DNA of 64,000 nt from the NCBI RefSeq assembly GCF_035046485.1, contig NC_085138.1, positions 275,943,694 through 276,007,693 on the forward strand, read 5' to 3'. Below are positions 1-64,000 of this stretch, in pieces. Source of the stretch: Aedes albopictus. Lineage: Eukaryota; Arthropoda; Insecta; Diptera; Culicidae. The stretch's first letter is position 1. The number at the start of each line of letters is the position of its first letter. Made by a program: the position numbers and the translations under genes. The notes under the pieces are model-generated. The model was not told where the DNA came from. It saw only the letters and a program-made list of their open reading frames with translations, and made no database searches.

Positions 1-300
1 CAAAGGGGGGGGGGGGGGCTGTCAGGCCCCAGGACTATCGTCCTTGCTGCCCAGCTTTTCCGTATGCCCCGGTGCTCGGTCATCTCCCGGTGCAAAAGGT
101 GGCGTGTGGGTATGGTTCGCTTAGAAACTAATTCTAGGCTCCCACCTGATGCCACCTTAGTTATAGATGATGCGATACATCATTTCATACTCTACCGTTG
201 GATCCCAGAACAGACACTGTTTGAACCGTACAGGAGCCTTGGTGTTCAGACGTTCGGGACGAACCGACCTCCTCAATCTAGCTGAAGTGATTTTGTACCG
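1..300 (-). mobile_element. RTE-type retrotransposon 5' leader fragment
   Basis: This stretch matches, by eye and in opposite orientation, the leader of the RTE copy at about 22190-22400: both carry the blocks CCAGAACAGAC and CCTCAATCTAGCTGAAGT in the same order and spacing. It begins with a G homopolymer at 6-18. No coding function is seen, and the short reading frame across it is not believed. It is probably the cut-off 5' end of a minus-strand RTE that continues outside the window. Confidence 0.55.
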
Positions 301-320
301 ACTCTAAGCAGAATACCCTC

Positions 321-539
321 TTTGAATGAGTGTAATCAGTTTCGTACCTTTTAATTCCGCCCTATGTTGCTTATCCTTTGACAGATACGCGTATTTCGAC
401 TACCACTTGTAATCTTCCTTCGAGTGGATAACTGACACTGAGGAAGATTACAAGTGGTAGTCGAAATACGCGAATCTGTCAAAGGATAAGCAACATAGGG
501 CGGAATTAAAAGGTACGAAACTGATTACACTCATTCAAA
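321..539. mobile_element. Hairpin MITE with about 100-bp inverted arms
   Basis: Arms 321-420 and about 441-539 are near-perfect reverse complements separated by a loop of about 20 bp. The outer ends read TTTGAATGAGTG and CACTCATTCAAA. The block around CGAAATACGCG...CTGTCAAAGGAT recurs in the element at 35506-35637, so the two are related. It is non-coding, a foldback or MITE type of unknown superfamily. Confidence 0.75.
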
Positions 540-1620
540 TAGCTGAAGGAAGTTGAACAACAGTGTCCACGCTACACTTCTAGTTAACCAAACAACTCTT
601 AGATAGCGTAAAAGTATGAGATTAGAACTTGTAAGGACCAGAGCAAAGTTGAAAGTTTCTTTCTAGCCTTAGCATTAGCATTAAGCGAGTCGCACAAGTT
701 TGTAGGTAGTACAGTCCTAGACCGCTGTTATACGGGTTGCTTCCTTCCCGTCCGAATAAAAGCACAAAGATTTGGGATTAATCTCAGACTCTTAGACAAG
801 ACTGACGCAATCTTCCAATGGTCGAGAACTGTTCTGACCACGTCCTTGCGACTGCTGAGGGATGGGAAAGGATAGTTAGTTTTGGACACCTATGAAAGAT
901 GTAAACAGCTCTACGATCGCTCAGGCGATCAAAGGAAATGTTTGGTAAACGTTCAGGCGCATATATTATTTGGTTGTGTTGAGACAGCTGCCTGCATAAT
1001 TCAACTGGTTTGATCTTCCATATTGACCGCACCATTTCGCAGTCCTTCTTCTTCATACAAATTTTAATCGCAGTGTGGAATGCGGAAAAGCAACTAATCT
1101 CATCCCGATTTTGCACAGTTTTTCTGGACCCTGACAGGGATAGGAAAATCTTTGTTCCAAAAAATCAACACGATGAAGGCGACTTGCTCCGCCGAAGCTC
1201 CTCTCCTTAATGAGGCAGCTTCACACGCTTCACACTGACACCATTGTCATGGTGCTCATGCTTGCTAGAGGACTGACACGCAAGGGGTATAACAGTAAAA
1301 GTAAACTATATTCACACCCCACACAAACAATAACTCGACACTAGCTCGTCATCAAACTTACCCGTTATTGAATGTTCATTTTTAGAATTACCAACAACAT
1401 TTTCTGACAATATGAAATGAAAAATTGAAAACTTTTTTGGTTGAACAGATTATTCCGAATAAACAGGATTAGAATATACGAAAATCACCATCAAAAGATA
1501 TATTATAAAAAAATAAAAAATGCCAATGAATTCATCCAGATGTATGAGTAAATTTGTACATTATGACACCGATGAAGACCTTTCTCTGGTAATTAAATTA
1601 ATTTCCATACCTATGTTAAT
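540..1620. other. Intergenic, no gene recognised
   Basis: There is no convincing coding sequence; small open frames on both strands overlap each other and lack codon bias or motifs. AT-rich DNA from about 1370 leads into the splice acceptor of the receptor gene, so a 5' exon and promoter of that gene may lie here or upstream. Confidence 0.4.
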
Positions 1621-1659
1621 ACCGCGGAATGATTGACACTCATTTTGTTTTATTTTCAG

Positions 1660-3033
1660 ATGAACGTTAGTATCTACAACTATCCACGAGAGATATGGGT
1701 TACCATCCCTGTTTGGGAAATTGTGATCAAAACCGTCACCTTCCTACCGTTGATCACGTTCGGCATTTTCGGCAATATCGCTCTACTGTGCATAATTTTC
1801 ACCATTCGAGCCCTTAAAACTCCAACCAATATGCTGATCGCAAATCTGGCCGTAGCAGACTTGGCGACCTTGATCATCTGTCCGGTAATGTTCATGCTGC
1901 ATGATTTTTACCAAAATTATGTTATGGGATGCATTGGATGTAAGCTGGAGGGATTCTTAGAAGGTGATTTTAGAAAATAGCGTTCAAGGTGATTTGATTT
2001 TTACGTTTCTTCATTATTTTCATAGGTCTCCTGTTGATAACATCCGTTCTATGTCTGTGTGGGATAAGCTACGACCGGTTGACAGCGATCGTGTTCCCAA
2101 AGAAATCCAGACTGACAATGCGAGGCGTAACGATTATTATTGCTTGTGCCTGGATCGTGGGACTTGTCCTTGCTCTTCCTTTGACGATCTACCGAAATTA
2201 CAAAGAACGCCAGTGGAAAAATTATTTGGAAACATTTTGCGCAGAGAATACGAGTTTTCTTCCGCAATACTGGCATGTGCTGATTGGAGCTTTGGTGTGG
2301 TTCCCGCTGTTGGTGATGATCTGCTGCTACAGTTTGATATTCCTCAAACTTGACCGATACCAAAGAAAGGTGTTGAATCGGGAACATCCCATTTCAGTTT
2401 CGTATAAAAGAAAAGTAGCCAAATGCCTGTTTGTGGTACTTGTTGTATTCATCTTGCTGCGGATACCATTTACCACATTAGTGTTCATTCGGTACAACCG
2501 ATTTGTAAACGCAAACAGTGATCAAATTGGGAAAGATTTTCAAATACTTTGGTATGTTTCTCATTACCTGATGTTTTTGAATGCAGCCATCAATCCAATC
2601 ATCTATGGAATGACGAACGATAATTTTCGAAAAGCTTACAATAAGACAAAAATTTGGAGATGTTTCTGGAAGTCTGGACCGGTTAAAAAGGTAGAAAGTT
2701 GGAAAAATTTCTCACAAATTAATTTTAATAATTATCCTTTTGTTAAAGATCGATCCCAGGAAAAAGGAACCTGCTGTGATGATAATCGGTCATCTCCAGC
2801 CTCGTGGCCCATGTGGAAGTGACAAGTTTGTGAACTTTTCGGATTGGGTTATTCAGCCCAAGCAAGAGGTTCAAACCGCTGAATCACGAGAAACAAAAAC
2901 ATCCCAGCTGAAGGCCACTACAGAAGAGATTCAAACAAAGAGTGAACGAAAATCTTTGTACAGCTGCAACTTGATTATAGCCGATCAGTTTCAGGATAAG
3001 CAAAACAAGCTACAATCAGTCGGATTTATTTGA
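1660..3033 (+). CDS. Class A (rhodopsin-like) G-protein-coupled receptor, probably peptide-type
   Basis: Model: join(1660..1963, 2026..2690, 2749..3033), 417 aa, seven-helix plasma-membrane receptor. Introns of 62 and 58 bp have GT-AG ends and restore the frame. Visible family marks: GN at residues 38-39 (helix 1), LAVAD at 63-67 (helix 2), Cys94 at the top of helix 3, YDRL at 117-120 in place of DRY, Cys173 in extracellular loop 2, and NPIIYG from 291 in helix 7. The cytoplasmic tail of about 100 residues is hydrophilic. The start ATG lies directly after TTTTATTTTCAG, a splice acceptor, so an upstream exon is likely; if it is coding, the N-terminus is longer. Only about 19 residues precede helix 1, short for a peptide receptor. 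The ligand cannot be named from sequence alone. It converges on CRAL-TRIO gene A, with about 40 bp between stop codons. Confidence 0.85.
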
Positions 3034-3074
3034 ATATCAAATTTTTATCATAAAAATAATTGTCTCAAGCTGGA

Positions 3075-4570
3075 TTAATCTACTTGCAATTGCCGAAATG
3101 ATCCTTCCACACCAAACAAACTTTCAGCATTCTTTGGTCGTCCTGGTCGCTTCTTTTCATCGGTTCCATACTGGTCTTCTTCCAAGAAGTAATCTCGATA
3201 GGAAACAATTTTCTTTTCCCAGTTTGCAATAATGTCCTTAAGTGATCCTGCATCGCCTCCATACTCAGCGGGAAGAAGTCTCTTGGGCACGTGTCGATAC
3301 AATGATTCTAGGTCATGTCCGTGAACATAAAGCTGTTAGGGTTTGATAAAGTTGCTTAGTATCCCATGTTATCTAGTGGATCTTTTGCTATTTTCGACAG
3401 CATTCTACTTTTCGTCATGGGGTGGTTTTTAAAACCTGTTGAACGCAAAGTGGGCACCTATGCTATCCCTGCCAAGTTGAATTATTCATTTAAGAACAAA
3501 TTCGTTCTGAATTTCAGAATAACCGCCAATAACCGGCCGACTTTTGAACTTACTCACGATTTAAGCCCACAAATTTCGGGAAAATTTAAACTAGCGAACC
3601 GGTTCTTCTAATTTAAAGCTTATTACAGGTTTGCAAGAGCAAATGAAAATTTTCAATATAGTGGGTTGATGACATCTTGAGATTTATGCATTTGAAGTTC
3701 AGGTATATTGTTAAACTGGAATTCAAAGTCGTTTGTCCTTAAGTGCAGGTAATTTAATCGGCAATAACTCCTCATGACGAAGAAAACAGAATAGCCGGAA
3801 ATGCCATAGACACCCTATATGTATATCAGTTTTCTACTTACTCTTGACTTATTTTTTTCGCTCATGAAACTCCTAAACATATTGAACACCATCTCGAACC
3901 CATTAGGAGTATTGACGTAGTGGAATCCTTTCTGTCGGAATGGAGAGGCTTCCTGACTCATCATGGTCATTTTCTTGACAAATGTAGGCGAGAATTGAAG
4001 AAAATGGGCCATGCTAACGTTTGCGAGGTCCAAAATTCCAATCTGTAACGATATCCCTGAACACAAATGTTGTCGACTATTCCAACTCTAACTGACCTGT
4101 CCACCAATCACAAAGTTGTCGTCTTCGATCATCATTATGTCGTTGGCCATGGTGCTCACTCTGATCACTTCTTCTATGCTGAACTGTGCCGGATCGTAGG
4201 CAGCTGGTCGAACCAAAATAATTCTAGGCGAATCCGGGGTTTCTGTGTATGGTAGAGGAACTCCAACACCAAGGCGTATGATTGCCCGGGTCCTGGGGTT
4301 TTCCGGATCTCGTGTTCTGATCAGCTCCGGTGACATTGTCCGAACTGTATAGAACATATCCAGCTTCTCCTTTGCTCGTTCTAAACTGTATTTGCATCCT
4401 CGAAGGAATGCTATCAAAAATTGATCGTCGATTCGCGATCGAAGATGAGGACTTTTTGCAATCCATTGACGAAGAACGTTCAAATCCTCATTTATGCGTT
4501 CGGGTTTCTCATTTAATTCATCTCTGGCCTTTGTGGTGAGTGAACTTGATAGGGGTCGGATATTGACCAT
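3075..4570 (-). CDS. CRAL-TRIO domain protein A (alpha-tocopherol-transfer-protein-like)
   Basis: Model: complement(join(3075..3332, 3842..4042, 4097..4570)), 310 aa. This family of soluble cytosolic carriers binds hydrophobic ligands such as tocopherol, retinoids or phosphoinositides in a CRAL-TRIO pocket. A CRAL-TRIO N-terminal helical region spans about residues 25-75, with DDQFLIAFLRGCKYSLERAK. The lipid-binding domain runs about 90-255 and ends with LPAEYGG at 246-251. A basic RPGRPK segment precedes the conserved LFGVEGSFR tail. The start is chosen at MVNIRPLS to match paralogue B (MLDIRPLS). An acceptor at about 4604 implies a 5' UTR intron, and a good donor at 5082-5083 could supply the upstream exon. 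The 54-bp intron after GGQ is absent from B. No signal peptide or membrane segment. The ligand is unknown. Confidence 0.88.
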
Positions 4571-4603
4571 GATGATGCTGATCTTCCGAGCCTGCTTGAA
4601 CAA

Positions 4604-5270
4604 TCTGTAAATACGAGTAATGGCGGTGGGAATTATGTATTCGATGATTTTTGTTGTTTCGCTTCTATTGCCAGCACTACAGGTGGGTCGTAATCAAAAT
4701 GTTGATAAACCCCTCTGAACGCTTATCACCAAGACCAGATAGGTAAGTGCTCAAGTTCGTGGAAGATGAGTCAGCATTTCTATGGTAAGCCACATTTGTA
4801 CTATTTTAATTTTCATTGTTGGGGAAAAACCTTTTATAAACCTATTTATACATACAATAGAGATGACTAGAAATCTTGAAACAAAACTCATGTATAATGG
4901 AAAGAAGTTAGCATAAATTAATGAAATGCACATGTATTTTTATGCTTTCCATTTTTTGCGAGCTACTTATTCCGTTGCATTTGTGTTTCTTATGACAATT
5001 ATATAAAATGTAACTATTCAAAAACATGAGTATACTTCCAATGAAAGGATGGCTGAATGAAACTGAAAGTCATCTCCACTTACCTCAGCTCAATACTGCA
5101 CGGAATGATGTTTGCAAACGCTCCCACAGACGACAGTGGATTGAATAAGTTCTGGTGGTATGTCTCGTGAACGAGACATGATATCGCGCGCTATAGATAT
5201 GACGTAAAATATCGTGACGCTCTTTTGATAAGGACGGTTCCAAAACATATATACCCCTCAGGAGACTGTT
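4604..5270 (-). promoter_or_regulatory. Probable 5' UTR intron, leader exon and promoter of gene A
   Basis: On the minus strand a leader exon could end at 5084 with donor GTAAGTGG and join the acceptor before 4604. Upstream lie a GATAAG site (plus 5227-5232), a TATATAT stretch at 5247-5256 and a 20-bp near-palindrome ATGTCTCGT-GA-ACGAGACAT at about 5161-5180. The transcription start is not defined; position relative to the stop and start codons is the main support. Confidence 0.35.
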
Positions 5271-6140
5271 TCTCGCGTATTTCAGTTGTGAATTTGTTAT
5301 GGCTTATAAAAGAAAAGTTCTTGTTCATTCTCAAATCCGTTTTGCAGACACCCATCTATGTACTCACTTGAACTTTGCCATTACAGAGAAAATTAAAGTA
5401 TCGTTGCTTTTCGGTCTGTGCAGCATAGATATTTATTATGATACACATACCTTATCTTACCGGTCAGACTAAGGCCTGAGTGACCTCTGCTGTACATAGG
5501 AGTCGTTTCATTTCTACTCGGTCCATGGCTGTGTATCTCCAGTTCCGCACTCTGCGAAGGGTCCGCAGATCGTCCTCCACTTGATCGATCCATCTAGCTC
5601 ACTGCACACTACGTCTTCTTGTACTGGTCGGATGACTCTCGAGAACCCGAATAAAAGGTTGCTATCCGAATTTTCACGGTGTGGACGATGATAGGTTCTC
5701 TCAGCAGCTGATGCAGCTCGTGGTTCATTCGCCTTCTCCAATTCCCGTCTTCCACCTGCATTCAAGGGAGCGTTGGTCCTTTGCACGTAGAGTCCATGTT
5801 TCGTGCCCTGCTTATATTTGATGGCACAAATGTCCCAAATGGAGGATAACGTGCCTCTGGAGCCGGCCTTCTGATACCTGAAGCTCGATTTCCTGCCACA
5901 ACGCGTCTCTAACTTTCTCTGCTGGTGTCACTGTGGGCGGTCACCAGTGAGCATAAGTACACGAATTCTTCATCCGCCTCGATTTCATCACCGTCTATAG
6001 AAATTCGGGGTAGCGGGCGCGATGATTCTTCCCTGGAGCCCTATGCCATAATGAACTTTGTCTTCAGCTTGATGACTAATCCGATTTGCCTGGTTTCATT
6101 CTTTAGTCGGATGTACGTTTTCACCATCGTCTCAAATTTG

Positions 6141-6318
6141 CCCAAGTAACACACTTGTCACCGAAGAGTCACGGCGGCGCAGGTTTTTGTTACGCAGAAG
6201 TTACTATGACTTACTTCTAACAAATAAATACTAACTTGCTAAAAGTAAGTCACAGTGACTTCTGCGCAACAAAAACCTGCGCCGCCGTGACTCTTCTGTG
6301 ACAAGTGTGTTACTTGGG
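6141..6318. mobile_element. 178-bp near-perfect hairpin MITE
   Basis: Ends CCCAAGTAAC (6141) and GTTACTTGGG (6318) are exact reverse complements, and the complementarity continues inward for about 78 bp per arm with few mismatches, leaving a short AT-rich loop. It interrupts the RTE remnant. The same CCCAAGTAAC terminus is used by the longer element at 39843-40828. Confidence 0.85.
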
Positions 6319-7100
6319 TGCAAGCTATAATATCAATATCATCAGCGAAACCAAGCAGCCGAAAGGACTTCGTGAAAATCTTTCCAATCGTATTTACCCC
6401 CGTTCTCCTTATTACACCCTCTAAAGTCTAAAGCTCGAGAAACTATCACCTTGCCGTAACCCTTGATCCCTCGTATCAGTTTTTCCGCGAATCCGTATTC
6501 ATGCATAATTTGCCATAGCTTGTCTCAATCGATTGTATGATACGCCGATTCAAAATAGATGAACAAGTGGTATGTGGGCATGGGCACATTGTATTCGCGG
6601 CATTTCTAACACCTGGCGGATGGAGAACATGTGGTCCATTGTAGCGCGTTCACCCATGAATCCAGCCTGATATTGCCCCACGTACTCTCTTGCAATCGGT
6701 GATAGATGGCGGCATAAAACTTGAGAGTATCTTGTTGGCAGCGTCCAGTAGTGTGATCGCGCGATAGTTCCCGCAATTCAACTTGTCGCCCTTTTTGTAG
6801 ATGGGACACACGATACCTTCCATCCATTCCTCCGGTAATACTTCATCCTCCCAAATCTTGGTAATGGCCCAGTGTAGTACTCTCACCAGCAGAGATGGTA
6901 TGCTCCTCAGTGTGTGTGCAAGTGTTCGAGGTTGTAATATGAAAATGAGCTGCTATGTGCACATTTTCAGTGCGGAATGCCATCTCTGCTCACCAGCGCT
7001 TCTCCGACGTATATTAGAAGCTCACAAGCGAGGTAGTTGACCTGCTTCAGCGGCTTTGTTGTTTTCCAACCAATTAACCTACTCCTCAATCTCTTGGAGT

Positions 7101-7280
7101 GGGGAGCGGACCTGGTGTGATGGTTAGAACACTTGACTATCACGCCGAGGACCTGGGATCGAATCCCACTCCCGACAAACTCGCAAAATGTGAGTTCTTC
7201 CTTCGGAAGGGAAGTAAAGCGTGGGTCCCGAGATGAACTAGCCTAGGGCTAAAAATCTCGTTAATACAGATAAAAAAAAA
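7101..7280 (+). mobile_element. tRNA-derived SINE, Feilai type
   Basis: A pol III A-box-like segment (GGTGTGATGGTTAGAACACT) and B box (GGGATCGAATCCC) are at tRNA spacing, followed by a tRNA-unrelated body and a poly-A tail. It is flanked by the direct repeat ATCTCTTGGAGT (7089-7100 and 7281-7292), a target-site duplication typical of LINE-mobilised SINEs. Sequence and layout match what I recall of Aedes Feilai. It lies within the RTE remnant, so it is younger than that copy. Confidence 0.9.
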
Positions 7281-8710
7281 ATCTCTTGGAGTTTAGGGGC
7301 TAGAAATCTTTCGTCCCGCGCACATACTACTAGATCTGTTACTACGCCACTACTTTCGTTGCTTGCAACGTCGCCATTGAGGTGCTCATCGTAATGCTAC
7401 CGCCACCTCTCGAGCACTTCACGCTCGCTCGTGAGAAGGTTCCCGTGATTGTCTCGCCACATGTCGGCTTGTGGCACAAAACTTCTGCGCGAGCGGTTCA
7501 GCTTCTCGTGTGTCCTTAGCGCGGTGCAGCTCTTCCATCGCTTCGAGGTCTCGTTCTTCCTGCTGGCGCTTGTTCATCCGGAAGACTGAATTCTGCCTTT
7601 TCCACGTCTGTCTGTAACGTGCCTCATTCACTCTCGTACGGTGTTGCAGCATTCTCGCTCATTCTTCTCGTTTTTCAACTGTTCACATTCGCTGTCGTAC
7701 CAGTCGTTTCTGTGATTCGGAGTCGCGAAGCCTAGTGCTGAAGCCGAGGTACTACCTATGGCAGATCGTATGTCCCTCCAGTCATCTTCAAGTGTAGCTG
7801 CGCCAAGCTGCTCTTCCGTTGGTAAGGCCATTGCTAACTGCTGCGCGTAGTCTTGAGCCACTTCTACGTTATGCAGCTCCTCGATGTTGAGCTGCGGCGT
7901 TCGACTTCGACGCATGGTGATAACTGTCAAAAGTTTTTACCGCATGCATACAGCGACTAAGTAGTGATCCGAATCTATATTCGCACTGCGGTATGTGCGG
8001 ACATTGGTTATATCCGAGAAGAATTTACCGTCGACTAGAACGTGGTAGATTTGGTTTTCTGTTTGATGATCGAGTGATCTCCAGGTGGCTTTGTGGATAT
8101 CTTTGCGGGGGAAGAATGTGCTTCTGACTACCATACCACGGTAGGCTGCAAAGATTACGCATCGCTGGCCGTTATCATTCGATACGACGTGCAGGCTGTT
8201 TCGCCCGATTACTTGTCTGTACATTTCCTCCGTTCCTACCTGGGCGTTCATGTCGCCGACAACGATTTTCACGTCACGCGGCGAGCAATCATCGTATGTT
8301 TGCTCTAATTGCGCGTAGCACGTTTTTTTCTCGTCATCAGGTCTCCCTTCGTGTGGGCAGTGGACGTTGATGATGCTGTAGTTGAGGAAACAGCCCTTAA
8401 CTCTCAACATGAACATCCTTGCGTTGATCGGCTGCCATCAGATCACACGTTGTCGCATCTTGTTCAACACTATAAATCCTGTTCCCAGTGCCACACTTTC
8501 TGTCCAGTCCAACAAAGTTCCTGCAACGCCACGATGTCGAAGTTGCGGGGATGTAGTTCGTCGTAGATTATCCTGTCACATCCTGCGAAACCTAGTGACT
8601 TGCAATTCCATGTTCCAAGTTTCCAATCGTAGTCCTTATTCCGTCGCATGGGTCTTTGCCGATTGTATCGAGTCGTATTTTCTCCTATGTTATTAGCAAA
8701 GGGGATTTTT

Positions 8711-9362
8711 ACGGGGGACCTACTCTAACACTCCTGTCTCTAACACTTTGCATCACCATGAAATATGACTATTTGAAGCACAAATCACTTATGAACTCCC
8801 TAATGCTCTTTGAAATGCACCTTTTACTCACAACTTAATGGTTCAAGCCTTACTCCAATTTCCCTCCTTATTTTCGATGAAGCAAAACTTTTGAATTCTT
8901 CAATACTGAGTATTGCAACAATTTCATATTATTGGCGGGTAGTGTAGCCCATTACCATGGAGCACCTAAAAATCTTCGAACTGGCAGATGACGTTGCAGA
9001 GTAAGCTCGATGATCTTTACAGAAATGTATGGGAAAACAATGAGACTAGCCAACGCACCGAAAACCGAATGTCATCTCAAAGTAGAATCTGGGTTTTGCT
9101 GTACTCCAGTTAATAAGCTGGTGAGCATCATTGGACAACACCTAGCAGGAGCTAAAGTGGAGATAAGTCGTCCACACTGTACGTAGGAGGGTGATGAAAT
9201 TAGCAAGCAATCTGGCAGAACATTACAGCAGAGGCTCATGGCGGCCAAATAAAGGAAGTCGACAGTTATAATTTGGAGGAGTTCCTTTGCTTGACAATTC
9301 GTGAATTCAGTAGAATGAATTCAATCACATCTCTGCTTTGTTAGTGGTAAATAGACCGTCAT
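8711..9362. other. No gene or repeat recognised
   Basis: Mixed-composition DNA between the RTE remnant and a TTAA element. Short frames exist but show no motif, splice structure or paralogy with anything else in the window. Confidence 0.3.
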
Positions 9363-9366
9363 TTAA

Positions 9367-9979
9367 CCCTCTAATACCCAACCACGCCTTTAGACGGGGT
9401 ATAGTTTGAGCATTTTTGTAATTTTTGTTTCGTGGAAAATCTTTTTTTTATATTTTTGGCTGATATTTAGGACTGTTTTGTATATCTCAAAATGTTTTTT
9501 GGTGTATTTTAAAGCGTATTTACATTTTTAAAAAATCATTGAAAAAATGATGTTTAAGTCACCTTCTAGAAGTCATTGTTTATTTTGTATTAAATTGCCA
9601 AAATTAACATATTTTAAATTTTATCCAAATCATTCTATCACAGTTTTATAGTTTAAGAGAATCGAATACACTCTTAAATTATTTTTCTTAAAATACGACA
9701 AATAAAATTTTCTATGAAAAAAAAATTAAAATAAAAATATTTCAAGAATAATCATAAAATCTCAAAATGTTTTCATCTCAAATAATCCGTACCTCAAATA
9801 GGCTTCCAGGAAAAATATAAAACTGTGAGGATGTTCAAAAATAAAAATTAGAAAAATCAAAAACTGAAATTCACGAAATCGAGAATTAAAAAGAATCATC
9901 TTCCAAAACATGTTTAAATCGATTTTAGATGACGAAAAATGATATTTAGATCAAAATCTAAAATTTGGGTATTAGAGGG
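9367..9979. mobile_element. Non-autonomous TTAA (piggyBac-type) element, 613 bp
   Basis: Flanked by TTAA on both sides (9363-9366 and 9980-9983). Inverted ends are CCCTCTAATACCCAA and TTGGGTATTAGAGGG. A TTAA duplication with ends starting CCC is the piggyBac-superfamily signature. The interior is AT-rich and non-coding. Confidence 0.85.
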
Positions 9980-9998
9980 TTAAAAGACGATTACAGCA

Positions 9999-10176
9999 GA
10001 TTCTTTATTTTTTGCACGGGTCAGGTTTTTTCTATAACTCAGTCAGTTTTCAATCGATTCTCATGAAATTTTGTACACAGGCTCGGTTAGTACTATCAGT
10101 GTACAACATTTTATAAGAATCGGTTCAAAATTGACTGCGTTATAGCAAAACAACAACCCGTGCATAAAAGATTCGG
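9999..10176. mobile_element. Palindromic MITE, about 180 bp
   Basis: Imperfect inverted arms of about 70 bp are present: left ...TTTGCACGGGTCAGG...CTATAACTCAGTCAG, right CAATTTTGACTGCGTTATAG-like...CCCGTGCATAAAAGATTC. The ATAACTCAGTCA block and the central 'tgtacaacat' resemble the MITE at 24463-24677, so they may be distant relatives. The exact ends are uncertain. Confidence 0.6.
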
Positions 10177-11309
10177 ATGTATTTAATTTATGGTGAGAGT
10201 ATTGAATCTCACCTTCTTCGAATAAACTGTCGAAAATTTCAACAAATACCTAGTTCAAGGGAGTCAAGGAATTTCCATAATTAAGATACTGTGCCATTTA
10301 TTCTGCAAGATGCTCCCAATTTCATCCTGCCCAAAATTATGGATTAAAGTGTTGTTTGTTTTCTTATTTATTTTAGTATTAGTTACAAGAGCGATTCCAA
10401 GCAACAGCATCAAAATTAAGGAAATTTTTTAATTCATGATTTTCTATTGAACTGAAACTTTGCACAGTTTTTCAGTTCCATCTAAATCGCCATTTTTCGA
10501 TATAAAATTTTTATTTTGAATCACGACTAACTTTTCAAAAGGGTGTATGTGAAAATGGTTCAAAAATATTCAAAAATCTGCACAGCCAAAATGGTTCTTT
10601 CGATTCCTATGAATTTTTCAACAAAGTTAGATAACTAAATGGTGATTCCTAAGAAAATATACACTGTGAAAAAAAATCTTTTTTAACATGAAAAAATATA
10701 ATTTTTGCCACAAAAACTCAAATAACTCAAAACCCTATCTTTTTACCAACGTAATTTTTTTAGGGAAAACGGTCCATTGTATTAGCAATCTACCATAAAA
10801 ATTTGGTGATGGTAAACTAATAAACAAAAAAGTTATAACATTTCAAATATTTCACAATTTTCACATTTGGTAAATGTTTTTTTCTGGGTTAATTATTTCA
10901 GTGAGAAATCGCAGTTTTATGATGATTTTATTGTTCAGCATAGTGAGTTAACTAAATGGTGATTCCTCAGAAAATATACACTGTAAAAAAATCTTTTTTA
11001 ACATTAAAAAATATCATTTTTGTCACAAAAACTGAAATATCTCAAAACCCTATCTTTTTACTAGGGTATTTTTTTTAGGGAAAATGGTCCATTGTATTAG
11101 CAATCTACCATGAAAATTTGGTGATGATAAACTAATAAACAAAAAAGTTATGACAATTCAAACATTTCACAATTTTCACATTTAGTAATAAATATTTTTT
11201 TAGTGTAAATTATTTCGGCCGGAAATCGCTGTTTGATGCTGATTTTATTGTTAATGGCCTTGCGTGAGTAAAACAAGCTGTTTTTATTATGTACTAGCTG
11301 GCCCGGCAA

Positions 11310-11599
11310 GCTTTGTCTTGCCCGGTCGTGGTGGTTTGACAATTGTTTAGCTCAAATTATCACCGCACTCTAGATTGGTTTCATTTCGATCGTGTGGATT
11401 TCCTTCCCAGCCTTGGAAAATCAGTACTTTTCCAATTTTCTAACTTTTGGAGTTGATTTTCGTAACTTTTTATACATATAAACACAGCCACCATGAATAC
11501 GAATCGAACCGTGCAAGAGTCATGCTGATCGGTTCAGCCGTTCGTGAGTTTTGTTGCCTCAAAGGGACTTCAAACTCATTTTTATATATATAGATTATG
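11310..11599 (+). mobile_element. Inserted repeat beginning CTAGCTGGCCCGGCAAG
   Basis: Present in Y copy 1 but missing at the equivalent place in Y copy 2, where TTTTTATTAT runs straight into the sequence before the AATGTTCCG block. It ends in a TATATATAG stretch. Similar 'ctagctg.cccggcaa' repeats are common in insects, but I cannot place the class. Confidence 0.45.
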
Positions 11600-11601
11600 T
11601 A

Positions 11602-12522
11602 CAGGGGATAGACAAAATGATCGGGACAGTCAAAATTTTCTCTTCTCAAAAAATATTCAAATAGCTGTAACTTTTCGAAAAGTGCATCAAATATTCTCAA
11701 ATTTTTACTGTAATTGGATCAACTAGTTGTGTATCAGTGGACAAAATTCGGAAAAGATCGGGCTATTCTGCACGAAGTTATAAAGATTCTAGAAAAAGGT
11801 ATATTTATCCGATAGCCAACTTTGAGCTGTAATATCTTCGGATTCAATAAACTGAATGCAATGAAATTTTGACCATTTATGACTTATATAATGAGCTTTG
11901 AAAAACTTTTGACTTAACTTATAATTCTCAACACAGAAGAAAATTATAACGATGAGATTATTTTTCTAATAAAACACCAAATTTTCTTAAATTTCAACAT
12001 CGTTTCAAAATTCAAGATGCTATTTATAGTTCATTTATATTCCCTCTAATTGTCTTTAATATAAATATGTTTTGAAAGAAAGCAACAACATAGCTGGCAA
12101 TTCATTGAAAAATTTATGGGATGCATATTAAAAATAGATCAATTTACTAAAAAATCATAAAATAAATGAAATCGCTATAACTTTTTCTCTCGTAAATAAT
12201 TTCAAGTTGAGTCAAACGTTTTACAGAGCTCATTATATAAGTCGTAAATGGTCAAAATTTCATTGCATTCGGTTCATTGAATCCGGAGATATAACAGCTC
12301 AAAGTTGGCTATCGGATAAAAATACCTTTTTCTAGAATCTTTATAACTTCGTGCAGAATAGTCCGATCTTTATCAAATTTTGTCCACTGATACACAACTA
12401 GTTGATCCACTTACAGTAAAAATTTGAGAATATTTGATGCACTTTTCGAAAAGTTACAGCTATATGAATATTTTTTGAGAAGGGAAAATTTTGCCTGTCC
12501 CGATCATTTTGTCTATCCCCTG
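11602..12522. mobile_element. TA-flanked foldback element, 921 bp (copy 1)
   Basis: Flanked by TA (11600-11601, 12523-12524), as in Tc1/mariner-type insertions. Ends CAGGGGATAGACAAAATGAT and its complement continue as inverted arms of more than 300 bp. No transposase frame is seen. A sister of the same length, 921 bp, is at 58137-59057. It is inserted inside element Y copy 1. Confidence 0.88.
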
Positions 12523-13227
12523 TATATTATATGTACAGTAATGTTCCGATTTTATCACGTCCTCCGCGCGTTAGTCGTTTATTCATTAATTTGCTGTTAC
12601 ATTTCCCTCTTCTTCAAGATGAATGTTGAAGGCGTGTTTTGCAACGTTGATAATATTGAAATGGGTATAGATGTTGAAGAATATTTCAAAGCATTTTTGA
12701 AAAGGGGCGTGCTTAAATTGTTTAAACAGATGTCGCTGATGGTACGGTGGCATGACTCTCTGAACTTAGCACTTCTGGAAATTTCTCAGTTGTTATCGTT
12801 TTCGAACTTCCTGCGCCCTGCTTTACCGATGATATACAGATAGCTCGTTTGTCAAAGTCTAGAATTCAATATGGACATTTGGACATAACCAGTCTCTTTC
12901 AGTTTATCTATGGCGCTTACGGTGAGATTTCGTAACTCTTTTGAACATTTTTTTTTCATCAAACGGTCTACAAGAGAGCGTTGAGTTGAAGACCTTTGAG
13001 AAAGCGACTATTCATGTTGTTCGTTAGATTATTATAAACAAAAAAATCACTTATTAGTTTTAACTGACTAGTTTGGTGTTGTTTGCTTTGCTGAAGAAGA
13101 AAATAACTATAAAATTTTTAATATCCACAGCGGTAGTATTTTTTTGCTTTTTCGTGAGCATTGTCATGGTATGTACACAGACAAACAAACGTAACACTGA
13201 CGAAATTTTCATTGACCACGCCTTTAA

Positions 13228-13321
13228 CCCTTATGTGGCAGACAGGGTACCCGGGTACCCAGCACCCATTTAAAAAGCACGGTGTAGAAAAAAAGCAAAA
13301 AGTTTGTCGCACACATAACGG
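13228..13321. mobile_element. 94-bp TTAA MITE carrying GGGTACCCGGGTACCC
   Basis: TTAA flanks at 13224-13227 and 13322-13325; ends CCCTTATGTG and CACATAACGG. Y copy 2 has the empty site: at about 42922-42936 its sequence reads straight through ATCGTTGAAGGCGTGG where copy 1 has the insert. The terminal type and the GGTACCCGGGTACC palindrome match the large TTAA element at 41202-44937, so this is probably a deletion derivative of that family. Confidence 0.85.
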
Positions 13322-14617
13322 TTAACGATCATTTTGAATCTTGGTTGTGGCTTTCATAACCAGAAGAGCGCCCATCGTTTTTCTTTGCGTTTGACGTTTC
13401 ACTAGCGTCTTCTGATGACGATATTGCACAACGCAGTGTTTCGTGAAACATTTCCACCAGGTGGTGGTAGTGTGAACTGGGCGATGGGTTTTCACGAAAA
13501 TTGTTCTAGGCGTTTCGTCTGTTTGTCTGTGGTATGTACCACTCATGCATTTGTTGTTGTTGAAGTTACTCGCATTCTTCCGATCATAAAGTCTGTTCTC
13601 TAAGAGGATTTTTTTTTGCAGATAAACTAGACGTATACGCGTATATAAAACTTTTATTATACAGCTTTTGTCTTAAAAATAAGTTTAATTCCATTTTTCT
13701 TATAATCAACAGCTTTTCAACACTATCAAGGGATTTTTTCACCAGTCACGTACAATAAAAAGTATGACACTCTCAATATTTTTGATCACAACACTGGATC
13801 GCGTCTAAGTTTCAAATAGATACTATAGTAAATATGAATAATCAAAAAAAAATATCATGAAAACAACTTGTTCAATTCAGGCGGTAGCCTGTACAATAAA
13901 ATCAGCATCAAAATATAGTTCTCGAAATAATCTACACAGAAAAAAAAAATTTTTTTGTTACTAAATGTAAAAATTGTGAAATGGTTGAAATGTCATAACT
14001 TTTTTGTTTATAAGTTTACCATCACCAAAATTTTATGGTAGATAGCTGATATAATGGGCCATTTCCCCTAAAAAATTTACGTTGGTAAAAAGATAGGGTT
14101 TTGAGATATTTGAGTTTTTGTGACAAAGATCATATTTTTTAAAGTAAAAAAAGAAATTTTTTACAGTGTATATTTTCTAAGGAATCATCATTTAGTTATC
14201 TAACTTTGCTGAAAAATTCATAACAATCGAACAATCCGTTTTTGCTGTACAGCTTTTAGAATATTTTTGAACTATTTTCGCATACACCCTTTTGAAAAGT
14301 TAGTCGTGAGTGAATATGAAGGTTCAATATCGAAAAATGGCGATTTAGATTAAATTCAAAAATTGTGCAAAGTTTCAGATATTTTTGAAATGGTCGCTCA
14401 GGATCGACTGACATGACTCCGTGGAATTCCTCACAAGTGAAGCAATCTCATATGACAACACAAACAATGGAATCGATGAGTGCCATCATCACTTTTTTCG
14501 AATAGATTGCATTATGGAGCCTCGGATTAGTACTTATGGAATTTATGGCATTTCGGACGAAGAATAAACATATTTTTTTCTAACCATTTCATAGCCTTCA
14601 CCTGTTACTCTCATCAT

Positions 14618-15625
14618 TTAATCGACTTCCAATTTACGGAATGATCCTTCAATTCCGAACAGCGACTCTGCATTCTTGGGTCGGCCGGGGCGTTTCTTCT
14701 CGTCGGTTCCGTATTGTTCGTCTTCAAGGAAGAAGTCCCTGTAGCTCTCTATCTTTTCAACCCATTTGTCGATAATATCCTGAAGCGGTCCAGCTTCTCC
14801 GCCGTACTCCGTTGGCAGCAGACGCTTAGGGATATGCTGGTACAACGATTCCATGTTGCTGCCATGTACCATGAGCTGTTATTAAAAAAAATAAACAAAT
14901 TATAATCATAATTTATCGTATTTGTTGTATACCAGTTGGGAACAACTTACCCTTGAACGATTTTTCTCAGTCATGAAAGATTTGAACAAATTGTAAACAG
15001 TTTCGAAGCCCGAAGGTGTATTGATATAGTGGAATCCTTTAAGACGTAACGGCGATCCTTCTTGAGACCACATTGTGGCCTTTTTCACAAAAGTAGGATT
15101 AAATTGCAAGAAATGGGCCATCGTAGTATTGGATAGATCCAAAATACCCATTTGCCCAGCAATTCCCAAGTTATCGTCTTCTTTCATCATAATATCGCCC
15201 ATCATTGAGTTGAATTTGAACACATCTTGAATAGAATATTTGGCGGGATCGTAGGCACCCGGTCGAATAAGGAAAATTCGTGGACTCGACGGAGTATCCG
15301 TATACGGCAAAGGAATAGCAGATCCCATTCTCATTAAAGCAGCCAACTTCTCATTGAGAGGATCGCGATTCCTGATCAACTCTGGCAAAGCGGTACGAAT
15401 GGTGTAATACAAGTCCAGCTTTTGCTTGGCCCGCTCAAGACTGTGTTTGGCACCACGCAAGAACATGACCAGAAATTGATCATCGGTGCGGGACTTGATG
15501 TGTGGACATTTGGTCAACCATGCACGAAGCGCCGCTACATCCTCCTCTAGTCGTTCCGGTACTTCGTTCAGCTCTTCTCTAGCCTTTTGAGCAAGCTCAG
15601 GAGACAGTGGACGAATATCGAGCAT
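14618..15625 (-). CDS. CRAL-TRIO domain protein B (alpha-tocopherol-transfer-protein-like)
   Basis: Model: complement(join(14618..14875, 14951..15625)), 310 aa, presumed cytosolic lipid carrier. It is the clearest family member because one 225-codon exon covers the N-terminal helical region (DDQFLVMFLRGAKHSLERAK) and most of the CRAL-TRIO fold (MGILDLSNTTMAHFLQFNPT, then KGFHYINTPSGFE). The second exon starts LMVHGSNMES and holds LPTEYGG (residues 246-251), the RPGRPK segment and the LFGIEGSFR tail. The intron (GTAAGTTG to TAATAACAG) is at the same place and phase as the last intron of A, C and D. An acceptor (TTATTCCAG) about 23 nt before the ATG shows a 5' UTR intron. A and B are the most similar pair in the window. 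Confidence 0.92.
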
Positions 15626-16230
15626 GACGATAGGGGAATAAGGTAATCTGGAATAAGAGGAATATCGAATAAGGGTAATTTTTGCAATCAGGTTGGAAGG
15701 CTGATGTTTATTGACGGCGATAAGAGGGCACCTTTGTTCGATGATAATTCTTTTTTGTGGGCTTAAAGCTCTTGTTGAATGATCTTACACAATTTCGTTT
15801 GAAAATATTATTATGAAAATCGTTGGATTTCCCAATATGAAAATATATGGTGGTGATTAAATTCTGAGTATCATTCTGTAATCTAAATGACATTGAAAAA
15901 ATATGTGCCATGAAATTAAATGTATGTTTTAGTGGAACATTTGAACCATTAACATTTGATAATGTAATAAAAAGTAACAATGTTAAGATAACTACAAGCT
16001 AGTTTGCTGAGACTTACAAATAAAATAGGATAAACTGATCATCATCAATCTGTATACTCACATGCGCTAAAAGGTTGACCTCCACTGCTGTGTGTTAGCT
16101 CAGCACAATTCAACGATTGAATTCGTACTAAGTTGATCTGGATGTCCATTATCTTTCTCAATTCTCGATAGCGTTAAATGCGAAAAAATAAGATTAGATA
16201 ACACGATGAAATAAAAACCTATGGATTTTA
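15626..16230 (-). promoter_or_regulatory. 5' UTR intron and probable promoter of gene B
   Basis: On the minus strand a donor GTGAGTATAC at about 16060-16070 can pair with the acceptor just before the ATG, defining a leader exon that ends near 16071. AGATAA-type GATA sites are seen at plus 16149-16154 (TTATCT) and around 16195-16201 (TAGATAA). No TATA box is obvious. Inference from splice consensus and position. Confidence 0.4.
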
Positions 16231-16459
16231 AACAATTTTGTGATTGAAATACAGATGGCATTCGCAAACCATTTCATTCTAAATTAACACGTTGTGTTGT
16301 CTTGCGTTGCGACTATGAGTTACGGTGTTCTGCTGCGCTATATCGTTTTGCCGATTGCAAGCAATGTCTGGAATAATTCTCAAATCCCTTATTTTATCAC
16401 AATAACATTTTTATTGCCTAACTAAATTAAAATATCTGATGCACTTTGTTTTCTGCTAT
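16231..16459. other. Intergenic, nothing recognised
   Basis: AT-rich DNA upstream of gene B with no coding or repeat signal of its own. Confidence 0.3.
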
Positions 16460-16715
16460 AAGGCCGTTACAAATATTTATTTCACTTTTTGTCCCACCAC
16501 TCTTTGGCTGGTCGAGGGGGGGGGGGGATAAAAATAATAAAGCATTTAATTTGAAAAATAATAAAAACTCATCGGATTTGTTAAAGATATTTTGGCAAGA
16601 CCCGATATTTTGATAAATATTTTTTTATCTGCCCCCTCAAAATGCAAAATCCAGCCAAAAGTTTTTGAAGAGGGGGGGGGGGAGACAAAAAGTCAAAATT
16701 AAATTTGTATCAGCC
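16460..16715. mobile_element. MITE with G-tract-flanked interior
   Basis: Imperfect inverted ends: GGCCGTTACAAATATTTATT at the left, and at the right the complement of TTAGGCTGATACAAATTTAA; both continue into (A/G)ACAAAAAGT-type sequence followed by G-runs at about 16518-16529 and 16671-16682. Non-coding; superfamily uncertain. Confidence 0.6.
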
Positions 16716-17339
16716 TAAATTGTATGACTGCATTTTTCAACATTTTATTTTAATCTCTACGGTGCTCAACGTATATGGAAGACTTTACTACGGGTGAACA
16801 TCATAAATGTTACATAAATGAGTTATATGTTTGTGTGCTCTTTGTGTTAAATGTTTTATTTTTTACTTTGCAAAAATATAGCCCTACAAAACTTACAGCC
16901 AGTTGACCGTTTTCCGAAAAGTGGAAATTTTGTGATATGACTATGTATCACCACTAGGTAGATTAATCTAGGTTTTTTACTATAGCGATACAAAGTCCTC
17001 TTGTACTGGTTTTGTTTTGGGTTTGCGCTTTCAGTTTATTGATGATTAATTCATTTCAGTTGATTCAGTGATTAATTCACCTAGAAGTGTGGAAGTAATT
17101 TACTTTTTAAATAAATGCAGATAGAGTATTGGTATCATTTACAGAGTTGTAGAAAAAACTATGATTGGAAAGTTTACATTATTTGGTTCGCTTGTCTCAG
17201 TTTTCGTGGAGTTTTTTTATTCATCACAGTTTTTTCTGCAGATTTTTGGAAATTTGGTCTTTGTGATGAAATACACTGAGGCTGGTTTTCTTTTTACTGT
17301 AATAGTACTCTAAGTTCCATTTGCATCTCAATCGAGAAA
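16716..17339. other. AT-rich spacer, nothing recognised
   Basis: No coding, splice or repeat pattern could be supported here. Confidence 0.3.
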
Positions 17340-18150
17340 CCCCAAAAGATTTTATAGTGAAGTCCTAGAATAAATCCTCGAAGGAATCAGAGAAATTCAA
17401 GAATTCTGGAAAAATTCCTGCATGGAACCTAGGATACCCGCAGAAATTATTGCATCTTATATAGGGTGTTAGGTTCCTGAGTGCAATCTTTGTAAAGGGT
17501 GATAGAGCACCAGAAATGGCGAAAAAAAAGTTCTACGCATATGGTCAAATCTCAACCGTTACGTAGTTATTGAACTCCCCATGTTTTTGACTCTTATTAC
17601 CTTAACTGGCTATAGCTTTAAAATGGCCAAACTTATCGCAGTTTTTTTACCCTTATTCGAAAGATTATTGAATTTTCTGTCAAATGGCATCTTTGAATCG
17701 TATAGTTACAGCGGAGATTTTTTACAAAACAAATCCTGTTAGTTAGGAATCCTTCAGATATTTCTTCAAAATTTCCTCCTGGATTTCTGCAAGGATTCCT
17801 TCAAAACATACCCAGTAACTCCTGATAAAAAATCTTCTTGAGCATCCTTCAGGAGCCTTGCTGGGATTGATAATGGAATTCATTCAGGAATATCTGGGGA
17901 AATTCACTAGCAAAGTCTTGCTGAGATACCTCAGGCAATTTCTGCTGAGAAACTTCCAGAAATACTTGGAGGCCTACTAAGAGCAATTACTGAAGAAATC
18001 TGTGCTAAAATTATTTGAGAAGTCCCAGAAAAAAATCATGAAGAAATCTTTTTTGGGATATCTGAAGGAATCCTTGCAAGCATTTCTGCTGGTATTCTAA
18101 AAGAATGTCCTAAGGGAAATTTCTGAAGAAATCACAAGAGGAATTTGTAA
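17340..18150. repeat. Degenerate GGAATTCCT/AGAAATTTC quasi-tandem array
   Basis: Short words such as GGAATTC, CAGAAATTC, AAGGAAT and TTCCTTCA recur every 15-30 bp with no fixed period or phase. The same composition makes up the arrays at 20815, 21480, 28270, 38850, 46240 and 49030. Low coding potential; frames across it are artefacts of the repeat. Confidence 0.7.
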
Positions 18151-19205
18151 AGGTTTAGTGTTACGAGGTCAGATTGGTATCAACTGCATCCACTTAAGCG
18201 CCAAGCAAGCACTTCCAATCGGCTTGCATGTGGATCAGCTTGAGTATCCCGGCCAGACTCCTCAAGGCGAGTCCTTGTCACAAGTTAAGATCAATTCCGA
18301 ACCTACCGTGCAACAGTTAACTGTTCAAATCGCATACCCAGAACCAACGAACGATGGGGCAAATCTCTGACGAAAACCAACTGAACCAATGATCAAGTTT
18401 TCTCTCCTCTTTCGATTAATTTACTAGTATGTGCCATAAAACGGTTCTAGATCTATTCAGGGTGAAAACATCTTATAATGAGGTAGGGGGTAATAAAATC
18501 TTACACTCTAGTTTTCTCTTATTCCCTAATGCGTGCACGCTTCTTCGACCAAAAATGGGTCTCTGGGTGTTCAATGCGAACGATTATCATATACAAAAAG
18601 AAAAACCAAAACGATCTGACCTGCTTGCAGCCGTGAGGGTCCTGGCTGTATCCTTGCGATGTCGCCGTCACTCCGGTGGACTACCGGTCGATCCGTACAC
18701 GTGACACCGTGCGCGGTACCGTCTCTCTGATCACTCGTGATGCCGGGTCGGAGAGGGTTCGGCTCTCGGCTAGCGAAGTAATTCGAGCAGTCCGATCGCT
18801 CGACCGGGGATGCTGTCAGTCGAACTACGATGACGGGCTATCACACCACCATCCGTGCTTATCACTCGTGGTTACGAGCCGTTCTCGTGTTGCTAACACC
18901 GATCGATGGGGTTCGACAAGCGGGGTGGTGATGGGCGGTGCCAATGCGCTCACGTGATGTGAATCTCCCTTCGAGACCGATGGAGCTATATTCGGTTAGT
19001 AGCGTCCGAATTCCTTCGGAAGGCGTGGATTCCTTCGGCCCAAGGTGCGCGAGGGTCGAATACTGGCGCGGACGACGAGGCGAGCCTACAAGTCGCCGAG
19101 CTTCTGACTCGTCCCTAGAGACAGCGTGGCTGGTCGCTATCCCCTACACCCTACACTAGCACCTTCGCTTGAAGGATAGCAGTGTCCTTCAAGGAGAAAA
19201 TATAA
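18151..19205. other. GC-rich island of unknown nature
   Basis: Composition shifts sharply from the AT-rich surroundings. 18158-18370 has a codon-like frame (about 70 aa) with no recognised motif, and 18600-19160 is dense in CG dinucleotides with open frames on the plus strand. It ends at CTTCAAGGAGAAAATATAAC. It could be the remains of an unrecognised retrotransposon (LTR or gag region). No family assigned. Confidence 0.35.
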
Positions 19206-19233
19206 CAAACGTTCGCATTAACACAATAACATA

Positions 19234-20081
19234 CACACTAAGAAATTCTCAATTTTAAAGTAGACGCAATCGAATAATCAGACGTAATAAGTGGTGACAT
19301 AAAATAAAATGCTACTTATTTTTACGGCACAAATAACGTAAGCGTGAATTAATTGGAAAAATCTGGGTTTCAGGCACATTGACCAGGTTTTTATAAGCAA
19401 AAATTGAAATTGAAACACTTGATTCATTAATCAGTTCCAAACGGCGTAATTTTACATGAACGAAGACAGAAACGTGTTCTGCGCTATGACGAAATGTCAA
19501 AGTTGTTTACAACTGCAGCTTTACGTGTTGCGATTCAGAATACGGTGGAAAATTATTCATTTTGTGACAAAAATGTGATTCCTGTGCATCAAGTACTAAA
19601 TACAGCTGTGAATAAAGCTTTGGGACTTTAATACGTCATCCCAGCTGTCGTGAACCGAGGGCCGGTTCAAGGAATATTGACCGGAACAATCTACGAAGTG
19701 GAAGTGCAACGCGTATCGCAACACAGATCCCAGCTAGCATGGTTTCATTGCTTCTACAGAGTGTACTGCGTGGATGCATTGTGATTGATACAAAATTTAT
19801 ATAGTGATAGAGCGCATTATAAATAAATGAAATAGGTAAAACTTTGAACCAATCTTCATTTTATTTCCGAACGAGAAACTGTGAGGGGATGCAGGAAAAG
19901 TTTTGAATGGATGATGTAATTGAGGTTATGTATGCAAATATTTGGCAGGCTGTAATTTTACGCGATTTGGCACTAGAAAGCATCATGTAAAAATAAAATC
20001 GTACACAAATTTGTGTCATTTTGCTCGCTGTCATATGTCGGCGTAGAATGACATAAAATTACGAGATTTTTTCGAAGTGTG
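19234..20081. mobile_element. TA-flanked non-autonomous element, 848 bp
   Basis: TA at 19232-19233 and 20082-20083. Inverted ends CACACTAAGAAATTCTC and the complement of CACACTTCGAAAAAATCTC, with weaker complementarity further in (AATTTTA...TAAAATT). No transposase frame. Confidence 0.7.
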
Positions 20082-20814
20082 TAGTCACAATAACCTCATA
20101 ATCACTCATTACCTGTGCCTCGTGGGAGTATTCGATACTACAGTTTTTTCAGTTTTTACGCTTATTTCAAAGGTTTTTCTATCTGCGAGAATTGTTGAAA
20201 AATAAGAACGAATTCAATAATTTTCTACTCCTTCACATATTGTTCTAGGTTACTCACAACGTCTTACTGAAAACTTTTCGCAACAGGACCTACTTCAGAT
20301 TTTTAAAATTCCACGTTATGCTCTCAAAAACTGTAATAATAATGTATGTTCAATTGATTTCTGTTTTCAGGTTTACACTATATGCTTACACAAACTTTCG
20401 TTCGATCTTCAATCACTACGGAGTAGATTACACTTTTTTTATTAACTGTTTGGTCACATTTAACTTGCTCACTGATCGATTTGAGAATGCTAGATCATCG
20501 GATGACTTAACAATGCTAGACCTAGGCGACGCCCTCTTTTCAATAGTCATCTATTGTATTTTTTGGCAAAAACAACATTTCAGTTCTCGTATGAACTGAT
20601 GAGGCTAATCGTCATTAGTTTTAGTGATGAGATCCTCCCAGTAAGTTTGCTGCAGGATAGGTTTAAATTGGTGGTTCTAAATCCCACCACCAGGGGCTCT
20701 CGAGTTACTAAAAGGTAATCGATAACCCTCGCTGGTCCCATGTTTTGAAATTGAAAAATATCTTACTTGGCGATTAGGTTTGGATAAAAATTATATTTTT
20801 GTTGACCTTTTGTA
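20082..20814. other. Spacer, nothing recognised
   Basis: No gene supported. A frame at 20318-20599 is open but AT-biased, without motifs or splice context. Confidence 0.3.
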
Positions 20815-22110
20815 ACTACGTTACAAATTTCTATTGGAATCCTTGGAGAAACTACAGGAAGGATGTGTATAGGAATCCTTGCAGAAATCACTTCAGAAAT
20901 CTCAGTAAGAATTTCTAGATAAACCTTATTAGGCATTTGTGGAACAATTCCAAAGATTTTTCAATCAATTCCTCCAAGAGTTTCTCTTGGCATTTTCCCG
21001 GGATTCCTTCAGGAATTCCTGCAGAAGCTTCTCTTGTGAATTTTACGGGTATTTTTTAAAAGATTCCTTCACAATTTTCACTTGGAATTTCCCCAAGCAT
21101 GCCTGATGGGTTTCACGGCTCACGTTATTGTCAGCCGTTAGCAACGAACCAAGATGGCCGAATTCTTCTACCACCTCGAAAGTATCACCCATCTTGATGA
21201 ATTCTGCGGCGATATCGTTCTCACTAGGCACTTTGTTGTTTTTGAGCTGATATATGGCATCCTTAACTCCCCTCAGCGTGGCAGTTGGTTCGATCCCATC
21301 CTCTGTTGCACCAACATAGTCATTTCCTCCGCTGCCTTGATTCCCCGTGCCTACATTCACTTCACTATTCAGGTGCTCGTCGAAGTGCTGCTTCCATCTT
21401 TCGAGCACCTCACGTTTGTCCGTCAGGAGATTCCCGTCCTTATTCCTGCAGGTTTCGGCTTGTAACTCCTCCAACAATTCCTACTGGAATCCCAGCAAGA
21501 ATGCTTGGAGGAATCTTGGCCGGAGATCCTAAAGAAATCTCAGCTAGAATTACTGGATGTATTTAGAAAGGATTGAGAGGATTGCGCAATTTCTGCAGAA
21601 ACCCATCAGGCATTCCTGGAGAAAATCTAAGAGGAATTCCCAAAAGATTTATCCAGGAATTTGTCTTGGATTTTCTCTTGGGATGCCTGCTGGAGTTCCT
21701 CCATAAATTTCTTCTAAGATTCCTTCAGAATTTCCTCCTAGGATTCCTAAAGAGAGTGCTCTTGAATTTCTACCATAAATTCATGCTACGATTCATTCAT
21801 AGATTTATGTTGGAATTTCTCTTGGAATACAATATCCATCCAAATATCTAGAATTCGTTTTTGAAATTCTTGCTGAGATTTTTCAAACATTTTAGCAGGA
21901 ATATATCCAATAATTGCTCTTGATAATTTTCCCGGAATTCCTTGAGAAATACCTGCAGGTATTGCATGGTTAACCCACAAAAAAATCCTATAGAATTTCC
22001 ACTAGAAATTTTTAGAGAACTCCCAGTAGCAATCCTGGAGAAATCCCATGAAGTGCTCCTTGAGATTATTCAAAAGGATTCCGAGTAAGAGGATCAAATT
22101 TCTTAAAAAA
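20815..22110. repeat. Degenerate GGAATTCC-type array, interrupted by an RTE scrap
   Basis: Both flanks of the RTE fragment (20815-21104 and 21480-22110) are built of the same loosely repeated words (CTTGGAATTTC, AGGAATTCCT, TTCCTTCAG). The leucine/phenylalanine-rich frame across 21573-21851 arises from the repeat and is not a gene. Confidence 0.65.
21105..21480 (-). mobile_element. Internally deleted RTE fragment
   Basis: On the minus strand the peptide runs through ETCRNKDGNLLTDKREV and AAEFIKMG and then jumps directly to DTFEVVEEFGHLGSLLTAD. In the open copy at 25203-28202 these segments are about 800 bp apart, with the catalytic reverse-transcriptase core between them. That core is deleted here, so this scrap is dead. 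Confidence 0.8.
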
Positions 22111-22139
22111 AATCATGAATAAATAACAGCAGCTGCAAA

Positions 22140-25100
22140 ACGGTGAGTCGATAAGGAGAGCGTCCAACATAGCTCTGGTCATCACAAGTTCCTACCTCAT
22201 GCTTCCACGGGTCAAGCGATGACAAAGTCCGCCAGCTAAGAGTTGTGTGCTTAGCTGGTAGTGCAGCCTGGGCACTGTTGTCCTTCTGACTTCAGCTAGA
22301 TTGAGGAGGTACGATCCGAGCGTCTGTTCACCAAGAAGGTGCGGCTCAAAAAGCGTCTGTTCTGGCATCCAGCGGCTGAGTAAGAAACGCTGCACCATGC
22401 CCAGCTAGATCCAAGGTGTTCGTCTTAGTGTTGGTTGGGACGTTAAACAGAACTGGCACGATGGCCCTCCGGCGACACAGGAGTGTGGGCGTAGGCCCAA
22501 TAAGCCACCCGTAAGAATCCCCATTGCGCATAACATAGGAGAAAATACGACTTGATACAATCGGCAAAGACGCACGCGACGAAATAAGGACTACGATTGG
22601 AAACATAGAACATGGAACTGAAAGTCACTAGGTTTCGCAGGATGTGACAGGATAATCTACGACGAACTACATCCCCGCAACTTCGACATCGTGGCGTTGC
22701 AGAAACTTTATCGGACTGAACAGAATGTGTGGAAAGCGAGCATCGATCGGCTACCTTCTACCAAAGCTGTGGCACCACCAATGAACTGGGAACACGATTT
22801 ATAGTGTTGGACAAGATGCGACAACGTGTGATCGGGTGGCAGCCGATCAACACAAGGATGTGCATGTTGAGAGTAAAGGGCCGTTTCTTCAACTACAGCA
22901 TCATTAACGTCGACTGCCCACACGAAGGGAGACCTGATGACGAGAAAGAAGCATTCTACGCGCATTTAGAGCAAACATACGATGGTTGCTCGCCTCATGA
23001 CGTGAATATCGTTGTCGGCGACATGAACGCGCAGGCAGGAAGGGAGGAAATGTACAGACCGGTAATCGGGCGAAACAGCCTGCACGCCGTATTGAATGAT
23101 AACGGCCAGCGATGCGTAAACTTTGCAGCCTCCCGTAGTATGGTAGTCCGAAGCATCTTCTTCCCCCGCAAAGATATCTAATATGCCACCTGGAGATCAC
23201 CCGACAATCAAACAAAAAACCAAATCGACCACGTTCTAATCGTCGGTAAATTCTTCTCGGATATAACCAATGTCCGCACATACCGCAGTGCGGATATAGA
23301 TTTGGATCGCTACTATAGTCGCTGTATGCATGAGCTCAAAACTTTTGACAGTTATCACCATGCGTCGAAGTCGAACGCCGCGGCTCAACATCGAGCAGCT
23401 GCGTAACGTAGAAGTGACTTAACCCTACCAACCTACCAACGGAAGAGCAGCTTGGCGCAGCTACACTTGAAGATGACTGGAGGGATACCTGATCCGCCAT
23501 AGGTAATATGTACCTCGGCTACAGCACTAGGCTTCGCGACTCCGAATCACAGAAATGACTGGTACTACGGTGAATGTGAACAGTTGATGAACGAGAAGAG
23601 TGCAGCATGGGCGAGAATGCTGCAATGCCGTACTAGAGCGAATGAGACACGTTATAGACAGGCGCGGAACAGGCAGAACTCAGTCTTCCGGACGAAGAAG
23701 CGCCAGCAGGAAGAACGAGATCACGAAGCGATGGAAGAGTTTAACCGCGCTAAGGACACACGAAGGCTTTGTGCCACAAGCCGACATGTGCCGAGATAAT
23801 CCCGGGAATCTTCTCACGAGCGAGCGTGAGGTGGGCGAGAGGTTGTGGCAGCATTACGATGAGCACCTCAATGGCGACGTTGCAAGTACCGAAGGTGGCG
23901 TGGTAACAGATCTAGGAGTATGTGCACAGGACGGAAGATTTCCGGCCCTTGACCTCCAAGAGATTGAGGAGGAGGTTGACCGATTGAAAGACAACAAAGC
24001 CGCTGGAGCAGATCAACTACCAAGCGAGCTTATAAAATACGGTGGAGAAGCACTGGTGAGAGCACTACACTGGGTCATTTCCAAGATTTGGGAGGAGAAA
24101 GTATTACCGGAAGAATGGATGGAAGGTATCGTGTGTCCCATCTACAAAAAGGGCGACAAGTTGGATTGCGGGAACTACCGCACGATCACAATACTGAGCG
24201 CTACTTACAAGATACTCTCTCAAATATTGTGCCACCGTCACCGGTTGCAAGAGAGTTCGTGGGGCAATATCTGGTTGGATTCATGGGTGAACGCGCTACA
24301 ACGGATCAGATGTTCGTCATCCGCCAGGTGTTGCGGAAATGCCGTGAATACGACGTGCCCACACATCACTTGTTCATCGATTTCAAATCGGCGTATAATA
24401 CAATCGATCGAGAACAGCTATGGTAGATTATGCACGAATACGGATTCCCGGATAAACTGATAGGGAATCGCGCCACTTGGGCGGTGGCTTCTATATTCGT
24501 CTATTTTCCACTATAACTCAGTCAAATTTGAACCAATTAACACAACTTTTGGAATGTTATGGGATAGGTATAGTATCTACCCGTATACAACATTTCAAGT
24601 CAATTGGTTCAAAATTGACTGAGTTATAGTGGAAAACAGACGAATATAGAAGCCACCGCCCAAGTGGCGCGATACCCTACGATTGATCAAGGCGACGATG
24701 GATCGAGTGATGTGCGTAGTTCGAGTATCAGGGACACTCTCGAGTCCCTTCGAATCTCGCAAAGGGTTACGGCAAGGTGATGGTCTTTCGTGCTTGCTGT
24801 TCAACATTGCTTTGGAGGGTGTAATAAGAAGAGCGGGGATAAACACGAGTGGGACGATTTTCACGAAGTCCGTACATCCGACTAAAGAGTGAAGCCAGGC
24901 GAATCGGATTAGTCATTAATGTGTCGAAGACAATGTACAAGATGGCAAAGGGCTCCAGGGAGGAATCACCGCGCCCGCCACCCCGAATTCATATCGACGG
25001 TGATGAAATCGAGGCGGTTGAAGAATTCGTGTACTTGGGTTCACTGGTGACCGCTGATAACGACACCAGCAGAGAAATTCAGAGGCGCATTGTGACAGGA

Positions 25101-25160
25101 AGTCGTGCTTATTTTGGACTCCGCAGAACTCTTCGATCGAATAAAGTTGGCCTTAACACG
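22140..25160 (+). mobile_element. RTE-clade retrotransposon, family 2, decayed (outer copy)
   Basis: Leader at about 22140-22620, endonuclease around 22640-23300 (GDMNAQAGREE, IINVDCPHEGRPDD), connector 23580-23830, reverse transcriptase 23900-25160 ([74 protein letters not shown]). Frameshifts and stops are frequent. A MITE (24463-24677) and then a younger RTE (25173-28230) are inserted. The gene body resumes after the insert at 28243 with NKTLIRPVVLYG and stops at about 28280, where degenerate repeat begins. Confidence 0.88.
24463..24677. mobile_element. 215-bp palindromic MITE, TA target
   Basis: TA at 24461-24462 and 24678-24679. Ends GGGAATCGCGCCACTTGGGC and the complement of GGGTATCGCGCCACTTGGGC continue as arms of about 85 bp containing GTGGCTTCTATATTCGTCT and ACTATAACTCAGTCAA. 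Removing it restores the RTE reading AAACTGATA-CGATTGATCAAG. A second copy, split by another element, is at 53391-55425. Confidence 0.88.
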
Positions 25161-25172
25161 AAGTTGACTATC

Positions 25173-28100
25173 ATTCATTCATTTATTTAGTTAACATCAA
25201 ATTCATGATAATACTGAATCAACAATTTGCCGCCATAATACTCGATTTGCAGCTGCAGCTCTCCAACGTCGGTCACGTCCAACAATCGCCAGATCACGCT
25301 CTACCTGGTCCGCCCATCGTGCTCTCTGCGCTCCACGCCTTCTTGTACCAACCGGATGGTTAGCAAACACCAACTTTGCAGGGTTGTTGTCCGGCATTCT
25401 TGCAACATGCCCTGCCCATCGTATCCTTCCGGCTTTGACCACTTTCTGGATGCTGGGTTCGCCGTAAAGTGCAGCGAGCTCGTGGTTCATCCTTCTCCGC
25501 CACACACCGTTCTCCTGCACGCCGCCGAAGATCGTCCTTAGCACGCGTCGCTCGAAAACTCCAAGTGCTTGCAGGTCCACCTCGAGCATCGTCCATGTCT
25601 CGTGTCCGTAGAGAACCACCGGTCTTATTAACGTCTTGTACATGGTACATTTGGTGCGGGGGTGAATCTTTTTTGACCGCAGTTTCTTCTGGAGCCCATA
25701 GTAGGCACGACTTCCACTGATGATGCGCCTTCGTATTTCACGGCTCACGTTATTGTCAGCCGTTAGCAAGGAACCGAGGTAGACGAATTCTTCTACCACC
25801 TCGAAAGTATCCCCGTCTATCGTAACATTGCTGCCAAGGCTTGTCCTGTCTCGCTCAGTCCCACCTACCAGCATGTACTTTGTCTTAGCCGCATTCACCA
25901 CCAGTCCGACCTTTGCTGCTTCACGTTTTAGGCGGGTGTACTGTTCTGCCACCGTTCCAAATGTTCTAGCAATAATATCCATGTCATCCGCAAAACAGAC
26001 AAATTGGCTGGATTTCGTGAAGATCGTACCCCGGCTGTTGAGCCCGGCTCGTCGCATAACACCTTCCAGGGCGATGTTGAATAGTAGGCAGGAAAGTCCA
26101 TCACCTTGTCGTAGTCCCCGTCGAGATTCAAATGAACTGGATAGTTCACCCGAAATCCTTACGCTGTTCTGCACACCGTCCATCGTTGCTCTTATCATTC
26201 TAGTCAGCTTCCCGGGAAAGCTGTTCTCGTCCATAATTTTCCATAGCTCTGTGCGGTCGATACTGTCGTATGCCGCTTTGAAGTCGATGAACAGGTGATG
26301 CATTGGGACCTGGTATTCACGGCATTTCTGGAGGATTTGCCGTACGGTGAAGATCTGGTCCGTTGTCGACCGGCCGTCGATGAAACCGGCTTGGTAACTT
26401 CCCACGAACTCATTTACTTTAGGTGAAAGACGACGGAAGATGATCTGGGATAGCACTTTATAGGCGGCATTCAAAATAGTGATCGCTCGAAAGTTCTCAC
26501 ACATTAACTTGTCGCCTTTCTTGTGGATGGGACAAATTATCCCTTCCTTCCACTCCTCCGGTAGCTGTTCGGTTTCCCAGATCTTGACTACTAACTGGTA
26601 CAGACAGGTGGCCAACTTTTCCGGGCCCATCTTGATGAGTTCTGCTGCGATACCGACCTTACCAGCCGCTTTGTTGTTTTTGAGCTGGTGGATGGCATCC
26701 TTAACTTCCCTCAGCGTGGGAGTTGGTTCGTTCCCGTCCTCTGCTGCACCAACATAGTCATTTCCTCCGCTGCCTTGGTCCTGCGTGCCTACATTCTCTT
26801 CGCCATTCAGGTGCTCGTCGAAGTGCTGCTTCCACCTATCAATCACCTCACGTTTGTCCGTCAGGAGGCTCCCTTCCTTATCCCTGCAGATTTCGGCTTG
26901 CGGCACGTAGCCTTTGCGGGATGCGTTCAGCTTCTGGTAGAACTTGCGTGTTTCCTGTGAACGGCACAGCAGTTCCATTTCCTCGCACTCCGCTTCTTCC
27001 AGACGGCGCTTTTTCTCCCGGAAGAGACGGGTCTGCTGCTTCCGCCTCTGTCTGTATCGCTCCACATTCTGTCGGGTTTCATGCTGCAGCATTACCGCCC
27101 GCGCTGCATCCTTCTCCTCCAGAACCGCTCTGCACTCCTCGTCGAACCAATCGTTTCGTCGACTCCGTTCTACGTACCCGATAGTGCTCTCGGCTGCGTT
27201 GTTGATGGCTGCTTTGACTGTACTCCAGCAGTCCTCTAGAGGGGCCACATCGAGCACACCCTCGTCCGGCAACGCTGCCTCGAGATTCTGCGCGTATGCG
27301 GTGGCGACATCCGGTTGCTTCAGTCGCTCTAGATCGTACCGGGGCGGCCGCCGGTAATGTACGTTGTTAATAACGAAGAGTTTTGGGCGCAATTTAACCA
27401 TCACCAGGTGATCAGAGTCGATATTAGCGCCACGATAGGTCCTGACGTCGATAATGTCGGAGAAGTTCCGTCCATCAATCAGAACGTGGTCGATTTGCGA
27501 TTCCGTTTGTTGTGGTGATCTCCAGGTGTAACGATACGGGAGGCTATGCTGGAAGAAGGTGCTACGAATGGCCATGTTCTTGGAGGCGGCGAAATCGATG
27601 AGGCGTAGGCCATTTTCGTTCGTCAGCTGGTGGGCGCTGAACTTTCCAATCGTCGGTCTGAATTCCTCCTCCTGGCCTACCTGAGCGTTTAGATCCCCGA
27701 TGATGATCTTGACGTCGTGGTTTGGGCAGCGGTCGTACTCGCATTCGAGCTGCGCGTAAAATGCGTCTTTGTCATCATCAGTGCTTCCGGAGTGAGGGCT
27801 GTGCACGTTTATTATGCTAATGTTGAAGAATCGGCCCTTGATCCTCAACCTGCACATTCTTTCGTCGATCGGCCACCAACCGATCACGCGCCTCTGCATG
27901 TCGCCCATCACTATAAAAGCTGTTCCCAGCTCACGTGTGTTGCCGCAACTCTGGTAGATGGTATGATTACCTCTAAACGTTCGCACCATAGATCCTGTCC
28001 AACACACCTCCTGCAGCGCTACGATTCCGAACCCGCGGTCCTTCAGTATATCGGCGAGTATGCGGGTGCTCCCGATGAAGTTGAGAGATCTGCAGTTCCA

Positions 28101-28230
28101 CGTACCGAGCTTCCAATCGCAAGTCCCTTTTCGTCGCTGTGGTCGTCGCCATTGGTATCGGTTCGCATTCTTCTCTTGTTGATTTTCCGGTGCTAGACTT
28201 TTTTACGGCTGGCTCGCAGGGCCTGACACC
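25173..28230 (-). mobile_element. RTE-clade (JAM1-like) retrotransposon, youngest copy
   Basis: Flanked by an exact 12-bp direct repeat, AAGTTGACTATC (25161-25172 and 28231-28242), whose duplication splits the reading frame of the older RTE. On the minus strand the 5' end is GGTGTCAGGCCC and the 3' end a short TAAATGAATGAATGA-like tail, as usual for RTE elements, which lack poly-A. The 5' end is at or just inside the leader seen in copy 3 at 36540. It holds the long coding region 25203-28202. Confidence 0.93.
25203..28202 (-). CDS. RTE retrotransposon endonuclease-reverse transcriptase
   Basis: An open frame of 999 codons with no stop or frameshift visible. APE endonuclease nicks target DNA: WKLGTWNCRSLN near the start, then GDLNAQVG, SQIDHVLIDG and NIDSDHLV. 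Reverse transcriptase copies the element RNA at the nick: YKVLSQIIFRRL, AGFIDGRSTTDQIFTVRQIL, HHLFIDFKAAYDSIDR, GLRQGDGLSCLLFNIALEG and the catalytic FADD box in FVCFADDMDII. The C-terminal part has RIRWAGHVARMP and ends IVDSVLS. The expected start ATG (present in copy 3 as MVTENQQQ) is replaced here, and the first in-frame ATG is inside the endonuclease (about 27990), so full-length protein may not be made. One residue (Tyr) is missing in SDHYLV relative to copy 3. Confidence 0.92.
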   Translation of the reverse strand, partial: KSLAPENQQEKNANRYQWRRPQRRKGTCDWKLGTWNCRSLNFIGSTRILADILKDRGFGIVALQEVCWTGSMVRTFRGNHTIYQSCGNTRELGTAFIVMGDMQRRVIGWWPIDERMCRLRIKGRFFNISIINVHSPHSGSTDDDKDAFYAQLECEYDRCPNHDVKIIIGDLNAQVGQEEEFRPTIGKFSAHQLTNENGLRLIDFAASKNMAIRSTFFQHSLPYRYTWRSPQQTESQIDHVLIDGRNFSDIIDVRTYRGANIDSDHLVMVKLRPKLFVINNVHYRRPPRYDLERLKQPDVATAYAQNLEAALPDEGVLDVAPLEDCWSTVKAAINNAAESTIGYVERSRRNDWFDEECRAVLEEKDAARAVMLQHETRQNVERYRQRRKQQTRLFREKKRRLEEAECEEMELLCRSQETRKFYQKLNASRKGYVPQAEICRDKEGSLLTDKREVIDRWKQHFDEHLNGEENVGTQDQGSGGNDYVGAAEDGNEPTPTLREVKDAIHQLKNNKAAGKVGIAAELIKMGPEKLATCLYQLVVKIWETEQLPEEWKEGIICPIHKKGDKLMCENFRAITILNAAYKVLSQIIFRRLSPKVNEFVGSYQAGFIDGRSTTDQIFTVRQILQKCREYQVPMHHLFIDFKAAYDSIDRTELWKIMDENSFPGKLTRMIRATMDGVQNSVRISGELSSSFESRRGLRQGDGLSCLLFNIALEGVMRRAGLNSRGTIFTKSSQFVCFADDMDIIARTFGTVAEQYTRLKREAAKVGLVVNAAKTKYMLVGGTERDRTSLGSNVTIDGDTFEVVEEFVYLGSLLTADNNVSREIRRRIISGSRAYYGLQKKLRSKKIHPRTKCTMYKTLIRPVVLYGHETWTMLEVDLQALGVFERRVLRTIFGGVQENGVWRRRMNHELAALYGEPSIQKVVKAGRIRWAGHVARMPDNNPAKLVFANHPVGTRRRGAQRARWADQVERDLAIVGRDRRWRAAAANRVLWRQIVDSVLS

Positions 28231-28242
28231 AAGTTGACTATC

Positions 28243-28500
28243 AACAAAACGCTGATTAGACCGGTAGTCCTCTATGGAATTTCCTCTGAAATCCAGACAG
28301 TAATTTATAGAGAACTCCATCAGGCATTCCTGGAGGCATTACAAGAGAAATCTTTTTAGAAACCCTCGTAAAATTCGTAAGTTTCAGCGGATATTAATAC
28401 TAGCATTGCTGCAGACATTTTACTGGCATTTCTGAAGCATTTTTAGCTGGATTTTCTCTAGCAATTGCTCTTGGTGTCCTCTAAGAACGCTAGTGACTGC
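28243..28500. repeat. RTE tail piece, then degenerate GGAATTCC-type repeat
   Basis: The first about 37 bp complete the outer RTE (NKTLIRPVVLYG). From about 28280 the DNA becomes the loose AAATCC/GGCATTCCTGGAGG repeat seen elsewhere in the window. Confidence 0.6.
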
Positions 28501-29099
28501 AATTGCATAAGGTATGAGATCAATATGGATCAAACAAGGTAACCCAAGTAACACGACTTGTTTCGAAGCCAGTAAAAGCAACCGTAGTGCAATTTATTTA
28601 CTGTCCGTATTATAGATGATAACAACACAATTGCTTCTTCTTTGAAACTCAAAAAGCGCATATTCTGAATCGTTCTGCAACTTGAATGAAAGGGAATGAT
28701 ACAAAAATGGAAAACAGATTTTGTCCAGACTCGAACCATGGACACCAGGAGTATTAACTACTCACCTTACATACTACACCAAACGCACTGGGGGAGAATT
28801 GGTGCTCACCACACCTTGAGAGCTATAAAATATATTCAAATCCGTTAGGTATTCGTTGAACGGCGAGATGGGACTGCTGCGCCGTTCTTGAGCAAAACGG
28901 AAGTTGTATCAAAAACTCAACGCATCCCTCAACCTTTTTTTTTGAAGACAAATAAACCATAGACACTGATAAAATCATGATAACACATTGATTTCGAAAA
29001 AAAAAACGAAAGGATTGTTTGCTCCACTTTTTATATTACGAATAATTTTCGAGATAAAACACTTTTATTTTTGAATTCACCTGTTATTTCTAGTATTTA
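28501..29099. other. Spacer with a possible element end at 28548
   Basis: CCCAAGTAACACGACTTGT at about 28548 resembles the termini at 6141 and 39843, but no matching right end was found. No gene is supported. Confidence 0.3.
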
Positions 29100-29592
29100 G
29101 GGTAAGTGTGCCCATCGTTGTGGTATTAAGGTAAATTCATTTTAAAAACAATGATCGTACCATCTAATGATGGGTTGCAAAACGTTAGTTTGTAGTTTTC
29201 TATCCAAATTTGCTTGGAAAAATATAAAAACTATCGTTTCTCTCTGTTTTTGATCATAAATCGCTTACCACAACATTAGGCACACTGTTCCTATTATGGA
29301 AGTAAAATTTAATTTTGGCTCCTATTGTTGCGGTATCCCATTGAAATCATATGGGATACCGCAACATTAGGAACACTACCGCAACAATAGGAACACAGCA
29401 GCAAAAAATTTAAGGAAAATATTTTTTTTAATAGGTTTTTGGGCAAATCTTAAGCACACAAATGGTGCAATCTCATAATTTAAGCATAATACATCTATTA
29501 AAAATGCCTTTTGGTAACATTTCAGTCGAAAAAGTGCTCAATTGCCACTACTGCAACATTAGGTACTACCACAACGAAGGGAACAATTACCC
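29100..29592. mobile_element. TA-flanked element with GGGTAAGTG ends
   Basis: TA lies on both sides (29098-29099, 29593-29594). Ends GGGTAAGTGTGCCCATCGTT and the complement of GGGTAATTGTTCCCTTCGTT. Several internal copies of 'caacattaggaacac' and its complement form a foldback. It ends 17 bp short of the gene C stop codon, so it lies in, or has replaced, the 3' UTR. Ends resemble those of 57993-59406. Confidence 0.75.
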
Positions 29593-29609
29593 TATGTTAC
29601 TTCTACTTA

Positions 29610-30886
29610 TCAATCTAACTCCAACTTTCGAAACGATCCAACCGTTCCGAACAAATCTTTTTCCTCTGCTATTGGATTCGTTGTTCTTCGTTTGCTTTCA
29701 TCTACACCTAAACTTTGATCATGGATCAAATAGTCCCGGTTATCAATCAGTCTTTGTTCCCAATCATCAACAAACTGTTGCACTGGTCCCAAGTCTCCTC
29801 CATATTCCGTCGGGAGGATCGATTTTGGGAAATACTTATGCAATGATTCTAAGCTAGATCCATGCGAAATTATCTGGAAATAAACAACAAAAAATCGATA
29901 AATGAGTGGCGTCTACCCGAGGCTTCGTGACCGATAAGCAATAATACACAGTGAATGATTTTCCTATACATATTGAGATAGCGTGACGATTATATTGAGG
30001 CGTTTATCTCAATACCAGCTGGCTAAACATGTTTGAACCATATGTCGTGTCGTATACTATTTACAATGTTCCGCTTACCGTTTTATCGCGATTCTTCTGC
30101 GTCATCAAACTTTTGAATACATTTATCACAATATCAAATCCTTTAGGAGTGTTAATGAAATGGAATCCTTTTTGTCTTAACGGACATCCCTGTTGGTTTA
30201 GAATGGCAGCCTTCTTCAGAAACGAAATGTTAAAGTTGAAGAAATGAGAGCTGGATGAACTACCCAGATCGATAATTGCTGTTTCACCACAGATCACCAA
30301 TTGGTCGTCGTCTCGAAACTGTACATCGCCAATCATTGTGAATACCTTAAGTATATCGGGAAAATCACAAACATCTCCATCAAATGCATTTCCACGGATG
30401 AGCATTATCTTAGGGTCATCTGGATTTATCGTTTTCGGGAGTGGTACAGACACACTGAAAATTCAGTACAAAAGTATTGAAACCCTTTTCTTTATGCAAA
30501 CTGATGAAATTCATACCCCATCTTGATCACCTTCCGAATAAACGGGTCCAATGGATCCCTGTTGGCCATGACCTCTGGCAACACCGATCGAATTGAATAA
30601 TAAATGTCCATCTTTTCCTTCACCCGCTGAATGCTGTGCTTGCAAGCTCGAAGAAAGCCAATCAAAAATTGGTCATCATTCCTGCCACGGATGTGTTCCG
30701 ATTGTTTCATCCAGGTGCGAATGGCCTCCAATTCACCGGCGATAAGTTTTTCATTTTCATTCAGCTCTGCCTTGGCTTTTCTTGCTAAAACATTCGATAT
30801 GGGGCGAATTTCAAGATCTGTCTAAATAAAACAATGGAGGGTATTCAGTCAATGTAAATAGCTTATCTCACACCATTGCTTACCAT
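29610..30886 (-). CDS. CRAL-TRIO domain protein C (alpha-tocopherol-transfer-protein-like)
   Basis: Model: complement(join(29610..29873, 30079..30454, 30517..30821, 30884..30886)), 315 aa. The initiator ATG alone ends the first coding exon (ATG|GTAAGC) and splices to ACA, giving MTDLEIRPIS, which matches the family N-terminus; no in-frame ATG exists otherwise. Features in order: NDDQFLIGFLRACKHSIQR, MGVSVPLPK across a phase-2 intron shared with D and E, AIIDLGSSSSSHFFNFNISF, KGFHFINTPKGFDI, IISHGSSLES after the intron shared with A, B and D, LPTEYGG (249-254), and the tail LFGTVGSFRKLELD. It is the most divergent of A-C: the RPGRPK segment of A and B is absent and four Ser replace the usual loop. 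Likely a soluble lipid carrier; ligand unknown. Confidence 0.87.
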
Positions 30887-31110
30887 TTTTACTGGAGATA
30901 TTTCCGCCCAAGTTGACTGCCTAACTACAAATGAATCAGCATTCTGGCGGATATTTTCGCAAATGTCATGGATGCTATCTCTGCTGTTGAATTTCTCATT
31001 GGGGTACTTTATTGATGGAATTGTGCTAAATTTGTGTGTAACCACGTGCGATTAGATAAGATAGGCTCGTGATGCTGTAGCTTGTTAACAATGTCTTATC
31101 TTGTAATATT
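30887..31110 (-). promoter_or_regulatory. Promoter region of gene C with paired GATA sites
   Basis: Upstream of the ATG on the minus strand lie TTAGATAAGATAG (plus 31053-31065) and TCTTATCTTG (plus 31094-31103), opposed GATA-factor consensus sites about 40 bp apart, plus a CACGTG E-box at 31043-31048. No clear TATA box. Function is inferred from motif and position only. Confidence 0.4.
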
Positions 31111-31606
31111 TCATGGCTTGGCATATTGAGCCTTGTATTTACAGTAGGGTTGGTCATTGTGGTAAAAACTTTATAGCGTTTCTGGTTGGTGGTCTCAAAT
31201 TATTCGCTAGAACTTTATTTTTAGACTTCTTAAAGTTTAAGAAGTCTATCTATTTGACATAGCGCTTCGAAGTGATTGTGCAATAGACTGGCCCAAATAC
31301 AAAAATGTCGAAAAATTCTACGGGGCACCCTCTAGAATCGTGACTTTGGATGAGAAGAACAATCTGTGAAAGATTCAGCTCAATCGGTTAAAAATTGAGC
31401 TGGCGCAAATGAGTTGAAGGTTTGTATGGGATGTTCAGTCGAAATATATGGGAAATTGGATGACCTCCAGTCTCTCATTCAGCACGCCGGTTTAGCGAGT
31501 TCGATTTGGCTCAGAATTGAAAGAATGGTAGTTGAGACCCTAAGGAACATCTTTGTAGAAGGTCATATCATGATAAAACTTAATTTAGTAGCAGTTTCAG
31601 CTAAAG

Positions 31607-31809
31607 CATGGTTTCCCAAACTGTGGGTCGCGACCCCCCAGGGGGGTCGCCGGCGTTCATCCAGGGGGTCGCGAGGGACAGTAAAATATTTTACTGCAAC
31701 AGACAACAAATGAGAGAATTTCTATGGGGGGGGGGGGGGGGGGGGGTTGCGAAAACTACGTCAGCTGGCAAAAGGGGGTCACGCGACCTGAAAGTTTGGG
31801 AACCTATCT
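31607..31809. mobile_element. hAT-like MITE (CCCAAACTGTGGGTCGCGACC type)
   Basis: Flanked by GCTAAAG on both sides (31600-31606, 31810-31816). The left end CATGGTTTCCCAAACTGTGG and right end CTGAAAGTTTGGGAACC are inverted and resemble widespread hAT MITEs with 'ggttcccaaactgtgggtcgcgacc' ends. A G tract of about 22 lies at 31725-31746. Confidence 0.65.
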
Positions 31810-31820
31810 GCTAAAGGAAG

Positions 31821-32071
31821 CAGGGTGAAGACATCTTCCCCCGTTTACTCTCGGTTGTTATATACAGCACGTGTTCATCGGTCGAAGCTTGCGTGCTACA
31901 TCATAGGCAGCTATGTAATTCTTCATTGCCTTGATACCCATCCACGTGCGTGAGCAATGGAAATAATGAAGGACAACCAAGCCGCCTATGATGTAGTGTG
32001 CAGGTTTCGAACCGCAAACACGAGCTGCATGTAACAACCGAGAGTAAACGGGGGAAGATGTCCTCACCCTA
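31821..32071. mobile_element. 251-bp MITE, ends CAGGGTGAAGACATCTTCC
   Basis: The left end CAGGGTGAAGACATCTTCCC and the right complement GGGTGAGGACATCTTCCCCC, followed by CGTTTACTCTCGGTTGTTA on each arm, make inverted arms of about 45 bp, with weaker pairing further in (CATCATAGGC / GCCTATGATG). Non-coding. Confidence 0.75.
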
Positions 32072-32153
32072 CTTTCATTAGCTGAAACAGTAACTAAATT
32101 AAGTTTCATCATGGTATGGTCTTCTACAAAGTTGTTCCTTAGGGTCTCAACTA

Positions 32154-32934
32154 CCGTAAACCGGGGTCAAATTGATCAGCGGGGCGAAATTGATCATTTG
32201 GGTACTACATTATAATTACATACCAGGAACTTCTAAGCGTCGTAATGATTTTAAACTTTTTATGTCATCTGATTCGAAGATGTCTAGAGATGAGAGTAGA
32301 CTTTTATTTGTTTAGAAAAAAGTTAGTTTTGCCTTATTTTTTTAGGAATTTGCAATGTATTTCTCATTTAGCTGAAATCATTGCTTCTAAACAATCGATT
32401 GCCACTAGGACTTCCCGTAAATTTTATGTTTTAACATTTTTGTGGAGCCTTGGTTGGAAAGTTATGAAGCTATTCTAAATTTGAATAAGTAAAAAAAAGT
32501 TCCTTTTTGACAAAAAAGTCATTTATTGTAACAAAAAACACTTATTTTAAAGGAAATTGCCTATCTTTAGGCGTTAAAGGGGAAAGTTCAAAATTTAATT
32601 TTGCGTTTTAAGTGTCAAATTCACTTGTTGTAAGAGTTTTGACGCGTTATTCGGGTTAAGAAGAGCAAAATTAAGTGGATAAGGATTTTTATCTTTTTAA
32701 CCGATGCTTAATTGTATACTGATCAATTTCGCCCCAAAGTGGCATCCTCAATTTTTTGATTTTTGAATTAATTTGACAAAACTTTTAAGCTTGTTGAACA
32801 AAATTCTGTCACATGGTTTCATAGAGATCCACTGGGTACTGATTTTATAGAAATTCTTCATGCAATATTTGAATTGTCACTCATGTTATTCGCAAAAGTT
32901 GTTTTAAAGTGATCAATTTGACCCCGGATTACGG
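32154..32934. mobile_element. TA-flanked element, ends CCGTAAACCGGGGTCAAATT
   Basis: TA at 32152-32153 and 32935-32936; inverted ends CCGTAAACCGGGGTCAAATT and the complement of CCGTAATCCGGGGTCAAATT, with GGGGCGAAATTGATCA repeated inside (32181 and, inverted, about 32720). Non-autonomous Tc1/mariner-like. Confidence 0.8.
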
Positions 32935-33479
32935 TACCATTCTTTCAGTTCTGAGTCAAATCAAACTCGCCAAACCGGCGTGTCGTATCAGAGACTGGAG
33001 GTCATCCAATTTCCCATATATTTGGACTGAACATCCCATACAAACCTTCAACTCATTTGCGCCAGCGCAGTTTTTAACCGATTGAGCTGAATCTTTCACA
33101 AATTGTTCTTCTCATCCAAAGTCACGATTCTAGAGGGTGCCCCGTGAATTTTGAAAACTTTATTTTCGTCTCATACAAATGTGGGCCGGTCTATTGTGCA
33201 ATCACCTACACTGACCACCATTTGCAGCTCCGGCTTTCGATTGTTCACAACTACCACCTCAACCTTTGTAAATGTTTTTTTGAAAAGATGAAGAGGTTTT
33301 GTGCCTTTTTGAGAATGATTTCATAAAGAGAAAAAGGAAATCACTCAAAGGGGCTTCTCCCTCTTTCTAATTTTTTGTTAAAAAAATAAAAACTACACTA
33401 GACCAAACTACCAACTCAGTTTTAAGGTGAGCCAACTTCTATTTTCTGAACTCATCTACTTCTCCACAACCGCAATCGA

Positions 33480-35480
33480 GAACTGCACTATCGTACTGCA
33501 TAGTAGCGAATTCCGTTCCTCTTATGCTGGAGCGCTATCTCGGCTGTCTGTGTTACCGACAGGATAGCGTCTACGGTCGATCTCCCCCTCCGGAAGCCGA
33601 ACTGGTTGCTTGAGAAACCATTTACATCCTCACATTCTGTTGAGGATAATCTTTTCGAGCATCTTCCCCGTCGTGTCGATCAAGCATATTGGTCTACATG
33701 CTGACGGGTCTCCGAGTGGTTTCACGCCTTTGTGAACAGAACCAGACTATGTCGCTTCCAAACCTCTGGGGAAACTCCCTCGTCCAGACATTTCTGCATA
33801 GCAGACTTCAACATCCCAGGAGCCTCTGCAATAGCTGCTTTTAATGCCAAGTTCGGAGCTCCGTCCGGACCTATGCTAAGGGACTTTGGTATCCCCGCAA
33901 GTTCCACATCTGTAACTCTCTCCTCATCGCCAGCTCCAGTCCCTGGCTGCCCTACGAAAGTAGGTCGCGGTAAAGCCCCTCGATGATCCCCTCCAACATC
34001 TCTGGAGATTGCTCTGTAGAAGCCATTACACATCTCGTCTTGGCCATCACGATCCAGGAGGCATCGCCCCACGGATTCGCATTGGCACTCTGACAGAGAC
34101 CCTCAAAGCAGACGTTTTTGCTTGCCCTCTCAGTCTTCTGCGCAATTATGGCAGCGGCGAATACCACCCGCAGTTCATTCAGCTCTTCCTCACTTTGTGC
34201 TCGCACGAAGCACGCGAGAGCACCGCTACCAGCTCGTTACCGCTTAAATCGAGTAGGTTACGCTCATGGCGGAGCGCCTCCCTAAATACCTCGTCGTTGA
34301 AGTATGATATCCTCCACCTACGAGGGTTTACCTTTTTCTCTACCCGCTGCCTGCTGTTGTTGTAGTCGATACTGTAACGAACTGCCAGGTAATCGCTGTG
34401 ACTATAGTTATCGTCTATTCTCCAGTTCGAACTACTTTTTAAGCCAGAACTACAAAAAGTTACATCAATAATAGACTCCACACCATTCCGACTAAAGGTA
34501 CTCATGGTACCGGCATTAGTCATGTAGACATCTAGTATGACCAGTGTCTCTAGCCTTCACTCTGTCAGCACGGTCGTCGTACAGGCCAGCATCGACGTGA
34601 ACTGCTCGATCGGAGGCACGTAACAGCTACCAAAGAAGACACCGTTTACTTTGACGACCACGAAGTAATCATAGGTAGTAAACAGCACATCCTGGATGTG
34701 GTATTTACCCGTCGTCCATATCGCTGACATTTTTTTTTGACCCATCCGAGACCCAATTGCCGTTGCCGGTGGGTACTCTGTATGGGTCCGCTATGATGGC
34801 AATATCTTCCCCATACTCAGAAACCGCTTGACAAAGCAGTTGCTGAGCTGCGTCACAGTGGTTCAGGTTCAGCTACATTATCTGCACTGTGATTAGTTGA
34901 CTACGGCTTTGTTGAAGGCCTTTGACCCCCCGTTGAGTGCCTGTTGTTCGCGGATTTCTCGGAACAAATAATACACATGGGTAGACTCGTGCAGCCTTGT
35001 GCCTTATGGTCTTCGGCGCCACATCGCCTGCACAGCTTGCTCCTGTCAGGGCCTTTGCAGTCCCATGCCTTGAGTCTGATTCCAGACACCTGAAGCGAGC
35101 CTCTGGTGACTCATGAAAGGTCAGATGGCATACTTACCAGCCCCCCTCGATCTTCCCTACTTTAACGGAGTTATTTACGTCCGTTACAGGTAACTGTACC
35201 AAGGCTACTCGTCTCCCTGCCGGCTCCCTCTGTAGCCTCTGCTGTAAGAGCTCTCACCTCGACCCCTTCACCAAGGACCTCTTCCGCCAGACTCTCGTAG
35301 GCGGCACCCATGCATTCCTTGTCGCACTTGATATCAAGGATCATTTAGCTCGTACGAGTACGTTTAATATTGCACACGTTGGCTTCACGAGCTTGTACTT
35401 AGAGCTCGTCCGAGTACTTAGACTGTTAGGTCTTGATGACAAGCGCGTCGCCTTCCACGCTTGGCACCTGCTCTCTTACG
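33480..35480 (-). mobile_element. R1-like non-LTR retrotransposon fragment
   Basis: Minus-strand order: gag-like part (from about 35480), CCHC zinc-knuckle region at 34901-35089 (KLCRRCGAEDHKAQGC then CIICSEK), endonuclease pieces (VPPIEQF, SHSDYLAVRYSI) at 34180-34900, and the start of reverse transcriptase at 33500-34100 (GVSPEVWKRHSLVLF, KPLGDPSACRPICLIDTTGKMLEKII, then a broken NQFGFRKGRST). Frames shift repeatedly and the 3' half is missing. Two-ORF layout and motifs fit the R1/I group rather than RTE. Confidence 0.75.
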
Positions 35481-35505
35481 CCTTCTTGGTTTGACGTCCC
35501 TGACC

Positions 35506-35637
35506 TTAAAAGAAAATCGGGTTAAGTACAAGACACTGAAGACGACCTTACAGTTGAGGTCGAAATGCGTATCTGTCAAAGGATGCAAATTCTTAGTGGA
35601 ATTAAAAGAAAGAGTACTTAACCCGATATTCTTTTTA
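35506..35637. mobile_element. MITE, about 132 bp
   Basis: Ends AAAAGAAAATCGGGTTAAGTAC and the complement of AAAAGAATATCGGGTTAAGTAC (only 20 bases of each compared here). The interior CGAAATGCGTATCTGTCAAAGG is shared with the hairpin element at 321-539. Confidence 0.7.
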
Positions 35638-35789
35638 CTTACAGGCATTCCACTAACAAGCCCAGGTTCATCATCGTCCCTAACCTCCTCAACTAGCGGT
35701 TTTTTATCTTCTCTCTCTTCCGCACAATTGCCGTCCAAGGGGGGTCCTACTCTGTGATTGCTGAGGTCCTAACAACGATCGCAACCCCC

Positions 35790-35947
35790 TGCCCAGTCAA
35801 CACACGATCGCATATGATGTTGAATAGGATGCAAAAGAGGAGGCGATATGCGTACACTTTACACACGGTAAAATGGAAGCATGTACGCATATGGCCTCCA
35901 CTTTAGCATCCTATTCAACATCGTATAAGACTTTGTGTTAGCTGGGT
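35790..35947. mobile_element. Hairpin MITE, about 158 bp
   Basis: Left arm GCCCAGTCAACACACGATC...ATGTTGAATAGGATGC pairs with right arm GCATCCTATTCAACATCGTA...TGTTAGCTGGGT. Central complementarity includes GATATGCGTAC / GTACGCATATGG. Confidence 0.75.
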
Positions 35948-36179
35948 GTTCCGTTCCATCCGGGATGGTCCAGCTTTTTCGAGCCCACCCTTCCCAAGCC
36001 TGGCTGGGGTCTGACTTGCCGGCATTACTGCCGACCTTCGGGGTTAGTATGCGCCAGGCCTTGCTTCTGGCGGTATACTCATCTGCCAAACCTTCAGCTG
36101 AGATCAACTGGATGTTGAAACGCAACACTTGCTGGGTTTTCAAGTTCACCACGAGTGGTCAATAACCTTGCTCAAAATT

Positions 36180-38625
36180 TACTGACAACGGGGTATTGAC
36201 CAGGTACGGTAAAGGCTGGGTATGCTGCGCAATCCAGATCCCATTGTGATCCACTAGCCTCTGCCCAGCAACTCCTATCCCTACCTCCTCGTCGTACTAC
36301 CGGCCGGAAACTATGAGCAACCTTAGAGAAGATCGGGTAACCAACCCCGGTGGGAACTTTGGTCGTAGGCTGACAGGAAAGGGGAAATTTGCTTAGGCAA
36401 ACCTGAGCGTCTGTTCTCCAGGATGAGCGGCTCACAACAGCGTCTGATCCCCATATTAGGAGCGGCTGATCTACGTCCGAGTGCCAGGGAAGGACTCTAA
36501 GCTCATCTGTGCACTATGGTCCTCCGGAAAGTAGGGGGTTGGTGTCAGGCCCTACGAGCCAGCCGTAAAAAAACATGGTAACGGAAAATCAGCAACAGAA
36601 TAATACGAACCGAGACCAACGGCAACGACCCCAGCGAACAAAAAGGACTTGCGATTGGAAACTCGGTACGTGGAACTGCCGATCTCTCAACTTCAACTAA
36701 CTACTGAAGGACCACGGGTTCGGCATCGTAGCGCTGCAGGAGGTGTGTTAGACAGCATCCAAGGGGCGAACGTTTAGAGGTAACCATACCATCTACCAGA
36801 GCTGCGGCAAAACACGCGAGCTGGGAACGGCTTTCATCGTGATGGGTGATATGCAGAGGCGCGTGATCGGTTGGTGGTCGATCGATGAAAGAATGTGCAG
36901 GTTGAGGACCAAGGGCCGATTCCTTAACTTCAGCATAATAAACGTGTACAGTCCATACTCCGGAAGTACTGATGATGACAAGGACGCATTTTACGCGCAG
37001 CTCGAACGCGAGTACGATCGCTGCCCAAGCCACGACGTCAAGATCATCATAGGAGATTTGAACGCTAAGGTAGGCCAGGAGGAGGAATTCAGACCGACGA
37101 TTGGTAAGTTCAGCGCACACCAGCTGACGAACGAAAACGGTCTACGACTTGATTTCACCGCTTCCAAAAATATGGCCATACGTAGCACCTTTTTCCAACA
37201 CAGCCTTCCTTATCGTTACACCTGGAGATCACTACAGCAGAAGGAATCTCTAATCGACCACGTTCTGATTGACAGACGGCACTTCTCCGTTATTATCGAC
37301 GGCAGGACCTATCGTGGCGCCAACATCGACTCCGACCACTATCTGGTGATGGTCAAACTGCGCCCCAAAACTCTCCGTCATCAACAATGTACGGTACCGG
37401 CGACCGCCGCGGTACAACCTAGAGCGACTGGAACAACCGGATGTCGCCTCAGCATACGCGCAGAATCTCGAAGCCGCATTGCCAGACGAGAGCGAGCTCG
37501 ATGAGGCCCCTCTAGAGGACTGCTGGAGTACAGTGAAAGCAGCCATCAACGACGCAGCCGAGAGCACCATCGGGTACGTGGAACGGAACCGACTAAACGA
37601 ATGGTTCGACGAAGAGTGCAGAACGATTTTGGAAGAGAAGAACGCAGCGAGGGCGGTAATGCTGCAGCAAGGGACTCGACAGAACGTGGAACGTTATAAA
37701 CAGAAGCGGAAACAGCAGACCCGCCTCTTTCGGGAGAAAAGCGCCGCCTGGAAAAAGGGGAGTGTGAAGAAATGGAACTGAGTTTCCCAAGAAACACGGA
37801 AGTTCTATCAGAAGCCCAACGCATCCCGCAACGGCTTCGTGCCGCGAGCCGAAATATGCAGGGATAAAGACGGAGGCCTCTCACGCCTGAATGGCGTGGA
37901 GAACAGAGGCACGGGAGCCCACGAAAACGGAGGAAATCACGACCATTTGGACCATTTGGAATGTGCTGCCTATAAAGTGCTATCCCAGATCATCTTTCGT
38001 CGTCTGTCACCTAAAACGAATGAGTTCGTGGGAAGTTATCTAGCCGGCTTCATCGACGGCCGGTCAACAACGGACCAGATCTTTACCGTACGGCAAATCC
38101 TCCAAAAATGCTGTGTGTACCAGGTCCCAACGCATCAGCTGTTCATCGACTTCAAAGCGGCATACGACAGTATCGACCGCGCAGAGCTATGGAGAATCAT
38201 GGACGAAAACGGCTTTCCTGGGAAGCTGACTAGACTGATTAAAGCAACGATGGACGGTGTGCAAAACTGCGTAAGGGTTTCGGGTGAACTATCCAGTTCA
38301 TTCGAATATCGCTGGGGACTGAGACAAGGTGATGAACTCTCGTGTCTACTCTTCAACATCGCTCTGGAAGGTGTAATGCGACGAGCCGGGCGCAACAGCC
38401 GGGGAACGATTTTCCCAAAATCCAGTCAATTTGTGTGCTTTGCGGACGACATGGACATTATTGCCAGAACATTTGGAACGATGGCAAAGCTGTACACCCA
38501 CCTGAAACGCGAAGCAGCAAAGGTCGGACTAGTGGTGAATGCCTCGAAAACAAAGTATATGTACATGCTGCTAGGCGGAACCGAACACGACCAGATCCGT
38601 CTGGGTAGTAGTGTTACGATAGACG
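36180..38625 (+). mobile_element. RTE retrotransposon copy 3, 5' and central part (decayed)
   Basis: The leader runs from about 36180, with GGTGTCAGGCCCTACGAGCC at 36542. The start ATG at about 36574 begins MVTENQQQNNTNRD and reaches WKLGTWNCRSLN, then a stop from a small deletion. Endonuclease: 36839-37400 (GDLNAKVGQEEEF, NIDSDHYLV). A deletion of several hundred bases joins CRDKDGG to YKVLSQIIFRRL. Reverse transcriptase: 37970-38625 (HQLFIDFKAAYDSIDR, FADD in FVCFADDMDII). The copy is cut at GATAGACG by the hAT-type element and resumes at 51080. Confidence 0.9.
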
Positions 38626-38849
38626 CAGTGGCGTAGCTAGTAATTTGGGGACCCGGTGCGGTACCAAATTGGTGGGCCCCATGAAAATTACAGATAAACA
38701 TATTTTACAATATTAAATCTATTCTTCTAACTCCCAAATAATCACGCCGTTATATTTTGTACAAAGCGTTGAAACAAATCTCGACTTCTCAGCATTGGCG
38801 TGATGCTGGCAGTGGTGGCCAACTGACTGAAGGTTAAAAAATATTTTCT

Positions 38850-39835
38850 GTATTCCTTTCAGAATTTCTTCGGAGGTTTCTGCAAGGATACATCCCGGAG
38901 TTCCATCAATGAACGTATTTTTTTTCTAAGAATTATGACGATTTTTTTAACAATTTATTAATAAATTGCATCAAGTAATCCTTTATGAATTCTTTCAAAG
39001 ATTGCTGTTTCATTTTCTTTTGAAAAAATCTTTCTTGAATAATAATGTGTCTTCAAGAATGTTTCAAGTAATTAATGAAAGGGTGTCATTCAATATTTCT
39101 CTAAACACTCCTTCATGTATTCTTACAGTGTTGTCTCCGAGGATGTTTTCCAAAGTACTTCGAAATACTTCAAAAGATTCTTGCAAAGGCTTCAAAGTCC
39201 TTTCAGATTTTTTTCAAATATTCCTCCATAGTTTCTAACAGGAGTTCCTCCAAATATCCCCTAAATGATTTTTCCACGTATGCAAATCATTTCTCCATTG
39301 ATTTATCCAAGAATTTATCTTGACATTACCTCAAGTATTCATAACTTATCTTGGCGTTCCTTCGAAGATTTCTCAAGAATTTTTCCAAAGATTCTTTTAG
39401 AAATTTATCCAAGGATTCCTTCAAGAATTACTGCAACGCTTTTTTTTCTAAAAAAATCTGCAAGGACTCTTCAAGGAGTTTCTCTAAAGTTTTATTAAGA
39501 GATTAATCCTAGAAATCCTTCAAGAAATTTCAAAAGAATCCATTGGAAAATAATTTTTGAAAAATCTACCAAGGATCCCTACAGAAGTTCTTATAAGAAA
39601 ATTCTGAGAGGAACTTCTGTTGGAATTCTTTACAAAAACCCTTCTGGATTTCTTCCAAAGAATTCTTTAGAATTCATCTACTCTACGAGTTTCCCCAAGG
39701 ATTCCTTCAGGAATTATTGCTAGCATTCCTAGAACCCTTCTAAAAATTTCTATTGTGACTTTTGATCAGACACCTTAGAAATTCATTTAAAAAACTCTCA
39801 TTCTCATTCCGGAAAAAAAATATTCAAAGTTACCT
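38850..39835. repeat. Degenerate GGAATTCC-type array (hAT body, part 1)
   Basis: Loosely repeated words TTCCTTCAAGAATT, CAAGGATTCCT, TTTCTCCAAA and TCAAAAGATTC at irregular 15-30-bp spacing. It resumes at 40829, 46240 and 49030, so it appears to be the original filler of the hAT-type element. Confidence 0.65.
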
Positions 39836-39842
39836 TCAACAT

Positions 39843-40828
39843 CCCAAGTAACATTTTAAGTTTTGTTCGGCTCTACAAGAGATCTTCATGACCAATTTTA
39901 TAAAACTGAATCATACATCAAAACCTCTTGATAACCTCTTTAAGAGTATCTTCCGGCTAAGTGGACCACTCTCGGAGAGGTTTTGCAAACCGCATTAAGA
40001 GTAGAAATAAACCCGTTTTAAAACCTAGTTGAAATATTTCCCATTCTCGATTGTTGTCGTTGTTTTTTTTTTCAACAAAAACTATGACAGCTCAAGATGC
40101 AGAGAAGCTTCTTCGATGGCACGTAAAGTTCAGGAGGATACAGTAGAAAGCGATTATTTCAAAGTAGTATTTTAGTAGTTATTGTGCTGGTAGGCTTATG
40201 CGCATTCGAATTCACCGTGAATATTGAAGTTGCAGAATCATAAAATTAATGCACTTCGAAAATAGTGAATATTATCATCTTGGAATGAAATGTATCCATT
40301 TGTGAATTTAGTAAAACTATCCCGAATCACAAGAAAACTCAGCAGAGAGAGTTTATTTATGTGAGCATGTTATGAACATGGTTGCAAACTACCAATTCAT
40401 TGCTAATTTAAGCAAAATTAACTATTTTTCATTCACGTAAGCTAATTCTTCAATATGGTGACGACCATAATCAGCGAAAATAAAACCAAAGCAAGTTTAC
40501 TTTTATGATGACCGCAATAAACCTAGCAGTCTCGTAGTTTCTGCTTTTCCCTCAACAGATGTCGTTACTAATCGAACGGATCGCCATCTGTTGAGAGTTT
40601 TAGCAGTTTTATTGCGGTAATAATGATTGCCAGAAGGTTTACATATCAGAAAGTTTTGTTTACTCTTAAAATCTGTCTTTATGGATATCTTCAAGTATAC
40701 TATAAAACATTTTATTAATGGTTTTCATAAAAGCAGTCATAAAACTGTGAGTTTTAATTATTGCTGTAATAAAACATTAATAAAAATCAAACAAAACCAA
40801 TCAGCGATAGAATTGTTACTTGGGATCT
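39843..40828. mobile_element. Element with CCCAAGTAACA ends, about 985 bp
   Basis: Left end ATCCCAAGTAACA and right end TGTTACTTGGGAT are perfect complements of about 13 bp; the degenerate repeat continues on both sides. The interior is AT-rich and non-coding. The ends are shared with the 178-bp hairpin at 6141-6318, suggesting one family. Confidence 0.6.
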
Positions 40829-41622
40829 CAGTCAAGCATTTCTCCAGGATTTATTATTGATTCCTCCAGAAGTTTCTCTGAAATTTCGTCCAAAAAAAAT
40901 CTTCGGGGATTCCTGGTAGGGTCAACGTGTCTTAGTAATCCTACAATCCCAAATTCATCCTATTCTAAAACAAAGCAATTACCGCGCCGATTGATTACGT
41001 AATTTTTGTTATCATTCGTGCTCACTTCTAACAAAAATATAAAAAAGCGCTTCATTCCTTTGTTTTCAGTAGAATGAAAATAGGAGCGTATATGCTTACA
41101 TAATAAATGATTTGATAAGATAAAATCAAATGATTTCTTCAGAAGTTTCTACAAGGATTCCTCCTAAGACTGGTTTGCCACTTTATTCGATAATTCTTTA
41201 ACCGTAGTGTGGCCAGCAAAAAAAAAACACCCGTAAAAGGCCGGCAGAATACCCGGGTACCCACGAAATGGAAATGATCATATCTCAGCGATTTTTCCAC
41301 CGATTTTAAATTTTTTTGCCTCATTCAACTCAGAAACTCATTATTCTTCGAGATCGTATTTGGTTGGACCGGTCCGATCACCATAGGTACCGGAAAATCC
41401 GGATTTACGGATTCATGTTTTTATACAATACAATATACGGGATTTTCGGTAGGTTAGTAGCAATTTCGGTACCAAGCATCGTAAAATTGCTTTGGCATAT
41501 TGTATCTGACCGGCCTGGAATCATAAAACGTGTTGACTTTGAAACTGTGATTTCGGAACACGCTTCCCGTGGGGCCATGGTTGACCATAAACACTTTAAG
41601 GTATCCTAGCCTTAACAATGTG

Positions 41623-44535
41623 GAGGAATTCCACGGAGTCATGTCAGTCGATCCTGAGCGACCATTTCAAAAATATCTGAAACTTTGCACAGTTTTTCAA
41701 TTTCATATAAATCGCCATTTTTTTATATTAAACCTTCATATTCACTCACGACTAACTTTTCAAAAGGGTGTATGCGAAAATAGTTCTAAAATATTCTAAA
41801 AGCTGTACAGCAAAAACGGATTGTTCGATTGTTATAAATTTTTCAGCAAAGTTAGATAACTAAATGATGATTCCTTAGAAAATATACACTGTAAAAAATT
41901 TCTTTTTCTACTTTGAAAAAATATGATATTTGTCACAAAAACTCAAATATCTCAAAACCCTATCTTTTTACCAACTTCAATTTTTTAGGGGAAATGGCCC
42001 ATTATATCAGCTATCTACCATAAAATTTTGGTGATGGTAAACTGATAAACAAAAAAGTTATGACATTTCAAACATTTCACAATTTTTACATTTAGTAACA
42101 AAAAAAAAAATTTTTTCTGTGTAAATTATTTCGAGAATTATATTTTGATGCTGATTTTATTGTAAAGGCTACCGCCTGAATTAAACAAGTTGTTTTCATG
42201 ATACTTTAGTTTGATTATTCGTAATTACTATAGTATCTATTTGAAACTTAGACGCGATCCAGTGTTGTGATCAAAAATATTGAGATTGTCATACTTTTTA
42301 TTGTACGTGACTGGTGAAAAAATCCCTTGATAGTGTTGAAAAGCTGTTGATTATAAGAAAAATTGAATTGAATTTATTTTTAAGACAAAAGCTGTATAAT
42401 AAAAGTTTTTTTATACGCGTATACGTCTAGTTTATCCGCAAAAAAAATCCCTCTTACACACTTATTTCTGAATTGCCTGTTCGGTACTTTTTTGACGAGA
42501 TTATAACAGCAGTACGATCTCGGTAGTTTCGGTAATCGATTTTACTGAGGCTCAGTAAAACAACTGTCAAAATCGTATGGAAAAGGTAAACAATGCATTT
42601 TTGCTGAACGAGTTCGGTGCTCAGCAGTTTTAATCTCGTCAAAAAATTACCGAACAGACTTTATGATCGGAAGAATGCGAGTAACTTCAACAACAACAAA
42701 TGCATAAGAGGTACATACCACAGACAAACAGACGAAACGCCTAGAACAATTTTAGTGAAAATTCATCGCCCAGTTCACACTATCACCACCTGGTGGAAAT
42801 GTTTCACGAAACACTGCGTTGTGCAATATCGTCATCAGAAGGCGCTAGTGTGAAACGTCAAACGCAAAGAAAAACGATGGGCGCTCTTCTTGTTATGAAA
42901 GCCACAACCAAGATTCAAAATGATCGTTGAAGGCGTGGTCAATGAAAATTTCGCCAGTGTTACGTTTGTTTGTCTGTATACATACCTGACAATGCTCACG
43001 AAAAAAACAAAAAAATACTACCGCTATGAATATTAAAAATTGTATAGTATTTTTTTTCTTCAGCCACCAACACCAAACAAGTAAGTTAAAATTAATAAGT
43101 GATTTTGTTTATTATAATCTAACGAACAAGATGAACAGTCGCTTTCTCAAAGGTCTTCAACTCAACGCTCTCTTGTAGACCGTTTGATGAAAAAAAAATG
43201 TTCAAAAGAGTTACGAAATCTCACCGAAAGCACCATAGATAAACTGAAAGAGACTGGTTATGCCCAAATGTCCACATTGTGTACAAAATTACGCATTTGC
43301 ACGTCCTGCCGTCTAGAATTTGACAAACGAGCCATCTGTATATCATTGGTAAAGCAGGGCGCAGGAAGTTCGAAAACGACAACAACTGAGAAATTGCCAT
43401 CAGCGACATCTTTTTAAACAATTTAATTACGCCCCTTTTCAAAAATGCCCTGTAATATTCTTCAACATCTATACCCATTTCAATATTTTTAACGTTGCAA
43501 AACACGCTTTCAACATTCATCTTGAAGAAGAGGGAAAACACTTGTCCTCAAATGTAACAGCAAATTAATGAATAAACGACTAATGCGCGGAGGGCGTGAT
43601 AAAATCGGAACATTACGGTGCATAGTATATTATATTATATGTATATATAATATATAATAAAAACAACTTGTTTTACTCACGCAAGGCCATTAACAATAAA
43701 ATCAGCATCAAACTTCAATTTCCGGCCGAAATAATTTACACTAAAAAAAATTATTACTAAATGTGAAAATTGTGAAATGTTTGAATTGTCATAACTTTTT
43801 TGTTTATTTTCATGGTAGATTGCTAATACAATGGACCGTTTTCTCTAAAAAATTACGTTGGTAAAAAGATAGGGTTTTGAGATATTTGAGTTTTTGTGAC
43901 AAAAATGATATTTTTTAATGTTAAAAAAGATTTTTTTCACAGTGTATATTTTCTTAGGAATCGCCATTTAGTTATCTAACTTTGCTGAACAATAAAATCA
44001 GCATCAAATCGCGATTCCCGGCCGAAATAATTTACACAGAAAAATTTTTTTTACTAAATGTAAAAATTGTGAAATTTTTGATATGTTATAACTTTTTTGT
44101 TTATTAGTTTACCATCACCAAATTTTTATGGTAGATTGCTAATACAATGGACCGTTTTCCCTAAAAAAATCAAGTTGGTAAAAAGATAGGGTTTTGAGAT
44201 ATTTGAGTTTTTGTGACAAAAATGATGTTTTTCAATGATAAAATAGATTTTTTTTCACAGTGTATATTTTCTTAGAAATCACCATTTAGCTATCTAACTT
44301 TGCTGAAAAATTCATAACAATCGAACAATCCGTTTTTGCTGTGCATATTTTTGAATATTTTTGAACCATTTTCACATACACCCTTTTGAAAAGTTAGTCG
44401 TGGCTCTAAATAAAAATTTAATATCGAAAAATGGCGATTTAGATGGAACTGAAAAACTGTGCAAAGTTTCAGTTCAATAGAAAATCATGAATTAAAAATT
44501 TTCCTTAATTTTGATGCTGTTGCTTGGAATCGCTC
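41623..44535 (-). mobile_element. Element 'Y', copy 2 (inverted relative to copy 1)
   Basis: Ends GAGGAATTCC (41623) and GGAATCGCTC (44535), flanked by TGTG (41619-41622, 44536-44539). Aligned by eye to the reverse complement of 10389-14432 it matches along its whole length, apart from the three inserts in copy 1 and small indels. 43980-44040 duplicates part of the subterminal repeat. It contains a Cys-pair reading frame at about 43133-43417. Confidence 0.75.
43133..43417 (+). pseudogene. Coding-like fragment of element Y with a C-x2-C motif
   Basis: The frame runs EQSLSQRSSTQRSLVDRLMK, then KCSKELRNLTESTIDKLKET, then LRICTSCRLEFDK and a Ser/Thr-rich end, then stop. It resembles a small zinc-binding N-terminal domain of a transposon protein. 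In copy 1 the equivalent region (about 12845-13020, other strand) has lost the stretch with the two Cys. The opposite strand also has an open frame (MNVES...IEMGIDVEEYYRAFLKRG), so the true coding strand is unsure. No known family recognised. Confidence 0.3.
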
Positions 44536-44973
44536 TGTGGGTTTCAATATGGTATAAGGACATGCTCCCAAAAATATGGATTTTCCGAAAACCACGGTGA
44601 ATAGATCGGTCTAACCAAATATCTTCCCGATACATGATGAGTTTCTGAGTTGAATGAGCTAAAAATTTCCAAAATCGATGAAAAATTGACGGAGATATGA
44701 TCATTTCAATTTCGTGGGTACCCGGGTACCCTTCCGGCCTTTCACGTAATAAAAAAAATGCAGGAGCCCCTCCCTCTGCCCCTCCTCACTTTAAAATTCG
44801 GTCAACCACATTAATAGATGTATATTCACGAGTTCTACGATCTAACAGAGTTCCAACAGCCTAGTCTCAATAATCATCAAAATATCGAGATTTGAAATTG
44901 AAAAAGGTACCCGGGTACCCTGCCGGCCACATAAGTGTTAAGAATGCCTAGAAGCATCTTTTAAGTGATTATT

Positions 44974-46236
44974 GGGTAATTCTCGCTGAGACCGGCCCAC
45001 TATTTACACCTTGTCCTCAAAAATGTTTAAGGTGCCGATTTTCTGAAAGCCCTCGCCTAAAAAGTAAGAAAAATGCATTTGGTTACTCAAATTGATGGAC
45101 CCCCCGTTAGTTAGAGCCACAACAATTTGTGCAGACCCCTCGATTTTGGTCAAATTGTGGCTCACTTAAACCGTTATAACTCGAAAATTTCTCCAACAAC
45201 CACCTCAAAACGAATTGTTGTTGAAAAGAGGTAAGATAGAGCTACTATTTACAATAATAAAAAGTTGGGTCGGCCATATTGATTTTGGCCACCATCTTGG
45301 ATTTTTATACCAAAACATTTTTTTCACCATGAGGGCAACCACCGATTTTCAAAATTTTTGCATCAATTGAAAGCTGGGACATTTATACATAACATATCAA
45401 AAAATTAGAGATGTCTTTTTTTTCTTTCAAAAGTTATCTGCCGTTTTGTAAATCATGCCACTTTTGCGCACTGGGCCCGGTGCCGACCGTTTACATAAAT
45501 GCAGCGTTATTTCGCAGTGTTTACAAACACGAATTTAAATTCTGATGGAAAGCTGAAGGTTAAAGCTTTTCAAAACACTAAAAAAGTTATAAAAACAATG
45601 CCCGCATTATTGAGAAACAGTCAAAAACGGAAACGAACCTCCGATTTTGCCAAATTTTGCGACACGCGCCTTTGTGTATACATGCAGGCGTTAACTCGGA
45701 TGCTGTTGCATGTCATTGCTGGTGCGCATGGAAATGTATGGAGAAAACGTGGCTTAATTTACAAAACTGCAGATAACTTTTGAAAGAAGAAAAAGACATC
45801 TCTAATTTTTTGATATGTTATGTATAAATGTCCCAGCTTTCAATTGATGCAAAAATTTTGAAAATCGGTGGTTGCCCTCATGGTGAAAAAAATGTTTTGG
45901 TATAAAAAATCCAAGATGGCGGCCAAAATCAATATGGCCGACCCAACTTTTTATTATTGTAAATAGTAGCTCTATCTTACCTCTTTTCAACAACAATTCG
46001 TTTTGAGGTGGTTGTTGGAGAAATTTTCGAGTTATAACGGTTTAAGTGAGCCACAATTTGACCAAAATCGAGGGGTCTGCACAAATTGTTGTGGCTCTAA
46101 CTAACGGGGGGTCCATCAATTTGAGTAACCAAATGCATTTTTTTACTTTTTAGGCGAGGGCTTCCAGAAAATCGGCACCTTAAACATTTTTGAAGACAAG
46201 GTGTAAATAGTGGGCCGGTCTCAGCGAGAATTACCC
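44974..46236. mobile_element. 1.26-kb foldback element with about 480-bp arms
   Basis: Ends GGGTAATTCTCGCTGAGACC (44974) and GGTCTCAGCGAGAATTACCC (46236) are exact complements. Pairing continues with few differences to about 45454 on the left and from about 45752 on the right, leaving a unique centre of about 300 bp. ATT on each side is a possible 3-bp TSD. The 95-codon frame at 45499-45783 overlaps the centre and the start of the right arm; no motif recognised. Confidence 0.85.
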
Positions 46237-46239
46237 ATT

Positions 46240-48068
46240 GCAAGTTTAAGATTTCATATAGGGTGTCCATCGAGAATTCTTCAGGAATTGCTTCAAAAAT
46301 TCCTACGGCATTTTTTCCAAGAATTTCTTAAATTTTTCTTCAAACAAATCCTTCGGAATTTCTTCAAATATCTTATTAGGAACCTCTGCGAAGGTTTTAT
46401 CAATCGGATAAAGCATTCTTTGCTTAATTTATTCAATAATTTCTCCAAGAGCTCTATAAAAGTTTACTTTTGGGCTTTTTCCAGGGATTGCTTTAGGAAT
46501 TCTACCAAGGATTTATTGAAAATTCTAAAAGAATTCCTTCAAAGATGCTTTAGAAATTCCTCCCAAACTTTCTTCAGGAGTTTTTCCAAAGATTTATTTA
46601 TTAGTTCATCCAATAAATTCTCTTGCGATTTCTTCAAATATTCAACTGATTCAAATAAAAAAAATAAAGAATTCTTTCAAGAATTCTCACAGAAATTCCC
46701 CAAAAAACAGTGGCAAATAAAAAAAAATCTACTGGTATTCCTTCAAACAATTTTTGTGTTTTTTCTTAGGAAATTGTTTGTGAACTTCCTTAGATTTTCG
46801 GATATTCCTTAGTTAATTCATTGAGATTTTCTTCGGCCGTACCATTGTTAATGCTTTTATTTTTCTTTTAATTCGCAAGAGTGTATCTCATAAAATCTCG
46901 AAAGTAACAATAGACGGAAATCCGTAAGGAATTATCAAATGAAATTTCCACAGGAATTACTGAAGAAGTTTTTTGAGAAATTAATGGAGGAATTTTCCAA
47001 AGTTGCCGCCTCAATTTACGAATTAACTAAGGAATTTTCAAAGTACCTGCCTAATGAATTTCGAAAGGAACTATTGAAAGAACTACAAAAGTCAAGTATA
47101 TAAGCAAAGGGACTGCCATTGAAACTGCCAAAGAAATTGCTGAAGGGAATATCGTAGGGTTTGCCTGATAAATTTCTAGAGCAATTGCCCAAAGAATTTC
47201 GAAAAGTTATGTCGTAGATATCTTGAAAAATTAAAAACCTAAATCATTTTCGAATATTATTACCCAGAAATTTTCGAATGAGTTACTGAACCTAATTTCA
47301 AACGAACTGCCGATATAGTTTTCAACAAAAAAAATCCACAAAAATAATGTTATAGCAATTTTAGGATCAAATCCAATAAAAATGGCTAGAAGAATTTCCA
47401 AAAGTTTTGTAAAAAAAAACTTTGCTAAAGGTAATATGAAAGATTTCCAGGGGATGGCTCACAGGAAAGTCACCAAATGCATTGCCAAAGTAAGTTATTC
47501 CCAAAGTAATTTTACCAGAATATTTTTCAAACGAATTGTCAAAAAAAAAAAACAACGAGAAGTTGTAAATGGAATTTCCAAAGAAATTTCTGTACAAAAA
47601 TATTCTGGAGAAGTTCGCAAAGCCATTTCTGAAGCATTGCCGAGAACTGCACAAAGAAGTTTCCAAAGGAATTGCCTAACCATTTCTCAAAAGAATTGCC
47701 GTAGGAATTTTCAATGAAACTTGTAACAGAATTCCTAAAAAAAATCTTGATAGTTTTTACCAAAGGAATTGCGTACACAATAGCTAAGACAATTGCCAAA
47801 GAATTTCTCTAAAAATAATGAAGGATGTGTAAGGAATTTCCAAATAAATTTTCAAAGATATTCCCTAATTTCATTTGACGTCTTAAATCAGCTGATTTCT
47901 CGGGCCTTTGACAGTTCTCCAATGAAAATGACAGTTTAGCGTTTGCGCCTTTGTTCAGCAGTTTTAAACAGTGGCATACACATACCTGTCAGCTGAAAAG
48001 GCCTATTGCTGCACGGATTTCCAAGCAATAACTGAAATAGATCCAAAAGAAATTTCCAAAGGAAAATT
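46240..48068. repeat. Degenerate GGAATTCC-type array (hAT body, part 2)
   Basis: Loosely repeated AATTCCTTCAAAGAT, AGGAATTTCC, GAATTGCC and TTTCAAAG words. The 200-codon Phe/Leu/Lys-rich frame at 46210-46812 and others near 47400-47700 on both strands follow the repeat and are not genes. 47880-48000 is less repetitive. Confidence 0.6.
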
Positions 48069-48071
48069 CTA

Positions 48072-49023
48072 CACTCATTGCACAATTATGGGTCACTCAA
48101 GGAACAATCACTTCATAATATGAATCGTTTTTCATACAAAAATAACACTTTCATTATTTTTATTTTATATTCTCTTCCTTGAAACTTCTTTTTATCGTTT
48201 TACATAAAAATCTGCTTGTAATATTCACTCTAGGCGGTGAAAATTACTGAAATGTTGGTGAATAATGAAAACCACAATTATGGATCAAAATTGGCTGTGT
48301 AACAATGATGGGTCAATTTGTTGCCTATTATGGGTCACTCAAGAGGAATCGGCTGAACAATAATGTTTTGTCTATTTTTTCAATGAATGGTCACTTATTC
48401 TAGATAGATCAACTATAGTAGAATCTAAAACTGGTCTCAAACCTCTTAACGAAGCGTGTTTTCACGATTTGGAATCAATTTTTCAAAATTGGGACAAAAT
48501 CTCCAACACAACCACCGAAAAAGGCCTAAAAGTATGCAATACCCATGTACGCAGAACTGTCAATATTATGCTGCACAAAAAATGACCCATAATTGTGTGA
48601 TTTTCGGTGTTCCTTGTCACAATAATGAGTCATTTAAATTTTTCCTGAAATAAGCCTTAATTAGCTGCAATCACATGAATTTTTACATTTAGAACGTAAA
48701 TTATACTTTTGTTCTGGTGACGATACCATTTCGCACTTGAAAATCACTAAAACTCGCATTTACAGAGCTTACGAAAGCAGCGCACGCACTTTCTGATGTT
48801 CACAATCGAAGCGTTACTTTGACAGACAGTTTTATGCCGAACAAAATATTACTGACAATATGTATGTTTTGACGTATAAACCCGTGTGCGTATGACACAA
48901 AACAAATCAACTCATCAACGAAAAATGATAATGGCTAACAAAACCTTGCAATCAATTAGTATTTATCTATTAAAGTGAAAAGTGACTAATAATTGTGTGT
49001 GACCCATAATTGTGCAATGAGTG
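48072..49023. mobile_element. TA-flanked element, 952 bp, ends CACTCATTGCACAATTATGG
   Basis: TA at 48070-48071 and 49024-49025; ends CACTCATTGCACAATTATGG and CCATAATTGTGCAATGAGTG are perfect inverted repeats. Copies of TATGGGTCACTC and ATGACCCATAAT recur inside. No transposase. Tc1/mariner-type non-autonomous. Confidence 0.85.
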
Positions 49024-49029
49024 TAATAA

Positions 49030-50760
49030 AAAATGTAAGAGTTCTTTCAGGAATTATTAATAAAATTCGTCCAAGAAATTTTATTGGATTTTTTTTATGA
49101 ATTCTTAATGCATTCATTCGAGGTTTCCATCTGTTGATACTATTAAAGATTTACTTAGCGATAACACCAATTTCGTTCGAATATTCTTCACGAAACTTCT
49201 AAGATTTTTTTCTAAGGATTTCAACATTTGTTCCAAATGAGGAACTACAAGAACTTTTTCTTAGATATCTTTTACGATTCATCTAGGAATAACTTCAAGG
49301 ACTTCTTTACAAATTCCTCCATGATTTGTTTCGAAAGTTGCTACAGCGTTTCTGAAGGAAATTATGTATTCCCAAGAATTCCCAAGAATTTCATAGAGTT
49401 TTTAAATATTTCAACAAACGATTGCTCTGGGGCTACCCCACATGATCCCTTGAGCAAATTTCCCAGAGGAATTCTTTAGGAATTCTTTTAAGATTTGTTT
49501 TTAGAAATTTCTGCAAGAATTCTTTTTGCAATGCCACAAATGGTTTTTCTTGAAGTCGTTTCAAGGATTTCTTACGAAGCATTGTTCAAGCATTTCAAAG
49601 ATTTCTTCAGAAGTTCTTCCAATAATTGCTGTATGAAATCGTCCAAAGATTCCTTAGGCATTTTTTTCAATTGCCCTTTCACGATTCAATAATGAATCCT
49701 TTAAGAAATTCCAGAGAAGACTTCTGTTTCTCCAAGGATTTTTTCAAGCTGCGTTACAAGGATTCCTTCAGGGATATCTCAACGTTTTCCTGCAGATAAC
49801 CCTGCAAGGGTGAACGCATTTATCTCCAAAGGAGTCCTGCACAAATTCCCTCAGAGGGTCTTAAAGAGATTCCACCAAGGCTTCCATCTGAAATTTCTCC
49901 ACGGAAATCTATAGAAATTGTTTTGCAAATCAACATCAACGAATTTGAGGGAAATTCTTTGGGGTTTATGCCATTCATTTCTTTGAAAAATAATCTAGGT
50001 ATTCTTCCAAACTTCCCTTTGCCTTCAAAATTTCTTCAGGAATAATTTACGTGATTCCTCATAGTACTTCTAGTAGTTCTACTACTACTTCACAGTACTG
50101 TAGTAATCCGTCAAGAATGTTATCAAAGATATCTCCAAAATCAACCCAATGATATTTTCCGAATACATCTTAGAATTCATCTAGAAGATTCTTCGAGAAT
50201 TCCTTTAAAAATTCCTACTGAACTTCCTGCAAGCATTTTTACAAGGATTCTTTCGGGAATTCTTCTAAAATTCCTTCAGAAAATCTCACAAGAATCCATT
50301 CAAGAGCCATACCTGATCAAGCATGATCTCAGAAATTCATCAAAGGTATTTTCCATGAGGAACTCCTGCAAGATTCCTTCTTAGAGAAGTCTCTAAAAGA
50401 ATCTTGGAGAAATCCCTTAAGGTTCATCTGCAGAATTCGTTGAAGGACTTCATGACATAATCCTCGAAGGACTTTATGAAGGGATCCAAAGAGGTATTCC
50501 TGATGGAATTCTTGGAGGTTTTCCTGAAGGAATCAATTCAAGTATTCAAAAATCAATGCTTGGAAGAATTCCTGAAGCAATCCATGAAAAAGTTCTGAAG
50601 TAAATCTTAGAGGAATTTTTGTGGGAGTCCTTGAAGTAACTGCTAGATAAATCGTAATACATATTCCCGAAGGCAATCTTGCAGAAACCCTTCAAGGAAT
50701 ACTTGGGAAGAAATACTTCATGAAATTGTTGATACATTGATTTCACTTATTTTTCATACG
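49030..50760. repeat. Degenerate GGAATTCC-type array (hAT body, part 3)
   Basis: The same loose word repeats as at 38850 and 46240 (AGGAATTCCTGA, TTCCTTCAG, AAGGATTC). Orientation of the dominant word changes near 50400, where AGGAATTCCTGATGGAATTC predominates. No gene. Confidence 0.6.
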
Positions 50761-51060
50761 AAAGCAAAAAAAAATCGACAAACTATTGTTATTACGGTTT
50801 TGACCTGACATGTGTTCAGATATTAATTTTCATAACTGCGGCCCCTGAATTTCAGCTGCTACTTTAAGCTAAGTCAACAACTATGTTTGGTCCTGTAATT
50901 AGGATACCAGGGACGTTTTCACAATGCTCATGAATTTTACTTCCATATCGATACTGAATTTCATAAAATAAAATTTAAATTCTAACTAGTGTTAAAAAAC
51001 CTTCCTTGATTTGGAGGCCCCCTGAAATCGGGGGCCCGGTGCGGACCGCACCCATCGCAC
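50761..51060. other. hAT right subterminal region
   Basis: Non-repetitive AT-rich DNA followed by the GC-rich subterminal block CCCCCGATTTCAGGGGGCC (on the complement) leading into GCTACGCCACTG. No gene. Confidence 0.5.
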
Positions 51061-51079
51061 CCCCCTTGCTACGCCACTG

Positions 51080-51710
51080 GATAGACGGGGATACCTAAGA
51101 GGTTGTGGAGGAATTCGTCTACCTCGGATCCTTACTGACGGCTGACAGCAACGTGAGCCGTGAAATTCGGAGGCACATCTCCAGCGGAAGTCGGGCCTAC
51201 TACGGGCTCCAGAAGAAACTGCGGTCGAAAAAGATTCACCCACGCACCAAATGCACCATGTACAAAACGCTAATAAGACCGGTGGTCCTCTACGGGCACG
51301 ACACATGGACCATGCTCGAGGAGGACATGCAAGCACTCGAAGTTTTCGAGCGACGCGTGCTAAGGATGATCTTCGCCGGTGTGCAGGAGAACGGTGTGTG
51401 GCGGAGAAGGATGAACCACGAGCTTGCTGCAGTTTACGGCGAACCCAGCATCCAGAAGGTAGTCAAAGCCGGAAGGATACGGTGGGCAGGGCATGTTTCA
51501 AGAATGCCGGACAATAACCCTGCAAAGCTGGTGTTTGCAACTGATCCGGTTGGCACAAGAAGGCGTGGAGCGCAGAGAGCACGATGGGCGGACCAGGTGG
51601 AGCGTGACCTGGCGAGCATTGGGCGCGACCGAGAATGGAGAGCGGCAGCCACAAACCGAGTATTGTGGCGTACTATTGTTGATTATGTCTTGTCTTAATG
51701 ATGTTGAACA
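51080..51710 (+). mobile_element. RTE retrotransposon copy 3, 3' part
   Basis: Continues the RTE cut at 38625. GATAGACGGGGATACC is followed by a TAA stop and then about 197 codons from EEFVYLGSLLTADSNVSRE through RPVVLYGHDTWTMLEEDM, RMIFAGVQENGVWRRRMN and RIRWAGHVSRMPDN to a terminus of IVDYVLS (stop near 51698), followed by the short tail AACAAATAAACGTATG. It matches the C-terminal half of the open copy closely. Confidence 0.92.
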
Positions 51711-52160
51711 AATAAACGTATGGGGTATTGACCACTGTCGAAGTTCGGTCCTCAGAAGTTCATCACATCAATGTCACCCTAGAAGTGCCGACCATCTACC
51801 CTAACATGTTCTGATAGGATGCAAGTTTTACCATTTGGGTAAAACTAATACTTAAATCCTCCTCGCCGAAGATCACTAGTCTCAGGCCGTTGACGTATAC
51901 GTAGCGGGTGAGGATATCATCACATTTAATGAAACGGTTAAAGAAAGTTCTTGCGCTTTCAATTTGTTAGATGATATTACACTCAAAAAAGTTCAACAGG
52001 TTTCAAAAACTCCTCCTGACGAAGAGAATAAAACTCCCGAAAATACGCAAGTTCCCCTAAATGAATATAAAATGGAAATGGGCCAATCGTCAAGATGGCT
52101 GCAATATGGCTTCTGTGTGAAATCTTCCCAACAATATCAAACCATTGTTCAACGTTTCAT
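51711..52160. other. Upstream spacer of gene D, nothing recognised
   Basis: No coding exon could be supported. A short open frame at 51964-52188 lacks motifs. Distal regulatory sequence of gene D may lie here. Confidence 0.3.
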
Positions 52161-52274
52161 CGATGAGATAAGCTTATCAGTCCGATGAACCATCATGTGG
52201 CTTAAAATGTCAATGCATGGATTTGAACGACATCGTCGAGTGCAAACTGACTAGGACAACAGAGCAGGGCCATA
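52161..52274 (+). promoter_or_regulatory. Promoter and 5' UTR of gene D with palindromic GATA pair
   Basis: AGATAAGCTTATCA at 52166-52179 is a perfect GATA-factor palindrome about 95 bp before the ATG, followed at once by TCAGTC, an initiator-like sequence. The leader would then be about 97 nt and carries short upstream ATGs. Inference from motif and position. Confidence 0.45.
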
Positions 52275-53345
52275 ATGTTGTCGCTACGGCCAATAGCCGC
52301 CGACCTAGCGGACGTAGCGAAGAACGACCTGAACGAAGATCCAAGTCAGTTGGAAAGTCATTTGAGTGTGATTCGTAATTGGTTGAAAGAATGCAAACAT
52401 TTTCACGGTTCGCTGGATGATCAGATTCTGTTGGCATTCCTTAGGGGGTGCAAATTCAGTTTGGAAAAAGTGAAGGAAAAATTGGCGCTATTTTACTGGA
52501 TCAGAACAACTCTACCGGAAGTTACTCAAAACAGAGATCCATACGACGACCATGTACTGGAAGTGATACGTTTGGGGTGAATACTTTTAGAAATGGAAAC
52601 AGTAAGTTTCACCTAATCACGTCGTATTTTTTACAGTGTGGGAATTCCACTTCCCAAAACAGTGAACCCAACGGATCCGAAGATTTTTGTAATTCGAGTG
52701 GCCCAGTTTGATCTGACGAAAATCACCTTCGCCGATGTGATAAAAGGAGGAACGCTTATTAATGATGTCCTGATGAGAGATGACGACCAGATGGTTATTT
52801 GTGGAATGATTCTGGTCATCGATTTGGCAGGCGTAACTGCAAATCATCTATTCCAGTTTGATTTTGAGTTCTTGAAGCAAGTAGCTGTCCTATACCAAGA
52901 TGCAAGCCCTCTTCGCATGCAAGGTATTCATATCTTAAACCCACCACCAGGAATGCAAACTGTGGTAAACATGTTCAATAGCCTGCTCTCTACTAAAAAT
53001 AAAAATAAAAGGGTAAAGGCATTCGTCGATTGGGATCTGTTCACGTTAGTAATTTCTCCTATTTTGTTCCAGATATTTGTACATGGCAGTAATTTGGAGT
53101 CTCTGCATAATCACTTGGCGAAACATGTTCTTCCAAAGGAATACGGTGGCACACTAGGGCCAATACAAACGTTCGTCGAAGAATGGGAATTGAAACTGAA
53201 AGCCAATAGAGATTATCTACTCGAGATGTCCGATTTACGTGACACAAAGACATCAGCTCCACAGTCACCTTCGGTTTTCTCGCCTACCAGCAAAAACACA
53301 TTCTTCGGGCTGGATGGCTCGTTTAGGCGACTTGAGTTAGATTGA
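52275..53345 (+). CDS. CRAL-TRIO domain protein D (alpha-tocopherol-transfer-protein-like)
   Basis: Model: join(52275..52576, 52637..53012, 53073..53345), 316 aa. The only cluster member on the plus strand. Start MLSLRPIAADLADVAKNDLN fits the family. DDQILLAFLRGCKFSLEKVK marks the N-terminal helical region; LGVGIPLPK spans the phase-2 intron shared with C and E. The lipid-binding domain has LVIDLAGVTANHLFQFDFEF and QGIHILNPPPGMQT, then IFVHGSNLES, LPKEYGG (247-252) and the tail FFGLDGSFRRLELD. The second intron (GTAAAG to TTCCAG, 60 bp) is a multiple of three with no stop, so an unspliced form would add 20 residues; the paralogues show it is normally removed. The RPGRPK segment of A, B and E is replaced by a Ser/Pro-rich stretch. 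Presumed cytosolic carrier of a hydrophobic ligand. Confidence 0.9.
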
Positions 53346-53469
53346 GTGAGAGAAGTGATAATAAAACTTGATTCATTGAAAAGAACGTAGGGTGGCTTCT
53401 ATTTTTGTCTGTTTTCCGCTATAACTCAGTGAAATTTAAACCAATTGACACAATTTTTGGGGTTCTATA

Positions 53470-53650
53470 ACATTTACCCGAAAACCATTTACCCGAAAGA
53501 CATTTACCCGAAAACCATTTACCCGAATGTAACATATACCCGAATGCCAAATACCCGAATGCGACATTTACCCGAACGCGACTTTTACCCGAATGCGACA
53601 CTTACCCGAATGCGACACTTACCCGAATGCGACATTTACCCGAATAGTTT
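53470..53650 (+). repeat. Tandem array of CATTTACCCGAANNN units (left)
   Basis: About 11 copies of a 15-17-bp unit with invariant ACCCGAA and variable spacer (AAAC, AAGA, TGTAA, TGCGA). Units nearest the end are 15 bp; inner ones 17 bp. Confidence 0.9.
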
Positions 53651-55133
53651 ATTACTGTGCACAAATTATGATTTTGTGAATAAAGTTCACTTATTTTGTT
53701 CAATTTAAAAAGTGCATGTATTATTTTGTATTGTGGATCAGAAAAGCATTTTGAATATCAAGTTCCTCAAGAACCCATTTTATCAAATTTTCCCTGAAAT
53801 GATCTGCGATAGGAGTTCACAGGGCATATGCTTGAATAAAACTCATAACTGCAGCTTACCTTTGTCATGTTAACACTGTTAGCGTTCACTCTAGATATTT
53901 ACCCTTCTTTGATTCATATGCTGTTCTTTTGATAAGCAAAGAACAGTTTATGATTTAAAGAAGAGGAAATCTCTGTTTGAAGGCCAAATGGTCATAAGTT
54001 CGAAACGATTAAAAAACAGTCCTCGGAAAATCAACATATCATTAGAAAATAATATTTGACAGAAAAGTTTGCAGATTGTTCACCAAACAGAACATCCCAT
54101 TATTAAAAGAAGGAAAAAATCTTAGATGTAGACTTGGAATCCATCACTCAATCATGTAAGAGTGTAATTTAAAAGAACATCATATAATCTAAACAAGGAC
54201 AAAACTTATATGCATCCCAACTAACAATGGTAGCTGAATAACAGCTTATTCAATCAAAATTGCAAAAAATAAGCTTATGAATGGCTTATTCTTCTATTGT
54301 ACAGCATCAGTGTTTGTTGTGCAGTTAGTAGTTCGAACGCCAACAAAATATGCAGCAGTGTAACTCGAAAGAACAGCCTTTGAAGAGAAGAAGGGAAAAT
54401 CTCCGAAGGATAAGTAATAGTTTGGCCACAAAACAACACAGTGATACTATGTCTGTTAAAGAAACTCTACCCCCTTACCCCAAATGCCATCATAACCTCG
54501 AATAGGACATTATTCCAAAAGCCATTTCCCCGCATGGGTCATCACCCCGATAGATAAGTAAAATAGTTCCCTAAAGGATATAGGTAGAAAGATGGATTCA
54601 CGGGTCTCCTATGGAGTTAGTAGTTCATCCGCAACAAACTAAATAACATTTCAACTCCAACTCGAAAAAGTAGCCTCTTTTGAAAAGAATGAATACATTC
54701 TATGGAGAAATTACCAGTTTAGTCAGTACCAGCTGACCAACTCATCAACAGTTCACGAGTGGACAATGTGAATTCGAAAGAACAGCCTATTTTAAAAAGA
54801 AGGCAAATCTTAGAAGAAGTGGATAATACTTGCGGTATGGCTGCCAGTTTGTGACCGTGTATATAAGTAGCTAATTTTGCATTTTTTGGGCGACCTCCTG
54901 ATTGATTCGGATTGGCGTTCGGGCTAATTGGATGGAGCCGTAAAAGAACAGAATATCAACAAAAATCCTTTGATTAAAATAGCATTGGGACAGCCAGTTG
55001 GTCCTGTACCAGAGTGCTTGATGATCACTCAGTCTGATTATTATTAGGTCTAACCAAAGCCTGCCATATGATACCGGGCCATAACATATTTATTATTGAA
55101 AAATCATATGGGGATCAAGTACACATTTTTTAT

Positions 55134-55275
55134 ATTTTTCGGGTAAATGTCGCATTCGGGTAAATGTCGCAATCGGGTATTTGTCGCATTCGGGTATTTG
55201 TCGCAATCGGGTAAATGACGTTCGGGTAAATGTCATTCGGGAAAATGTCTTTCGGGTAAATGGTTTTCGGGTAAA
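55134..55275 (-). repeat. Tandem array of TTCGGGTAAATG units (right, inverted)
   Basis: About 9 units, mirror image of the left array, including the same change from 15-bp outer to 17-bp inner units. Two inner units read CGGGTATTTG. Confidence 0.9.
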
Positions 55276-55425
55276 TGTTATAGAACCATTTTTGGAATGC
55301 GATGGGATAGGTATAGTATTTACCCGTGTACAACATTTCAAGTCAATTGGTTCAAAATTGACTGAGTTATAGATAGTGGAAACAGACGAATATAGAAGCC
55401 ACCGCTCAATAGGCGCGATAGCCTA

Positions 55426-55688
55426 TACAACGAGTAGGAAACGATGAATTATTTCTATAAGCTGGGGAGGCTAGGTGTGGGTACACTAGAGACTTTCTTA
55501 GTTTGTCTGTTACTTTAAGGAAAACGTACAACTAGATTCGTTTTTTACACAGAATGTCAGGCAAACATGTATTGCAAGTTCATACATAAAGCCTGTATCC
55601 GCAATAATCGGGACACAGAAGTACGGCTGTAGCTCTGTAATGAATCGGTAAAATTGGCCAAAAAATTGACTGAGAACTCTTTGGTGTA
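55426..55688. other. Spacer, nothing recognised
   Basis: Short unremarkable DNA between two elements. Confidence 0.3.
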
Positions 55689-56602
55689 GAGTAAAGTGGG
55701 GCAAAAGTTCGAGTGGGGCAAAAGTTTCTTTTGAAGTTTTCAGCTCAATTCAAATTATTTCTTTCGGGTGTCAAGGTTGTTCGAAGCCTTTTTGAAATAG
55801 AGTCTTTCACTACAAAAATTATAAAAAATAATCAATATTTTGAAAAGTTGTGATAAAATGTTGGTTTTTGATCCAAAAATTGTAATATGCGATGGTCCTT
55901 CCAACGCATGGAATGGAATTGTAATGAAATCGAATTCGATATTTTATTTTGGGGCGTAACTGGGTATATTTTGAAGATGCTTTAGTATGTATAACTTTTT
56001 GCAAAAAGGATTTGGAAATCATAGTTTAGTTTACACATAGTGGGGCAAAAGTTCGAATTGTGGGGCAAGAGTTCGAGTCATGCAGCAACTTTATATTAAA
56101 ACCTAAAATTGCGCAAAAAGTACATATTATCTCCAAAAATGATGAAATTAGTGAGAAAATTCGATCGAAGTTGAAAAAACCAGTTGTTTCATCTGAATTT
56201 GGCGGAAAACTTCTAATTTTTGGTATAGTAAATTTGACCCTGATTTGGGTAACATCCAGATCAAACTTTAAAGTGTATTTCAGTTCCAACATCAAATATT
56301 AATTGGTTTTAGGTATTCAGAATAGGAAAGTGTCAAAATAGTGTGCTACGGTTTGTGCAATCCCACAAACACTTGACTCGAACTTTTGCCCCAGTGGTGA
56401 GGCAAGAGTTCGAATTAGACACACACATACAAAAAGTGTTTCAGCTCCAAATTAAAATGACATTTGGCGTAACTATATTTAGCAAATATTTAGCTCATGG
56501 ATGGTAGAATCATCACACGGTATTCATTTATTTTTATCTGCTTCGATTTCTTGAAAAAAGTTGAATTTTCAACTAAGGTCGAACTTTTGCCCCACCTTAC
56601 TC
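55689..56602. mobile_element. TA-flanked element, 914 bp, ends GAGTAAAGTGGGGCAAAAGT
   Basis: TA at 55687-55688 and 56603-56604; ends GAGTAAAGTGGGGCAAAAGT and the complement of GAGTAAGGTGGGGCAAAAGT. GGGGCAAAAGTTCGA or GGCAAGAGTTCGA recurs at about 55713, 56042, 56062, 56378 (inverted) and 56400. No transposase frame. Confidence 0.82.
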
Positions 56603-56604
56603 TA

Positions 56605-57130
56605 TGTTTATTATTTATGCCAAATTTCATAAAAATCGATGCATTACTTTTAACTATGGATGAAAATCAAACAGACGTAGTTTTTATGATTTTGTACAAT
56701 CATGACCAATTTTCATTCGCTAATAGATGGTTCTTTTGCGATACAGCTCAAAGTTCTGTGATGATAATTACACGCAGAAAAATATATATTAAATTCAAAA
56801 ATAAACGACTTTGAAATAAAGAAAAATAATCATTGATCCACGGCCTAAGTGCGATTTTCATTGAATCAATGACTTCCGAGTATTTGCTTCAAAGTACTTT
56901 TGTTTTTGTTTTTAAGTCGAGCTTTCGTTCGCCGGATCGTAAATTCAAAGTATAATAATATTTGATTCTAATATTTTATTTATTTGAAACAAATACATCA
57001 CTACTTTATTTTAAAAGCATTTATTTATTGAAACAAAAAACACATATTTTAGAATTAAAGTCAAAATATATTTGATTTAAAAATAATATTTTTTGATAGT
57101 AATATCTTTCTAAAAGATCGTCAAATATTT
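56605..57130. other. AT-rich spacer, nothing recognised
   Basis: Runs of ATATTTGATT and similar words; no gene supported. Confidence 0.3.
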
Positions 57131-57223
57131 AACCTGCTTGGACTGAATATGATCTAATAACTATTGAGAGCATGTGATCGTCATGCTCTCATTAATTATA
57201 AGATCATATTCAGTCCAAGCAGA
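57131..57223. repeat. 93-bp hairpin
   Basis: ACCTGCTTGGACTGAATATGATC...GAGAGCATG pairs with CATGCTCTC...GATCATATTCAGTCCAAGCAG (about 40-bp arms, short loop). Likely a small MITE. Confidence 0.7.
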
Positions 57224-57527
57224 TAATCCAATAACAAATCAAAATACTTTTAGGAAACAATATTCTTATACATATTCTCATAATTTCATAATATTTGCTG
57301 GTGAAGTAAGTTGCTGTACAGTTGCCCTTTGTTATTGTCGTCGCGGTTGAAACCCGAAGTATCCCCACACGCGACAATCTATTATGTCGATATTTCTTCA
57401 AATCCATGCGTAAAACCTAACGCCGGACGTAGCAAATTCGGCGTAAGGTCTTGGAGAGTGGCGGAAGATTCTAAGAAAAAAAGTTCCATCGAGAAAAAAA
57501 AACTGGTGAAAAGCAACAGGTGCTTAC

Positions 57528-57713
57528 CAGGCCTTTCTCTATTCGTTAATGTCGCAGATGCGCTTCATATATTCATCTAGGAACGGCTACAGTATTAGGG
57601 CCTTAGCTTCCTTGCAGGTCAACTGAGTAGCCATTATCTGGAAGAAATTAAATGTTTTTCAATTTTTCAATTAAATAATAGGTTTCACATTATCTTACTT
57701 ACCTGTGAAGGCT
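57528..57713 (-). pseudogene. Spliced, gene-like minus-strand fragment with stops
   Basis: On the minus strand an exon ending at 57713 has donor GTAAGTAAG; a 75-bp intron ends TTTCTTCCAG at 57638; the next exon begins ATAATGG and reads MATQLTCKEAKALIL, stop, PFLDEYMKRICDINE, stop, RKAW, then a donor GTAAGC at 57527. Clean splice sites and codon-like text with two in-frame stops suggest a recently broken gene, or sequence errors. The protein family was not recognised. Confidence 0.3.
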
Positions 57714-57992
57714 TTCACTATAATATCCGACTATAATAACAACAAACCAAACAGTTTCAATGCGTTTTACGTTTCTAAATCACACGTACCAAGCATCACA
57801 ACTAACGATCTCTTCTACAATTTCGTTCACCGAATCAGTTTTATTTTTTTTCTGACAATAGAAACAAAATGACGGCAGACTCACTTGAGCAAAAAACCTA
57901 CATTTATTTCAAAGTAGCAATTTTTTTGAATCAAAGACACAACGACTTCGTTTCTAATGAACTTATTTTAGAATCAAAGTTGTTTAGTATTA

Positions 57993-59406
57993 GGGTAAGT
58001 GTACCAATTATGGCACTACCTAAGGAAAGCTATTTATACAAAAATAAGAAGAAGATCAACGAATGTCATCAATGTGTTAAAAGATAGCTTAGTTTCCATA
58101 CTTTACAGGAAAAATATAGAAACGGAATCAAAACTACAGGGGATAGACAAAATGATCGGGACAGGCAAAATTTTCACTTTTCAAAAAATGTTTAATTAGC
58201 TGTAACTATTCGAAAAGTGCATCAAATATTCTCAAATTTTTACTGTAAGTACTTCAACTAGTTGTGTATCAGTGGACAAAATTTGGAAAAGATCGGACAA
58301 TTCTTCACGAAGTTATAAAGATTTTTGAAAATGGTAAAATTATCCGATAGCCAACTTTGAGCTGTTATATCTCCGGATTCAATTAACCGAATGTAATGAA
58401 ATTTTGACCATTAATGACTTATATAATGAGCTATGAAAAACCATTGACTTAACTTAATATTCTTAAAACGGAAGAAAATTATAACGATTAGATTATTTTT
58501 CTAATAAAACTCCAAATTATTCAAAACATCAACATCGTTTCAAAATTCAAGATGCAAATTATAGTTCATTTAGTTTCCCTCTAATTGACTTATATATAAA
58601 TGCGTTTTGAAGGAAAGTAACAACATAGCCGCCAATAAATTGAAAAAGTAATGGGATGCATAATAAAAATAGACCAATTTAGTAAAAAATCGTGAAAAAA
58701 ATTAAATCGCTATAACTTTTTCGCTTGTTAAAAATTTCAAGTTAAGTCAAATGTTTTCCAGAGTTCATTATATAAGTCACGAATGGTCAAAATTTCATTG
58801 CAATCAGATCATTGAATCCGGAGGTATAACAGCTCAAAGTTGGCTATCGGATAATTTTATCTTTTTCAAAAATCTTTATAACTTCGTGAAGAATTGTCCG
58901 ATCTTTTCCAAATTTTGTCCAATGATACACAACTAGTTGAAGAACTTACAGTAAAAATTTGAGAATATTCGATGCACTTTTCGAAAAGTTACAGCTAGTT
59001 GAACATTTTTTGTAAAGTGAAAATTTTGCCTGTCCCGATCATTTTGTCTATCCCCTGTACTTTTAGTATTTATTACAGCGTGTGCCAATGATAGGAACCC
59101 TGTACCAGTTATGGTTACATTTTTTAACTTCGGTTCCTTTTCGCATTATTTGCATTCATTCCTTATGGGGTTAGCCATAATTGGTACGCTATGGCGAAAA
59201 AGGGTGCAAGGAAGCCGAAATTTTAAGGAAAATGATTTATTTCTACCACGATTTGAGCAAAATGTGGAGTTTAAATGAGTGCGACCATCTTCTGTGAACG
59301 TGATCTGTTGTTCACAATTTTTTTTCTTGTTGATTGACATCGTTAAAGGGTGAAAATCAACTATGGCGAATAATTGGTACTATAGCCATAATTGGTACAC
59401 TTACCC
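57993..59406. mobile_element. TA-flanked element, ends GGGTAAGTGTACCAATTATG
   Basis: TA at 57991-57992 and 59407-59408; ends GGGTAAGTGTACCAATTATG and CATAATTGGTACACTTACCC are exact complements, with further copies of CCATAATTGGTAC inside. A 921-bp element (58137-59057) is nested in it, so its own length is about 490 bp. Same end type as 29100-29592. Confidence 0.85.
58137..59057. mobile_element. TA-flanked foldback element, 921 bp (copy 2)
   Basis: TA at 58135-58136 and 59058-59059. Ends CAGGGGATAGACAAAATGAT and its complement; long inverted arms. Same length as copy 1 (11602-12522) and similar throughout by eye, so both derive from one source. No transposase. Confidence 0.88.
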
Positions 59407-59408
59407 TA

Positions 59409-60155
59409 GAATCGAATATTAATTTGCTTTGTTTCAAAAAAAGTATTATATTTGAATCAAAGTTGTAATGTATTTGATTCAAATATGCGATATTTTTCTG
59501 CGTGTATGAAATTTTGTTAGCAGTTATGATACTTATAGAGACACTTTCTTGCAAAATTTCATAAACTTTGATCAATTGATTTGACAGCTACTGGTGTTGA
59601 TAGGGGTGAGTGTCCGTGAAAATGTTTCGTGTTTCTCATGTGCGATGTTTGCCTACTCATAACTTTTGAATTTTTTCTGCCAATTTTCATGAAATATTCA
59701 CAGAAGGTAGTCGATTATGTGTATATTATGCCTTCAAAATTCGATGATTATTGGTACACTATGAAATAATGTAATTCATTGATTGTTTAAAAACAATACA
59801 ATTTTACATTATAAGAAGTTTACACTTAGCTTAGTTTAACATGTATACTGTATAGGCCTAAAAACTTATACTAATCTAGAATGGTTTAGAGGATACGTTT
59901 ACCAGTGTATAGATTGAGTGATGGTGACAAAAAGTGTGAGTGATGGTGGCAAATGCGGGTTTTTACCGAAAATCTGCAGCTGTTCCGTTTCTACCGGAAC
60001 CTTGTACCGTGGGGAATTCAAAATTATTCAAATAAAGCTGGAGGTCATCGAGTTCATCCCGCCAGGAAGAAATAACAAACGGTAAGCATTTGCTGAATCA
60101 AATTTACCCCAGGTTAGAATTCAACAAATTTTACGATGCAGGATCCGCCACCAAC
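59409..60155. other. Spacer; possible 5' exons of the 60156 frame
   Basis: A second GT-AG intron can be drawn at about 60080-60140 (GTAAGCATTT to TTACGATGCAG), which would place a 5' exon before 60080. Otherwise nothing recognised. Confidence 0.3.
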
Positions 60156-60357
60156 ATGTTCCGTCGTGTGTTCCGAGCACTCCGAAAACTCCCGGGCATT
60201 TCGGTAAGTTTGATTTTCAGAATCTTGTTACCAAAATCTTCAATGTTATTCTATTTTGTTTCAGTCAATTCGATGCCTTAAGTTCTTGAGCAATCATCAG
60301 TTTTTGGCTCTCCCGCGCGAAGTTTCACGAAAATCTCACGAGGATATGGAAAATTAA
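60156..60357 (+). CDS. Candidate 46-aa protein, two exons, function unknown
   Basis: Model: join(60156..60203, 60265..60357). The ATG has a strong context (CCACCAACATG) and the N-terminus MFRRVFRALRKLPGIS is basic and amphipathic, as in mitochondrial presequences. The intron is 61 bp (GTAAGTTTG to TTTGTTTCAG), phase 0. The second exon reads SIRCLKFLSNHQFLALPREV to the stop; an AATAAA lies near 60545. Downstream of the stop a different frame (INPIDELANSVAIQLRNAAP) also looks codon-like, so this may be a frameshifted remnant of a longer gene. Confidence 0.3.
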
Positions 60358-61089
60358 CCCGATTGACGAGCTGGCAAATAGTGTGGCGATCCAACTGCGG
60401 AATGCTGCTCCGGATGAATGTTAAATTTGTTGCCCACCTGGACTCGGGATCTCCCACGAAAGCTATCGATGATGAATGGACACTACCGGGGATGCTGCCG
60501 AGATTGAGTTCATTTAAAATGTTTATTTTTGTTATTATCAATGCAAATAAATTTGTTTTTGAACTATCATTGCGTTTTTTTTTTCATACAAATACAAACG
60601 ATGGAAAACAACATTATTTCTACGCGTATTAAAATTAAATCCGGGTTATACTAGCCTAGATATACCTAACTTATACTAGAATACGTGTAAGTCTAAGTTA
60701 TACTAGGCTAGTATGATCTGCATTTAAACTACGCTTGGGGTCAACCAGGCGAATATGCTTTAAGCGTGGGATTTATACTATTTAGTTTTGATTTTTTCAG
60801 AGTGTATAGTAATTTCAATACTACAATTGAAACAACAAAGTGTACTGACTAATTGCTGTCTGAGGGGCTAAAATCACGTTCAGTCCCAATACATGTTTCG
60901 ACCATAAAATTGTTAAAAGTGTATCGATTTTTTTGAAATTTTGCCTGTGCAAGAAATGTAGATTGAGAGGTTTGTGTTCAAAATTTCCTATGCCAAATTC
61001 AAAAGTTACAGCGCTAACAAGCAAAACTAGGGGCTGTACAAAATTCAATGGAGCACATTCTACTCCTTCATTGCTACAACAAAAAGTAC
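60358..61089. other. Spacer with a TATACTAG inverted repeat
   Basis: About 60655-60715 contains GTTATACTAGCCTAG and CTTATACTAG facing CTAAGTTATACTAGGCTAG, a small imperfect palindrome. Otherwise nothing recognised. Confidence 0.35.
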
Positions 61090-61880
61090 ACCGTTTATCA
61101 TCGCTTTCATCAGTCTAGTGAGCTTCCATGAAAAGCCGTTCTAGTCCATGATTTTCCATAGATCTGTGCGGTCGATTCTGTCGCATGCCGCCTTGAAATC
61201 GATGAACAGGTAGTCCATTGAGATCTGGTATTCACGGATTTTTTGGAGGATTTGTCTCACGGTGCAGATCTGATTCGTTGTCGAGCGGCCGTCGACGAAG
61301 CTGGCTTGATAACTTCTCAAAAACTCATCCACTTTAGTTGAAGGACGATGGAAGTTTATCTAAGATAGCACTCTGTACGCGACATTTTGAATTGTTCTCA
61401 AACTCCTTGGCGTGTTCGACTGTAGTTGGGAACTAATGTTTTGTGGCTTCTCAGTCTTGACAAAATCAAAACGCTGTTATTTTATTTTGTCCGACGTTTC
61501 GGTCCATTTGGGTCCTTCTTCAGGGACGGACCGAAACGTCGGACAAAATAAAATAACAGCGTTTTGATTTTGTCAAGACTGAGAAGCCACAAAACATTAG
61601 TTCTCAAACTCCAACTTGTCACCTTTCTTGAAGATGGGGCAAATGACCCCTCCTCTAGTAGCTGGTCGGTCTCTCATATCTGGACTATTAGTCAGTACAG
61701 GCAGGCAACTTTTCCGGTACCATTTCGATGAGTTCAAACAGGACGTTCCACATACCAATCTTTCAATCGCAAGTCCTTTACAAGTCCTTGCCGTTGTTGG
61801 TCTCGGTTTATATTATCTTGTTGATCGTTCACTGCATGGTTCTTTTACGGCTGGCTCGCAGGACCTATCATAAACTCAAT
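61090..61880 (-). mobile_element. Internally deleted RTE remnant
   Basis: Minus strand: 5' piece 61735-61870 (GTCCTGCGAGCCAGCCGTAA leader, then the start of the endonuclease frame) joins directly to the segment before reverse transcriptase at about 61735. Reverse-transcriptase pieces follow at 61616-61730 and 61141-61332 (QASFVDGRSTTNQICTVRQIL, YLFIDFKAACDRIDRTDLWK). The endonuclease and connector are deleted. A hairpin (61407-61600) is inserted. Confidence 0.85.
61407..61600. mobile_element. Hairpin insertion with 12-bp TSD
   Basis: TTCTCAAACTCC occurs on both sides (61395-61406 and 61601-61612). Inside, arms 61430-61505 and 61528-61603 are perfect or nearly perfect reverse complements of 76 bp (GTGGCTTCTCAGTCTTGACA...CCGACGTTTCGGTCC) around a 22-bp loop. 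The loop/arm text CTGAAGAAGGACC...GGACCGAAACGTCGG resembles sequences flanking Penelope-like elements; this attribution is tentative. Confidence 0.8.
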
Positions 61881-62416
61881 CACCCGGTTTACTGTCTGGC
61901 GGGGCTCTGTAAGTTTGTCGTCCCTGACAGTTTAAGACCAAAGTTCTCACGGGGTTGGTTACTTGATCTTCCTAAAGGATGTTCGCCTTTACCATGCCAA
62001 ACTGGAAACCATATAACTAATTAATGAATAGAATAGCTGATAACTTTTCTGGTCGATCCTTCCCTGTTGGACGACCAGGAGTCAAGTTATCATATAATTG
62101 AAATTCAGTTCAGTGAGAAAGTGTTCTTCAACTAATAGCTAAAACAAGTATTAAATAAATTTATAAGAAGAGAAAGTGAAATTTTAATTGGCGGTATAAA
62201 TTCATAAATATTTTTGGATAAATCTATTCAAAATTTCCATATTAGTAACATCCACATATTCAATCACTAAGCTGTGAAGCATTATCTGTCGGTTTCGATG
62301 TTACCCAATATAGACACAGATGCTATCAAAAAAAATACTTTGTAAAAGACAACCAAAACATGTATTTCAACAAATATTCCAAGTCTATCAACACGGTACT
62401 GATTTTCTAAACTGCA
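61881..62416. other. Spacer and 3' flank of gene E
   Basis: No gene or clear repeat. GGTCGATCCTTCCCTGTTGG-ACGACCAG at about 62051-62080 is a weak inverted repeat. Confidence 0.3.
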
Positions 62417-63478
62417 TCAATCAAACTCCAAGCTTCTGAAAGAACCCTCCACACCAAACAGCGCGCTAGCGGTTTTTGGCTTGCCTGGTCGTTTACGCTC
62501 ATCGTTACGGTATTTGGCATCTTCGAGGAATATCTGACGGTGGTTTATTAAATTGTCACGGCAATCCGCAATGATTGCAGCTAGCTTTCCACCACTGCCC
62601 CCGTATTCTTCCGGTAGGAACGATTTCGGAATAACCTGGTGCAGTGCTTCGAACGTGTCGTGTACGGCGATACGCTCTTGAATCTTTTTACTCAAAAATC
62701 CGTGGAACATCTTGAAGAGAGCGTCAAATCCAGTCGATGGATTCACAAAGTGGATACCTTTGGTTCGGATTGGGAAAGCTTCTATCACTGATGTCATTTT
62801 CCTGGAAAGTATGATACTTCGTCTTGATATGGAACTGTATGAATAGTCATAGTTAACCTACTTGATAAATGTGGGACTGAATTGCGATAACGCTGACAAA
62901 GTCAGCCCTCGGAGATCAACAAGCACCATGTGGCCGGCAATGATAGATGTGTCATCGTTCAGAAGCAACAGATCTGTGATCATATAGCAGACCTTCATTA
63001 TGTCCACGATGGAATATTTACTAGGATCGTAAGCTCCCATTCTCACTAACACAATTCGTGGCCCATCCGGCCCCATCGTGTGCGGCAGCGGAAGGTTCAC
63101 TCTGAAGGGACAAACATTAAAGATAAACAGAGTCTTATCTAGCGAGTTGGATTAACACAAAACATTATGTACCTACCCTAGCATAGCATTTTCTTGAATT
63201 TTCGCATTCGTTGGATCGCGGTTGTCGAAGAATTCCGGAATGGCTGACTTAACGGTATAGTAGTTGTCTAACTTTTCTTTGGTTTTCTCCAAGCTGTACT
63301 TACACCCACGGAGGAAATTCACCAGAAACTGATCGTCGGTGCGCGGATTGAGATGTGGTTGCTTCGAGAGCCATGCCTTCAGCGCTGCAAGATCTTCCGG
63401 GATACGGGCCGGAACCTCGTTCAGTTCGTTCTTCGCTTTTTCGGCCAGCTCCGGAGCCATCGGTCGAAGGGAAGTCAT
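62417..63478 (-). CDS. CRAL-TRIO domain protein E (alpha-tocopherol-transfer-protein-like)
   Basis: Model: complement(join(62417..62801, 62862..63101, 63177..63478)), 308 aa. Start MTSLRPMAPELAEKAKNELN. DDQFLVNFLRGCKYSLEKTK lies in the N-terminal helical region; LGVNLPLPH crosses the phase-2 intron shared with C and D. The fold continues MVLVDLRGLTLSALSQFSPT, then a unique phase-2 intron inside FIK|K, then KGIHFVNPSTGFDA, HDTFEALHQV, LPEEYGG (244-249) and LFGVEGSFRSLEFD. It lacks the intron before the HG/HD-x-LES segment that A-D share, and keeps the RPGKPK segment, close to RPGRPK of A and B. All introns are 60-75 bp. Presumed cytosolic carrier of a hydrophobic ligand. Confidence 0.92.
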
Positions 63479-63700
63479 TTTTTCCGGTATGACTTTGCGG
63501 TTTATCGGACAAAAGTAACACACTCACTCGCTGCACACCGACGATTGTGAAACTGAGCGATGTGTGAGACCTGGCGAAGGAGATTGTCGATTTTTTTATG
63601 AATTTATTGAAATTGTGCAGTGATAAGAGTCGAGAGATAGCAAAAACAAATCGGGGCTTGTGATATCAAACTCGATATCTTATCAGTTATTATTAAATTT
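63479..63700 (-). promoter_or_regulatory. Promoter and 5' UTR of gene E with GATA sites
   Basis: On the minus strand, CTGATAAGATATCG (plus 63675-63688) and CTTATCAC (plus 63620-63627) are opposed GATA-factor sites upstream of the ATG. Between them and the ATG lies an unspliced-looking leader with TCAGTTTC near 63550. Inference from motif and position. Confidence 0.4.
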
Positions 63701-64000
63701 AGCAATGTGTTTGTAGGTACAAGTTGATACAGTTCCTCACCGGTAGCCTCACTTGTGACATCGCTTTGTGAATGATTTAGTATTTTGATAAAACGTTATC
63801 GATATTTTTTTAAGTTTAATGCACTTTGAAAATGCATGTTTGAGGGAAAGGTTTTCAGCAAATAATGAATACTGACTTTTACAGCACCTTTATTATTCTT
63901 ACGATTTAGAAGTAACCAGACCATTCAAGTAGTATTTGGATTACCTACTGTTACGAGCTAGTCTCAGAACGTCGAGTAATTTATTCAATCTTGTGATACG

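What the first reader, a model, noticed from the sequence alone, without database searches (positions are those of the whole stretch)
38618..51087. 12.45-kb hAT-type composite splits an RTE retrotransposon
Perfect 12-bp terminal inverted repeats (CAGTGGCGTAGC) with an exact 8-bp duplication GATAGACG, and clean restoration of the RTE text on excision, show that the whole 12.45 kb is one insertion unit that later swelled. Such a long non-autonomous element, mostly filled with degenerate repeat, is unusual and could have moved as one piece if nesting preceded its last transposition.
Basis: partly seen in the sequence, partly recalled or inferred. Interest (0 to 1): 0.75.

Follow-up and report, generated by a model that had tools for sequence, protein, structure and literature searches.

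The report
Ordinary nested copy of large hAT-transposon family
A roughly 5.4-kb non-coding "jumping gene" from a large family jumped into an older retrotransposon and was then swollen to 12.45 kb by other jumping genes landing inside it, so it is a normal transposon nest, although the family's repeat-filled body is unusual.

Summary
The genome (1.344 Gb) holds 2,248 exact TIR words. All 26 paired copies examined (4.3-16.2 kb, median 6.35 kb) match the window copy's left end, 24 its right end. TSDs are exact in 24 of 26 tested copies including the window. The "degenerate repeat" is the family's inherited body: a decayed 12-bp repeat, collinear between copies, with no coding domain found in two copies scanned. 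The window copy is 12.45 kb because A (~1.0 kb), B1 (3.7 kb), B2 (1.3 kb), D (0.95 kb) and a 137-bp piece were added later: none of 26 copies spans any nested junction, and closest relatives lack the additions wherever informative. So it most likely swelled after landing. Two broken hAT transposase loci end in the exact TIR; one shares its terminal 35-58 bp with 25 of 27 family copies, pointing to the source of mobility. Verdict: a non-autonomous hAT (Tip-like) family; this copy is ordinary. The open curiosity is the long satellite-like body, seen also in a hAT-like element with another TIR.

The parts
38618..38625 (.). left 8-bp target site duplication GATAGACG
38626..38637 (+). left (5') 12-bp TIR CAGTGGCGTAGC; followed by a GC-rich subterminal motif close to GGGGGCCCGGTGCGG
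   Evidence: left end matches the end of a hAT transposase locus
38626..39840 (+). hAT body, segment 1 (degenerate 12-bp repeat)
   Evidence: matches sibling L026 at 89.6%
39841..40826 (.). nested insertion A, ~0.98 kb, inverted repeat (AT)CCCAAGTAAC; AT is either duplicated target or part of the TIR; high-copy and young (its first ~65-70 bp match at 97-100% in 37 of the 39 other places listed)
40825..41201 (+). hAT body, segment 2
41202..44937 (.). nested insertion B1, 3,736 bp, TTAA on both sides, long imperfect inverted repeats
44938..44973 (+). hAT body, short segment between B1 and B2
   Evidence: matches L044, L048, L049 at 97-100%
44974..46236 (.). nested insertion B2, 1,263 bp, palindromic (arms ~495 bp, 98% identical), flanked by ATT
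46237..47867 (+). hAT body, segment 3
47868..48004 (.). segment C, 137 bp, absent from L078 and L079; boundaries from alignment only, no TSD shown
48005..48071 (+). hAT body, segment 4
48072..49023 (.). nested insertion D, 952 bp, 25-bp exact TIR CACTCATTGCACAATTATGGGTCAC, TA on both sides
49024..51079 (+). hAT body, segment 5
51068..51079 (-). right (3') 12-bp TIR, with GC-rich near-palindrome GTGCGGTCCGCACCGGGCCCC just inside
51080..51087 (.). right 8-bp target site duplication GATAGACG
37782..38625 (+). split non-LTR retrotransposon, reverse transcriptase part, upstream flank
   Evidence: PF00078 2.4e-26
51088..51698 (+). split retrotransposon, continuation of the same frame downstream
   Evidence: joined frame; ORF 51099-51698; no Pfam match of its own

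Best explanation
A copy of a large (hundreds of copies) non-autonomous hAT family, of the Tip-like kind, was cut and pasted by a hAT transposase acting in trans into an old non-LTR retrotransposon, making an 8-bp target duplication. The inserted unit was about 5.4 kb: 12-bp TIRs, GC-rich subterminal motifs and a non-coding body that is a decayed 12-bp repeat. Later, unrelated elements A, B1, B2 and D (and a 137-bp piece C) were added inside this one copy and brought it to 12.45 kb. Shown: ends, TSDs, family, collinear body, absence of the nested pieces from the copies examined, and two broken transposase loci ending in the same TIR. Inferred: that this transposase lineage moved the family, that the subterminal motifs are its binding sites, and that the 12-bp body is passive cargo.
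For: TIR and TSD. 2,248 exact TIR words in the genome against 238 for the reversed word. Among the first 100 places listed, 26 plus-then-minus pairs of 4.3-16.2 kb and no minus-then-plus neighbours under 20 kb. TSD exact 8/8 in 24 of 26 copies incl. the window, 7/8 in the other two, 9-bp never (L035, 0/8, left out). All 26 copies align to the window copy, 26 at the left end and 24 at the right end (not L009, L014). Sibling L026 is 5,464 bp, 91% identical over 95%, against about 5.4 kb left of the window copy once nested parts are subtracted. Every 100-bp bin of L026 is covered by 11-26 of the 26 other copies. Nested junctions: 0 of 26 copies span any; closest relatives lack them where informative. 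hATC domains with the exact TIR downstream at 2 of 25 hAT loci read, both also with DUF4371 similarity; the terminal 35-58 bp of one match 25 of 27 family copies at 80-89%, and 0 of 30 shuffled tails with the TIR kept gave a hit.
Against: Neither transposase locus is complete: both frames are broken, no second exact TIR was found in the 5.3 and 4.5 kb read, and the upstream part of L077 looks (by eye) like retrotransposon coding sequence. The other 23 of 25 hAT loci read have only 8-10 of 12 TIR matches. The DUF4371 match of L077 is below that family's cut-off. Apart from the terminus of L074, no match between the L074/L077 locus and the family copies was found; the L070/L072 locus matches only short pieces of L014 and L037, not their termini. 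The typical hAT length in PMC3942097 (2.5-5 kb) is exceeded. The sample is 26 copies from the first 54 Mb of one chromosome plus the 7 closest 5' ends. Two places match part of the body side of the A junction and could not be read.
Confidence: 0.88

Rival explanations
1. The 12.45-kb composite, or part of it, transposed as one unit after nesting.
For: TIRs and TSD are perfect, so mobility of the composite is not excluded in principle; paired copies of 10-16 kb exist. Two places match 31 and 17 bp of body next to A at 89% and 93% overall, unresolved.
Against: No fetched copy shares any nested junction. The one 10-16 kb copy dissected, L031, carries a different hAT-like element with its own TSD.
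Confidence: 0.05
2. The element is a decayed autonomous element of another superfamily with 8-bp TSDs whose gene is no longer recognisable.
For: Its length is more typical of a coding element than of a MITE.
Against: Copies in the young pairs (95-96% identical) L011, L012, L013, L019, L024 have no stop-to-stop frame above 183 aa; six frames of L024 and five of six of L026 give no Pfam family above cut-off; a hAT transposase locus shares the terminus.
Confidence: 0.03
3. The 12-bp repeat body is functional cargo, for example an array of binding or pairing sites selected in the family's source copies.
For: A period-12 model fits 52-62% of segments in five copies against 0-1% in resampled sequence; the body is kept collinear in diverged subfamilies; the repeat recurs in a hAT-like element with another TIR nested in L031.
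Against: In 10 sibling pairs, 12-mer positions change about as fast as the rest (e.g. 0.072 v 0.065, 0.032 v 0.032, 0.020 v 0.022); they are lower in 5 of 10 pairs, clearly so only in L023/L037 (0.055 v 0.084) and L016/L035 (0.063 v 0.089), and higher in the other 5. The test sees mainly decay after insertion, so it is weak.
Confidence: 0.1

Closest known systems
Tip100 and the Tip group of hAT transposons
   Same: 8-bp TSD; TIR CAGGGGCGGAG (PMC12511174, passage seen) agrees with CAGTGGCGTAG at 9 of 11; the linked transposase loci carry the hAT dimerisation domain.
   Different: Tip100 is 3.8 kb and codes for its transposase; this family is non-coding, longer, and filled with a 12-bp repeat. 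No transposase phylogeny was made here.
hAT-derived MITEs (BuT2-related short copies, Mar, BniHAT)
   Same: Non-coding, high copy number, only ends shared with a coding element (PMC3942097, passages; PMC3517528 and PMC7385995, start of abstract in search listings only).
   Different: MITEs are short (24 BuT2-related copies of 532-927 bp in PMC3942097); here 19 of 26 copies are 4.3-7.9 kb and none of the 26 shorter.
Maize Ds elements
   Same: Non-autonomous hAT elements sharing 11-bp TIRs and some subterminal repeats, varying greatly in size and composition (PMC3260210, start of abstract in a search listing).
   Different: Different TIR (recalled); whether any Ds has a long satellite-like body was not looked up.

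Membership tests
hAT superfamily | 8-bp target site duplication | tested here: met
   24 of 26 exact, 26 of 26 at least 7/8; L035 (0/8) left out of that count
hAT superfamily | short TIRs (10-25 bp per PMC3942097) | tested here: met
   12 bp exact, after which the two ends diverge; note that copies were chosen by exact TIR
hAT superfamily | mobilised by a transposase with the hAT C-terminal dimerisation domain | tested here: inconclusive
   not found in the element; two loci with PF05699 and DUF4371 similarity end in the same TIR and one shares its terminal 35-58 bp, but no complete coding copy and no activity test
hAT superfamily | length 2.5-5 kb (typical, PMC3942097) | tested here: not met
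   26 copies, median 6.35 kb; a typical value rather than a strict criterion
Tip group of hAT | transposase falls in the Tip clade of a hAT tree | not tested
   only DUF4371 plus hATC similarity and TIR similarity were seen; that DUF4371 marks Tip-like hATs is recalled
MITE | short (usually under about 1 kb, recalled), non-coding, high copy | tested here: not met
   no coding domain found and high copy, but 4.3-16.2 kb
composite transposon that moves as one unit | at least one other copy with the same internal insertions at the same sites | tested here: not met
   0 of 26 copies, and none of the closest relatives where informative; genome-wide only for A, with two partial matches unresolved

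The most novel reading that the evidence does not exclude
Several hAT lineages in this genome, with different TIRs (CAGTGGCGTAGC and CAAGGGCGTAGCC), independently carry long arrays of the same near-palindromic 12-bp repeat, so that hAT elements act as carriers and spreaders of a satellite, or the array does something for transposition.
Probability: 0.2. Interest if true: 0.6.

Novelty: new member of a known kind. Interest (0 to 1): 0.35.

Why it matters
It corrects a tempting reading: the size of this element is best explained by nesting after landing, not by transposition of a giant composite. It also points to a multi-megabase family (26 pairs in the first 54 Mb of one chromosome suggest some 600 paired copies, about 4 Mb; extrapolation) of long non-coding hAT elements whose bodies are a decayed 12-bp repeat. 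That such long cargo was not shortened to a MITE is the open question.

Tried and rejected
Composite transposition: not supported by junctions. Coding body: six-frame Pfam of L024 and five of six frames of L026, nothing above cut-off (two weak sub-cut-off matches in L024). Constraint on the 12-mers: no consistent effect. Target preference: no strong motif in 26 TSDs. Transposase candidate L057/L065: 10/12 TIR match and no good partner TIR. PDB search of a 382-aa piece of the L077 locus: no match. Literature: in the listings shown (20 of 27 papers; 7 of 9; 1 of 1; 15 of 86; 3 of 3; none; 10 of 22) no title or start of abstract describes this family; repeat libraries such as Repbase or TEfam could not be searched, so it may already be catalogued. 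No autonomous copy with both ends was found.
Full report
The claimed ends are real. CAGTGGCGTAGC occurs at 38626-38637 (+) and 51068-51079 (-) and nowhere else in the window with up to one mismatch (0.09 expected). GATAGACG lies directly outside both. The element is 12,454 bp without N. With one GATAGACG removed, the flanks join into one frame running through the junction, with a stop 3 codons beyond it in the flank itself. The upstream part is a reverse transcriptase (RVT_1 2.4e-26) with an endonuclease domain before it.

The genome (G000, 1.344 Gb; three contigs of 338, 519 and 450 Mb) has 1,105 + 1,143 exact copies of the 12-mer against 114 + 124 for the reversed word. That the genome is an Aedes-type mosquito is recalled from its size and form, not tested. 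Of the first 100 places listed (of 2,248), 26 plus-then-minus pairs span 4,259-16,227 bp (median 6,354), and no minus-then-plus neighbours lie within 20 kb; pairs of 161 bp and over 35 kb were set aside. All 26 were fetched; all 26 match the window copy at its left end and 24 at its right end. The 161-bp pair (L041) is a different small element. TSDs: 24 of 26 exact including the window copy, two with one mismatch, none extending to 9 bp; L035 (0/8) was left out of that count.

The body is inherited, not acquired. With L026 as reference, each 100-bp bin is covered by 11-26 of the 26 other copies (window included) at 0.79-0.93 identity; the two ends have 0.91 and 0.93, though two inner bins also reach 0.91. 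In all 27 copies the two strongest periods are 12 and 24 bp. A period-12 model fits 52-62% of segments in five tested copies against 0-1% in Markov resamplings; the fitted unit runs from AAAAATTTCTTC-like in standard copies to AAGGAATTCCTG in L018, which has an extra array. As window controls, 52-64 kb fitted in 2% and 1-12 kb in 14% of segments with other units. Matches of at least 9/12 to AAGGAATTCCTG cover 7-29% of the copies against 1-3% of resamplings and 1.5% of the rest of the window. The same kind of repeat lies at 20.8-22.1 kb of the window outside the element, and a 4.55-kb hAT-like element nested in L031 (TIR CAAGGGCGTAGCC, TSD GAATGACA) holds about 2.7 kb of it.

The extra length is nested. 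A (39841-40826), B1 (41202-44937, TTAA), B2 (44974-46236, ATT, 98% palindrome), D (48072-49023, TA) and C (47868-48004) interrupt the body. Their sequence has no counterpart in the 26 copies at 1e-5 apart from one 180-bp D-like piece at 79% in L037. No copy spans any of the eight junctions of A, B1, B2 and D by 15 bp; alignments stop at the junction in 8-11 copies at A right, B1 left, B2 right, D left and D right, in 1 at A left, and in none at B1 right and B2 left, where the body piece between is only 36 bp. The seven closest 5' ends (92-96% identity) lack A in 6 (L047 uninformative; L049 is the same copy as L026; L045 and L046 lie 4.75 kb apart with the same alignment and may be one duplicated insertion). 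B1 and B2 are lacking in 3 of 3 informative (L044, L048, L049), C and D in the 2 examined (L078, L079, the same copies as L044 and L048). A genome search across the A junction scored 40 of 1,377 candidates: only the window covers all 140 bases; 37 of the 39 others match the A side at 97-100%, and two (C3:320149117, C1:256432180) also reach 31 and 17 bp into the body side at 89% and 93% overall. I could not read those two, so they stand as unresolved. The B1 and D junction searches did not complete. The copy was therefore most likely about 5.4 kb when it landed; L026 is 5,464 bp at 91% identity. On a tree of 24 copies (3' body region; 3 of 27 dropped for coverage) window and L026 are sisters (0.90), terminal branches 0.037 and 0.028.

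The mobility source is probably a Tip-like hAT. The genome gave 138 PF05699 matches (150 of 194 candidates scored); the only one in the first 54 Mb of C1 is not inside any of the 26 copies. DNA downstream of 25 such matches, 0.7-1.8 kb each, was read. Two have the exact TIR: L070 (in the joined locus PF14291 7.4e-12 and PF05699 1.2e-7) and L074/L077 (PF14291 1.2e-5, below its cut-off, and PF05699 4.6e-7); the other 23 have 8-10 of 12. By my arithmetic about 0.03 exact TIRs would be expected by chance in the roughly 35 kb read. The terminal 35-58 bp of L074 match the left end of 25 of 27 family copies at 80-89%, best E 8.9e-9; 0 of 30 shuffles of that tail with the TIR kept gave a match at 1e-3. 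L070's end gave no such match. Both genes are broken and no partner TIR was found. Tip100's TIR is CAGGGGCGGAG (PMC12511174, passage); the Tip group and typical hAT lengths are from passages of PMC3942097.

Mechanism: cut-and-paste in trans by a hAT transposase recognising the TIR plus GC-rich subterminal motifs (near GGGGGCCCGGTGCGG at the left; its complement within a near-palindrome at the right). The role of the subterminal motifs is inferred. Overall the finding is a correct, well-observed but ordinary transposon nest, in a family whose long repeat body deserves a separate look.

Noticed in passing
window 20800-22100: Same type of degenerate 12-bp GGAATTCC repeat outside the element, unassigned.
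   Followed up: partly
L031/L032 (C1:20155600-20166208), copy coordinates 5338-9887: Second hAT-like element, TIR CAAGGGCGTAGCC, TSD GAATGACA, nested in a family copy and holding about 2.7 kb of the same 12-bp repeat; its genome-wide count was not obtained.
   Followed up: partly
window 53461-55287: Exact 12-bp inverted repeats GGTTCTATAACA flanked by 8-bp ATTTTTGG: possible other DNA transposon.
   Followed up: no
window 10388-14435: Repeat related to nested element B1 (pieces up to 96% identical).
   Followed up: no
L057, L068, L066: Other hAT genes followed at similar distances by TIR-like words GCTACGGCTCTG (two loci) and GCGACGCCTCTG, suggesting a wider set of related TIRs.
   Followed up: no
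L018 (C1:15657639-15666937), copy coordinates about 991-4575: 3.6 kb absent from siblings L020 and L028, including a 2.1-kb array of the 12-bp repeat; no clear TIR/TSD at its edges.
   Followed up: partly
L035/L036 (C1:47349732-47362775): 12.7-kb pair without TSD, right flank reading CACAGTGG (possibly another TIR), and a 1,220-aa open frame inside.
   Followed up: no
L023 and L029 copies: 379-400 bp element with TIR CAGTGCTGAAAA (one mismatch in L023) and 8-bp TSD nested in two family copies.
   Followed up: no
L041 (C1:47939306-47939766): 161-bp element bounded by the same 12-bp TIR, TSD 6/8, different inside.
   Followed up: no
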